DNA from: Gamsiella multidivaricata
Lineage: Eukaryota > Mortierellomycota > Mortierellomycetes > Mortierellales > Mortierellaceae
Assembly: GCF_025024155.1 (NCBI RefSeq)
Contig: NW_026251756.1
Location: 246,395-310,394, forward strand
Length of the DNA stretch: 64,000 bases
Direction of reading: 5' to 3'
Position numbers and translations under genes: made by a program. This document shows positions 1-64,000 of the stretch, one piece after another. Under the pieces are notes generated by a model that was not told the origin of the DNA, did not search any database, and was given only the letters and a program-made list of their open reading frames with translations. Position 1 is the stretch's first letter; each line of letters opens with the position of its first letter.

Positions 1-1090
1 AAGCCGACCGAGGCAAGCAGGAAGCGATAGAGTTCCTGCGGACTCGAGGTGAATCACAGTCACCAAAGCACTCTAAAGCTTTCAAAAACAACCTTAATAA
101 AGTCCATAGCGAAATATACGAATTACAATAGCGATGGTCTCGAATTCTACGTCGGATAATCGCGTAAAGACTAGGAAACAAAAGCCAGTTCTATGTATCC
201 AATGAACCATCTCTTGGTTGACGCGATGCTCGAAAGGTATGGTGTAGTTGAATTAAAAAACCAGGCTGTAGTTTATATTTCCTTCAATGGTCCATAAGAA
301 GGGGCATGTAATTGTTGGTGGTGATACAGAAACGGTGACCGGAACGGCAGATGGATAGTTGAGCAGAAGAACAGTTGGATAGTTGAATCAACAACAGAAA
401 CAAAGTTTGACGCGTGTCATGTTGGACGCGACGCGTGCAAGTTCCCCTGGTGGCTGTGCCTTTGTTCCACTTTGCTGGGCCACTCTGCGGAAGAATAAAT
501 GGATGAGTTTGCTGAATGTAGCACAGGAGAAACACCGGGAACGAGCGTAGTGCCAAATGTGTGTGCCAACAACCCTATTGCACATGGACCAATCTTGATA
601 TATTCGCATTCCAAGTGATGAAATGGGGGGATGTGCTAATTCTCATATGTCTAGGATGGAATTGAATAATAGGTATCCTCGACACCGATCCCACCACTAT
701 CCCTCATTCCACTTTCACCGAAGTTGCTGTACATCTGTATCAAGAAAGGAATGTCCTTGGAGGAATGTCCTTGTGCAGGCAGGTAAAAAGATGCGATAGA
801 TCGCCATGGTGAATGAGAATCTCCTGTCCTGCGCGAATGCGTTTGTAGAACATGCGTAGAAGATTATTGCACGAGCAGAAAGAAAGGGAAAGATTCTCAT
901 TCCTGTCGATCCCGCGTTGCTATCCCTTTGGAAAGTTCACGAATCCATCGATGTGCGTCGATGTGCATCTGAGTGCTGTATTTGATATGTGGGAGAAGTG
1001 GAGTTGGTTCATTCAGAGACCTCAGATGGCATGAAAATAGCCAGGAATGCAGGACGACCTTATGAACAAACGAGGCCCCCGTATCCTGCT
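1..1090. other. No gene seen
   Basis: No reading frame in this stretch looks like protein. It is AT-rich spacer leading up to the TATA box of the next gene. The left edge of the window may cut a neighbouring gene, but nothing supports that. Confidence 0.5.
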
Positions 1091-1093
1091 TCA

Positions 1094-1102
1094 CTTATAA
1101 AA
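1094..1102 (+). promoter_or_regulatory. Probable TATA box of the secreted repeat-protein gene
   Basis: The sequence CTTATAAAAG lies about 120 bp upstream of the ATG at 1217. It is followed by a C/T-rich stretch that could contain the transcription start. The position suits a strongly expressed fungal gene, and no experiment is implied. Confidence 0.4.
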
Positions 1103-1216
1103 GAACAGCATCTTGCCATCGCTGTAGTCTTATCTTCAGTACTACTAAGACTAATTTATACCCCATCCCCTCTATTCCCCTTTGGCACTCTCACTACATC
1201 TTGTATAATAATTACA

Positions 1217-2885
1217 ATGAAGTCAAACCTCGTTCTCAGCTTGACAGTCGTCCTCGGACTTGTCATCGGCTCCAGCAACTCTGCTCCTATCGCCGGCAAG
1301 CGTGCCCGGCTTAACAGACGCAACGAATACCCAGCCTGCCCTAGCACCCTTCAAGGTCCTTCTGGCAGCGCTTACTTTGGTATGGACACATATTCAAGCA
1401 GTAGTGGTCCTTGACCAGAATAACACGTCCACTCACACTTTTCTGCACCCTATATAAAATCGTCTGTAGCCTTCAGCACCAATCTCAACAATCAGGTTGC
1501 AAAGGAAGCCTGCGCATCATGCTACAACGGTATCTTGGCCGATGTCTCTACAACCGATATGCAGTTCCTGCGAGGCAATATCGAACAGGACTCTTGGATT
1601 AAGTCCTGGAACGGCGATGATTACTCGAGCAGCTGCCTAACCATCAAGCGCGCCGATGCAGGTATTAACCCTTCGTGCACTTTTTTCATGTTGTACTTAC
1701 AGTCGGGAGGTACAGCTGTAATGACACGTCTTTCGTATCATCCTTTCCCTTGTAGCGTCATCCGTAGGAGTCGATGAAGCTTGCGGCGCTGAGCTTTGGC
1801 CCCTCTGCATAGCCACCTCGGAGCAGCCTGATGGTGCCCAGAAATTAGAGGCTACAGAGGACGAGAATGGACCTGCTTCGATCACTGCCCGGGCCGTCCC
1901 TTACCTCGCAAGTGTCACTTCCGAGGTCCCAAACGCCGCTTCTGTCATAGATACCACTTCTCCTGAAGCTGCCCCAGTTCCCGAGACTACCCCAGCTCCT
2001 GAGTCTGCCCCAGCTTCTGAAGCTGATCCTGATCCTGAAGCTGATTCTGCGCCTGAGGCTGCCCCAACTCCTGAGGCCAGTCCTGAGGTTAATCCTGAAG
2101 CTACCCCTGCACCTGAGGCTGCCCCTGCTCCCGAAGCTGCCCCTGCTCCAGAAGCTGCCCCTGCTCCTGCTCCTGAGGCCAGTCCTGAGGCTAGCCCTGA
2201 AGTCGCCCCTGCCCCAGAGGCTGCCCCAGCTCCTGAGGCTAATCCTGAAGCTGCCCCTGTCCCCGAGTCCGCCCCTGCCCCCGAGTCCACCCCTGCTCCT
2301 GAGGCTGATCCTGCCCCCGAGGCTGCCCCAGCTCCTGAGGCCAGCCCTGAGGTTAACCCTGAAGCTGCCCCTGCTCCCGAGTCTGCCCCAGCTCCTGAGG
2401 CTGATCCTGCTCCTGAGGCCAGTCCTGAAGCCAATCCTGAAGCTGCCCCTGCCCCTGAAGCTGCCCCTGCCCCTGAGGCTGCCCCAGCTCCCGAACAGGA
2501 CGAGATTACACCGACCGTTGTTGAGGAGGTGAGTAAGACCACTTCCGAAACTTCCTCCGCTCCAGAGGTGACTACTCCTCGTCACCCTTCGGGACACGAT
2601 CAGGATATTGAGGTTGAGGTGGTTGAGGCCCCAGTTGCAGTACCCGCTCCTGATGTTGCCAATGAGCCCGTGCTGGCTATCATAACTCCCAGTCCCGAGG
2701 ATCTCAATGTTTCGATGGAGGATGAGATATTGGCAGCGGAGAAGGCAGAGTTCCGTGACGCATTCGAGGCTGAGGAGGTCGCGTGCTCGAGCACACTGGC
2801 GATGGGTGAACAGGATCCCTTGGTGAACAAGTACATGATTGAGAAGGCTGCCCACTCGGCACAATGCGATGCTCACGACCATTAA
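1217..2885 (+). CDS. Secreted protein with long Pro/Ala/Glu repeat region
   Basis: Three exons (about 1217-1379, 1470-1661, 1756-2885) give about 494 residues. The start is the ATG at 1217, which opens a classical signal peptide: MKSN, then a hydrophobic core LVLSLTVVLGLVIGSS, then SAPIAG as a likely cleavage site. Next comes a Cys-containing globular stretch of about 120 residues (KEACASCYNG, SSSCLTIK, DEACGAELWPLC) that resembles small secreted fungal proteins of unknown function. The middle of exon 3 is about 180 residues of irregular PAPEAAPAPE-type repeats with PEAS, PEVNPEA and PEADPAPE variants. The tail is acidic and non-repetitive. The repeat is typical of an extended, possibly O-glycosylated wall or surface stalk; that role is inference. 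The second acceptor is uncertain, since TAG at 1767 also keeps the frame. I do not recognise the family. Confidence 0.7.
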
Positions 2886-3195
2886 ATACCATCAGAAAGC
2901 TTCTGTTTCGAAAGAAGGAGTGCTGGACCACCCTTGTAAATAAACAATAGCGATTGAGCTGCGATATACATCCATGCCTGTGAACGGCGTGTAGAAAATT
3001 AACCGTTGTATGTATCCGTAGAATGTCTGTGAAGAGAACAAACCTTATCCATCGCCAGTTCAGGAGCTGCGCACCAGAACAGAGTCTCTTCACATCTCGA
3101 AGGACTTCTCCTCCTCTCTCTTTTGAATCTTTACTTCTCCATACCTTCCCTCTCTTCCGCATACCCTTCATCATAACACAGCAACTGCAGACATC

Positions 3196-4135
3196 ATGTT
3201 TACTGGCATCGTAGAAATCCTCGGGAAGGTCACCGACATTGCACCTCTCGACTTTTCAGAATCAGGTGGAAAAGGATTCAGCATCACCATTGGCGAGGCT
3301 GCCGAGATCCTGGGCGACTGCCATCTTGGCGACAGCATTGCTGTCAATGGTAAGTTCAAGCGCGCAGGGTTCTTGTCATACAACTCGGTCCATTTTACTC
3401 GAAAAAGACTCTGTGTCTAATACGAGATTGATCTGGATCGCCCTTCTCTCTCTCTCTTTCATATTCAGGAACCTGCTTGACCGTAACAGAGTTCGGTGCC
3501 TCGTTCTTCAAAGTTGGTGTCGCACCCGAGACCCTGCGCAAGACCAATCTCGGTATGCATCTTCGATTGCTCAAAGCAGCGACGACAATTATTACGCTTT
3601 ATCAGCGGATCGACTCGCTCAACTGACCTGACTGGAATCCCATTTTTGGACTTTTCTAGGTTCATTAAAGGTCGGTGACGCCGTCAACTTGGAGCGTGCC
3701 ATGAATGCTCATACCCGCTTTGGTGGCCACATGGTACAAGGCCATGTCGATACTACGGTCTCCATTGTCTCTCGTGAGGATGACGGCAATGCCATTACGT
3801 TCGTCTTTGAAATTCCTGAAGAATACAAGGAGCTCATGGACTACATCGTCCCCAAGGGATTCATCTGTCTGGATGGCACCTCCCTCACTGTCATTGATGT
3901 CGACGATGTCAAGAGGACGTTTTCTATCATGATGATCGCCTACACGCAGACCAGGGTTGTCATGCCACGCAAGGCTTTGGGCGATAAGGTCAATGTCGAG
4001 GTCGATATGATGGGCAAGTATGCCTCCAAGGGCGTCGAGGCTATGGTCAAGAGATTCCTTGATGGCGAGGAAGGTGAGACCATGGTCACCAAGGTCTTGG
4101 ATCGTATTCTCGCTAAGCGCGGTTCTACGCAATAA
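3196..4135 (+). CDS. RIB5: Riboflavin synthase (alpha chain)
   Basis: The enzyme dismutates two 6,7-dimethyl-8-ribityllumazines to riboflavin plus a pyrimidinedione, the last step of vitamin B2 synthesis. Exons 3196-3349, 3469-3552 and 3660-4135 join in frame to 237 residues, the usual family length. The start MFTGIVE is the invariant N-terminus of the family. The two lumazine-binding half-repeats are visible: GDSIAVNGTCLTV in the first and GFICLDGTSLTV in the second, with HMVQGHVDTT at the start of the second barrel. The C-terminal trimerisation helix is present (VEAMVKRFL). Nothing is missing. Its 3' end runs toward the convergent FAHD1-like gene, with only about 105 bp between the two stop codons. 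Confidence 0.95.
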
Positions 4136-4240
4136 CTGTCAGCCGCAATAAAGTATTTGAACAATATTTGTCTATAATTCTTATTGAAGCTCTATTGTGT
4201 TTGTTATAATGTGTTCGCTGTGTAATGCTTGTTTTCTTCT

Positions 4241-4994
4241 TCAGGGCTTGGGGCGATCGATCACAGGAAATCGCAGCTGTGAGAGCACCTTACCCCGAAA
4301 CACCAGTTCACAGGTAATGGTCTCTCCTGGGAGGACTCGTCCAACGCCTTTGGGAGTTCCTGTCAGGATGACATCGCCCTCTTCCAGTCTCATAATCGAG
4401 GACACGTTCTCAATCAAAGCTGGGATACTATCGATGGGGGAAAAGTGATGTTAACGTGCTGAACCCAGATAAGCGCATTCAGCCAACAGCAACTTGAGTA
4501 GAATAACGAATGTACCCAAATATCATGTCGCGAGTGTTGCCCTGCTGCTTGGTGATCCCATCAATCTGGAGCGACAGATCGACATCGTTGTAGTCGGATA
4601 TCTCCTCTTTCGGGATAAAATCGCCAATAGGTGTAAAGGTGTCGTAGCCCTTGGCAGCACTCCACGGCAACCCTTTCTTCTTGGCTTGTTCCTGCCAGTT
4701 GCGTGCTGTCATATCGAGGGCCAGAGCATAGCCTGAAATGTAGCTGTCTGCATCCTTCTCGGGGATATCGCGACCATCCTTGCCAATGATGACAGCGAGC
4801 TCGAGTTCGTGATGAACTTCAGCACCGGCGGGGATTTCGATGCTTTGGCCGTTAGTGATATAGGACGAGGTAGGCTTGAGGAAGAAGAAAGGGGCAGTAG
4901 GAACTGCGTTTCCGAGCTCCTTGGCATGCTCGGTGTAGTTGCGACCGATAGCAATAATCTTGCGGCCTGTTCGAATAAAATTGCTAGATGCCAT
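4241..4994 (-). CDS. FAHD1: FAHD1-type acylpyruvase / oxaloacetate decarboxylase
   Basis: Two exons (4994-4516 and 4427-4241, minus strand) give 221 residues, close to the 224 of human FAHD1. The fumarylacetoacetate-hydrolase fold is clear: KIIAIGRNYTEHAKELG at the N-terminus, the metal-binding EVHHELELAVIIGKDG, and the C-terminal signature ILTGTPKGVG. Known relatives are Mg-dependent and cleave acylpyruvates or decarboxylate oxaloacetate, usually in mitochondria. An upstream in-frame ATG at 5039 exists, but the family begins near the MASSNF methionine, so I chose 4994. The donor is GG|GTACAT and the acceptor ATAG|TATCCC, which gives a continuous phase-2 join. It lies just downstream of the decayed nuclease-family copy on the same strand. 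Confidence 0.9.
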
Positions 4995-5099
4995 GTTGGA
5001 GGAAGGAGAAGAAGGCGTGGGAAAGAAGCAAGTTCTCAATGGATGTGAGTACAGAACAATTCGGGCTCAAATACGTCACAGAACGCATCCTTATAAGAA

Positions 5100-6409
5100 A
5101 GTACTGCATCTGAACTATGGGTACATCTACATAGTCTATAATCGCTTAACGCCAGCCTGCTTGCTTGCGTCCTCCAGCTTGTCCTTGCCCTTGCCCATGC
5201 CCCACTGCGCAACTGCTGTTGCTGCTGCTTTCCCTCAGTTTCTGTGTGCGGTCTTGCATCTTGCATCCAAAGGTAGTGCCCGTCTTTATCTACTGGCTGA
5301 AGATAGAGCGGTCGCTGTTGATGGGGTAAATGGCTGCGAACGACGTTGCAAATGCTGCGCCCTGCCAAATATTGCGGTGCATGAAAATGCTGCAGGTTGA
5401 GCAGTATAGCCTGCAGATCTCGACCTGTCATAGTTCAAACTTCGGTGAGGCAATAGTCCACTCCCCCGACTGTGGATGTGATTCGAAGGGCAAGACATTT
5501 TGCGGGAGTCGCCCGTATATGATCGACTGCAGTTCTTTTAGCTTGAAAGCTAGCAGCTGAAGGAGAAACCTGTCTGTTCGAATGGAGTCTCGGTGAGCAT
5601 AACCGCGTCCCTCGTAAGTCATAGGATCGAAGTTGGCCTGCCGAATGGATTGAACGTGTTCTCACATCATGCTCAGGTCCATCACGGATGTCGAATCCTT
5701 GCAATCTCTCGGCCCTTTGCGTGGCTCACGCCTGCTGAGGTTCGAAAATATCTCTGTGGTAAGGAACTCAGGAGCTTACCGCTCAAGCCAATCGATCAGG
5801 TCATACTGAGAAGGAATGATGTCCTTGTTCTCGTAGTCCACCAGTATTAGCTCCTGAAGTTCTTTCTTCAGCGCAGTATTTTGCCAAAACAAGACATCGA
5901 GCACACGTTTAGAGAACGACATGAAAGGCTGCTCCGCGCCCGTTAGTGGAGCCGTCTGGCGACAACTCTTGGGACCAATAGAAGGCCGAGCTCAAGTGTT
6001 TTCTGATGTCGATGAACTGGTGTTTCCGCACGCGAAGCTTTTTACCCACGCGAACCTCGAGCTCACACAGACGTTTGTCGGCGCGTTCAACAGCTCTCTC
6101 GCGAAGGTTCTCTCGGCGCACTTCAATGGGTTCTTTTTCTTCCGAAGGAAGGCCGTCCAGGTAAAGAACCAAGTTCGTCTAGGCCCCAAGCTTCAGTATC
6201 TCTCGCTCGACAATGCGGTGAGCATCGTTCATAGGATGCGAGGAATAAGCGTAGCGAACGCTGACATAAAAAGACCCAAGGATATCGACCCGAATCGCCG
6301 AATTACGATCAGTGAAACTGGCGAGGCTGGATAGGTAGGGGGACTGATTGCGAAGAACGGGTTCATACCTTTTCTTTCTTAGAAAGGGCCACAGGCCCTC
6401 AATACCCAT
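5100..6409 (-). pseudogene. Decayed PIN/XPG plus RuvC (Fanzor-like) nuclease copy
   Basis: This is a broken relative of the gene at 28.1-32.2 kb. The N-terminus (6409 downward) reads MGIEGLWPFLRKKRYEP, an XPG/FEN1 N-domain start, then an in-frame TAG at 6181-6179. After it the same frame continues VLYLDGLPSEEKEP and RKHQFIDIRKHLSSAFYW, matching the other copy's VIVYVDG and FTDVKTNMASTFYW. At about 5622-5430 a segment with IRTDRFLLQLLAFKLKEL matches VRTDGFHLQLLCFKRREL of the other copy. At about 5410-5240 a zinc-ribbon/RuvC-III remnant reads CSTCSIFMHRN, then in another frame SICNVVRSHLPHQQRPLYLQP. The expected HRD is HRN here, so the RuvC-III aspartate is lost. Most of the middle (about 2.5 kb relative to the other copy) is missing and at least three frame changes occur. 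It is certainly non-functional. Confidence 0.7.
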
Positions 6410-6958
6410 GGTAGTCTACACGGGCGAGGAATATATTGCTTTATTTCGAGGAACGAGGAACGACAGTGAGGGAAGAATGAGGGTATGAGGGAGGATTGAC
6501 CATGAAGAGCTTGAGATAAAAAAACTAGTTGTATTATAAGGAAGAAAAGGAGTGTAGTAAGCGAAAGATGTGATGGACGTCAATGGAGCTGTCGCTATTT
6601 CCAAACATAAATGTTTTGCTGACGTCTTCGCCACATAAAACGACATTTCCCACTGTGCCTCCATTGCTCGTGCTCTAGCTCTTTCTCCTTGTCTCCAAAC
6701 CAACATATTCTTGCCATCCTCACAACAACCTTGAAAGGATAGAGGAATAAGTAGAATCCGATTTCGTTTGCCTCCTCTTGTTCAGCTTTATCTTTGTCAA
6801 GCAGGTACCTACCTCATTTTTGTTTAGAAACACATCTTGATCCGCTAGAGATCCCACAGCAAACACTCAAGCAGTCTCTTGTGATCGCCTACTCCCTTAG
6901 ATAACGGCAGCAAAACAAGCATACAAGCCCCAACGCATATCGACAGATCTCACCAGCA
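6410..6958. promoter_or_regulatory. Spacer upstream of PRP8
   Basis: No coding signal is seen. The stretch lies between the start of the decayed nuclease copy (minus) and the PRP8 ATG (plus), and must hold the PRP8 promoter and 5' leader. No clear TATA box is visible, as is common for housekeeping genes. Confidence 0.4.
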
Positions 6959-14710
<7,752 letters not shown>

Positions 14711-15431
14711 CGTACTGTTATTACTTCTTTTTCCTTGCATTATCTTTCCTTACCAGTATTACTATCTATTTGCTTTTATCAGCAATAAAAAACGCATCTT
14801 TACCAACCACTTCCATGCTTACATTGAATTGATATCATTATTTATTACCTGTGTATTCATTGCGGGTCAAGAACAAGGAACTAATGCTGTCGAAAAGCGA
14901 CCCTAGACAGCTCCACTCCCGCTTAAGCGCCCTTTAGCCATCGCCATCTTCAGGTGGCGGAGCAGTGCAGGGACTAGGAGTTCTAAGCAGTGCCATAGCT
15001 TCATAGGAGGGGAAAACCAGATTTCGCCTCCTTCTTCTTCCAAGCAGGGGTATATCGATAGACATGCGTCTTCCTACTGCCCGGCTTCAGGCGCGCAAGG
15101 ACTGCCAGAAACACATCATTCGCCCAGTACGGCGTCCAGGACAGACCTCGTGGACATTCAGCCAAAGAAGACAGGCTATGGCCTGTTTCGATCAAGGATC
15201 GTGGAGCTCCCCCAACTGCGTCATAACCACTTGAAGTCGCTGCACTTTCTTTTTGTGGATCCTGTGGTCGACATGGCTGCGTAGATGAATGGACGGATTA
15301 ATGTTTTAAAGTAGAGAAAACGAGAAATAAACGAAAGAGAGGGTATATCCGCAGTTTTGGCAAGTTCCTAGATGAATGAGTATCGGGTTTATTACAAAAT
15401 GCAAGTATATCTTCTAAAGCGAGTCGCGTCT
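14711..15431. other. Convergent 3' spacer with an unassigned minus-strand open frame
   Basis: This lies between the stop codons of PRP8 (plus) and TSR1 (minus). A minus-strand frame at about 15260-15001 has natural-looking composition (SLSSLAECPRGLSWTPYWAN, KPGSRKTHVYRYTPAWKKKE) but no in-frame start upstream of an internal methionine at 15195. It may be a lone exon of an unannotated gene, a transposon scrap or chance. I do not assign a function. Confidence 0.25.
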
Positions 15432-18400
15432 TCAATCCATGTCCATCCTCTCTATCGTGGCAGCCTGTGCTCCATTCGAACCAGCATCTGGGTTGACCCA
15501 AAGGGTCGTGCCCCACTTGGGATAAATTCTCTTGTCTATTGTTGCACGATAAAACAATGCGGGATACTTTCAGTATTAGTATCAGGCGAATCCATGGTCC
15601 ATCCTACATTGTCATTCTTCTGAACAAAAAAAAAAAAAAAAAAAAAAACGATAGCTTACATAAACACATCATAATGGTATCCTGCATGGAAATTTGTTGA
15701 TCCCTGAAAAACGGAGGTATAAAAAGAGAATAATTAGCTTTGTAATACTGAAAATGCAGTTTGACGAAGGAAAGTGAATCTCAAAAGTACAGGAACTTGC
15801 CATTGAGCCTTGAAATAGCCATGCGTTCCCAATGACTCCTTGATATGACCAGTGCGGCCATGCTTGGTGCGCAACTCCACAGATTTGTAGTACCAGACAT
15901 CATCAGGGTTAAAGAACATGAAACGAATGGTAGCAGAACGCTTGTGGACCTTGAAGGGATGCCCTGTCAAAATGATTCTTTTGGCGACAATCCTCCTGGG
16001 ATCAGCATCCATAAGCGTTCCAGTGGCAACCAAAACTGGGGCTAAAGGACAAGAAAAGAACCATGGTATTAGAGAAGGGTCCTTCAGCTGGAGTTCAGCT
16101 TACACACCATATGAATTGCAAGTCTTACAGTTGACATCCTCAGAGTCCTTAGTGAGAACAACGGGCAGGCTACCAAACTGGATAGGTGCATAAACAGTGA
16201 CCACAGTGCTACGCCCATGCTGAAGAAACCGCTCACTCTTGTGGACATTATTTGTCCCCTTGCCGTTGCGGGTGTTTTGTGAAAAAATGGGCCGAACGAC
16301 AAAGCGTCTGAATCCGCAGTGAAGAACCAGGGGATCTTTCGCCTTGATGACGCCCTCGTACTCAGAATTGCGGTTTACCACAAAATTGATCACGCCCATC
16401 TTGTGCTCATACTGCAACAGCCCGAAAACGATGAAGGGGCGCGAGGTGGAATATGTGTCCATGACAGCCCGTGGGACCTTGGCAATGTACAAATTGACGT
16501 GCGTGCCGGGCAAGACGCCATCCTCGAGGGCCTGGTTCATCACGCGGTGCTTTGTGCGGCGGAGGTTCTCAAATTGGAAAATACGGCCATAGTCCAGAGG
16601 AAGATTCTCATAGGGGTCCCAAGGCGAAGTCCTGAAGGACTCGAGGGCACGGTAGCGCGCGAACCTAACGCTAGCGGGGACATCCATGGGTGCCTCGACC
16701 TCATCTGGGAACTCCATGTCATCTCTGTTTTCCTTCTCTCTGGCAAGGTAATCGGCGTACTGGCGGGCCTCTTCCTCGTTATCCAGCTCATCCTCGTAAA
16801 CCTCCTCACCCTTGCTGGGCTCCTCGTTCTCGACCTCCAGATCCTCGTATTCCTCCTCAGAATCCTCTGCGTTCCGTGCGCTGGGCAAGTCGTCGTCATC
16901 CATACGCTCATCCTCATCCTCGTCTTCATCCTCAATATCTTCGTCACTCTCATGGTCAGAGTCAACAATCCAGGCTGCTTGGTAGTTGGAAGTTCCCTTG
17001 GGGACGCGTCTGACGACTTTTTTAGGTGCAGAGTTGAACAACTGCTCGGGTCTTTCATTGGGATCCATGTTCTTGACGCGCTCTGATACATGGGTAAAAG
17101 AGTGCGTGAGTTAATCTGCCTTTATAGATCACACCATGCAGATACAAGCGATCGGAAATAAAAGACATACCTTCAGCCTCCATCAACTCTTCCTCGGTGG
17201 GCCAAGTTTGCTCGTTTGCAAGCAGATCAGGCTCGTTTTCTGCGGCCAAGTCGTCCTGCTCCCCAGGAACAGGAGCATCCAACAAAGTCTCTGTTCCCTC
17301 CGCATCCATACCGTTACCGTTGCTCACATGAACTGCCCTATGGGTAATGGGAGCAGATGTGATCTTCTCCAGCTGGAAATCGCCAAAATTTTGAAGGTGC
17401 ACAAGTCGGTTGGCCTGGAAATGGGTTCCTCTGGTATATCCTGTCACTCTCAGTGTGCCGACAGTGGGATCCAAAGGGTCTTCCTCGAAAGCGACTTTTT
17501 CTGCGAGCATGTATGGATGAGTATCGCGCCAGGTAATCGACTTTGGCAACTGATTCGCCATCATGCGGAGGACATTGACGGTCTCGGCGTTATTATCCAG
17601 GGCGTGAATCTTGGCCTCCTCGGGGAAAAAGTGGTTGGTGAACGAGAGAAGCGATCTTTTGATATCAGAGTGCTTCTTAGAGGGAGTGATGTCCAGGTTA
17701 CTGACGGTGGCCACGACTGAAGGAACGCCCTGAGATTGAATGCCAGAGAGCACCATTTCACCAAATTTGTCAACTTCCTCTACAGCAGACATCACGAGCA
17801 GAAGAAAGTCCGCAACCTTGGCAGCATCCATGATATCAATGTAGTTGCGCTGAAGCGGGACAAATTGGAGCTTCTGCCTGAAGCGGTCCGTACTATCATT
17901 GTAAGGAGAAGGTTGGTCAACATAGACATCCCGAATTAGTCTTCATGCCGTATTTCAATCAGTGATCCAGTCCGATTCCGTCGAAACCTACGTCATGAGG
18001 ACGGTCCCCTTGTTGGCGGGAACCTGATCCACGCTGGCAAAGAGCTTGGCGACAGCGTCATCAGCACTCACATCGGCACAGAGTGCAACCACAGCGACGA
18101 CCTTTGGTGTACCATTCTTTCCATCGAAAATCTTCGTCTTCCTGAACAATTCCTCGCGCTTCTTCTGCTGAAGGAGTTTGGCGGAATTACGGCGATCAGT
18201 CTTATTTGAGAGTCCTCTAGTGGACTGATGCTTGATAGATACGCGTTCGACCTTGCCTGTTGTAATTTGTGAATAGTGGTGTATTTGGATATGTTAAAAG
18301 CTGTTGCTTTTCCAAAAGCAAATACTATAGTGGCGTCACATCGAAGCACACCTTTGGCCTTGTCCCTCAAGCTGCTTTTAGTCAAGTGCTTAGACTTGAA

Positions 18401-18460
18401 GGGCTTGTTTTGTTGCTTGAGCTTTGTGTTGGAACGATGCTGGTGCTGCTGCTCGGACAT
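15432..18460 (-). CDS. TSR1: Ribosome biogenesis protein Tsr1 (40S maturation factor)
   Basis: Tsr1 is a translational-GTPase-like but GTPase-inactive factor related to Bms1. It binds pre-40S particles and blocks premature 60S joining. Seven minus-strand exons (18460-18352, 18256-17992, 17940-17171, 17082-16108, 16041-15801, 15703-15660, 15535-15432) join to 835 residues, against about 800 in other species. Landmarks are the basic N-terminus ([20 protein letters not shown]), [20 protein letters not shown], the acidic linker, [32 protein letters not shown], and the conserved end [16 protein letters not shown] then [11 protein letters not shown]. The intron after exon 5 has a GC donor (AATG|GCAAGT). 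The last intron contains a 23-base poly-T run (poly-A on the plus strand, 15626-15648). The start is shared with a divergent cactin promoter 262 bp away. Confidence 0.93.
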
Positions 18461-18721
18461 GGTGAGTGTGGGTGTAATGGACAGAAGCAAGGGGAGACAG
18501 GCTGGTCGGTGCAACAACAAACAAACAAAAAAAAAAAATGCTCCTGCCATTTTGGGTAAGAGGATGTTTTGATTTTAATGATCAAAGTCACGGATTAGCA
18601 CTCATGCAACGTCATCGTTGCGCTGTGGGTGGCGATTCACTTGGCCAACGTTCATCACCCACAACGACCAGCACTCATTCATTACTCAACCCCCATTCAG
18701 TTCAAAAACCAGACCAACAAC
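18461..18721. promoter_or_regulatory. Bidirectional promoter between TSR1 and cactin
   Basis: Only 261 bp separate the ATG of TSR1 (minus) from the ATG of cactin (plus), so both must start transcription here. It contains an A-rich run at 18529-18538. The frames of both genes extend into the spacer but begin at better methionines. Confidence 0.5.
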
Positions 18722-21307
18722 ATGCCGAGCACCAGCAGGAGCCGTAGCAGGGAGAGGAACGATCGCCACGAGAGCAGTAGGGTCCGGTCCAAATCGCCTT
18801 CACATCGCCATTCTTCACGCGATCGATATAGGGATGACGAGCGCAGGAGGGACAAGGATAGCGACAGACGCCGAGACAAAGAGAGCGAGAGATCATCTTC
18901 GCACCGCGACGAGCCTCGCGATCGCAACTCGGAAGACAGGCGACGAGACTCTAGGGAGAGAGGTAGAGATAGGGGTACGGACAAAGATTCAAGGCGACAC
19001 AGCGATCGCTCGCGAGACAGGGATCGAGGCCACGATAGTGGTTCCAGACGCCGTCGGGATTCGAACAGCGAGGACGATCGAGAGCGGAATCATCATTCTT
19101 CTTCAAGCAAGAAAAAATCTAAGCGAGATCATGATGATTCTAAGAAGAAAGCGCGCGAGACCTCAGAAGAGCGCGCCATCAGGAAAGAGCAGCGGAAAAG
19201 GGAAAAAGAAGATCAGAAGAAGGCGCTCGAAGTCGCCATGACTAATTACTCAAATTCCGACAACCCTTTCAATGATGTGAATCTGGCTCAGAAATTCACA
19301 TGGGCAAAGAAGCGTGAGGTCGAGAAAAAGAAGGGAATTAGTGCAGCAGAGTCGGCAAGGAGGGACATTGCGAGGAGAGAGGAAGCTAGAATCGAATTGG
19401 AGAAGCTGACAAAGAAGAGAGCTGAGCGTGAGCGTGAGAGAGAAGAAAGGGAGGAGGAATTAGTCAGGATTCAACGTGCTTCGGAGCAGGCGCAGCTCGG
19501 CGATTGGCAGGCCCAGGAGGAAGAGTTCTACTTGAAGCAGGCTAAGAGACGTGCAGAAATTAGGATCAAGAGCAACAGAGCAAAGCCGATCGACATTCTT
19601 GCCATGAACATCAAGCTGATTGCCGAGGATACAGAGGAAAATGAAGAGGACGAGGAAGAAGACGATATCGGTCTTGAGATCGATGTCGAGGAGCCATACA
19701 CGATTTTTGATGTAAGTCCTATTATTGCATCGACAGCTTCCAATCCAGAACAAAAAAAAAATATCATGCAAATGTACTCACGCAGTGTTCGCTTTTGTAG
19801 AATTTGAGCCTGGAAGAGGTTCAAGAGTTACTCCACGACATCAAGTTTTACCTCAGTCTCGACAAGGCCGATCAGACCACAGATTTCTGGAGGGCAATGT
19901 TGATCGTCTGCGAGGACAAGCTGAGTGAATTGGATTCATCGCGTGCAGAACAGAGTGTTGTTGCGCCCCATATTGCTCAGGACATTGCTAACAAATTGGC
20001 CGGCAAGTCACATGAAGAGCTCACGTTACTCCAGGGCCAAATCCAACGGAAGCTGGCAGGTGGCGGCGCAATCGATGTCGATTATTGGGAGGCGCTTTTG
20101 AAAACTTTGATCGTCTGGAAAGCAAAGGTAAAGCAAAGCTACCCTATCGTTTGTTTGTATGACATCAATGCGATCTTTTATCCAGACTGTGCTGACGATC
20201 TATAATTATTTATATTAGGCCAAACTGAACATGATTCATCAACTTATTCTCCAAAAGCGCTTGGAGCAACTGAAGATGCGTCAACTGAAGGAGGCTGAGA
20301 AGGAAAAGGCAGAACTGGCAGCGGTCCTGGCGATGCAGACCTTGGATGTGGAGGGTGATGTGAGAGGTCTGAGGGAAATCAACGAAGACGATATAGAATA
20401 TGCACAGGAGGATGAGGACCTGGGCATGGACGGAGTCGCCCCATCGGCCGTTCCTTACGACCGCGCGATGAGTCCTGAGCCCTTTGATACTCTCGCCAGA
20501 GAAGACCAAAACTTGGCCATTGTGGATCAGTGGGATGATTGGGCTGAAATTGTATGTGAACTTTACTTGGTTTTCGTCTCTATTCTATTACGAAGTGGTC
20601 CATTGATATTGATGTTTATTTTTCTCGTTTCGTTAGTTGGAGAAGCGTGGACAGGTTCTCAGCAAGCAATTCAACCCTAAGAAGAAGAGTCACGACCAGG
20701 ATACAGGCGAGCAGCATCCGGACGACGACTTTGTATCCAAGATCCTGTTCGACAAGGAGGCAGCCAAGCAATTGGCAGGAAACGAAGAAGTGTTTAATGT
20801 CGAGGCCTCATTACAGCGACAACAGGTACGATTGAACTCGCCCTGGACCTTGAACCCATTTTTGACGTGGAAGGAGATGCCATGTTTCTCACATCTTTAT
20901 TCGTCAATGACAACCAATAGACATACATGTGGCAAGACAAGTACCGACCACGCAAGCCTCGCTTCTTCAACCGTGTGCACACAGGATACGAATGGAACAA
21001 ATACAATCAAACCCATTACGACCACGACAACCCGCCACCAAAGGTCGTCCAGGGTTATAAGTTCAATTTATTCTATCCTGATCTCATCGACAAGTCTCAG
21101 GCCCCGACATATGAGATTATCAAGGAGCCCGATACCAACGATACCGTACTAATCAAGTTCAAGGCTGGGCCACCCTATGAGGATATCGCATTCAGGATTG
21201 TCAACCGTGAATGGGAGCATTCGCACAAGAGGGGATACAAATCTGTCTTTGATCGCGGAGTCCTCCAGCTGCACTTCAACTTTAAGCGACAATTCTATAG
21301 GCGTTAA
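18722..21307 (+). CDS. CACTIN: Cactin homologue (spliceosome-associated)
   Basis: Exons 18722-19711, 19801-20127, 20219-20551, 20637-20825 and 20921-21307 give 741 residues. The N-terminal 180 residues are an RS/RD/RE-rich low-complexity region typical of splicing factors. The middle domain (PFNDVNLAQKFTWAKKREVE, EEVQELLHDIKFYLSLDK, DYWEALL) and the C-terminal cactin domain (YMWQDKYRPRKPRFFNRVHT, GYKFNLFYPDLIDKSQAPTY, GVLQLHFNFKRQFYRR) are intact and end at the family's usual last residues. Known cactins bind the spliceosome and support efficient splicing and sister-chromatid cohesion in yeast and animals. The start is the ATG at 18722, which directly precedes the RS region. Longer frames upstream belong to the promoter. 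Confidence 0.93.
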
Positions 21308-21437
21308 CCGTCGTAATAGTAAAATCCTTGATCTTTATGCTGTCATGGACGACTTTGTATATTAGTGGATATTGTTACAATGGATAGGAATGGTGATAGC
21401 TAGCCTATGTGCTGATATTACAGGAAAGCGTATGCAA

Positions 21438-23446
21438 TCATGCGACGGTCTTTTCGTCAGAGACATCCAAGATTTGGCTCTTGCCGTCCTTGACCTCGAA
21501 GATCTCGCTGTTGTGGGCGGTATCCATCTGGCCCGGCTGACCCACATTCTCACTGCCACGCTCAATGTTGAGGTCCTCCATGGACGACTCAGGCTGCTCG
21601 GACATCTTGGCGGGATCGCTGTTGGCCGCCAAGAGGATAGTAAATACGAGACCTATGCCTCCGATAACAGCGACAGTGTAAAACGCAGCTTGGTAGCCAG
21701 GGAGGAGTTCAGCCCCCATAGCAGTGGCGGGGTTACGGCCGTTGGCGATGATGTTGGAGATAGCAACACCGATGGGAGCGCCAAGTTGAAGGGAGACATT
21801 GTACACTAAAATGAGGACAAAAAACGATGATTGTCAATACGATGGATCAGACTTGGTAGCAGAGTGGGTCAAATGAAGGATCCTTTCGAGTGAATAACTT
21901 ACCAGCGCCGACAACGCCCTGGTCTTCATCGTTGGCATCAGCGACAGAGTTGATCTGGCAGCAGAGCCAGATAGGGGCCATACCCAAGAAGTTCAGGATC
22001 AAGGAAGGAAAGGGGATGGACCAATACGAAGAGTCGACCTTGATCTGGGCCCAAAGGACACCCGAGGCGATCAAGAAGAACCAGCCGATTATCATAATAA
22101 CCTTTGTTCTGACCATAGTCACCAGCCTGGTGAGTGCAATGATGGCAGCGATAGCACCGACACCATGGACAATGTAAGCGAAAGAAGTATTCAGGGCGGT
22201 GTAGCCGAGTACGTTCTGGAGGACCAAGGACGAGAAAAAGATCATGGCGTTCATGGACGCAGAGACGCAGATGATGATAACACAGGATGCAATCAGACGA
22301 CGCGATCGCCAGATACGGAAGGGCATGATGGGGTAGCTGATCCTAGTTTCAACCACAATAAAGACGACCAAAAGCGCGAGACCGACGATAAAGGGCGCTA
22401 GGGTCGAGGCGACGCCCCAGCCAGCAGAGGGACCCTCACTGAGGTAGTATATGATGGCGACAATGCTGAGCGTGAAGGACAGGATGCCAATTATATCGAG
22501 GCGACGATCCGTGGCCTTGGACTGGCTCAGCTCGACAGGAATGACAACGAAACCCAGGAAGGTCATTATGAACCCAATAATGGCAGTGATATAAAAGATC
22601 CATCGCCAGCCTTTCGTTGGGTGAAATCAAGCAATGAAATTAATAACAGGATCAGGCAAAAGGCTAACCGGCGCCTTCGAGCCATAGTTCAAGGGATCTG
22701 GTGCCTTACCAATGGTCGAGCCTAAGATACCGCCGAGGAGAACCCCAATAACCGATCCGACTGCGCCCGTGCCACCAAAGATAGCCAAGGCCTTTGTGCG
22801 CTCAGGTCCCACAGGATAAGTAGTAGTCAAGATGGCCAATGCACTTGGTACAGTGAATCCGGCGCCCATGCCCTGCAATGCACGGCCGACAGACATAACG
22901 ATCGGGTCTTTGGCGAAGCCATTGACGACGGCCCAGATCGAGAACCAGGTAACTCCGGCAATGTAGATGCGACGGTGACCAAACAGGTCGCCTAAACGAC
23001 CGCCGATCAGAAGGAAGGCGCCATAAGCCAGAGCATATGCGGAAGTGACCCTTGAAGTTGGAAGAAGAGGGTAGCAGAGAAACAAACAGTTGCAGGTTTA
23101 GTAAACGGGTTCATATTGGCTGTACGTTTGCGCGGAGTGCGTCGGTGTATATTCTTACCATTGCAGCTGGTCGACTTTGTATCCGACCTGGCTCATGATG
23201 TCTGGCAAAGTGATGGTTACACTGGCAACATTGATGATATCGAGCATCTACGCAGCATCGAAAGGAGTACACGTATTGTATCGCTGAGCAATGAGGTCCA
23301 TGCACGATCAGGTTATCAAGAAATAGGGAGACGTTGTTGGTAAGACGTACCTGTGCCATGGAGACCAGGGCGAGGAGGAGAGTCTTGCTCTGGTCCAGTC
23401 TGCGGTACCACGGCAGCTTTGGAGCGATCGTGGATGAGCTCTCCAT
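21438..23446 (-). CDS. MFS drug:H+ antiporter, DHA2 (14-TM) type
   Basis: This is a multi-exon membrane transporter read from 23446 downward. Exon 1 is short (MESSSTIAPKLPWYRRLDQS, then one hydrophobic stretch), followed by a small exon with MLDIINVASVTITLPDIM and a long central part. Family signatures are the motif-A loop GGRLGDLFGHRRIY, GRALQGMGAGFTVPSALA (motif C region), and multiple helices through VELSQSK, RISYPIMPFRIWRSRR and GVVGAG. The acidic C-terminal tail ends DVSDEKTVA. This organisation fits the DHA2 group that exports drugs or secondary metabolites, or handles basic amino acids; the substrate cannot be read. At least four short introns interrupt it. No biosynthetic cluster lies beside it. 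The region 22630-22690, between TM-rich exons, was joined by eye and is the least certain splice. Confidence 0.85.
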
Positions 23447-24860
23447 GATGTAGAGTGTATTATTGTAAATATAAGGAAAAGAAAGAAAGACGTGTAAGGG
23501 TCTAAGAACAAGCAAGTGGCAGCAGTGGATGTGAGAGGCACTTTGTGCATCTTTATACACCCTGCCGCGGGCTGCGGGCTGCAGTGTGAACACATCTGAG
23601 GGAGTCCCAAGGCAACGCAAGCGATTACGCACTTTCGATTGCTTTCGAAGGAGGATGCATCTGAGTCTCATAGTTGCGCTCCGCCCCGCAGACACCTCCC
23701 TTCCCCTGCGTAGTTGTTTCTTAAAGAAAACCATTCGACAGCCAATCGAAGAGGGCCATACAGTCCGGGTAACCACCTCGCTTTTTATCTTTTATTTTAC
23801 TTTTATTTACTGAATAGGCTTTGTAACGCACGCGTAGACCCTGCCTCGCTTTTTTTCCCTTTTCCAGTCCCCTCTCGCGCTTCGCGCTTAAATCTGTATC
23901 CGAAAAGTGTACATGTATGTCCCAGCCGGGATCATGATTGTCAATCCTAAAAGCATCCATAGCAAACCGGCTCAGGCAATGGCAGCGCCTCACACCCATA
24001 CTGCTAATTGCGGGAGGACTGCGGGGGGGCAGGGGATACACTGCAGTCAAGGCGCGGGTACTTTACATCGAGTGCGGTACTCGATCCCTTCCCCCCTTTC
24101 CTCCCCCCTCCTCCTCCTCGACACATGTAGCTACCTGGGACAATGCACAAGGGCAACGCGCAGAGTGGTTCTATTCCTCGTCCCGCGGCACTAATGCAGG
24201 CAACAGGTCCTGTTCGATGGATTTGTTACTGCAGTGTGCCCTTTTTGCTGCCTGCAGATAACCAACACATGTCATTGTATTGCGTGATGTAGGCTGCACA
24301 TTCAGTGCTAGGCCTGCAGCATGCAGCGCAGGCACCAACAGACGCCGTTATCACAGCCTTCCTCTTTATTGGGGGGCCAGCGTCTCCTTACCGTTCCTAC
24401 CCCCATTCCAGAACATATTCCGACTACTATTGCTTGGATGCTCAAGCTGCCCCCTCTTTCTCAGACATATAATGGATCAAACCCCCTTCGCATCTCTTGC
24501 AGCACGGTATCCAGCTCTATAGTTATTCCTTCCCGTTATCGTCTACCATTGTGTGAGGAAACTTCCAAGCTCCTATCCACCTAGACGTATTTGTATGCGA
24601 TATGCCTGGCGGTTGTCGGCTCAGGACACGAGCAGGCGTTGCATTTACATGCTTATGATTAAATCTAATGGACATCCATACATCGACAAGCGTTTCTTTC
24701 TCAAGTGCTTGTTCCTTGAGGGCCGCGCTCGGGGTTAAGTATGCACGTTACTCAAATCAACCTAATGCCCATGGCAACTTCCACGTCACTTGTGGGGTGG
24801 AAAATAACGTTGGAAATAACATCACGGTTGAGCCTTCTGTATTTGACTCGTACCAGAGGA
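23447..24860. other. Long spacer without supported gene
   Basis: The promoter of the MFS gene lies at its left end, and the 3' end of the MULE-type transposase begins at its right end. C/T-rich and G-rich patches (about 24020-24120) are present. Short frames lack protein-like composition. The transposon's terminal repeat should lie here, but I could not identify it by eye. Confidence 0.4.
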
Positions 24861-27656
24861 CTATTTTTGATACCGCTGTCCTGCTTGTGAGGCATTCAGG
24901 CCTTGAATCTCGAGTAAAGTGTTTTTTGTGGTCGCCACAACAGATTTGAGGTACTCGAGTGTACATTTCCTTTTCTTTCTTGCCTCCACTGCGGCGCCCA
25001 TTTGCTTCATCAACCCCATTAATAAACCCTCATTATCCTCAAACTCTTGTCTGGTCGCCACTTCTCTGGCAACTCTTTCGAATTCCTGCTCTGCTGCCCT
25101 TTTCCGGTCGAGTTGCAAACGGAGTAATGGCGCTAATCCTGCCTCCAAATCTGGTCCGAAAAAATCCATATTCTGGACATGTTGCTCCTGAGCGACGGCA
25201 GGTTCAATGGCAGATTCAATCGCAGGCTCACCGGAATAGGATACCCTCACACTTTTATAGAGCCTCTGAACCAGGTACATGTGCTTGCAAGGGATCAGGT
25301 GAAGACAATAATCGGCACAACTGCATGACACAATGCTGGTAACATCGTTGTTGTGGCGGACAATGTATGAAACGTCAGCTCTAACAAAGGATTTGACGAC
25401 AAACTGGAAAAAAGGATGGTAAAAAAGTAAGCATAAGCATGAAACCACAACCACCACGATATTTTTGACAAATTAAGCCAAGCCAGAACCTACTTTGTGC
25501 TGGATCAGTGCCTCAACCATAAGCAGGGCAACATTAAGATCCAGTCTCATTGCCTCTTTTTTCCTCCTAGCGTCGTATGTTGACAATGGCGGGTCAGCAA
25601 ATTCCTCTGTAATCTGGTAAAGTCTCTTCTGGAAGTCAACGTCCACTGCTCCCTGCAACAGAAACACAAGATCATCCGGGTGCAGATTACGCTGACTTCC
25701 TAGATGGTGCCTCTTCAACGTCTTGTGCCAGCTTTCTACAAGGTTGTTGGTATTGATATGCTGGTAATTCTATATTGCAAAACAATAAGGATAGTGGTTA
25801 ACGGTTATGTGCAAGTTGGACGGGAGTCAGCCTTGCCTAACAACACTCAATTTAGCCTTTCTCACAGTACCTTTCTAAGGTACAATGCCCATTTCTCCAC
25901 TCGTTCTGGGACCATCCACGTTTTCAGGTAGTTGATCATCTTCTTACGTTTCAGGAACGCCTTTGTGAAACCATCCCACTTCTGCACTCGCTCTGCATCA
26001 GTTCTGGCATTCCGTATCTCTTTCAAAGGTAGTCGCATAGCATTACAGACGTCAACCTATGAGAATAGAAACAGAACAATGACAGTGTGTTAGGAGTATG
26101 CTGCCACTCAACCCTTTTCCTTTCCTTATTGAATCGTTGCACTTGCTCCATGATATTCTTTTGTCTTTCGCTCCCATGCCTGTGCAACATGAAACGAGCA
26201 GTAATAGATATCCAGTGTCTTGAATGATTGTCGTAACGCCTCTGTTTCTGTCTGGGAGCAGTCTACCATGAATTTGGACGCGTTCAAGCCACAGTGCTCC
26301 CTTGACCCATTTCAGCCAGGTCCTAAGAGTATTACTAAGGAAAAAGTGTTAAGGGCACTGACAGTCAAGGAGCAACGAGAGTAAAGTAATAGAGAGAGAT
26401 GAATCGTTTGGTGAGTAGGGAAGCAGGGCGTAGAAACAAGAGACGACAGGACAACTAACATTGATTCAGAGTTGCAAACCATGAAGGCAATTGGTATGCC
26501 AATATTCGCTGCTCGATCTCGGACAAGGAGAGTGAAAAGGTATGCAGATGGGAACACTTTCTCGTTATCTGGATCAGGCAGCAATGATCTGACGGCCTTG
26601 TGCGTCGAATCCATGCAGACGATGCCATGGTGACTTGACATAACCTTGAGGGTGGTACATGAAGATAATAGAGCTTGGTCCTTAGTAGAAAGGCGCGGAG
26701 GAATTTCAACAAAGCATAAACTTAACCAAGAGCTCACTTCCAACTGGAACTCGGTGGACCAAGCAAAAAAGTAATTGTTTGTAATCCCGCACACGTTATC
26801 AACAAAATGGCCTTTTCCACCCTCCTTCTCGATTTGCTCCATCTAGAGCTTCACGCTTGTAGTGGGGTTGATTGACTTACGAGACCCACTTGTCCTTGCG
26901 CGGTACACAGCAGAACGCACATCATTGTACTTCATGTAGTACAAAGGAGCAGCAGGGCCTTTAATTTTTCGGGATCTTTGCTACAATTCAGGCAAGAAGA
27001 GAGTTGTCAGCACTGAACGTTTGAACCCAAGAACAATGAAAAATATTGTAACAGAATGCAGCTGTGCCTCTTACATGCATAATTGACTTTTTGTTGGGAC
27101 GCAGCAATGCCTTTATTGCTGCCCATTTCATACCGCTGCGAGCCTGCTTTGCGGTCCAAGTTCGTTCATTTCTGCCCAAAGGAATCCTCGATCTTGCTGA
27201 GCCAGAATCGTCATGAGAATGCCTCCATTTGTACGAGACATTCACTACCTCTTTACCGACTGGTTTTGTCATCCTGATCTCGACAGGACAGGCTGCACCA
27301 ACAGAGTCGCGGGTGATAGTCAATTTTGTTGGTCTTTTGTGCCTTCTGCAACTGAAACGAAAGCTCCAATCATTCCGTTTTGGTGCGCCAACTGAGCCTC
27401 CATAACCCACAGGTCTAAAAGTCGGGAGTTGACTGTCAGGGCTACCCTTCAAGAGACCGTGATTACACCCTCCTTCAGTGCGATGCACAAATTGAATCGC
27501 GGTTCGCTCCCGATGCCAGAAGGTCTTAAAATCGTCAGCAGACAATGCCGCTTTCCAAATTTCGTTCTCATGTGAAATCACGTTTGGCGTGTATAGTGTG
27601 GTGGGATCGAAGTCGCTAGGATCGAGTAAGATGTCCTTGACTCTGAGACCGGACAT
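24861..27656 (-). mobile_element. MULE (Mutator-like) transposase gene, probably with one frameshift
   Basis: This is a multi-exon minus-strand transposase from the ATG at 27656 (MSGLRVKDILLDPSDFDP) to 24861. The N-terminal zinc/WRKY-GCM-like DNA-binding part is seen in RFSCRRHKRPTKL, CPVEIRM and VSYKWRHSH. The MULE catalytic domain follows: GIVCMDSTHKAVRSLLPD (first Asp), KFMVDCSQTETEALRQSFKT (second Asp), YYCSFHVAQAWERKTKEYH, and NNLVESWHKTLKRHHLG (the Glu). A SWIM zinc finger closes it (CSCADYCLHLIPCKHMYLV), followed by a coiled, charged tail. Near 26290 the frame changes between TWLKWVKG and HCGLNASK with no intron signal, which looks like a one-base deletion and would inactivate this copy. 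It faces away from the PIN/Fanzor-like gene with about 415 bp between them. Confidence 0.8.
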
Positions 27657-28070
27657 GAGAAGAGAATAAAGTGAGAGAGGAATGGAATAAAACAAGCTTG
27701 ATTTTTTTAAATTGATTTCAGACGTCTTTGCTCTCTGGTGACTTGACTTCTCCCAGCTCAGCAGGTAAGGGAATGATTCCTAGCTTTCCTCACTTTTCAG
27801 CCCTAAACTAAACTCTGGGAATGTTTATGGTCAGGTCCAAATGACCGTTCTCTGTCCAAAGGACGCATTCAATTTATTTTTTAGGACAAAGCCGTACATC
27901 AACCTTAACTCCTCTTTTTGCATTTCAAACTTCAATAGACTTTGGTGATTTCCCACTTTCAACCCTCTTTCTCTTTCAACTCTTCACTGCCCTGATTCAA
28001 TTACTTCATTCCAGCAAACACACTACACAATCGACCACGACTCTTCCCTCGCACTACTCGACTTCACGGG
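27657..28070. promoter_or_regulatory. Divergent spacer between MULE transposase and PIN/Fanzor-like gene
   Basis: A non-coding 414-bp spacer separates two divergent starts. It is pyrimidine-rich on the plus strand near 27950-28050 (CTCTTTCTCTTTCAACTC), resembling a fungal 5' leader. Both genes may share this promoter. Confidence 0.4.
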
Positions 28071-31000
28071 ATGGGTTTGAAGGGTTGGTTCCCCTTCATT
28101 TGCAAGAAGGGATACGAGCCCACAGTCATTCAGCAATCAGGAACAACAACAACCTCAACCACATCCACCAAGAGGATCGATTTGCTCTCGCGGTTCTCGG
28201 TCATTCGTACCGCCTATACACAAAACTCTGTAGAAAAGGCCCATGCGATCCTGGAAAAGGATATTGAGCAGTTCGGTTCCAAGGATACTGTTATTGTCTA
28301 TGTGGATGGAGCCCAGGCGCAAGAGAAAGAACACACCGCACAGGCTCGACAGAAGACCCGAGAGAAGGCGGCAAGCCGTTGCAAAGAGGCCTTGGACTTT
28401 CTTCAAGACAGGATCGACCGCAATTTAAAAGTCGGAAACGACACTTCACAGATGTGAAGACAAATATGGCATCAACATTCTACTGGTCCCTGCCCATTCG
28501 AGCGTCCTTTGTGGAGTATATGACCCAAGCGGGATGGAAGGTATAGACCTGTGAGACTGAGGCCGACGTCGCGATCGCTCGGGACTGCGAACCAGGCGAC
28601 ACTGTTGTTTCTGCAGATAGCGACATGATGGCCTACCCCAGTACCTCAACCTTATGGCGTCCTATCGCCAGGAACTTGATCTTGGTATACAATCTGAAGG
28701 ACGTCCGTCGCACTCTCGACTTCTCAGAGGCCCAACTCACAGCCCTTGCAGTTGTATCTGGCAACGATTACGGCAAGAGCATCTACTCGCTTGGTGCAGC
28801 TACCAATTACTCTGTTATCAAAGCCATCCGAGACAAAGGTATTTTATATTGATGTGTGTGACAGAGTTAGACTTTGACCTTTAACTAACTAAATATTGTT
28901 TGCCACTCTTTTTAGACACCCTGGGTACAGTAGCCGAGTATCTGAACGATCCCAAGGTTGCATCCAAGAATGCTGCTGTCCGTAACAACGAGGAAAAGAC
29001 ATTTGAAGTGGCCATCAAAGTTTTCGTATATCTCAAGCAGACTCCTGCCACCAGCAGTCCCCCTCTGTTGGAAGCCCAGCCTACGGCGATCTTCACAGAC
29101 GGTTTTTGGATCTTTGTGCCCTGTATAGGCAACAAAAGGAAAACGGCCCTTCACAAACGAGGTAAATTGTTTTGGTCTTTTTTTTGAGCAATGGCTTTGC
29201 ATTCACTCCTTCCTTCATCTCATCTCTGCCTTATTTTTTTGATGTTTATAGTCCTCCCGAGGTGCCCATTATACGACTGCACCACTCTCATGCGGCGATC
29301 AGGTTCAAGACTGTGGAGTCGCCTGCTGTGCTGAAACGTGTCTCTGGTCACTTGGGATCATTGCCATCACAAGAGCTTCAGTCAGATGTGCAGGACCAGT
29401 CAACTGTCTCCTCAACGTCGTCTCAGCAACTAGAGAGACACCCACCATTAGCGAGGGCAAATATCCCAAAAAATCGTCAAAATACTCCTTCAAGATGAGG
29501 ACAGGATCAACCCAGCGCCCACCGCCAGACAAGATGAAGGTTTATAAGTTTAAACCATACAAGGAATGGACCGACTCTCCTGAAGACTCAACCCTGGACA
29601 GTAAAGCCAAACCCAAGGTCAAGCCCAAGCCCAAGTTCAAGATCAAGACCCTCGCTACTTCGACTGCAAATACCAGGAAGCTGGCAGTCATGCGCCACTT
29701 GGCTTACCATCATCCCACCTCGTCCCTTAAAGTTGGTACTCTGGCCGCGAACGTCAAGCGAGCAGTACCAAACAATGGTGTTCTCCAACAAGAGGTCATA
29801 CATTGCATCCGAGATCTGATGCAGGAAGCAGCCCGAGTAAAGCGGAAAGGCCAGCAAGTGATCGGAAAGTTTGTCGACTACATCAACAAGCATGGACTAG
29901 GACCCATTGATCGTCAATTTATGGATCTGTTCTGTCCTCGAGTATCCATGAATGATGTCAAGGATGAGGAGAATGAAGAGACGGAGGAGGAGGGGATGGG
30001 GACAGCGAGGACGATTTGGACGACAAGCCAAAGGGTGGCGGAGGCTCTGCTCAGTCCTCTTTCCTGTTGAGTTTCCTGACATCCATATACTCTGGAAACC
30101 GCTCAAGAAATGCTGGTACTGGCTCGACAGTCAATGAATTTATTGATCGACCCATTCATCTCCAGCTGTACACACCACCACCACCGGCATCTAATGGCTG
30201 CAAGCACAAAGCAGTCTTTACACCATCGGAACTGGTAGCATCCGTCTTCACCCAACTCAGGGTCGAACTCAAGAAGATGTACAAGAACGGTTCCTGCGAT
30301 CTGTACAAAAAGGTAAGGGTTGCAAACTGCTAGTCAGTTCAATATGCATCAAGCCAACAGCAAACAAAGGTAATTATTCTTACTTATTATCTTCTATCTC
30401 TTGGATTGTAGCTCATGGCAAGAAAGGAAAAGGGTCTCTTGGGTTCCGACGTTGATGTGGAGATTCAGGGGAAGTATCTGCTGTTGAGAACTTCCTTGCC
30501 CTTAACAAAATCAGTCCAAACCCTCGAAGGATCATTCCCATAACAAATTCAAGGCAACCGTTTGTGAGTTTTACGGAGCGTAACCTTGTTGGGTTCTTTT
30601 TCAGTCGTGGAGGGGTTCTGAGAGCTCAAGTTCAGGAACTGGTCGGTACCATCTGCACTTCTATTGTAGATGCCCAGGAGCATATAGGCAATATGGAACC
30701 TGGGATTCTCATCAAAAAATTCCTGGCTGATATCGGTCTCAAGGGCCTGACCAATCGCCAGCGGCGAAAAGCAGGGCATCGTGGGGCAATCGAGTTGCTA
30801 AACCTTGAGGAACTCGAGACCGATCTTCATATGTTGGACAGCAAGGACTTCCGACCGGAAACTTATCTCACCAAGAAGTATGTCCCAAGAGGGACAGTGC
30901 GGACCGATGGCTTCCATCTACAGCTATTATGTTTTAAGCGCAGAGAGCTTCTGTCAGTCAAGTGGAAACGGCTTCCTCAAGATCGATTGCCACGACGATT

Positions 31001-32194
31001 GACTACGACACTCCATGGAACCGGCGACCACCTGACTGAAATTCGAAACGTCCTTGGAAGCAAGGAGGACATAGCACAACTTTGGCCAGATGTCGATCCC
31101 CGTGACATCAAGACACTCACCCTCGATGCCGGTCAGGCTTTTGTAGTAGGCGCCTACGCACATCTACCACAATCAAGCAAAGGCAAGGATCCAGTGCTTG
31201 GTGCTGTATCAACCTTTGAGGCCCCGTCCACCATTGCGTCTCCTACAACACCAATGGCACCACCGCCAGTGCAGGACTCGACACAATCACCATCTTCAGC
31301 GGCGCACCACAACAAGACGCCTCATCATAATCTTACCGTAAACCAAAAGGCGGTAATGCAGCCCACATTTCGATACCGGCGATGGCTCCAGGAAGCGAGT
31401 AAGGTGGTTCCTGAGGGCCAACCACAGTCTATTGAGCAAATCGAGTCCCAGCTTCCTCCTCTTCGAGGTCCAGAGGCTAGTGTAACCAACTATGTCGCAA
31501 GACTGGAACAAGTTGAGGACCAACTGATGGAGTTTTACAATGGGAACAACAATCGATCCAAGAAAAATACGTGGGACATGGAGCGTGCCAAACACATCGA
31601 ATACCAGGCCATTGCCAACAGTTTACTCAAGATCGTTGGTGTGGGCCTGGGTGATTTCAGAAGCTCGAAGCGGCTATCATCTCTGCATGGGACGTTTTTG
31701 TCTTACTTCATCCCTCTGGTAGGCAAAGTATTTATTTTTATCATCTATAACACCTTCAAAAAACCGACCGCAAATGAGTAACATTTTTTTCTTAATTTTA
31801 TACATAGGCGCGCTCCCTCGGATACGTTGTTGTTGGTATTGAAGAGTACTATACTTCAAAAAAATGCCCGAACTATGAGGAGTTTGTGGCCCAGGTGACC
31901 ATACGCTAGCTCTTCTGCCCCCACTGTGGCAAGTATTATCACAGAGATGTTATGGCGGCGCAAAACATGTCCAATATCGTCCAAGGGCACCTTTTGGAGC
32001 AGAAAAGACCTCTCTACTTGCAGCCCAAAACAGCAGATGGAAGGTATCCCTGGATCGAACCGTCGACATCCGATCAAGGGGCAGTTGATGGAATCAGCAA
32101 GTCCACTGGAAGCACGAGTGCTCGCAAGAAACGATCGTCTCCCGCAACCCCAACATCAAGGAAACGCCCTACCAAGATGGCTAAAGAACTTTAA
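28071..32194 (+). pseudogene. PIN/XPG nuclease fused to Fanzor/TnpB-like RuvC nuclease (broken)
   Basis: N-terminal XPG/FEN1 fold: MGLKGWFPFICKKGYEP, VIVYVDGAQAQEKEHT, then ETEADVAIARDC, VVSADSDMMAYPS and LTALAVVSGNDYGKS with a helix-hairpin-like SLGAATNYSVIKAI. A basic linker follows (KPKVKPKPKFKIK) with a helical block. The C-terminal half is Fanzor/TnpB-like: RTDGFHLQLLCFKRREL, RuvC-I TLTLDAGQAFVVGAYA (Asp codon 31125), VGVGLGDF at the RuvC-II strand without the usual Glu, then VVVGIEEYYTSKKCP, FCPHCGKYYHRDVMAAQN (zinc ribbon and RuvC-III Asp, codon 31946). Lesions: a frameshift near 28425, TAG at 28544, frameshifts near 29990 and between 30480 and 30550, TAG at 31907, and a ribbon Cys changed to Tyr (CPNY). 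Introns at about 28837-28915, 29161-29251, 30313-30411 and 31719-31807. One unit or two adjacent genes is discussed in the findings. Confidence 0.75.
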
Positions 32195-32413
32195 TTATTG
32201 TGTGTCAGGTCACACACACCCAAATGCCGATAATAGCAACGATTTTTACGATTTAGGTGACGTAATTGTAGATTTCATAGTGCTATAGTCGTGGGGTGAG
32301 GCCATCATCGCTCAGCTGTCATCTGTCAACGACATCTCCTTCCCTGATCACTCCTGCATCCACTCATTCAGACAATATAGTATATCCACGGCAGGAAAAA
32401 CAACAACAACACG

Positions 32414-33447
32414 ATGTTCCACAAACTCACGCTCCTCGCCGTCACCCTCCTGGTTACCATCCAGTCGGTGGCAGCTTTCAACGTGGTCGTGCCTGCCCAG
32501 GAGCGCCGATGCTTCTTTGAGGTCCTTGAGAAGGGCGACAACCTCCACGTTTCGTTCCAAGTCGGCGAAGGTGGTCATCTCGACATTGATTTCTGGGTAA
32601 TGATCATTCTGGATAGGGGCTGATTTGCCTGTTTGAAGCTATTAGACAGGGAACACACGATCGCGCTCCTCCACCGCGTCGTTGCACATGCGACGGTTTG
32701 CAGAAGATGGCTATGGACCTCGGCCGAAAACAAAATGAAGACGCTGTTAGAATCCTGTATACTGACCTTTGGCCTTTCATTACTGACCTTGTACTCGTAC
32801 GCGACCTCTCACTATAGATGACTGACCCCGATGGTACCCTTGTCGAGGATGCGACTAAGTCCGCCTCGGCTACGTACAACCATGAGGCCAAGGTCAGCGG
32901 CAAGCACGAGTACTGCTTCAGCAATCAATTCTCGACTGTCACCGAAAAGACTGTTGGATTCAATGTTCTGGTTATGAAGCCCTACAAGGAGGACCCAAGT
33001 ATGCAATGTCTATGTCTATGTCTATGTCTTGAAAGGTCACTCTTCTTTTATTATAGTCGGTTTGCTGACAGTTCTGACATTCTTATTTCTCGATAATAGC
33101 GCACAAGATTGATCCTTTGGAGAACGAGATCCGCGAGTTGGCTGCCGGTATTCAGGAGATCAGGAACGAGCAGGAGTACACCTTGGCCCGTGAGAGAACG
33201 CATCGTAACAGTACGTTTTTTGACGTTCATCATTCAGGACCCAATTGATCCAAAGATCACGACATACCTCTGCTGCAGGGACTATTGCGCTAACGCTGAT
33301 ACTTCTTCATTTCCCACAATAGCTGCTGAGAGCACAAACTCGCGTGTTGTGTGGTGGTCGCTCTTCCAGTCTGGCATTCTTTTCCTTGTCTGCGTTTTCC
33401 AAATCACGTACCTCAAGCGATTCTTTGAGGTCAAGCGGGTTGTCTAG
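32414..33447 (+). CDS. EMP24: p24-family cargo receptor Emp24 (p24 beta)
   Basis: p24 proteins cycle between ER and Golgi and load GPI-anchored and other cargo into COPII vesicles. Exons 32414-32596, 32818-32998, 33100-33210 and 33323-33447 give 199 residues, the family length. A signal peptide (LTLLAVTLLVTIQSVAAF) precedes the GOLD domain with its two cysteines (RRCFFEVLEKGDNLHV and HEYCFSNQFS). A coiled coil follows (ENEIRELAAGIQEI), then the highly conserved RERTHRN-TAESTN-RVVWWS, one TM helix and the cytosolic tail YLKRFFEVKRVV. The tail carries the FF COPII-binding motif and a C-terminal VV. The THRN/TAESTN and RFFEV signatures match Emp24 rather than the Erv25/delta type. Confidence 0.92.
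33007..33029 (+). repeat. Microsatellite (TGTCTA)n in an EMP24 intron
   Basis: About four tandem TGTCTA units sit at the start of the second EMP24 intron, just inside the donor site. They do not affect coding. Confidence 0.7.
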
Positions 33448-33844
33448 ATATAGCGGCTTTTATTCTGTTACTTGCTTTCAATATCCTTCATATCGCTGTC
33501 GGACACGCTCTTTCTACCTCGCTGTCCATCCATGGTCGTCTCACCTACATAAACGTAATCAAACCCAGATCTGTTCCTCTCTATGCAGTGGTATGAACTG
33601 GCCCCCAATAATTTGCTCGCATGAACGAGCTGCAATTGCCTGTGAGAGCGCTGAAACGGGAGCGACTCTGTCCAGGTTATGATCTGTGGTTCGACAAAAA
33701 CAATGCGCCCTGTGCTCAGTACGGAAGTGTGGAAATGCTATGGGTGGACTGACTCCATTGTTTCGTTTGCGTTCCTTTTTGTTCGTTCCTTCCATTCCTT
33801 CGCTCTTTTCGCATCCCTACCATCCATTCACTTTTAACCTCACC
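33448..33844. promoter_or_regulatory. Spacer between EMP24 and ARB1
   Basis: This is a non-coding 397-bp spacer between two genes on the same strand, holding the EMP24 terminator and ARB1 promoter. It is T/C-rich just before the ARB1 ATG (33771-33835). Nothing else is seen. Confidence 0.4.
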
Positions 33845-35647
33845 ATGGAAACCACCGAGATGAGTGAGGAGTAAGACTCATTGTCTACACAATCAGTCTC
33901 AAGCGGCGCATCCAAGTGGTCCTGTGTTTGCCTTTAGTGCTCACCGTCCTGTTTTCTTTTTTTTTCTTTCCTAGGCAGGCGCGGGAGACCATCACCCGCA
34001 TGTTCCAAGAAATTGGAAACACCCTGAACGGCAAAGGCGATTACTCGGAGAGTGAGGAGGAAACTGACAGCGATACTGGCGCACAAGGTAGCATTGCCGT
34101 GAGACTTAATTCCTATGTCGTTACCACATTCAAATCCCCAGTTTTGTCTGAACCCTGCTGCTTATCTTCTGCACGATCTAGCCGCACCGTCAGCAGGTTC
34201 ATCGAATGGTCAAACCGACGGCAACCGCGCAGCAGAACCACCACAGAAAAAGAAGAAAAAGAAGAAGAAAAAGAAAGCCGCCAACAAGCCAGATCTTGAG
34301 GACATTCTTGAGAATGCCGAGGCACTTGAACCTGAGGACCCCTTCGACATGTATGTTTATAATATTTCGGGATTTATTCAAATTGCACTAATCAGCAGTA
34401 GCATTGCCTGCCACCAATCTTCGATCTGTGAACTTTTAATCTAACTGACTTTACCTATACCTTTTCTCTTGCATATCGCGACGCTCAACAGGTCAAAGTC
34501 CATTGCCGAACGAGTCGAGATTGCCGTGACCAGATTCCGCAAGAACCGAAAGTTCAGCCCTGAACGCGCCAAGATCCTTTCCACTTATCTCGACTATGGC
34601 GGCATTCGCTCCGGCCCCAAGAGCTTCCAAGGAGGAGCGGTCAAATCCGGAGGTCCTGATGATGATGGCGAAGTCGATTTCGAGGCGCTTAACGCAGGAA
34701 TTGATCTAGTAGAGTTGCCTGAGGATGGTCAGGAGATCGATTTTTCGAACGTGGTAACCACATTCTTGTCACAACACTTCCTGAAAAACACGGGATGGAT
34801 CGACATGGTGTACTACAGAGATACGCCCCTCGTCGTCGCAGCCTTACTGAACTACTTCTTGATCCGCAATGTCGTGCCAGAGCATGAGGCAGATCTTCGT
34901 GCTGCACTGGCAGTGGCCGTTCAAGCGCAGATTGAACTACCTTTCATCAAGATGATCAGCAATGGATGGCCAAGTCGATACGACAAGGCCTGCTCGCTCC
35001 TGTACGGTGGCGAGTGGTATGGATTCCTGGATAACGAGTGGCAGGATCAGCGTGTTTTGATCGATACAATGGGCATGGATAGACTCACTGCAGAGAAAAT
35101 CGTGCAGTCCTTGACTGGCCCAGATGTGGATATCCACACTATCAAGGTTAGCCCACGCGAATTCTTGGACCTAGAGATCATCAACGTGGATCTGCCTGAC
35201 GGGATCGCGGCTACAGGCGACAGTCCAGCGCGCGCTGAATCGCCAGTTGTGATGCCGGAAGAAGAAGAGGCACGAATAGTTGCCATGGTCGACAAGATGC
35301 TGCTTGGTGGATCCGAGGCTCCTACGTCGCAACCAGATGAGACCGAATCGAATGGACCTGAGATAGAGGAGGCGGTCATACATATCCCTGCGCTTGCTAA
35401 GGTGACCTTCGCAGAGTGGGACTCTGATCTACCAAGGGAGGAGCAGCAACCAATCGACCGGCGTCGCAAGGTCCAGGTGTATTTCGACCCCAGTATCGCC
35501 ACAAAAATGATGCAAAGAATGAGGGTCCAGGCCTATGTCTATACTCTGTCAAATGGCATGTCGTACCTGGAACAGGCGTCCGTCTATCCCACCTTCTACT
35601 TGGAGGCGGACGAAATCGAGGGATCTATCGATGATACTGACGATTGA
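33845..35647 (+). CDS. ARB1: Argonaute siRNA chaperone (ARC) complex subunit Arb1
   Basis: In fission yeast Arb1 with Arb2 holds Ago1 carrying duplex siRNA and is needed for RNAi-directed heterochromatin. Exons 33845-33870, 33975-34087, 34182-34350 and 34492-35647 give 487 residues. The acidic N-terminus is followed by a run of ten lysines (QKKKK) and the conserved core: AVTRFRKNRKFSPERAKIL, YLDYGGI, FLSQHFLKNTGWIDMVYYRD, LLNYFLIRNVVPEHEADL, and KACSLLYGGEWYGFLD. The C-terminal half (FDPSIATKMMQRMRVQAYVY, YLEQASVYPTFYLEADE) also fits the family. The family assignment rests on pattern recognition of the FRKNRKFS, GGI and LFGG-like motifs. The first exon is only 26 bp (MSEE region) and so is less certain. 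Confidence 0.8.
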
Positions 35648-35844
35648 ACCTGTTGGCCATCCCGCGCCTGTTGCATACAATGGGGGAAAGAGAGGGGGAG
35701 GAGAAGGAGGAAGAAGAGGAGGGGAGGAGGAGGCGCATCGGTAATATATGCAATATACAGCAGCATAGCATTTCTCACAATAAAAACTGTACCATACTGA
35801 TTATCAAACATTATGCTTTTGTACAATGCTCTTATTCCATGACT

Positions 35845-38085
35845 TCATTGAGATCGAGAGTTGCTAGCTTGGAGATGGTCGGACTCTGGACAACTCGCAA
35901 TACCTCGCTCAACTCTCTGAATCAGATTGTTCAGTCTCGGCACTGTTGAGTGGAATCCAGAGGCTTTCATGCTGTCTAACACCCTCTCTGCTGAAGTCCA
36001 TTGCTGATTCTCTAGACAGTTCTTCAGCAGGGTATAATAAACCTTCCATGGAATCTGACCCCCTTTGGTCCCTGCGAATGTTCTCTGCATGTCCGACAGC
36101 CATTTCTCCGCCTGGTCCATCATCAAGAGATTAGAGTATCCAGAAATCATGATAGAATAGGCGCCTGGCGACATGCCCTCCTTGGTCTCGGTGTTTGCAA
36201 GATGGGCCATTTCCTCCGCCAGACGGACATTGCCGGTCATGAATGCGCCCTGCATCATAGCTCCATACGTGTGGATCGAGGGCCGATGTCCTGCCTGCTG
36301 CATCTCCTCATATGTCTTTTGAGCCTGCTCAAACGCACCAGTCCTGACGAAACCTGCGATCATGGCTGAATACGTGACGCCTGTCATAGGCACGCCACGA
36401 CTTGACATGACCTCCGTGACCTTGAGGGCCGCCTCTGGATCGCGCTGCGAGAAGATCGTGTCAGTGATAATATTATATGTCGTTTCGTTCGGTTGTATGC
36501 CTGACTGAGCCATCCTCTCCATGATTTTGCTCAATGCCTCAAGGTCTCGCAGTGAAAGAAGCCCCTTGATCATGATGTTGTAGGTATCCAATGGCACCTC
36601 AATCTCCCTGCTGGCAGTCATCTCCCCGTAGACAACCTTAGCTCTGTCGGGTTGATGGTTGTAGAACAGCCCGGACAACACGGTGTTATAGAGTACTGGG
36701 GTCGGTTTGATTGAGTGCGGTTTCGCCTGCATTACTGTCCAGAGGTCCATGGCCGAGTCCGGATTATGTGCCCCAAAGTAGCCGTTCATCATGCTCCCGA
36801 AGCTATACGAGTCCGGTCTGATCTTTGGATCCTGCAGCATCTGATTCCATAAATCCATGGCCGCAAGAAATTGCCTCGGTTCCTTACAGAGTGCCGAGAG
36901 GAGTGAGTTGAGGAGTACTAGGCTTGGGTCGATTCCTGACTGATACGTGGTCCGAAGATAGATCTGTGTGGCCTCTTTACAAAGACCAGCCTCCACCAAT
37001 CCCGAAACGACACATGAGATCGTGAACTCCTCCGCAGGAAACCCGATGTCAAGCGTATGGTTCAACAGCGCCAACGCCTCTTCGGGCCGCTTCATCTTAA
37101 ATCGGGACTCAAGAAGATGTGTAAACCGTCTCGAATTGGGTGGACATGTGTTGTTCTGGGTATTGTAAAAAATGGCCTTTACACGGTTGATCTGTTCGCT
37201 CGAGAGCTGAAGTCCCTTGGTCCACTTGAGAAACTGGTCCATGTAATGCGCGAGTCCATTATCTTGGAGTCCGACAAGCTCTTGAAGCGCAGCCTCGTTC
37301 TCGCTCTTCATGTACATCGCTACCCGAAGGGCAAGTGTCCTCTGGAGCACACCCATCCTCCGCGGCTCCTTCGCCAAAAGGTCCATGATATCCTGAGCAT
37401 CCTGGTACTTTTTCCGCTTTATATGGCAGTAGATCAGGTCATTGTAATAGTCGGTGTTGAAGGGTACAGAGCGCTTCTTCAACTCCATCATGAGAAGGTG
37501 GAGTTTCGCTGCTACGTCCTTGGTCATGTCCTTGCTGCTGAGCCATTGACAAAGCCGAAGGCGATCCGCGTCACCAACAACTTTCTTGTCGTTGAGGTGG
37601 TCCTGGTATATCCGCCAATAATCCGTGTTTGGGTCCATTGATGATGGATTAGGGATAATGCCTGGCTTCTCGAGTTCGGCTGAGGTAGTAGCGGCTGTAG
37701 ACTTGGCGGTGGCATGTCGAGAAGTTCGGGTACTGGTCCTCCTGGATGGCTGACCATTTGGATGCGTGCTTTCTGAGGCTTGGGATCGCGGCGGTACCGG
37801 GACGTGCCAAGGGTCCTGGATGGAGACCTTTTCTCTGCCGTTAGATACTGAGGTTCGTGTTGCTGGGTTATGAGAGTGCAAGTGCCGTTGACCAAGAGGA
37901 CGTCGACTCCGGTGGTGGAAGACGTTGCGAGTCGAGCATGATAGCGTCCGCATTTGAAGCAGAAGTTGGACCCATTGATGGGCTATCGTTCCTGAGTCGT
38001 GCTGTGTCCAACCAATTGTCGGCTGCAGGACTGGTCTAGGGCGAACAGCTATTGGTAGCCGGCTGGTAATCCTTGCGACGCTCAT
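35845..38085 (-). CDS. Mitochondrial pentatricopeptide-repeat (PPR) protein
   Basis: This is a single-exon gene of 746 residues. The N-terminus (MSVARITSRLPIAVRPRPVL) is Arg-rich without acids, typical of a mitochondrial targeting peptide. From about residue 150 onward, PPR motifs follow in series: VLYNTVLSGLFYNHQPDRAK, DTYNIMIKGLLSLRDLEALS, TTYNIITDTIFSQRDPEAAL, VTYSAMIAGFVRTGAFEQAQ, and HTYGAMMQGAFMTGNVRLA. This periodicity of about 35 residues binds single-stranded RNA one base per repeat. The likely role is organellar mRNA processing, stability or translation. The target cannot be read, and fungal PPR orthology is weak. Its stop is convergent with ARB1, with about 200 bp between them. Confidence 0.88.
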   Translation of the reverse strand: MSVARITSRLPIAVRPRPVLQPTIGWTQHDSGTIAHQWVQLLLQMRTLSCSTRNVFHHRSRRPLGQRHLHSHNPATRTSVSNGREKVSIQDPWHVPVPPRSQASESTHPNGQPSRRTSTRTSRHATAKSTAATTSAELEKPGIIPNPSSMDPNTDYWRIYQDHLNDKKVVGDADRLRLCQWLSSKDMTKDVAAKLHLLMMELKKRSVPFNTDYYNDLIYCHIKRKKYQDAQDIMDLLAKEPRRMGVLQRTLALRVAMYMKSENEAALQELVGLQDNGLAHYMDQFLKWTKGLQLSSEQINRVKAIFYNTQNNTCPPNSRRFTHLLESRFKMKRPEEALALLNHTLDIGFPAEEFTISCVVSGLVEAGLCKEATQIYLRTTYQSGIDPSLVLLNSLLSALCKEPRQFLAAMDLWNQMLQDPKIRPDSYSFGSMMNGYFGAHNPDSAMDLWTVMQAKPHSIKPTPVLYNTVLSGLFYNHQPDRAKVVYGEMTASREIEVPLDTYNIMIKGLLSLRDLEALSKIMERMAQSGIQPNETTYNIITDTIFSQRDPEAALKVTEVMSSRGVPMTGVTYSAMIAGFVRTGAFEQAQKTYEEMQQAGHRPSIHTYGAMMQGAFMTGNVRLAEEMAHLANTETKEGMSPGAYSIMISGYSNLLMMDQAEKWLSDMQRTFAGTKGGQIPWKVYYTLLKNCLENQQWTSAERVLDSMKASGFHSTVPRLNNLIQRVERGIASCPESDHLQASNSRSQ

Positions 38086-38266
38086 GCTTGGTGGATGAGC
38101 GATCTGGTCATTACCGGCCTGGGGCGATTAGAAGCGTGTTCATGAACTATGGCTTGTGGCTTACCGTTTTTTATTGAAGGCAGACTAGGTCAAACTGTTT
38201 GTCCCTCGACCATTCGTTACACCTCCTCCAGCATCACAGCAAAGTAGTATACTATCAAGACCTGCA

Positions 38267-40015
38267 ATGTCAACAGCGACTGAGAACGCCAATGGCAACA
38301 GCATTGGGGCCGATGTTATAGCCACAGAAGCTCTCAATGGGTCTGACAGTACCACGGACAACAGCGACGCCAAGAAAGAGGTTTCCCTAAAGCAGCTTTA
38401 TGAACAATCGACACAGTACAACCATTGGCGATACACGCAGAGTGCATTGGATGAACTGAGGAGCAAGGCCAATCAGGAAGTTATCGCCATCATCCGAGAA
38501 AATATTAGGGAGGAGCGCGAACAGGTATCAACGAGCCTGAGTCTTCATCGCGTATCGTAATTGACCTGCTTCAGCATGTTTACCAGCCATGCTTTTCCAT
38601 TGATGATGCCGTAGAGGATTGCACAAGGGCTGACAGTTGATGATTTGCCTCAGGATCTCAATTTCCTGACAGTGGAGGAGGAATTGGCCTTGCTCGGATT
38701 CTACCAGCGCAGGATCGTGCAGATCTTCCGGTACTGGAAGCTCCCATCTTACGTGACGGTACTGGAACGGCTGTATGCAGCATTATTTGAAGTGCTTTGA
38801 AACGCAGCTGAAATGCCGATTGAGATTGCAACGGGGGCTTATGGGCATGGACTGAAGCGGTTCATTTTCTATGAGTCTCTCTAGGCAACGGCAATCGTTT
38901 ACATGAAGCGGTTCTTCTTGGAAAACACTATCATGGATTATCACCCCAAGGATGTCATGTAACGTCCAGAATGCTATCTCGGCGTAGGCTGTAAATGATG
39001 GAGCAAGACAACCACGCAATGAACTCAGCTTTGCCTTTATACAACGATTAGGCTAACGTGCATGTTCCTGGCGCGGAAGACTGAGAACTTCCTCATGACC
39101 ATCGACGACTTCTCCAGCGTCTTCAAGAGCGGAGCAGATCCGATTCTGAATCTCGAGTTCTTGGTCTGCAAGAACTTGCGCTTCCATTTTGCAGTCCACC
39201 ACCCGTATCGTCCTTGCCTCGGTTTCTTTTACGACATGCAGGTACGTTTATTGGGCCCATTCCTTGCGGCGAACATTATTTGATCCACATCGTTGGTAGT
39301 GTATTTGCTAATGTATATATCCCATCCATAGGCCGTTACGGACAATATGGAAAAGCTGCAAAAAGTGTACGAGGTAGCCTTGAAGTTGATCGACACCTCT
39401 CTCTATACAGATCTGTGCTTCCTATACCAGCCCTCGCAGATTGCCCTGGCAGCCATGAGGATAGCAGCAAAGGACGAATCCTATGATTTTGAGAGGTACA
39501 CGCAGAATCAAGGCTATATGCCAGTATATCGATAATATTTTGCACTCTAGGTTCGCTTATTTATTGACTATTGCTTTTGCGCGGACGGTACCTTAGGTAT
39601 GCCAACTATAAGTTCAAGTCGAATGAAAGTGCAACGCAAAAGTACAATGAGACCCTGCTACCGATTCTACAGGAGATCGAGCGAGTCCTGAGCGAGGATC
39701 CGCGGTGCATAGAAGTGGATAAGGTGGTGGCAACAGGAATCGATGAGCGGCTCAAGCTCTGCAAGGACCCGGCCAGGAATCCAGACAGTCTCATGTAAGC
39801 CAGCAATTTCCTCTCCATACTGACATCTGTAAGGACTTGTATCAAGCGAATCTGACGTCTGTTATCTTTTGCTACTGTTCGTGGTTAAATGGGAATATAG
39901 TTATAGCAAGAGAAAGAGGACAGAGCCAAATGGCGACGACGACGACGACGACGACGATGACAGTGATGATCGTCCTGAGAAGCGGGCGAAACTAGATGGT
40001 AGCTCACCTGAATAA
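38267..40015 (+). CDS. CCNH: Cyclin H (CDK-activating kinase / TFIIH)
   Basis: Cyclin H activates Cdk7 in the CAK module of TFIIH, which phosphorylates the RNA polymerase II CTD and cell-cycle CDKs. Seven exons (38267-38524, 38615-38758, 38885-38958, 39052-39241, 39332-39495, 39597-39794, 39901-40015) give 380 residues. Landmarks are LYEQSTQYNHWRYTQSALDE, LTVEEELALLGFYQRRIVQI, IVYMKRFFLENTIMDYHPKD, MLTCMFLARKTENF, the second cyclin box NLRFHFAVHHPYRP, and LCFLYQPSQIALAAM. The C-terminus is a nuclear-type basic/acidic tail encoded by a (GAC)n microsatellite near 39935-39958. It is divergent from the PPR gene, with 181 bp between their ATGs. Confidence 0.94.
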
Positions 40016-40181
40016 AGTAAAGGCGGTGCTTGTTTGTGTTCAATTGCAATGTATTTTCCTTCATAGGCATGACTTTTTAAAATATTTCTTTGTAAAAGTA
40101 CAAGCGGACACCTGGTCTATCTCTATTCAAAGATGCATCGTTTGCTTGCAAGTGTTCTATTCAGTCCGTCAAGGGAAGAAC

Positions 40182-41363
40182 CTAGTTGATCAAAGGGATG
40201 CCGGTCTTGGCTCTGGCCTTGTAGTCGCGATAGCTCTGTCCAAAGAAGCGGACGAGGAGTTGCTCCTCGTATTGGATCCTCTCTGAGAAGAAGCGATGTA
40301 ATACCACAGCGAAGCCGAGGAAGCAGACCGGGTTCATCATCATGAGCTGCGATCCCAGAGCCCAGTAGTAGAATCCAAAGTAGGATGGGTGCCTCAGGAC
40401 GCTAAAGAAGGACATTCAAACAAAGTGTTCATTTGGCTGATTAGGTTCATGATAATACGATCATTGCGGAGACCATCCTTTGGTCATAATTAGACTGAAA
40501 CAAAGCCCTCCCACAGCTCCATAAAACGATGTATCCATACACCTTACACACAAGAAAGGTGCCGCGACAACGTCATAAGGGAGTCCTCTCCTCCCCATCC
40601 TTACCTGTAGACGCCCTCCGTCACCAGGACATGGTGCTCCTCCTTGTAAAACTCGACATGGTGGGAAAAGTTGGACTTTGCCGAAAACATAGCCAGGGTC
40701 CGCGCTGCTTGGCCCACTAATACGAGCACGAATCCAATCTTGTTAAGGATACCCCAGGACTTCATCTGAGGGAAGAAGTACAGCTCAATCAAGAACTCGG
40801 TTACGCCACTGACGGTTGCCAACGTATACTCAGGGCTATGGTTCAGCAAGAAGGCTATAAATTGGACACAAAGAAACAATGATGAGAAGGTTTAAAGGAA
40901 GTTGCATCAACCGAAAAAATGGCCATGATGCATTCGGGCAAATGGAAGTATTGTATGATTATCCAACATTACAGTCCAGCTTGAGCTTGGTCGGATTGAA
41001 CAGCGCAATCGCAATGTATTCCAGCGCATGGAAGACTCCCAGCGCAGCGAGGAACAGCCAAAACTGTGGGATTGTCGTGTTGACAAGAGTTGCCAGGATC
41101 GCACTGGCGCCGAAGAGGGCTCCGAGTCCGAAGCCATAGACTGCGATGTTCTGGGGCGAATTTTCGCCGTCAAAGAGCCGATATTCTGTTATGGATTCTG
41201 GTGCAGAGACCGGTCGAAGGTGTGCCTGTGCCTGTGGAGCAGGGCTGAGCCCTGGTGGCCCTCTGTTGGGCCGAATGGCTGTGGATGAGGTCGAGGGCTG
41301 TGAGGAGGTTGACTGGGCTGTGATGGTGGCATTGGTGTGATCTTGATCTACCGATGTGTCCAT
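40182..41363 (-). CDS. STE14: Protein-S-isoprenylcysteine carboxyl methyltransferase
   Basis: This ER-membrane enzyme methylates the prenylated C-terminal cysteine of CAAX proteins such as Ras and a-factor-type pheromones, using S-adenosylmethionine. Three exons on the minus strand start at the ATG at 41363. The N-terminus is a low-complexity Ser/Pro/Thr region absent from the yeast protein, followed by TM helices (VYGFGLGALFGASAILATLV, FWLFLAALGVFHALEYIAIA). The catalytic C-terminal half carries KSNFSHHVEFYKEEHHVLVT, GVYRVLRHPSYFGFYYWALG and YEEQLLVRFFGQSYRDYKAR, the SAM-binding and active-site signature of the ICMT family. The end (TGIPLIN) matches the usual C-terminus. It is convergent with cyclin H. 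Confidence 0.93.
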
Positions 41364-42455
41364 GTTGGCTGATCTTGAGATGGAATGAGAAATGGAATGA
41401 GTGAGAAAGAAGGGTGGAATTTAAAAAAAAATTAGGGAGGGTGTTTGAGAAAAAAAAAGAGTGCGCCCATTGAGTTAAAAAGAATATAGAATATGAGCTG
41501 ATTTGCGGAATAGTTGTGCCTGAATTCTGCTAGACTAGAAAACGCGTCGTGCAACGAGGAAGCGCGTTTGCAAGTGGAAGCGGTGCGTTTGCAAGTGGAA
41601 GCTGCGACAGAACGCGGATTTGAATCACTGATCTAGTCCTTCCTTCTTTCCATACTCCTCTCTCCTCCATGTTATTAGTATGATAGACCCAAGGCTCTTC
41701 GTCCTTAACCCTAACTTCCTCTTTCTTTTCATTCTCTACTTGGGTTTGATCCTCACTATCGCCCCATTCAACCATCATGTCCTGAAAAATGTGAAAGCTG
41801 CTTGCAATTATAAAGTCTGGCTCAAGGCTCTGGATGACATCAAGCTGAATCGGGAATGATTGCACATCCGCATTTCGCAGTACCCAACTCTATATTTTAC
41901 GGGAGATCAAAGCAGCAAGCAGCTCCAGTGCATTTGCTGAAGGTTGCGAACGATAGAGCAAGGTACCAGCTGACAAGATCGACCTCAAGGGCAAGGGCGG
42001 CGCCAAACCGCCCCCATCTGTACACCACATTTACGAGCACTCTGTAAACATGCTCTTAACCTATGTCAGGAACATAGTGTGGCTATGCATTTGAAATATC
42101 TTTCTTTAGCAAAAGATGCGTATCTGGGGTACGTCTTCCGATGTGAACCTCAACGACTTGTACTATTGCTCATGAACAGAAGCCGTGTCCCAGAGAAAGG
42201 ACCACTGTGAGACATCCACAAATGCGAAATGTGTGCTGATATCCGGCACCGTATCGACGTGGTAGGGGATCTGAAGCGCATAGGAGCCATGTACACCGAA
42301 AGCGGGCCGGCCGTTCGCGTTAGCTACACGGATTGCTTGTAGGTACACATATAACATTGACTGTATTGACCTGGCCCATAACAAAAGATATTTGCTTTTT
42401 GACGATACGGCCCCTGGTGAAGTTCTGCGGGGCAAGGAGTTTTATTTTTAATCTC
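41364..42455. other. Spacer without supported gene
   Basis: The STE14 promoter is at the left. A minus-strand open frame at 41865-41530 is acidic and unrecognised and includes a short imperfect direct repeat (GCGTTTGCAAGTGGAAGC at about 41563 and 41585). Another minus-strand frame near 42435-42163 has no family resemblance. Neither is supported as a gene. Confidence 0.35.
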
Positions 42456-43556
42456 TTACAACTTGGCAGCAGGATTGGGCGCAAGTCCGTAATAAGGCAG
42501 CTCCAAGACAGAAGCCATCAACTCGAATCGATCCGAGCCAAAGAACATGTGCTCCTCATCTGATCCAGCCTTCTTGACAATAAATGTGGGCATGCCAAAC
42601 GCGCCTGCCTCGAAAGCGGTTTGAGTATTGTCGATCAATGCCTGCTTAATCTCCTTCTGACCGGTCATCTCGTAGTATTCCTCAACTTTGGCCTCGGAGC
42701 CGATGATGGGAGTCAGGGCACTAATGAGAATATCCTTCTGAGAAACGTTCTTGTCATTACACCAGTACTCCTCCTATGTTGTTTCGCAAAGACAGAGAGA
42801 CGAGGAACAAATGGTTATGAATGTCATTCTGGACCAATTGGAGTTGTCGATCCCCGGCCGCCGTGATCCTGGCTGGTCACCTACATAGAGCTGGAAGTCA
42901 AGGGAAATGAAATGGGCATATAGGGGTAACAGAGGTGATATGATAGTTAGGCAATCGATCATTCAGCATCAAAATAACCATTTACTTTCCTAATGCCTAG
43001 TGATACGCTATTACCTTTTCGATGCACTGTTCGTATTTGTCTGCTTCGTGCCTCTGGAGGACGATGAGTAGACGCATAGTCTGAATGGTAAGTACAGGGA
43101 ACTCTGAAGGGAATTTGAAGGGGATCCCACTTGCGGCACTGACATTGTTCAAGTCCGCGAACTGTTTTTTAGGATGGTGATGGTGCCATATGGTAACATT
43201 AATTAACATGTGAATATCTGTTGCTTGTCTTATAATCTCAATAGCTGCATTGAACATACCATATAGGCGCCCTTGGCAGCGACAGTGGCCGGAGGCTGGT
43301 TCTTGGCCGTCTGTAGGACCAATTAAGGACACGGAAGCGTGCGCAGGTTAGGAACAGCAAACGTCATTCTTCTTCGTCTCTCTTCGCTTTAACGACGTCT
43401 GTCATATACACTCATGAGTCCAGCTAAGAATGCTGGCTGGAGCACAACGTCGACATCCTTCCACTGCTGCCTGTAGCGCTTAAGCAAATTGAAGCCGAAA
43501 TAGCTGTAGGGCGACACAATGTCGTAGTACAGAACAATGCTTGCGCGGGGTGCCAT
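42456..43556 (-). CDS. Kappa-class glutathione S-transferase / DsbA-like isomerase
   Basis: Several minus-strand exons start at the ATG at 43556. The N-terminus MAPRASIVLYYDIVSPYSYF holds the SPYSYFGFN motif with the catalytic serine of the GSTK/HCCA-isomerase (DsbA-like thioredoxin) family. Further matches are WKDVDVVLQPAFLAGLMS, GIPFKFPSEFPVLTIQTMRL (the cis-Pro region and helical insert), and the C-terminal TAFEAGAFGMPTFIVKK, FFGSDRFELMASVLELPY. The family conjugates glutathione or isomerises 2-hydroxychromene-2-carboxylates, in mitochondria or peroxisomes of animals and fungi. Exons include 43556-about 43406, a short one near 43310-43260, about 43160-43015, and about 42775-42456. The last residues AAKL resemble, but are not, a clean peroxisomal SKL-type signal. 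It lies upstream of, and on the same strand as, the preceding spacer. Confidence 0.83.
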
Positions 43557-43803
43557 TGTTGAAATGTCAAAGTGAATGAGATGAGATGAAAGAAGGCATA
43601 GAGACCCTGCACGCGAGCATCTTTTTTTTATAGCATCTTTTTTGAGCTCGGCTCGCATTTCGTCCTGTGCCCGATCGATCGACCCGCATTTTCTTCTGTT
43701 CACTCGATTTAAACCCCTGTTTTTATTTCTCGTGCCATCCTTTCCGCATTCTATGATATCGAAGCTACCAAGTCTCCCGTCCGAGGTACTAAACCTGTTT
43801 TCC

Positions 43804-46800
43804 TTAGTATGCACCCTCGGGGAATCCTGCAAACTCTGAGAGATCTGCCACCGCTCCATGGTTGGCTGTGGTATATACGACCTTGAGACGAAGACGAACC
43901 GGGGTCTACAACAATATTCGACGTCTGTTATTAATTTCTGTAGTTGTATCTCCTCAAGTCAAGCAAACTAAAAGATTCATGGCAGAAGAAAAAGCATACC
44001 TTTTGAGGATTGGCAATCTTGAGCAGTTGCGTGGCATTGCCGCCCGCCGCTACTTCACTCGATGACGCGGGACGCATTTGTAGCTGTTGTGTCTTGGTCA
44101 CGGCAGCGTGGAACTGAACGCCGCTAATAGCGCCTCCAGAGACCGCGCCGTCGTTGTGGAATGTTGCCAGGATGTTGACAACATTGGGGTTGGCACTGTC
44201 GCGCTGCGGTGTGAAGACGATAGAGAAGCCATTCTTGGAGTAAACAGGATATGTCTTCTGTGTCTGGCTTGAAGATCCGTTGCTATTTGTCGACGATGTC
44301 CTTGCAGACGTGGGCGCAGATGTAGGCGAGGTAGCTGTTGCAGCCATGCCTCCACCAAGAAGATCCAGAATGTTATTGCCCGCATTCGGTGCCGGAGAAG
44401 AGGCGGCGGCAGAGGTAGACCCGATGCCGGCAAACAGGTCGCTTACAGCTGCCGCCGATGAATTCGATGCTGCAGGTGGACTGGCCACACTGGATCCGCC
44501 AAAGAGGTCCGCAAGCAAGTCAATGTTATTAGCGGGGCCGCCTCCAGATGAGGCCGGTGCTCCAGTTGAGATCTGAGCGTTGGTGGTGCCTCCACTGGTC
44601 CCAATGCCCATCAAATCCAGAAGAAGCTATTGCGGTTCAGAGTCTGTGTTAGATATATTACATGGATTATTATAGCGGCAAGCGAGTGGTGCCTTGGTGT
44701 ACATACATCCTGATCACTTGGTCCTGCAGAACTACTGGCTTGAGTGCCAGCGCTGCCCGATGCTATTATAAAACAAAAATAGCGGGCACAACTTTAGCAC
44801 CTGTTATCGACAAACAGATATCCTTTCCAGTACTTGTATGGACTTATGCACCTACCTGAGTTACTGAGGCGCTCCCCTGCGATGATGGTTTCCTTGACCT
44901 GCATAACAGGCATTCTTTCAAGGACAGCTGGACGGATCTCATCATATTGAAACAGATTTGTGAACTCGACCGCTCGTTGCTGGATCTCCACTTCGATTGA
45001 CGTAGAGAATCCTGCAAGCATTTTCTTGACTCTCTCAGACGATGATGTGGAGGTGAATCGCGATGTCAGCTTCATAAGAGATGTGATAATGTACTCGCGA
45101 AGGACTTGGTTTGCAAACGGACCAGCTAAAATGGACTCCAAAAGATCGATGACATCCGATTCGGACACCTGTGGAAAAAGAAAAAAGTAGCGCCATGTCG
45201 TCAAAACATGAATTATCCACTGACAATACAGGGTTAAATATGCAGTGTGTCCTACCTCCTTGGCAAGTTCCTCCTCTTCATAACTACCACCACTGACTAG
45301 AATGTCGCCATATTCTCCGATAACCCAAACACCGGCCAGAGTGAGCGATTCTTGCGAGATGTCCTCCTTAAGAGCGGCATACAGCTTTTGAACAGTGTAA
45401 CCCTGCAGCTCTGATGTCTGTGTGACTAAGCGAATGAAGGCTGCCAGCATCTCCTCGCGAACATAGTTTCCTGCAAGTTTCAATACACGCAGGACGGTGT
45501 CGATGTGCCAGCGTTTGTTTGGTGCGAATCTGCTCAATATAAATAGCAATGCATTGTTAGCAAATCGCACAGCAGTTATAAAACATTTCAAGGCAGACAA
45601 AAGCGGTATCGACTACACACCTCTCGGCAGCAAGACAGATCTTTGTGGTCATGCTAGGCTTGAACTCGTTGTCTGCGATTTCCAGGAAGGCCAAAAGTTC
45701 GCGTGTGAGGACGCGGACATTGGACTCGTTGATCAACGAGAATGAAAGCTCCAGCGCACGTCGACGGATGGAAATATCGGCATCTCGCAGACAGTCCAGG
45801 ATGATGTTGCGGTGACGCTGAACGGCATTGACGTCCAGTGAGATGGACTTGTTAAGAGTCGTCAATGCCACATATCTATTGTTATGAACAGAAGCATTCC
45901 GTAGACGCGTAAGCGCCTTCATCGTTCATATTCACTAACAGAATTCGCGAAGGAAATTGAATCGTACCGGATGTTGTTATCTCTGTTGCTCAAGAATTTT
46001 CCAAGAATGTTGATGGCCAAGACTCTGAGAGCATTATCCGATGGTGTTTCCATGATGGTTAAAACAGTCTCGTACAGAATCGAGTTACCGACATTTTTTG
46101 AAGACTCGGTATTTGTCGCAACCTAATAGATGCACGAATGATACAGTGTGAAAAATCCGTGTTAGAAGACATCGGCATTGCCGACATGTTTCAAGACTAA
46201 ATGATCGGACAACTGCGCTCTTTCCATGCACTGACCTGAGCCAAGATTTCGTTCATGGTCTCACTGCTTTCGACGTCGTCTTTGCCAAGAATACGGAGGA
46301 GACGCAGGATCTTGATCTGCAGGAAGGGATCTGTTATTCCGGTCACATCATGCTCTGCCGAAAAGCCAGCACTGACAAGGCTCTTCAAGTGGCGAACAAG
46401 GATAGGCACAGCCTTGCGGAACTGCAACAGAGTCTCCTGCGAGGACAAGCACATCTCTGTGATCAGGGTTATCCCAGAAAGAAGAACTCCGTGGTTGCGA
46501 TCGTTCAACAGTGACGAGGAGCGCTGGATGAAGTTCTCCTGGAGATCGGGGACCTTGCGAATAATCCTGATTGCACACAACGCCGCCTAAAGAGAGACGT
46601 TAAAAACGAATCAGGTGAATCTACGACGGCCTTGAATATCGAAGGTATGTTTCCTTCGCACACAATTGACATGAAAGCTGTCGCACCTTTTTCCTAATGT
46701 ACATGTTGGAGCTCCCGAGCAGTTTTTCCACCTCTGAGCACAAATCCCGCGACATTTCTGCAGAGGCGATGTTCCCAAGGGTACACAGCGCCAATCCTAC

Positions 46801-47455
46801 GATATACATGTTGGCATGATTCAAGTCGCTAGAAGGGTTATAGAAAGAAGGATTGCCGATCAGCATTTCGTGACGTGGAGCGGGCGTGTTATTCTTAATT
46901 GAATATGCTGCATAATCCAAACAGGTGCGGCAGCAGGGTCCCATGGGTTTCACGTACTTTTTGAGGGAGTTGGTCAACAGGGTTAGGACTTCCTGGTTCT
47001 CATCCAGAAGCAACATGGTTCCGAGATAGCCCAGTCGCTTGTCAGAAAAAAGAGGACTGGCGGCCAGCTTAAGACATTCAATTTGACCAAAATGGGCAGG
47101 ATAGCCCAGCATGTGAATGTACAGCAGCTTTGAGATGTTGGAGTGGCGAAGTTCCGTGTTCTCCTCCTTGAATGAGGTGCGGATGAACGCGGACTCCTTC
47201 TGGATGACTGCGCGCTCATCCGCGTGGGTCTTGCAGGCACGAATAGCCTTGATAAGGTCTAGCGTGCGAAACCAACAGGTGATGCGGAGAAGCCAAGACT
47301 GTGTTAGGTCCTGAGTAAACAACGATGGCGAGACTAGTGTTGGCCATGCCCTTGGGTCCCCGTATTCAGATATCCCGATAGGTGCTGGTTGGTCAACGTG
47401 GCGAAAACAGTGCTCGAGCAAGGTTTTGTCTACCTTTTAAGCGGTAAAACACCAT
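43804..47455 (-). CDS. APL4: AP-1 clathrin adaptor gamma subunit (gamma-adaptin)
   Basis: Gamma-adaptin is the large subunit of AP-1, which sorts cargo between trans-Golgi and endosomes. A small first exon (MVFYRLK, ATG at 47455) joins over an intron to [20 protein letters not shown] and [13 protein letters not shown]. The trunk follows the family closely: [91 protein letters not shown], and [16 protein letters not shown] Ser/Ala/Thr-rich hinge with clathrin-box-like LLDLMGIGT and [10 protein letters not shown] precedes the ear ([20 protein letters not shown]). The last exon encodes [10 protein letters not shown] and [13 protein letters not shown] before the stop at 43804. At least eight introns are present. 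The ear is complete, which argues for a functional gene. Confidence 0.92.
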
Positions 47456-48490
47456 GGTCGCTTCGGTGGATGCGATTCCGTGCGCGAGAGACTAGCTGGC
47501 TGGTGCAGAGCAGTACGATGGCGATCGGTGGAAATCGAGTAGGGCGAAGAGATGGCAGGGAAGGGGGGATCGACGAATAAGCAGAATGCAGAGTGCAGAG
47601 ATGATGGAGCCGGTGATGAAAAGGAAGACCTCGAGTCGCGCGCTTTTTTACACAGGTTCATTTTAAAGAGAGGCCAAATCAGGTGATAGCTGGGTGTTGT
47701 AACTTCGGAACTTGAGGGGCGTAGTGATTGATATTTCGGAGGTAACAGAGGCATCGGGCTTGGGAGGTTGAGGCCGGCGAGCGGCCTGCGCTCGCGTCAA
47801 GGCTGGCATAGGATAGACAATCAAGGAAATAGAGGGCAAAGAGGATAAGAGAGAAGATGCTAACCCAATAAAGAGGGGAAGCAGCCATAGGAACATTGAG
47901 GTGAGTATCTTTTAGGAAGGGACTGTAGTAGGGAGGAATTTATGTATGAAAAGAACTATTTATTTAGGAGGTGAGAAAGCACTCCGGTTTTATACTGATT
48001 GATGGTTGCCGTAAAGTATATAGATGATGAGTAAATAGAATTATAGAGACCTTATTGCAATATGCTTGTACCTCATTGCAATAGATTTGCTCTCGGTACG
48101 ACAAGGTGAGCTTCTGGTTCATGCATCACGTGCCTCATATTTCCAACAGCCTCCTCCTCAAACAGGGCCAAGGGACCAAAGGCTCCAACGGTCGGTTTCA
48201 TGACGGGTTTACGCAGATCCATGGCCTCTCGCGTCCAACGACTGGTCTCGTTCCTGTTGCCTTTTTCCTTCGTTTCTCCATTCTGTTCCTTTCCGTATGG
48301 ACTACATGTTATGTTGATTTGGCGGATGCTGATTGGTCGCGACTCTTGATTGGTTCTTGCCAGATGTCGTGATCACTTCGTTCTCTGTCTTGGTAAATCC
48401 CATGGTTCATCCTGAATCTTCATGTCATTGCTGGTCGTGCGAAAACGTCTTTCTCTTACTTCACTTCAACCGTACTCTGACTCCAATACC
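47456..48490. other. Spacer upstream of AP-1 gamma, no supported gene
   Basis: It contains the APL4 promoter. A minus-strand frame at 47896-47663 starts with a hydrophobic stretch (MFLWLLPLFIGLASSLLSSL) but is short, with no homology I recognise; it may be chance. Nothing else is seen. Confidence 0.35.
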
Positions 48491-48886
48491 ATGTCTTCCT
48501 CGCAGCCTTCCTCTTCCGAAAATCCTGGGGGGCGTCGTCGCCGTCAACTTCGTGATTCCAATACCACGCCTTCTTCACAGCCTTCCTCTTCCGGAAATCC
48601 TGGGGGTCGTCGTCAACGTCAACTCCCTGATACTATAACCCGTATGCGGTCGCCACCTCCAATGAATCTGAAGTCAGTCTCTTCTGCTCGGTCGTCGTCG
48701 ACGGTGAAGGCGGAAATCGATGAACAGTCGTCTTCGCAAGCACCTACACAGCTGCTCCCCTCGTCATCGTCAGGGAAGGTGGCAATCGACGAGCAGTCTT
48801 TTTCGCAAGCGCCTACGCAGCTGCTTTCCTCGTCGTTATCCGACAGCGGCGGCGGGTCGATCGATGAGGGGCAATGTCACGGATAG
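48491..48886 (+). CDS. Ser/Gln-rich hypothetical protein, cut by an LTR
   Basis: The open frame from the ATG at 48491 (MSSSQPSSSENPGGRRRRQL) ends 12 bases into the LTR that starts at 48875, so the natural C-terminus is not visible. It holds two internal duplications: SSQPSSSENPGGRRRRQL against SSQPSSSGNPGGRRQRQL, and IDEQSSSQAPTQLLPSSSS against IDEQSFSQAPTQLLSSSLS. Composition is low complexity. It may be a disrupted gene or chance sequence, and I do not recognise it. Confidence 0.3.
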   Translation: MSSSQPSSSENPGGRRRRQLRDSNTTPSSQPSSSGNPGGRRQRQLPDTITRMRSPPPMNLKSVSSARSSSTVKAEIDEQSSSQAPTQLLPSSSSGKVAIDEQSFSQAPTQLLSSSLSDSGGGSIDEGQCHG

Positions 48887-49307
48887 CACCATAGCGTGTG
48901 GTGCAGAGTGACAGTTGAGCTGCGCACACAATTGCTCATATTGATTTGTGACTGCTTCTACGCGCTCACGCGCTTGCACGCGTACCTCTGCCACCGTATG
49001 CTCGATCAACATATGTTCAACGAAGTATCTTTATTGATATTGCCATTATCCGGCCCGCCTAGAACCATTGTCCGGCCCGTCTAGAACCATTGCACCAGAT
49101 CCATACCTTTGTGCTATTCCTAGCAAATATACCTCGCGTCCCGTAGTAGCCATCCGAGTACCCTGACCAAGAATCCTAGAAACACATAAATAGAGCCATA
49201 GAATCCATAGCATATAACCTCAGTCTGCAATGCATTTCTTCCTTACCTTGTCCACTGTCTGTCTCCTCCATAACACATATCCCACTCTTCCAAGTCTGTT
49301 CCTGACA
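48875..49307 (+). repeat. LTR of retroelement A (5' LTR, plus orientation)
   Basis: The 433-bp repeat begins TGTCACGG and ends CCTGACA, giving the inverted termini TGTCA/TGACA typical of LTRs. A closely similar copy lies inverted at 56484-56927. The boundaries come from where the two copies diverge and from the TG..CA ends. It is followed by a gag-like frame. Confidence 0.75.
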
Positions 49308-49329
49308 TTGCAGACTCTCCAATCCAGTC

Positions 49330-49764
49330 ATGTCCGCCCAAGATGAATTTACCCAGCACCAGCAGCTTCTGCAGCAGCAGCAGGCGAATCTCCTTGGTGC
49401 CCTGCAGAACCATGCGCAAGACCCGAACACCACTCCTGACGCATTTGTGAACCATCTCCGCGAACTCTTGTCCGTTATTGACGCCCGTACCAACTCCATT
49501 GCCAGCCATCTCCAACAAGCGAACCATCTGACGACCTTGTCCGAGGCCGTCAACGTTATCCAAGTCCAGAACCAAGACGCAATGCAGCAGCAGACCAACA
49601 CGATCGCTGCCCTCCAGAATCTGGTCCAAGCCATCCTGGACCGAACCCCCGCGCCTACCGCCGCTGCCGCTTCTCTCCAGACAGCCGCTCGTCGTCCACA
49701 CATCCCGCACCCCTTCACGCCTGCGTTCAATGGTGATGCCAAAGTCCTTTCCTTCCGTGCTTTT
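49330..49764 (+). mobile_element. Gag fragment of retroelement A, truncated
   Basis: A Gln-rich frame opens at MSAQDEFTQHQQLLQQQQAN, runs through RRPHIPHPFTPAFNGDAKVL and stops being coding where the chromovirus LTR begins at 49765. The PFTPAFNGD motif recalls the start of Ty3-type gag capsid domains (compare SPTAFNGVRDGF in the chromovirus gag). The element is therefore interrupted right after the start of its capsid region. Confidence 0.6.
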
Positions 49765-49952
49765 TGTAACAGGATAACCCCGCTTATAGCCCCGACTCCG
49801 AAAGGACTGGGGCCTCGGCTATAGACAACCGGCCGGGCCGGAACCGGACCGTAGACATAGATATATAGACCAGCTAGTTGCCATCTTAATACAGCACGCA
49901 TTCCAACCCTTTCCATCCTTACCCCTGCCCTCGACTGCCTAGAGCTATTACA
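49765..49952 (+). repeat. 5' LTR of chromovirus
   Basis: The 188-bp direct repeat starts TGTAACAGG and ends CTATTACA. It is identical to 54913-55099 except for a single C in the CCGGCC(G)GGCC run. The termini TGTAA/TTACA are inverted. Confidence 0.93.
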
Positions 49953-49966
49953 TGGTAGCAAAGGTT
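49953..49966 (+). other. Primer binding site of the chromovirus
   Basis: TGGTAGCAAAGG directly follows the 5' LTR. TGGTAGC is complementary to the 3' end of initiator-methionine tRNA, a usual primer for Ty3/Gypsy elements. The match beyond the first seven bases was not checked against a tRNA from this genome. Confidence 0.6.
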
Positions 49967-50100
49967 CTTCGATCCCCTGCACCTCTGTCCCTGAACCACG
50001 ATCCCCCTGTACCACGAAACTCTGCTAAATTTTTACCCTGATCCACCAATTAAATTAAACCTTGGCCGACCAACTGTCATCCCTTTTTTCCTCCCTAACC

Positions 50101-51036
50101 ATGAATGAATCCACCCCTGCCCCCGCCCCTGCCCCCGTCCAGGTCCTGTTACCCTCCTACAGGTACCCGTCTCCCACTGCCTTCAACGGAGTGCGGGATG
50201 GCTTCGCTTGCGAAGCATGGCTTACCACTGTCCGCCGTTTTTTCATTGGTGCTCGCATCAGCGAAGACTCGCGCACGGTCACAGCTGTTGCGTACCTCGG
50301 CCCCACTGGCCTCCTCTGGTGGGACGGCTTGCAAGCGCCGGACACGACACCCTGGTTCCAGTTCGAGGAGCTTTTTCGAGCGGAGTTCCGCCCCGCTGGA
50401 TTTTATGATCATGTCCGAACCCTCCTCTTCGGAATCAAAATGTCTAGCACTGTTGCTGACTATGTCAGTCGCACTCGTCGCTACCTGGCCATTTTGTGCA
50501 CGAACGAGACCCACCCTGAGGCTCGTATTATGCTCGAGGACTCTGCCAAGTCATGCTTCTTGGCAGGCGCCCCGTTAGCCCTGCGCCAGATGTTGATGAG
50601 CCTCGCCATCAACAGCCGCAGCCCGGTGTCTATCCACGAGATGTGTCAGGCTGCCGAGCAGTTTGACACCATTTATAATTTCTCCTTACCCAATCGCACT
50701 CCCACTAACGCCAACCATGCCACTCCTACCCCTGCACATGCCTTCCTCACCGCCCACACCGCCAGTCTACCCGACCCGATGGCCATGGAGTTGGATAACC
50801 TGCGACTGGAGCTCAATGCACTCCGCCGCCAGGTCAACAACAATAACGGCCGCCACAACCTCGCCCCACTCAACGACACCGAACGCGCCCGCCTTCGAGC
50901 CCGGGGTGCTTGCTACAAGTGCCGACAAGACGGCCATATGGCACGAGACTGCCGTGGCAGCAATATGAACAACCTCTCGGTTGCCGCGGGTGTTGGTTCT
51001 GCTTCGGCGGGAAACGCCTCCAGCGATCAGGCTTAG
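50101..51036 (+). CDS. Chromovirus Gag
   Basis: From the ATG at 50101 the frame encodes 311 residues. A Pro/Ala-rich start is followed by the Ty3-type capsid (TAFNGVRDGFACEAWLTTVR, WFQFEELFRAEFRPAGFYDH) and, near the end, a CCHC zinc knuckle (CYKCRQDGHMARDC) that binds genomic RNA. The frame is intact. It overlaps pol by about 127 nt with pol in the -1 frame, suggesting programmed frameshifting, although no slippery site was confirmed. Confidence 0.9.
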   Translation: MNESTPAPAPAPVQVLLPSYRYPSPTAFNGVRDGFACEAWLTTVRRFFIGARISEDSRTVTAVAYLGPTGLLWWDGLQAPDTTPWFQFEELFRAEFRPAGFYDHVRTLLFGIKMSSTVADYVSRTRRYLAILCTNETHPEARIMLEDSAKSCFLAGAPLALRQMLMSLAINSRSPVSIHEMCQAAEQFDTIYNFSLPNRTPTNANHATPTPAHAFLTAHTASLPDPMAMELDNLRLELNALRRQVNNNNGRHNLAPLNDTERARLRARGACYKCRQDGHMARDCRGSNMNNLSVAAGVGSASAGNASSDQA

Positions 51037-54000
51037 TCCAGGACTTGGTCGCTGAAGTTCCCTCCCCTTCTCTTCTGGACAAGGGGAGTGAGCACCACTC
51101 AGAGTTAAGTAATTATTCCTCAAAAAATAAAAACAATTCCACTGTGCCTATGCTCGCTCCCTTCCAATCGTACAAAAATGCTCCAAGAAAAGCAAAGACA
51201 ACAAAAACAACCATCGAATCTCACCATGCCCCTGATGTCCTGCCAACCGTCTCAGACAAACCACAACCCACGTACGACCCGTCCGTGGTGTCTAGGTCGT
51301 CTGAGGCAGTGGACCTGGACCCACTTGCCTCTCTCGCTACTCTAGCACCAGCCCTCTCCAAGACCCAGCTGAAGCGCCTTCGTAAGCGTACCGTTCGGCT
51401 GCAGTCCTTCACAACGGCTGAGGCCGAGCGCACCCTCCTGACTTTTATTGGTTCTATTAACGGTCGCCCCGCCCACATCTTGATTGATGGAGGAGCAGAA
51501 GGAAACGTCATTAGCTCTTCTTTTCAAAAACGACATTCACTTCCTCTCCATTCCTGTTCCCCCATTCCTATTGTTCTCCCCGACGGTACTTTTTCCATCA
51601 CCAATCACTCCGCCTCCATCACACTCGAACGAGATTCCTATTCCGACACCATCAACACCCTTCTTTACCCCCTTAAAAAATACGACCTTATCCTCGGTAA
51701 ACCATGGCTCACACACATCAACCCCAACATCGACTGGCGTACCAACGACCTTCATTTCACACATAATGGCAACACCGTTCATTGGACGTGTCGAGGCTTC
51801 GCACCCTCATCCATTACAGCTAAGTCCCGTGGCCTCTTGATGAGTCACTTGCACTTTCATACTCTTGCAGCTCAGCCTGACGCGGAAGTGTTCATGGCTC
51901 TGGTGAAAATCGGCGGCGACAACGACAATGACAACGACGGCGATGATGAAAACGACGACGATACCAAACCTTCCACACCTGATCTTCCGCCCGAAGTCCG
52001 ACCCATTGTACTTCAGGAGTTTGCAGACGTCTTCCCCAACTCACTCCCCGCCGGTCTACCACCAGACCGAGGGGATGCTATGAAAATCGAGACTGACCCC
52101 AACGCAGACCCGCCATTCCGCCCTGTGATCCGCCTCTCTATTGCGGAACTGGACGAGCTCAGGAGACAGCTCGACGACCTCCTCGCCAAAGGATTCATTA
52201 AGCCCAGCACATCGCCTTATGGCGCGCCCGTCCTTTTCGTCAGAAAAAAGGATGGTGCGCTCCGAATGTGCGTTGACTACCGTGGACTCAACCGAATCAC
52301 AAGGAAGAACCGCCACCCGCTCCCTCGCATCGACGAGCTCATCGACAGGTTCCGAGGGGCACGATACTTTTCGAAACTGGACTTGCTGTCAGGATACCAT
52401 CAGCAACGGATATTTGAGCCTCATACGCACAAGACAGCATTTCGCTGTCGGTACGGACACTACGAGTTCAATGTGGTACCCTTTGGTCTCACTAATGCTC
52501 CTGCATCTTTCTCCAACATGATGTTCAAGGTTTTGGATCCGGTTTTAGACAAATGGGTTGTTGTTTATCTTGATGACATTCTTATTTACTCCAAGACGAA
52601 ACAAGAGCACATTGCCCACATCCGAAGTGTGCTGGCGCTCCTCCGCAAGAACGGCCTCTATGCGAAGTTGAGCAAGTGCTCCTTCATGCAAGAAGAAACT
52701 GAATTCCTCGGACATGTCATCTCAAAGGATGGCATCCACACCAGCGCCGGCCACGTCAAGGCTATCAGGGAATGGCCTCGCCCATCGAAGCAGAAGGACG
52801 TGCAACAATTCATTGGCCTCGCACAGTTCTACCACACATACATCAACAACTTTGCTAACATCGCTCTCCCTCTCACGGCTCTGTTAGGTGAAGGCGTGGA
52901 ATTTTCCTGGGACACGGACAAAGAACGCGCTTTCACCACCCTGAAGGAGGCGATCAGCAAAGCACCTGTGCTGCGAATATTCGATCCCGATCTACCAACC
53001 ACAGTTGAAACCGACGCGTCTGGATTCGCGCTAGGCGCTGTCTTGTTCCAGACTGATGAACATGGTGAGTCAAGACCCGTGGCGTTCACGTCCCGCAAAC
53101 TGAACAGCGCCGAACGCAATTATCCCACCCACGAACAGGAACTATTGGCGGTTGTGCACGCACTTCGGACATGGCGATACTATCTGGACGGGACACATTT
53201 TGTCGTTTACACCGACCATGCTACTCTTCAGCACTTCCCAACCCAACCCAAGTTAACTAGACGCCAGGCACGATGGATGGAGTTGCTGCAGGAGTACGAC
53301 TTCGACTTCAAGTACAAACGTGGAGTCGACAATATCGTTCCCGACGCTCTATCGCGACGACCGGACCATCATGACCAAGACCCCCCTGCAGTCAACATCA
53401 ACTCAATGACCGTTCAGCTGGATTCAGGTTTGAGGCAGCGCCTTGTAGACAGCTACCGGGACGACCCCAAGCTCGGTCCCATCTATGAAAGCTGCCTCGA
53501 GGGAAGTACACCACCGCGTTACCGCTTGATTGATGGTCTTCTTTGTGTTGATCGCAGAGGAGACAACCTTGTCTGCATCCCCCAGAAATCTGACATTCGT
53601 CTCTCTCTTCTTCACGATGCCCACGACTCCGCCATCGCCGGCCACCTTGGTTTCGACAAGACATACGATGCACTCCGTCGCACTGTGTACTGGCCTCACA
53701 TCGCACGTGACACCCGGCAGTACGTGCAAACCTGTGAGAGTTGCCAACGGAACAAGCCCAGCCACCAGCGACCTGCCGGTCTACTCCAGCCCCTCGAGAT
53801 CCCTACTCAGCGATGGGAGACGGTGACGATGGATTTTATTGTCAAGCTACCCAAGACTCCTCGCGGCTATGACTCCATCACGGTCTTCGTCGACAAACTG
53901 TCAAAGCAGGTCCACTTCGTCCCAGCCCACACCACCGACACAGCATCCGACGTAGCTCGACAGTTCTTTGACAACGTCTTTCGCTTGCACGGCATGCCGA

Positions 54001-54608
54001 CCTCGATCGTCTCTGATCGCGACACTAAGTTCACCAGTCGTTTTTGGAAGGAGCTGCACCGCCTCATGGACGTCAAGCTGGCCATGTCGACCGCCTTCCA
54101 CCCTCAGACCGATGGACAGACCGAGCGTGCCAACCAGACACTGGAGTCCATTTTACGCGCCTTCGTGGACCAGCGACAGACAAACTGGGATCTACTCCTA
54201 TCCGCCGCTGAGTTCGCCTACAACAACTCCAGCAATGCCACCACTGGCCAGTCCCCATTTTTTTTGAACCTGGGATTTCACCCACGCGTACCGTCGTCTC
54301 TGCTACAACCTCAGCCCAGTCCCAATCCCAGTGTCATGGAATTCGTAGAGGCACAGAGCACAGCATTAGTCCTCGCGCAAGAGGCCATCGCAGATGCTCA
54401 GGAACGGCAGACCAAGAATGCGGATTCTCGTCGCCGTGATCACGATTTCAAAGTTGGAGACCAGGTGCTGCTGAGTACAGAAGACATCACTGTTGCTGCT
54501 GACAGGAATCGCCCCACCAAGAAGTTGCAGGCACGCTTCATCGGACCTTATACCATCCTGGAACGCACTCACCGGTCTCTTTCCGCATTGAGCTACCCCC
54601 GGCCATGA
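50910..54608 (+). CDS. Chromovirus Pol (protease, RT, RNase H, integrase)
   Basis: This is an uninterrupted frame of about 1230 codons. In order: aspartic protease (ILIDGGAEGNVIS and YDLILGKPWL), reverse transcriptase (FVRKKDGALRMCVDYRGLN, KLDLLSGYHQ, VVYLDDILIYSK catalytic YLDD), RNase H (TVETDASGFALGAVLF, TDHATLQHF), and integrase. The integrase has an H-H-C-C zinc domain (HDSAIAGHLGFDKTYDALR, CESCQRN) and a DDE core (MDFIVKLPKT, IVSDRDTKFTSRFW, QTDGQTERANQTLE). The frame stops at 54608 just after the integrase C-terminal domain. The downstream part with the chromodomain is in another frame because of a one-base indel near 54565. All catalytic residues listed are present. The numbered start is a frame boundary, since Pol is expected to be made by frameshift from Gag. 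Confidence 0.93.
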   Translation: MLQVPTRRPYGTRLPWQQYEQPLGCRGCWFCFGGKRLQRSGLVQDLVAEVPSPSLLDKGSEHHSELSNYSSKNKNNSTVPMLAPFQSYKNAPRKAKTTKTTIESHHAPDVLPTVSDKPQPTYDPSVVSRSSEAVDLDPLASLATLAPALSKTQLKRLRKRTVRLQSFTTAEAERTLLTFIGSINGRPAHILIDGGAEGNVISSSFQKRHSLPLHSCSPIPIVLPDGTFSITNHSASITLERDSYSDTINTLLYPLKKYDLILGKPWLTHINPNIDWRTNDLHFTHNGNTVHWTCRGFAPSSITAKSRGLLMSHLHFHTLAAQPDAEVFMALVKIGGDNDNDNDGDDENDDDTKPSTPDLPPEVRPIVLQEFADVFPNSLPAGLPPDRGDAMKIETDPNADPPFRPVIRLSIAELDELRRQLDDLLAKGFIKPSTSPYGAPVLFVRKKDGALRMCVDYRGLNRITRKNRHPLPRIDELIDRFRGARYFSKLDLLSGYHQQRIFEPHTHKTAFRCRYGHYEFNVVPFGLTNAPASFSNMMFKVLDPVLDKWVVVYLDDILIYSKTKQEHIAHIRSVLALLRKNGLYAKLSKCSFMQEETEFLGHVISKDGIHTSAGHVKAIREWPRPSKQKDVQQFIGLAQFYHTYINNFANIALPLTALLGEGVEFSWDTDKERAFTTLKEAISKAPVLRIFDPDLPTTVETDASGFALGAVLFQTDEHGESRPVAFTSRKLNSAERNYPTHEQELLAVVHALRTWRYYLDGTHFVVYTDHATLQHFPTQPKLTRRQARWMELLQEYDFDFKYKRGVDNIVPDALSRRPDHHDQDPPAVNINSMTVQLDSGLRQRLVDSYRDDPKLGPIYESCLEGSTPPRYRLIDGLLCVDRRGDNLVCIPQKSDIRLSLLHDAHDSAIAGHLGFDKTYDALRRTVYWPHIARDTRQYVQTCESCQRNKPSHQRPAGLLQPLEIPTQRWETVTMDFIVKLPKTPRGYDSITVFVDKLSKQVHFVPAHTTDTASDVARQFFDNVFRLHGMPTSIVSDRDTKFTSRFWKELHRLMDVKLAMSTAFHPQTDGQTERANQTLESILRAFVDQRQTNWDLLLSAAEFAYNNSSNATTGQSPFFLNLGFHPRVPSSLLQPQPSPNPSVMEFVEAQSTALVLAQEAIADAQERQTKNADSRRRDHDFKVGDQVLLSTEDITVAADRNRPTKKLQARFIGPYTILERTHRSLSALSYPRP

Positions 54609-54889
54609 AGATACACGATATATTCCACGTTGACCGCTTTCGACCCTACTTACCTTCACCGGTGACATTCGGCCGACGTGCACATGCGAGGCCAGCACCA
54701 GAGATCATTGATGGCGAGGAAGAATACGAGGCTGAGACGATCATGGAGCATCGAAACAACAACAATCGCGTGGAGTACCTGGTCAAGTGGCAAGGATATG
54801 CAAGGGAGGACTCCACATGGGAACCAGAGAGCAATATGACCAACTGTGCGCGACTTTTACGGCAGTACAAGAAACAGCATAGACTGTAA
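54560..54889 (+). CDS. Chromovirus integrase tail with chromodomain (out of frame)
   Basis: It continues Pol in another frame: VSFRIELPPAMKIHDIFH, then a chromodomain (EYEAETIMEHRNNNN, VEYLVKWQGYAREDSTWEPE, NCARLLRQY) ending at 54889. Chromodomains of this type steer integration to histone-marked heterochromatin. The ATG at 54605 is internal and probably not a true start. The frame break relative to Pol needs checking in reads, as it could be an assembly error. Confidence 0.85.
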   Translation, partial: GTHSPVSFRIELPPAMKIHDIFHVDRFRPYLPSPVTFGRRAHARPAPEIIDGEEEYEAETIMEHRNNNNRVEYLVKWQGYAREDSTWEPESNMTNCARLLRQYKKQHRL

Positions 54890-54912
54890 AATTATTTTTT
54901 TTAATGGGAAGG

Positions 54913-55099
54913 TGTAACAGGATAACCCCGCTTATAGCCCCGACTCCGAAAGGACTGGGGCCTCGGCTATAGACAACCGGCGGGCCGGAACCGGACCGTA
55001 GACATAGATATATAGACCAGCTAGTTGCCATCTTAATACAGCACGCATTCCAACCCTTTCCATCCTTACCCCTGCCCTCGACTGCCTAGAGCTATTACA
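54913..55099 (+). repeat. 3' LTR of chromovirus
   Basis: The 187-bp repeat is nearly identical to the 5' LTR at 49765. It is preceded by a purine-rich GGGAAGG tract that can serve as polypurine primer. The base following is C, and the five bases outside each LTR (CTTTT left, CCTAT right) do not match. Confidence 0.93.
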
Positions 55100-55200
55100 C
55101 CTATAGACCATAGCAAAAAGAAAAGATATGGATGAGAACGTTTTTATATTAATACAAACTCTGGCAAGATATATTATCATTAGAACATTATTTTACGTGC

Positions 55201-55918
55201 CTACCATTCATTAGAGTGCTCGCGTGTATATGTCTCAAAGTCCGTCATGAACTTAAGGACATTAGAGCCGTTGTCACTGGTAATTGACATGACCTTTTGC
55301 CGTAAGTCAAAGCGCTCCACTACCTTGATGAATGCCTGCATCAATGCCTCGCCTGTATGTGAACCTTTTAGGTGTTCAAAGCCCAGAGTGACATCCTGCT
55401 GTATCCAATTGTCATCGATCCAGTGAGCAGTGACTGCAAGAAATGACGATTGAAAGGGGCTTGTCCAGCCGTCTAGGGTGAAAGCAACCATAGGTACTGT
55501 TGCAAGCTTGCCACGAAGAAGCTCCTCATATTCCTCATGCAGTTTCGAAATCTATATTGATGAATGGTCAAGTCATTATGGTTATTAATAAACAAACAAT
55601 TACGCTATTAGCAAAATACATTTTTGATTCAATATGTTGCGCCATTGTTCATTGTAGTTGGCATACCCTTTTGCTGATTGTGTCATTGGATGGCAGGTTT
55701 AATGCATCTGTAGAGGGCGCTGTATGTGCAAGGTCGAGTAACTCCTTTAGCAAAGGCGACTGGACAAAAGTATAAGGTAGCTTATGGCGGACCAGGATTT
55801 TACAGATATGCTGTTCAAGCACGTCTGTCGAAAAATGAGCTGAAGATCGCTTTCCCTTGTTTGCCAGAACGCTCTCAATAGATCCTGCTTGACCTGTGTA
55901 GACACTAGTGTTTCTCAA
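55201..55918 (-). mobile_element. hAT transposase fragment
   Basis: Read on the minus strand, 55918-55649 gives ILVRHKLPYTFVQSPLLKEL and SNDTISKRVCQL. After a short gap or intron, 55560-55201 gives ISKLHEEYEELLRGKLATVP, MVAFTLDGWTSPFQSSFLAV, THWIDDNWIQQDVTL-type and MSITSDNGSNVLKFM. These are the N-terminal part and the first catalytic Asp region of hAT transposases (RICESLEEPER-like). The C-terminal dimerisation part is absent, cut before the chromovirus 3' LTR. The 5' side abuts a palindrome at 55906. It is not functional. Confidence 0.8.
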
Positions 55919-56046
55919 AAATATTCGACTTTTATTCGACTCGTGCTAGGCCAATGTAAAATTCGAATGAAATTCGAAATTCGATTCGACAGTTACATTG
56001 GCCTAGCACGAGTCGAATAAAAGTCGAATATTTTTGAGAAACACTG
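55906..56046. repeat. Perfect long inverted repeat (hAT-type foldback)
   Basis: Left arm 55908-55958 and right arm 55994-56044 are perfect 51-nt inverted complements, separated by a 35-nt loop of TTCGAAT-type motifs. The ends TAGTG and CACTG fit the hAT terminal consensus YARNG. Flanks show no 8-bp duplication. Confidence 0.88.
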
Positions 56047-56483
56047 CTCAGCAGTAAGCCACGGGACTTAGCGGTTACAGAAGAGGGTGCAAACCCTTTG
56101 CAGGACCATCGAACGGAAACGCCTTTGTGGTGAAAGTGAAGACTGTTGTCGCGCCAGTTGATAGAAGGATTGATCTGAGTGAGCCAGTGTTTGCCGAGGA
56201 TGAGGTCGTAGGATTGGAGGTCATAGAGGAATGGTTGAAGGTTGTCGGCGTAGTTGTCGCGGGCGAGGGAGATGGAGGCAGTGTATTGAGTGAGAGAAGA
56301 GGAACCGTCGGGAAGGATAATTGGGATGGGAGAACAGGGGACGAGTGGGATAGAGTGATGGCGCTGGAAAGTCTTGCTGATGACATTTCTCTCAGCTCCA
56401 CCATCAATAAGAATACGTGCAGGGTGTCCACTAACAGAACCAATAAATGTGAGCAAAGTGCGTTCAGCAACAGCCGTGGTGAA
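56047..56483 (-). mobile_element. Protease-region fragment of retroelement B
   Basis: The minus-strand frame encodes a Ty3-type aspartic protease very like that of the chromovirus: FIGSVSGHPARILIDGGAER, PIIILPDGS-type, YDLILGKHWLTQINPSINWR. It lies directly after the minus-oriented LTR B without any gag, so gag is deleted. It is cut at the other end by the palindrome. Confidence 0.75.
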
Positions 56484-56927
56484 TGTCAGGAACAGACTTA
56501 GAAGAGTGGGATATGTGTTATGGAGAAGGCAGACAGTGGACAAGGTAAGGAAGAAATGTATTGCAAACTGAGGTTATATGCTATGGATTCTATGGCTCTA
56601 TTTATGTGTTTCTAGGATTCTTGGTCAAGGTACTCGGATGGCTACTACGGGACGCGAGGTATATTTGCTAGGAATAGCACAAAGGTATGGATCAGGTACA
56701 ATGGTTCTAGGCGGGCCGGACAATGGTTCTAGGCGGGCCGGACAATGGCCATATCAATAAAGATACTTCGTTGAACATATGTTGATCGAGACAAGGCGGA
56801 GCATACGGCGGCAGAGGTACGCGTGCAAGCGCGTGAGCGCGTAGAAGCAGTCACAAATCGATATGAGCAATTGTGCGCGCAGCTCAATTGTCACTCTGCA
56901 CCACACGCTATGGTGCTATCCGTGACA
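56484..56927 (-). repeat. LTR of retroelement B (minus orientation)
   Basis: The 444-bp repeat is homologous to LTR A (48875-49307) but inverted, with the same TGTCA/TGACA termini. It carries a tandem GGTTCTAGGCGGGCCGGACAAT duplication near 56702-56750. Confidence 0.75.
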
Positions 56928-57216
56928 GATCCCTTTGACCTTGCAGATCCCTAACCCGAGCGTGTTGTCGCCTTTATTATTCTCGTAAATAGTTTTGCTG
57001 TCTTTATTATTCCTCACCGTTAAAAGATCTCTTACCAGTGCCCCCACTTGGAGCTTTATCCATACACCGTAAGATAATTATTACGTAGACTTCGTAAAGC
57101 AGAAGAAACTTTTATTGAGCAACATATTCACAGCTAGTGCTTTTACCTGATATAGAGCCACTACACCACAACGCGTCCCAGAAAGGACGTTTACAATCAC
57201 TCCTCTGTTCCTGAAA
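56928..57216. other. Spacer between LTR B and the transposase scrap
   Basis: No coding signal is seen. Sequence outside LTR B is not recognisably continuous with that outside LTR A. Confidence 0.3.
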
Positions 57217-57495
57217 GTGTTCATCACAAAGTATTTTTTTAAAAACCAACAGATATCTCAATCCAAGGACACCAATCTTCAAGTCGTCAACCTACCGGGA
57301 CAAAGTCCTTACCACGGACAATGGGACCCTCTTCCAAGGTGCTCTACGGTTATCTCCCGAGCAGTTCGAGTACGTGCTCGAGATCATTCGAGATCACTCG
57401 GTGTTTCAACGTCAGGGAAGAAGCCCCAGATGGATGTCGTAATCCAGCTGAAAGTTGGCATTCATCGCCTAGCACACGACGGATCATTGGTTTCA
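57217..57495 (+). mobile_element. PIF/Harbinger-like transposase fragment
   Basis: Two plus-strand frames together read RLSPEQFEYVLEIIRDHSVF and, after a one-base shift, GKKPQMDVVIQLKVGIHRLA. The pattern of an EQF helix, QMDVVIQL and HRLAHDGS resembles the N-terminal HTH part of PIF/Harbinger transposases. It ends abruptly at the TA-flanked foldback element at 57496. It is non-functional, and the family call is tentative. Confidence 0.45.
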
Positions 57496-57497
57496 TA

Positions 57498-57939
57498 ACG
57501 TGGTTGTCAAAAGTGGTCGTATGGTTTTAAATGGCCTGTATTATCTCGATATCCAAAAGATAAAAGCATGAACCTCACTATGCGAACAAGGACCCGCGTC
57601 CAATGGACTTTAAAAAAAACACAACTAATGAACTGGTTCATGTTGTGGATTTTTCTCAGATACGATGAGAATACCTGCTTCTCGAGAACATTTCCTATGG
57701 CACGGGCTTTATTTTGACCCAAATGGGTCTTCTTCTCGACAACGTAAGTGAACGTCTGATACATGAACCAGTTCATTAGTTGTGTTTTTTTTAAAGTCCA
57801 TTGGACGCGGGTCCTTGTTCGCATAGTGAGGTTCATGCTTTTATCTTTTGGATATCGAGATAATACAGGCATCAAATAATGTAAAAAAAGCCGCATTAAA
57901 TCCATTTAAAAACCATACGACCACTTTTGTCAACCACGT
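57498..57939. repeat. Foldback MITE with TA flanks
   Basis: A 442-bp element opens ACGTGGTTG and closes CAACCACGT, with TA on each side (57496-57497, 57940-57941). It has long arms: about 57524-57634 is the near-exact inverted complement of about 57762-57872. One arm carries about 32 extra bases (57873-57905). TA target sites suggest a Tc1/mariner-type helper. Confidence 0.8.
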
Positions 57940-57941
57940 TA

Positions 57942-58464
57942 CAAGGCATTTGGAAATGATGGATTGTGGTGAAAATAAAAATAGTAGATGTGGGTTTTTT
58001 TATTTTTTTTAGAGCGACTGTTGGTAAATTCACAAAGTATATGGGACGAGAAGTCTGTGAAAAACAATATGCCCTTTAATAGTGGCAGATCGTGCCTTAT
58101 ATGCTAGAGAATAGCTATAAATGCATCTAGTATAGGGGACTAGGAACATAGGGAAAGTCTCAGAGGCACAATGAGCTTCATAAAGGATCAGCACCGAGTG
58201 GTGATGAATCCAAAGAAAATAGGGTGCTCTATATATAAGCAGGATAATGTGGTGAATACACCACAGGTATGGTTCAAAACTGAGACAATCAGGTGGCCTC
58301 TGCCGACGACTATAACTTTACAACGGTTGCTGGTACCGACTTCATCTTTTATAAACGTCTTCTATAATGGCTAAAGAACATTCCTACAAAGTTCCAAGGT
58401 AATCCGATCGCTAGTTTGTGAGTATCAGCTCTCAGAGTAAAAATTTGCTCAGCTTTGAACGGCA
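57942..58464. other. Spacer without supported gene
   Basis: A 67-residue frame at 58171-58374 (MSFIKDQHRVVMNPKKIGCS) has fairly natural composition but no family I recognise. No other signal is seen. Confidence 0.3.
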
Positions 58465-58642
58465 CTGTATGCTAGCGCATCTATTCGAATTATTCGAATC
58501 AATCGCATCAATAGAATTAATCGAAATATTAGAACTATTCGAATCATTCGAATCGAATTCAATATTACCTATTCGAATCGAATCGAATCCACCTCAGTTC
58601 GAATTCGATTGAACGCATTCGAATAGACGCGCTACTGTATGC
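58465..58642. repeat. hAT MITE with 8-bp target duplication
   Basis: The element 58473-58634 (162 bp) starts TAGCGCATCTATTCGAAT and ends with its inverted complement (one mismatch). It is flanked by a perfect 8-bp duplication CTGTATGC (58465-58472 and 58635-58642). The interior is repeated ATTCGAAT. TAGCG ends and 8-bp duplications are diagnostic of hAT elements. Confidence 0.85.
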
Positions 58643-58850
58643 GCGACCATCAAACATTGGAAGAACAGTGCAGGCTGCAGATGGAGGCAGATGGATTTGT
58701 ACATGTTATTGAAAAGATACTACGGCAGTCAAAGAATCAAAGAGAGGGGAAAGAACTGCGACAGTCCAATAGTTGTGCATACTGTGGGAAACTACTATGT
58801 AATCGTTGACGATCAACATCTGGCTTCCGAGGGATCTTGGTAAAATAAAA

Positions 58851-61800
58851 TCAAAAGTCCGAGAAAGATATGATTAGGTCATGTAGGCCATCTCGTTGTT
58901 TGCCTGATTGCTGGCAAAGTAATTTCTTACAGTTCTTCATTTCGGCTTTGTTGGTGTATAGAATGTTGGCGGATGAGTCCGCGGGCACAAAGCTCGAGGA
59001 GGGGTACCAGGCATCGGCCGCAAAAGAGGCGCCTGTCCATTCTTCTGCTGTAGAGACATTTGTTGTCGAACAGGATTGAGAAGTACATGCTACCGCTGCT
59101 CCTGTAATCAATGTTGTGACTCCTGTGGAGTTGCCAGTAAGGCCACCGGCACCTGTCCATGCTGCTGGTGTGTTCGCCAAACTGTTCAAGGGAAGGTGGG
59201 CGTGGACAGAGGTACTGAGTCCCGACTGTAAGGGAGCTTGGGCGTGGACAGAGGTACTGGGTGACTGCAAGGGAACTTGGGCGCGACGAGAGATGCTTGG
59301 TCTTCGTGGGTTAGATACAAGACCCTGGACTTTTCTCGCCAAAGAGAGGATATGCTCCTAACAGCATGCGATGTTATAAGCTGTAAGTGCATTTGAAATA
59401 ACACTGGATAACAAGGAAATCGTTTGTGCTTACTTACCCTATATGCCAGGAGACGTTCCATACCGTCCTCAAGTAAAAACCGCCCAACTCGAACTCATTC
59501 GACGGGAGACGCAGGCGAGGTTCCTCCGTTTCGCAACATAACATGACATCTTCGAAAGGACACATAATGTTCCAGGTTCCCTCGAGTCCTAGCACAGAGT
59601 GAAGAAAAATCAAATATATATGAATGAACAGCTAGACAACAGTCATTGCAAATATAAAGTCAACCCACCTACAACGTCCTGATACACATTGCCAGTATTC
59701 ATCGGCACTTTTCCGTTCATGACAATGCTCTTATTGAGCCGCATATTTTTCTTCCTTTGAATGTCTGCTGTCAGATCTGACGATCCAAGACCTTTGTGCT
59801 CGTCGTTGCTCAAGGTAAATGGCTCAAAGCGCTGACCTGTCTTAATGGTGGCGATCAACCTGAAATCAAGCTTGCGGCCAGACGCGCCAGCTCGACCAAC
59901 CGCGGCCTTTGAGCCTACAACAACACGAATAGCGACCTGATCTTTCTGGGCCTCTCTAAGGATTGTTTCCCCTCTATACATTTTAAATTGCCGTCAGCAC
60001 AAGATATTGAACACACAAGACTGTTAAAAGAGTTCAATAAATATCGATGGCACTTACACTTCAACCTCCACAGCTGTGGAAGCAAAAAGGACTTCCCACA
60101 CTGCATACCAAACAAAGAGTGTGGATGACTCTGTTCTCTTGGCACGACCGAATTTGTCCGGCACGCACCGTTTCACGCTAAACAGGGAAATAACAAATGA
60201 AATAGTATAGTTTCCAGGGGAAAATAATATCTTGAAAGGCGATCGCCACCAACAACGAAATGACTTACAGGATCATCAGTATCTCGGCAACCATCATCTC
60301 TGTTGATCCTCCTTAAATTGAGCCATGTCTGTTCTGAGTTGGCGTCTAAGATCATCTGGTCTCGCCTCGTCCACACCGTCTTGCACGTCCACAAACCCTT
60401 GGTACGCCTTGATCTGCTCGCGAACAGCTGGATATGTAAAGTTGACTCCTGCTTTGCATCTTCGGACAAGTTCATCTCGTTCTGGGAATGACACATGTAG
60501 CTCCAGGTCGACAATGCCGCTGACTGCGACACTATTGACATGAAATAGTGGAGAATCAGATGAAGTGAATAAAAGCGATGTATATTCCATCACAAAATTG
60601 GAGCTTACAAGACATCTTTTTGTTCTGATGGTGTCATGGTCCTGAATGTGTCCAGATGCGAATAAACAAAGTCCCACAAAAAAGACTGCTGCGTGCTCAA
60701 AGTTGGTTTTGGATTTGGTTTTTGAAATCTTTCACCCCGCGCCTATTGATTAGTGTGCAAAAAGAGCAAAAGTATCAGTTACAATACAACCTCGACACCG
60801 CAGTGAATACAGAGAAGAGACGAGCTTACCGCATGGTAAAGTGCGCGAATGAGAGGGTAAGAATCCAGGTTCAGTGTTCTTCTCCACCTCGCGTAGTTCT
60901 CGAATAACTTCCTCCCTGAGGCTTTCTTCGTTTTGGACACCTGTTTCATCGTCGTCTACTCCATCGTCGTCTACTCCAGCGTCGCCTACTCCATCGTCGC
61001 CTCTCGTTTTCTTGTTTGAAATTGATTCGATCTGGTAGTAAGAGCTCCGTTTTTTTTCTTGGGGAGTCGACAAGCTAGACGCGCCACCTTCCTCTCCCGC
61101 ATATACGTTTCATTCTAATAGCACAAGCAACGCATACATATTAGCAAGGACGAGAGAACAAGGCGCGATTTTTTTTGCATCAATAAATAACCTGCCTGGA
61201 TGGCCCTGGGAAGCTCTTTTGTTGCTGCGTCAACCAAGCCTGCCGTTGCGACCGACTTTCCTTTCTTAATATACATTGACTGTCTCTGTTGCAGCCAGAA
61301 CATACTAGCCCCAGATGTGTTCGCTTTCCAAGCATTGAATCTCTCGCCGATCGTAGTCTTTGCGCGGTCTTTCAGCCCGGACCCATTGACGGCATTCAAG
61401 AACGCTGTATACGCGGAGCGTGAATTGTGTACGAGAATCTTATCGCGAACGCCTCAATGGTGATATTAAGTGCGATTTCCACCATTTTTTGTGCTCCAAA
61501 GCCGCCATGGTCCTACCAAGTGGATAACGAAAACACAGGCAAGGTTAATTGTATCAAAATACTCATACCGCGCAAAATTGAGAAAGTATGGCTGTAAAGA
61601 GAGCAGCATGCCTTGTAGACGCCAGCCTCTTAGTCCCTTTTTTCAAAGAGACAGGTAAACCATCGTTTCCCCACCAGAGGCCCAGACAGGCGCATTCCTT
61701 GTGTTTACAGGCGCAAGCAAGGTCCGGATCCAGCTTAAGGAACCCGGAGAGCATAAAAACCTGCCCACCACACATCTGGCACCAAAAACGAAAGTCCGGC

Positions 61801-62015
61801 CAGTTTGACGCAGCATTCTCCTCTCTCTTGTAGAGTAAGACCTCTTAATCCCTTTTTTTAAAGAGACAGGTAAACCATCGTTTCCCCACCAGAGGCCCAG
61901 ACAGGCGCATTCCTTGTGTTTACAAGGCGCAAGCAAGGTCCGGATCCAGCTTAAGGAACCGCGGAGAGCATAAAACCTGCCCACCACACATCTGGCACCA
62001 GAAACGAGGTCCAGA
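58851..62015 (-). pseudogene. Unrecognised multi-exon gene with Cys-rich N-terminal exon, disturbed
   Basis: Minus-strand exons with natural composition follow one another: Cys-rich CQMCGGQVFMLSGFLKLDPD and CACKHKECACLGLWWGNDGL (61794-61580), VEIALNITIE (61490), KILVHNSRSAYTAFLNAVNG to LVDAATKELPRAIQAG (61440-61195), acidic SSYYQIESISNKKTRGDDGV (61060-60840), FLWDFVYSHLDTF (60690), VAVSGIVDLELHVSFPERDE (60535-60300), VKRCVPDKFGRAKRTESSTL (60180-60065), REAQKDQVAIRVVVGSKAAV to MNTGNVYQDVVG (59980-59670), GTWNIMCPFEDVMLCCETEE (59585-59460) and a Ser/Thr-rich end (59342-58851). A frame change near 61440 and the tandem exon duplication at 61626-62015 suggest this copy is broken. No catalytic motif is visible. 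CxxC..CxCxxxxCxC could bind zinc. I do not know the family. Confidence 0.5.
61626..62015 (-). repeat. Tandem duplication of a Cys-rich exon
   Basis: About 175 bp occur twice, 215 bp apart (61626-61800 and 61841-62015), about 95 percent identical by eye. The 5'-side copy in gene direction (61841-62015) carries a one-base insertion after CTTGTGTTTACA that breaks its frame. Confidence 0.85.
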
Positions 62016-62239
62016 CAGTTCTACGAAGCCTGACTCTTGTTTTCCCTCTTGCACTCTTCCTCCACTTACCTTCTCGAAGGTGGGCGAACGGCCGCTTGCT
62101 CAAATAGAGATCGGTACGCGGGGCAAAGTTGAGTGAGAGTGGAACGAAAGGACTAGATGGAGGCACGATTGAATGAAGGCTGGGTGATGTCAATGGGATG
62201 GGCGTGGACGAGCAAATCGGTGAATGAGGCCAAGGCAAA

Positions 62240-63468
62240 AGGAATTAGACGCCGTAGTGAGATCTTGTTTCAACATGATTGGCTGTGGAGGAGGGAGGGA
62301 GAGATGTGTGTCTGTACAACCTTGATTGCGCGGGCATTGCGTTGCCGCGTCTGCCCCAGAGGTGCCTTAGGCGAAGCCCGCAAGAGATGTCAACGAGCCA
62401 AATGACAAAAGGATTGTTTACATCTCTCTCTCTCTCGTCGCATCTGAGCAAAAAGCGTCAAATAGGAAACAGCCTATAAAGAGCTGACAGGGATTTAGAA
62501 GTGGAAATTGTTATTTACCTTTTTGATGGACACGAAATGGTGAACAGCGAGCCTGGATCTAGTGACAACGGCGAGTGATGATGACAGACGGCCGTGAGGG
62601 TTGGTGACAGTGGGAGCGATGGCGGAGGAGCGTGAAGCGATGGCGGAGGAGCGTGAAGCGATGGCGGAGGAGCGTGAAGCTGTTAACAAAAGTGACTGCT
62701 TTTGTGGACAAGGCGAACCTTGCCACATTTGCTCTCTCTGTTTGCGACCTTTCTCATTCGCTAGAATTAACCTTTATGTTTTCTACGATTCATATCCTAA
62801 ACAACGCGTCTTCTACGCGCACTGCTATGGCCGAGGCCTGTCTCTACACATCTAGATCCCTTTATTAACAACCAGATACTTGAGCGTCAGCTTAAGTATT
62901 CATCACTTGATAAGAGTCTAGACACATCCTTTTTATCTTTATTTTTCTATATAAGCTGGAGTGTGTTCCCTCCAAGATTAGTTTCTTAGTCCAACCACCA
63001 TAAACAATCCTTCAACACACTTACCTGCTCTCTCTGCCTCTGAACACTCCAGTCCCCACGACTCGTAAGTCTTGTCAACTTACTCTTGATCTTGATTCGT
63101 GATTCCTGACTTACCTTGATCCAGATCCAGATCCTGACGTCCCTTTTATCTTGACCGCGTCACAGAAGCGATGGCAGGAGGATAAGGGAGTGGCCGACGG
63201 TAATGGCACAGGAGCGATGATGATACAAAGGCGAAGAGGATACAAAGGCAAGGGCGGGGATGGTGATGATGAGAAAGAATCGAGAGCGCGTAGCGCACCT
63301 GCGCAAATCAAAATGTAGTTTTGCCACCTCTCCTTTATTTTTGGGTGCCTTGGTCTTTGCCACTGCTCCCACACCCGCTCTCGTACCTTCCTATTTTACT
63401 TTGCCGCTCGCCTTCGCCTCTAGCATCACTCCTACGCCTCATCGCCTTTGCCACAGCACCCCATCTGT

Positions 63469-63500
<32 letters not shown>

Positions 63501-63807
63501 TTAACATAAATCCCCATGAGCACAAGACGCATGGTCCGCAAAGGCCTTGAAGCCATAGATGCCTTCCATGCACGGCAGAGCCGCATCCCTACCAACTATG
63601 TTGGCTTGAGGCGTCAAATTCATAACCCATGTCGCATAGCTAGCCTAACCTAACTCCTGCGTGACTGTTGCGCGATACACGTCTCCTAATCCAGATCCAA
63701 TGTTAATAAAGTTGTTTTAACCGAATAACCCCTCCATTATGTCCAACTTCCCTCGCCCAAGCACCCATCTGTAAACCAAATGCGCAGCCACGTGTAGTCG
63801 TTTACGC

Positions 63808-63846
<39 letters not shown>

Positions 63847-64000
63847 CAACTTGTCTCTCGAGTCAATTGACTCTGCGAATCTATCAGACTAACTAGCAAA
63901 GATCTACTATCGCTGTCCCAACCACCAAAGCGGAACCGATCCACAGTCGCCAAAAGACAGGTCACATTCCCCGGGCCTGCCCCTAGGGCCTGCGCAACAA
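62240..64000. other. Repeat-rich edge region without supported gene
   Basis: It contains the 21-bp tandem repeat at 62616, poly-T runs near 63470-63500 and 63811-63842, and a TATA-like CTATATAAGC near 62947 followed by a C-rich leader with a possible splice donor (CTC|GTAAGTC near 63064). A short plus-strand frame at about 63513-63650 (MSTRRMVRKGLEAIDAFHAR) looks protein-like but is isolated. An unrecognised gene or retroelement end may start here and run off the window. Confidence 0.3.
62616..62680. repeat. Three tandem 21-bp units
   Basis: GCGATGGCGGAGGAGCGTGAA is repeated three times in a row. It is open in frame on both strands (MAEEREA on plus, SSAIASR on minus), but no gene can be supported around it. 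Confidence 0.85.

Follow-up and report, generated by a model that had tools for sequence, protein, structure and literature searches.

The window, a 64,000-nucleotide stretch of the Gamsiella multidivaricata genome, contains a Mutator-like DNA transposon with two divergently read genes. The right-hand gene (28071–32290, plus strand) encodes one spliced protein of approximately 1200–1350 residues, in which an EXO1/FEN1-type core is followed by a linker and a complete Fanzor-type RuvC nuclease with a zinc ribbon. The left-hand gene encodes a candidate SWIM-type Mutator-like transposase. The element exceeds the stretch 28071–32194 first delimited, as its right end lies at 32290 and a divergent transposase remnant occupies approximately 24861–27779. 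The copy in the window is decayed by stop codons and frame changes, and unbroken frames are found in its relatives.

The nuclease core occupies 28071–28837, and its frame is broken in the window copy. It comprises the N-domain with MGLKGWFPF (28071–28097), the arch region, the XPG-I acids EAD and DSD (TEADVAIARD inside 28550–28585; VSADSDM, 28607–28627) and the SGNDY/H2TH region, with SGNDY beginning at 28757. A probable intron (28838–28915, gt...tag, ends approximate) is flanked by conserved coding pieces and read through in relatives. The end of the FEN domain and the start of the linker (28916–29160) were read by eye against the relatives in alignment A1 and have no Pfam match. After a second probable intron (29161–29252, gt...tag, ends approximate) the coding similarity picks up in a different frame, and the linker between the nucleases, basic in places, extends over 29253–29700; it corresponds approximately to model residues 297–443, much of it of low pLDDT. 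The Fanzor-type body (29701–31716) consists of an N-terminal helical part, a beta segment with RTDG (inside 30897–30914), RuvC-I as TLTLDAGQ (31113–31136) and VGVGLGDF (31635–31658), with a probable intron at approximately 30313–30411. A probable intron 4 (31717–31808, gt...ag, ends approximate) lies between IPL and a piece continued as ARSLGY in relatives. The last coding part (31809–32194) holds the alternative RuvC-II glutamate in EEYYTSKKC (inside 31838–31867), the zinc ribbon and RuvC-III HRD in CPHCGKYYHRD (31916–31948), and the C-terminal tail. It is followed by a 3' noncoding tail (32195–32290), conserved across subfamilies, with a GTGTGT-N6-ACACAC hairpin and the terminal sequence. 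All of these features are on the plus strand, and the FEN and RuvC motifs were located there in the order originally described.

Searches against Pfam returned an XPG_I match above cut-off (28547–28852, E-value 8.6e-6) and, below cut-off, matches to Pox_G5 (28071–28457, 2.8e-5) and Cas12f1-like_TNB (31910–32194, 8.6e-4). Pox_G5 we take to be the FEN1-like poxvirus G5 protein. There was no relevant Pfam match in the four other pieces submitted, including the RuvC-I piece (30456–31781). Chance occurrence of the motifs was ruled out by the Pfam matches together with sequence and structure matches in the PDB.

The N-terminal half had been described as a FEN1/XPG-type flap nuclease. The element does encode a complete EXO1/FEN1-type 5' nuclease core, for which 5' nuclease activity is predicted, but the core resembles EXO1 no less than FEN1. 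The seven acidic active-site positions are conserved in 17/18, 21/21, 21/21, 21/21 (D for E), 21/22, 22/22 and 21/22 cases, and a lysine and an arginine at the spacing of FEN1 K93/R100 are found in 21/21 cases each. The core has both the XPG-I profile and the EXO1/FEN1/XPG fold, and EXO1 is among the tied best structural matches of the core as modelled in a full-length relative, with an identity to EXO1 and FEN1 of only 14–16% in the superposition. Where FEN1 has the acidic pair EAE, the element has EAD, which is also the pair of EXO1. It differs from EXO1, FEN1 and XPG (Rad2) by its fusion to a Fanzor-type nuclease. Some FEN-superfamily enzymes cleave RNA flaps, and with a complete core and a short, conserved 3' noncoding tail this half might trim the 5' end of the transcript bound by the Fanzor-type half, and so mature a guide RNA. 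We regard this as rather unlikely: EXO1, one of the best structural matches, is mainly a DNA nuclease, and TnpB processes its own guide with RuvC, so that a second nuclease would not be needed.

Assignment of the C-terminal half to the RuvC/Fanzor nucleases, proposed from the motifs, was borne out by Cas12f1-like_TNB matches down to 8.9e-15 and by matches of the predicted structure to the Fanzors SpuFz, GtFz and PpFz. In the model of a relative, residues 444–1119 align with SpuFz 18–628 and also with PpFz, consistent with a Fanzor/TnpB fold over the nuclease; the superposition has an rmsd of 11.7 and both models a pTM of 0.50. The published Fanzor motif, D-X(125,275)-[TS][TS]XX-C4 zinc finger-X(5,50)-RD (PMC3627910), has its counterpart in the TSxxC ribbon and RD-type end of 15 of the 77 collected proteins, many of the others being truncated models. 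TS lies 189 residues from the RuvC-I aspartate in P0064 and 231 from it in P0002. The RuvC-II glutamate of Fanzors sits six residues before the first cysteine of the ribbon (PMC10711439), and the repositioned glutamate of the original prediction agrees with this published trait. It is present in 15/15 complete ribbons, which were defined without reference to it, in 17/17 TSxxC sites and in loci L044 and L045. In alignment A2 the column has E in 15 of 22 rows; the other seven rows are models that end 16–33 residues later and do not contain E[FY]YTS. DPG is nearly exclusive at RuvC-I in Fanzors (PMC10711439), whereas the window copy has DAG and its relatives mostly DAG, DGG or DLG. We therefore call the protein Fanzor-type, rather than a strict Fanzor by that trait. 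Divergent members (P0039, P0043, P0045 and P0077, and loci L043, L044 and L045) do have DPG.

Searches with each half separately gave at least 140 exon-level matches to the RuvC half and at least 88 to the FEN half in the same genome. Nine of the 77 collected proteins (P0052, P0055, P0057–P0061, P0063 and P0064), all gene models and from nine related fungi, combine the acids of the FEN core with RuvC-I and the E-[YF]YTS site in a single polypeptide. The zinc ribbon is complete in seven of the nine, P0052 and P0061 being without its first CxxC. A further candidate, P0076, matched the pattern spuriously at RuvC-I and was left out. In this genome a RuvC half lies downstream of the FEN half, on the same strand and within 5 kb, at 62 of 83 FEN loci. 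Initially 46 of the 83 had appeared to be without RuvC; 25 of these were paired using divergent RuvC queries, some on short matches, and for 21 no partner was found even with these queries. Three seemingly unpaired FEN loci that were opened all carry a divergent RuvC half, which could be followed through to the ribbon in L044 and L045, and to RuvC-I and a GLGSF strand in L043. A profile search from two divergent subfamilies gave one protein (P0077) among 8000 scored candidates.

The halves could be neighbouring genes that annotation pipelines have joined, as probable introns lie between them and the evidence on the fusion consists of gene models. We rejected this explanation as highly improbable. 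Nine models from nine fungi concur, the order is kept at the 62 loci, and the stretch between the two nuclease signatures is conserved protein sequence with invariant residues (pN/pS 0.57), which from residue 444 onwards appears from the model to be part of the Fanzor fold. The claim that both nucleases reside in one protein is upheld by the nine single-polypeptide models and the ordered loci.

The two divergent genes share 27740–28070 as the upstream region between them. On the minus strand, the N-terminal part of the transposase remnant (26988–27779) has no Pfam match and was recognized from by-eye resemblance and from its position, which is that of L036 4005–4727 and of a matching L038 frame. 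The central fragment (26312–26842), DDE-side as judged by eye and also without a Pfam match, has 28 matches in the genome at 23 loci, of which 16 are divergent from a FEN/RuvC gene within 8 kb. The C-terminal part (24861–25472) carries the SWIM zinc finger, which is below cut-off in the window (E-value 0.038, 14 bits), with 1.1e-5 in L038 (25.3 bits, cut-off 19.6) and 1.5e-4 in L036 (21.6 bits). The MULE DDE domain PF10551 was matched below cut-off (E-value 0.012, 16.5 bits against 27.6) in one of eight fragments (L036 3129–3470). This divergent Mutator-like transposase was absent from the earlier reading of the DNA.

The right end at 32290 is the same in 6/6 close copies, with unrelated flanks beyond it. 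L036 has an exact 9-bp target site duplication (TSD) and a terminal inverted repeat (TIR) matching at 26/35 positions, the best shuffle giving 15. This copy with clean ends is without its FEN part. L038 has a 12-bp direct repeat and no TIR above the null. No TIR with TSD above the null was found in L041 and L042, nor a convincing one in L046, L047 or the window copy, whose near-TSD (8 of 9 bases) is within chance. A MULE-type TIR with a TSD of 9–11 bp is accordingly seen in one of seven loci examined. The fixed right end and variable left ends of the copies had raised the idea of a Helitron- or LINE-like element, which was set aside given the ends of L036 and the repeat in L038. The repeats at the element ends and the divergent pairing at 16/23 loci would also suit a fused nuclease that serves Mutator-type transposition. 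In that case the FEN half would remove 5' flaps or overhangs at excised ends, or stand in for the host's flap nuclease where insertion leaves gaps, and the main task of the Fanzor-type half would be to bring the protein to the element ends. This is unlikely, as cut-and-paste elements normally borrow host repair. The two RuvC acids have also been retained together with the repositioned glutamate, which argues that the Fanzor-type half still cuts.

One of the checks first proposed was to look for a conserved structured RNA at the 3' end. The conserved hairpin is present, but 0/7 of its pairs covary (RNAalifold), Rfam has no match over 24000–33000, and the folding z-scores are inconsistent: -3.1 and -1.7 in the window (100 and 150 nt), -0.6 in L036, -1.2 in L038 and -1.8 in L039. 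By eye, no target-adjacent motif is common to 11 right flanks. These results and the drift at RuvC-I from DPG to DAG, DGG or DLG would fit a Fanzor-type half that has lost RNA guidance and turned into a binder or cutter of particular DNA structures, in a protein that serves the transposon as a repair enzyme with two nucleases. This we consider improbable, since the whole Fanzor body appears to be kept in the model, not RuvC alone, and selection on the RuvC-side piece is purifying.

We lean slightly towards the reading that a Fanzor-type cut and EXO1-type 5' degradation of the emptied donor site steer repair to copying the element back. After excision by the transposase, the Fanzor-type half, presumably an RNA-guided cutter working like TnpB and Fanzor, would cut the emptied site, and the fused EXO1-type half would trim the 5' strands at the break. 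Simple re-ligation would thereby be blocked and repair channelled to copying from a sister chromatid or homologue still holding the element, so that one enzyme would combine the cut with the first step of homologous repair. More tentatively, the protein may be a natural RNA-guided endo-exonuclease, joining a Fanzor-lineage cut to EXO1-type resection, by which a Mutator-like transposon directs homologous copy-back after excision. Counting against the favoured reading are the negative searches for a guide RNA and a flank motif, DAG in place of DPG, the rmsd and pTM values, the PF10551 match below cut-off, the missing FEN part of L036, the absent or unconvincing TIR/TSD elsewhere and the 21 unpaired FEN loci.

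T5 exonuclease is a member of the FEN superfamily. Engineered fusions of Cas12a or IscB to T5 exonuclease likewise join an RNA-guided nuclease, which the Fanzor-type half presumably is, to a 5' nuclease and are man-made for editing efficiency, whereas the present fusion is natural, occurs in several subfamilies and is transposon-borne (PMC11471210). Fanzor1 proteins (SpuFz of Spizellomyces punctatus, PpFz of Parasitella parasitica) have in common with it the Fanzor fold, the D...[TS][TS]xx-C4 ribbon-RD motif, the glutamate six residues before the ribbon and carriage by a eukaryotic DNA transposon (PMC3627910, PMC10432273, PMC10711439, PMC11423790). In contrast to Fanzor1, the protein adds an N-terminal EXO1/FEN1 nuclease of about 300 residues and a linker of about 150, the subfamily of the window copy has DAG, DGG or DLG at RuvC-I instead of DPG, and the window element sits with a Mutator-like transposase. 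Known Fanzor elements in an early-diverging fungus likewise have MuDR-like TIRs and 9-bp TSDs, but they encode no MuDR transposase, where the element described here has a divergent transposase gene, and the available part of their description mentions no fusion to FEN. MULE-Mucorales, from Mucoromycota, has a SWIM zinc finger in its transposase, as here; it is listed with a 10-bp TSD and a 40-bp TIR, close to the 9 bp and 35 bp of L036, and with one ORF only, where the present element has a further gene, read divergently, that codes for the fused nuclease (PMC6446971). IS200/IS605 and IS607 similarly combine a transposase and a RuvC nuclease (TnpA and TnpB) in one element; here a Mutator-like transposase replaces TnpA and the nuclease is fused to an EXO1/FEN1 core. 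In the literature searched, no Fanzor fused to a DNA-repair nuclease was found.

Fanzors are known eukaryotic RNA-guided nucleases, and this transposon of soil fungi of the Mortierellaceae places a Fanzor-type, probably RNA-guided, cutter and an EXO1/FEN1-type nuclease in one large protein, with the Fanzor-type gene paired to a candidate transposase in the same element. It points to a way in which transposons might direct the repair that follows an RNA-guided cut, favouring recovery of the element over end joining. As the two active sites can be mutated separately, this idea can be tested directly. The protein is also a counterpart, natural and evolved, of the engineered Cas12a- and IscB-exonuclease fusions used in genome editing. 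The RuvC half additionally retrieved P0019, a partial record of 363 residues from Apophysomyces, which we take to lie outside the Mortierellaceae.

The gene at window positions 28071–32290 (+ strand; contig C124 of the 37.5-Mb genome) carries the quoted motifs of a FEN1/XPG-type nuclease and of a Fanzor/TnpB-like RuvC nuclease, and inspection of the sequence placed them in the position, order and strand given by the original prediction. This copy is decayed, with an interrupted frame and probable introns between the conserved pieces. Relevant Pfam matches were found in three of seven pieces. The N-terminal half matched XPG_I (8.6e-6, above cut-off), the region upstream of that piece matched Pox_G5 (2.8e-5, below cut-off), which we take to be FEN1-like, and the end of the gene matched Cas12f1-like_TNB (8.6e-4, below cut-off).

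A search with the joined full-length query returned 26 proteins, including models of 1186 to 1358 residues. The predicted union of both halves in one protein was recovered in nine of 77 collected proteins, whose single chain carries the FEN acids together with RuvC-I and an E-[YF]YTS site. These single-chain fusions are encoded by Gryganskiella cystojenkinii (P0052), Entomortierella parvispora (P0055), Haplosporangium gracile (P0057), Linnemannia hyalina (P0058), Podila verticillata (P0059), Linnemannia gamsii (P0060) and three Mortierella species (P0061, P0063 (partial record) and P0064); P0008, P0044 and P0049 are proteins of Gamsiella multidivaricata, Mortierellaceae. The fusion of the two nucleases in one gene is real, and present in nine other Mortierellaceae-type fungi as well as in this genome. 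The zinc ribbon is complete in seven of the nine, the first cysteine pair being missing in P0052 and P0061. All seven full-length proteins scanned matched Cas12f1-like_TNB above cut-off; XPG_I was above cut-off in one (P0060), below in four and unlisted in two, with a weak XPG_I_2 match instead in P0052 and neither in P0061. Compared by sequence with solved structures, P0059 matched RAD2 at residues 163–260 (3.3e-4), LaTranC at 1133–1235 (7.6e-6) and the TnpB-like L79 at 1140–1201 (0.0019). Alignment profiles gave weak matches to Rad2, XPG, FEN1 and LaTranC (E 0.01 or better). A partial protein of 363 aa from Apophysomyces sp. BC1021 (P0019), presumably outside Mortierellaceae, is 49% identical to the RuvC half of the window, reflecting either horizontal spread or contamination.

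The equivalents of the seven FEN1 acids and of the arch residues were placed by FEN1 residue numbering. In the 45-row alignment the acids are conserved in 17/18, 21/21, 21/21, 21/21 (Asp for Glu), 21/22, 22/22 and 21/22 rows; both the arch Lys and the arch Arg are conserved in 21/21. EXO1 also has EAD. The RuvC-I Asp is kept in 36/37 rows and the RuvC-III Asp in 17/17. Both Fanzor-like traits of the prediction were confirmed: the GLGxF strand lacks the usual Glu (Glu in only 2 of 31 rows), and a relocated glutamate stands six residues before the ribbon in all 15 complete ribbons, which were defined without it. It is also found in 17/17 TSxxC sites. Its raw alignment column has Glu in 15/22 rows, the other seven being models that end 16–33 residues later and have no E[FY]YTS. 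Glutamate at this position and DPG at RuvC-I are described as Fanzor traits in an excerpt of PMC10711439. At RuvC-I the window reads DAG; its relatives mostly carry DAG, DGG or DLG, and DPG appears in divergent members. We call the window protein Fanzor-type because it has DAG and not the DPG of Fanzor. By these computations, the gene encodes two complete nucleases in one protein.

Merged genome matches comprise at least 78 RuvC, at least 83 FEN and at least 23 transposase loci, all lower bounds. With the window RuvC as query, 37/83 FEN loci are followed within 5 kb by a RuvC half in the same orientation, and 2/83 have one only in another arrangement. Two divergent RuvC queries paired 25 further loci (62/83 in total), and with all of these queries no RuvC partner was found for 21/83. 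The architecture is common to three deeply different subfamilies (the window type and those of loci L043/L045 and L044); the fusion has diverged into several subfamilies. In the L033–L046 comparison, synonymous sites approach saturation (pS 0.75 and 0.64) and pN/pS is 0.30 in both halves; other locus pairs gave 0.42–0.52, and 0.57 in the middle piece. Furthermore, pairwise distances of the FEN and RuvC halves are correlated (Mantel r 0.53, p 0.007, 10 proteins). Two copies of an L044-type RuvC half (G000:C24:12622-13980 and C24:64215-65573) show no difference across 453 residues, which suggests a recent move or a duplicate in the assembly.

Computation also places the fused-nuclease gene in a transposon with a divergent Mutator-like transposase. 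The latter lies left of the nuclease gene on the opposite strand (window 26312–27779 and 24861–25472) and has a SWIM finger (1.1e-5 in L038, 1.5e-4 in L036, 0.038 in the window); its MULE match is weak (0.012, in one of eight fragments). Sixteen of 23 transposase loci are divergent within 8 kb of FEN/RuvC, none is near in another arrangement, and seven stand alone; these lone loci (central fragment) perhaps come from elements that lack the nuclease gene or that a contig end interrupts. All six close copies end on the right at window base 32290, with unrelated flanks beyond. Despite this exact common end, left ends differ among L031, L032, L034, L037 and the window (~24842), and several fall inside or beyond the transposase. 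L036 has a 9-bp TSD (GCTCAGCTT) and a TIR with 26/35 bases matching, versus 15 in the best of 200 shuffles; its FEN part is lost, and kept in the sister L037. L038, with transposase, FEN and RuvC, is flanked by 12-bp direct repeats and has no TIR above the shuffle null, and nothing convincing was seen in L041, L042, L046 and L047 when examined for TIR/TSD. We infer a function after excision: by analogy with TnpB the Fanzor-type half may cut the emptied donor site, and its structure suggests that the EXO1-type half would resect 5' strands. Alternatively, the fused nuclease may help transposition.

Judging from its family, the Fanzor-type half would be RNA-guided, and a conserved structured noncoding RNA was sought at the 3' end. 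The stop is followed by about 100 noncoding bases that are conserved across subfamilies with near-saturated synonymous sites, and whose terminal part resembles by eye the L036 terminal repeat. A GTGTGT-N6-ACACAC hairpin lies directly 3' of the stop codon (within window 32195–32290, and in the tails of L046, L047, L011, L012, L013 and L025). Among 10 sequences five of its seven pairs are intact in all, one is broken in two and one in one. In these sequences 0/7 pairs covary, and fold z-scores of five 3' pieces are -3.1, -1.7, -0.6, -1.2 and -1.8. The hairpin and tail are compatible with a guide-RNA scaffold, and the hairpin is a candidate for such a scaffold or for an end-binding site. Alternative readings are that the FEN/EXO1-type half matures the guide RNA, or that the Fanzor-type half is no longer RNA-guided.

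The fused nuclease is a variant of the Fanzor/TnpB kind adjoining a Mutator-like transposase. As described in part of PMC3627910, the MuDR-like elements that carry Fanzor1 in Rhizopus, Phycomyces and Mucor have 9-bp TSDs and no transposase, whereas a divergent transposase is present here. MULE-Mucorales is listed with one ORF, SWIM, a 10-bp TSD and a 40-bp TIR (PMC6446971, in part). Word searches of PMC3627910, PMC10432273 and PMC10711439 turned up no XPG, FEN1 or Mortierella, and one of PMC11423790 no 'fusion'; an excerpt of PMC6338049 mentions TnpB/Fanzor without a FEN/EXO1 fusion. No FEN- or EXO1-fused Fanzor is among the full-text literature matches listed, drawn mainly from open-access journals. 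T5 exonuclease has been joined to Cas12a and to IscB by engineering, as reviewed in PMC11471210 (in part).

Elsewhere in the window, a short ORF (5036–5434, - strand) resembles by eye the fused nuclease at its C-terminal tail (RPLYLQP...DG.YLW) and is probably a fragment of another copy of the element; positions 5154–5429 are 81% identical to DNA just beyond the right end of the L034 element. A Ty3-type retrotransposon was recognised by eye at ~49200–56600, with a polyprotein ORF of 1253 residues (50847–54608), and a fragment of a second Ty3-type copy lies at 55932–56573.
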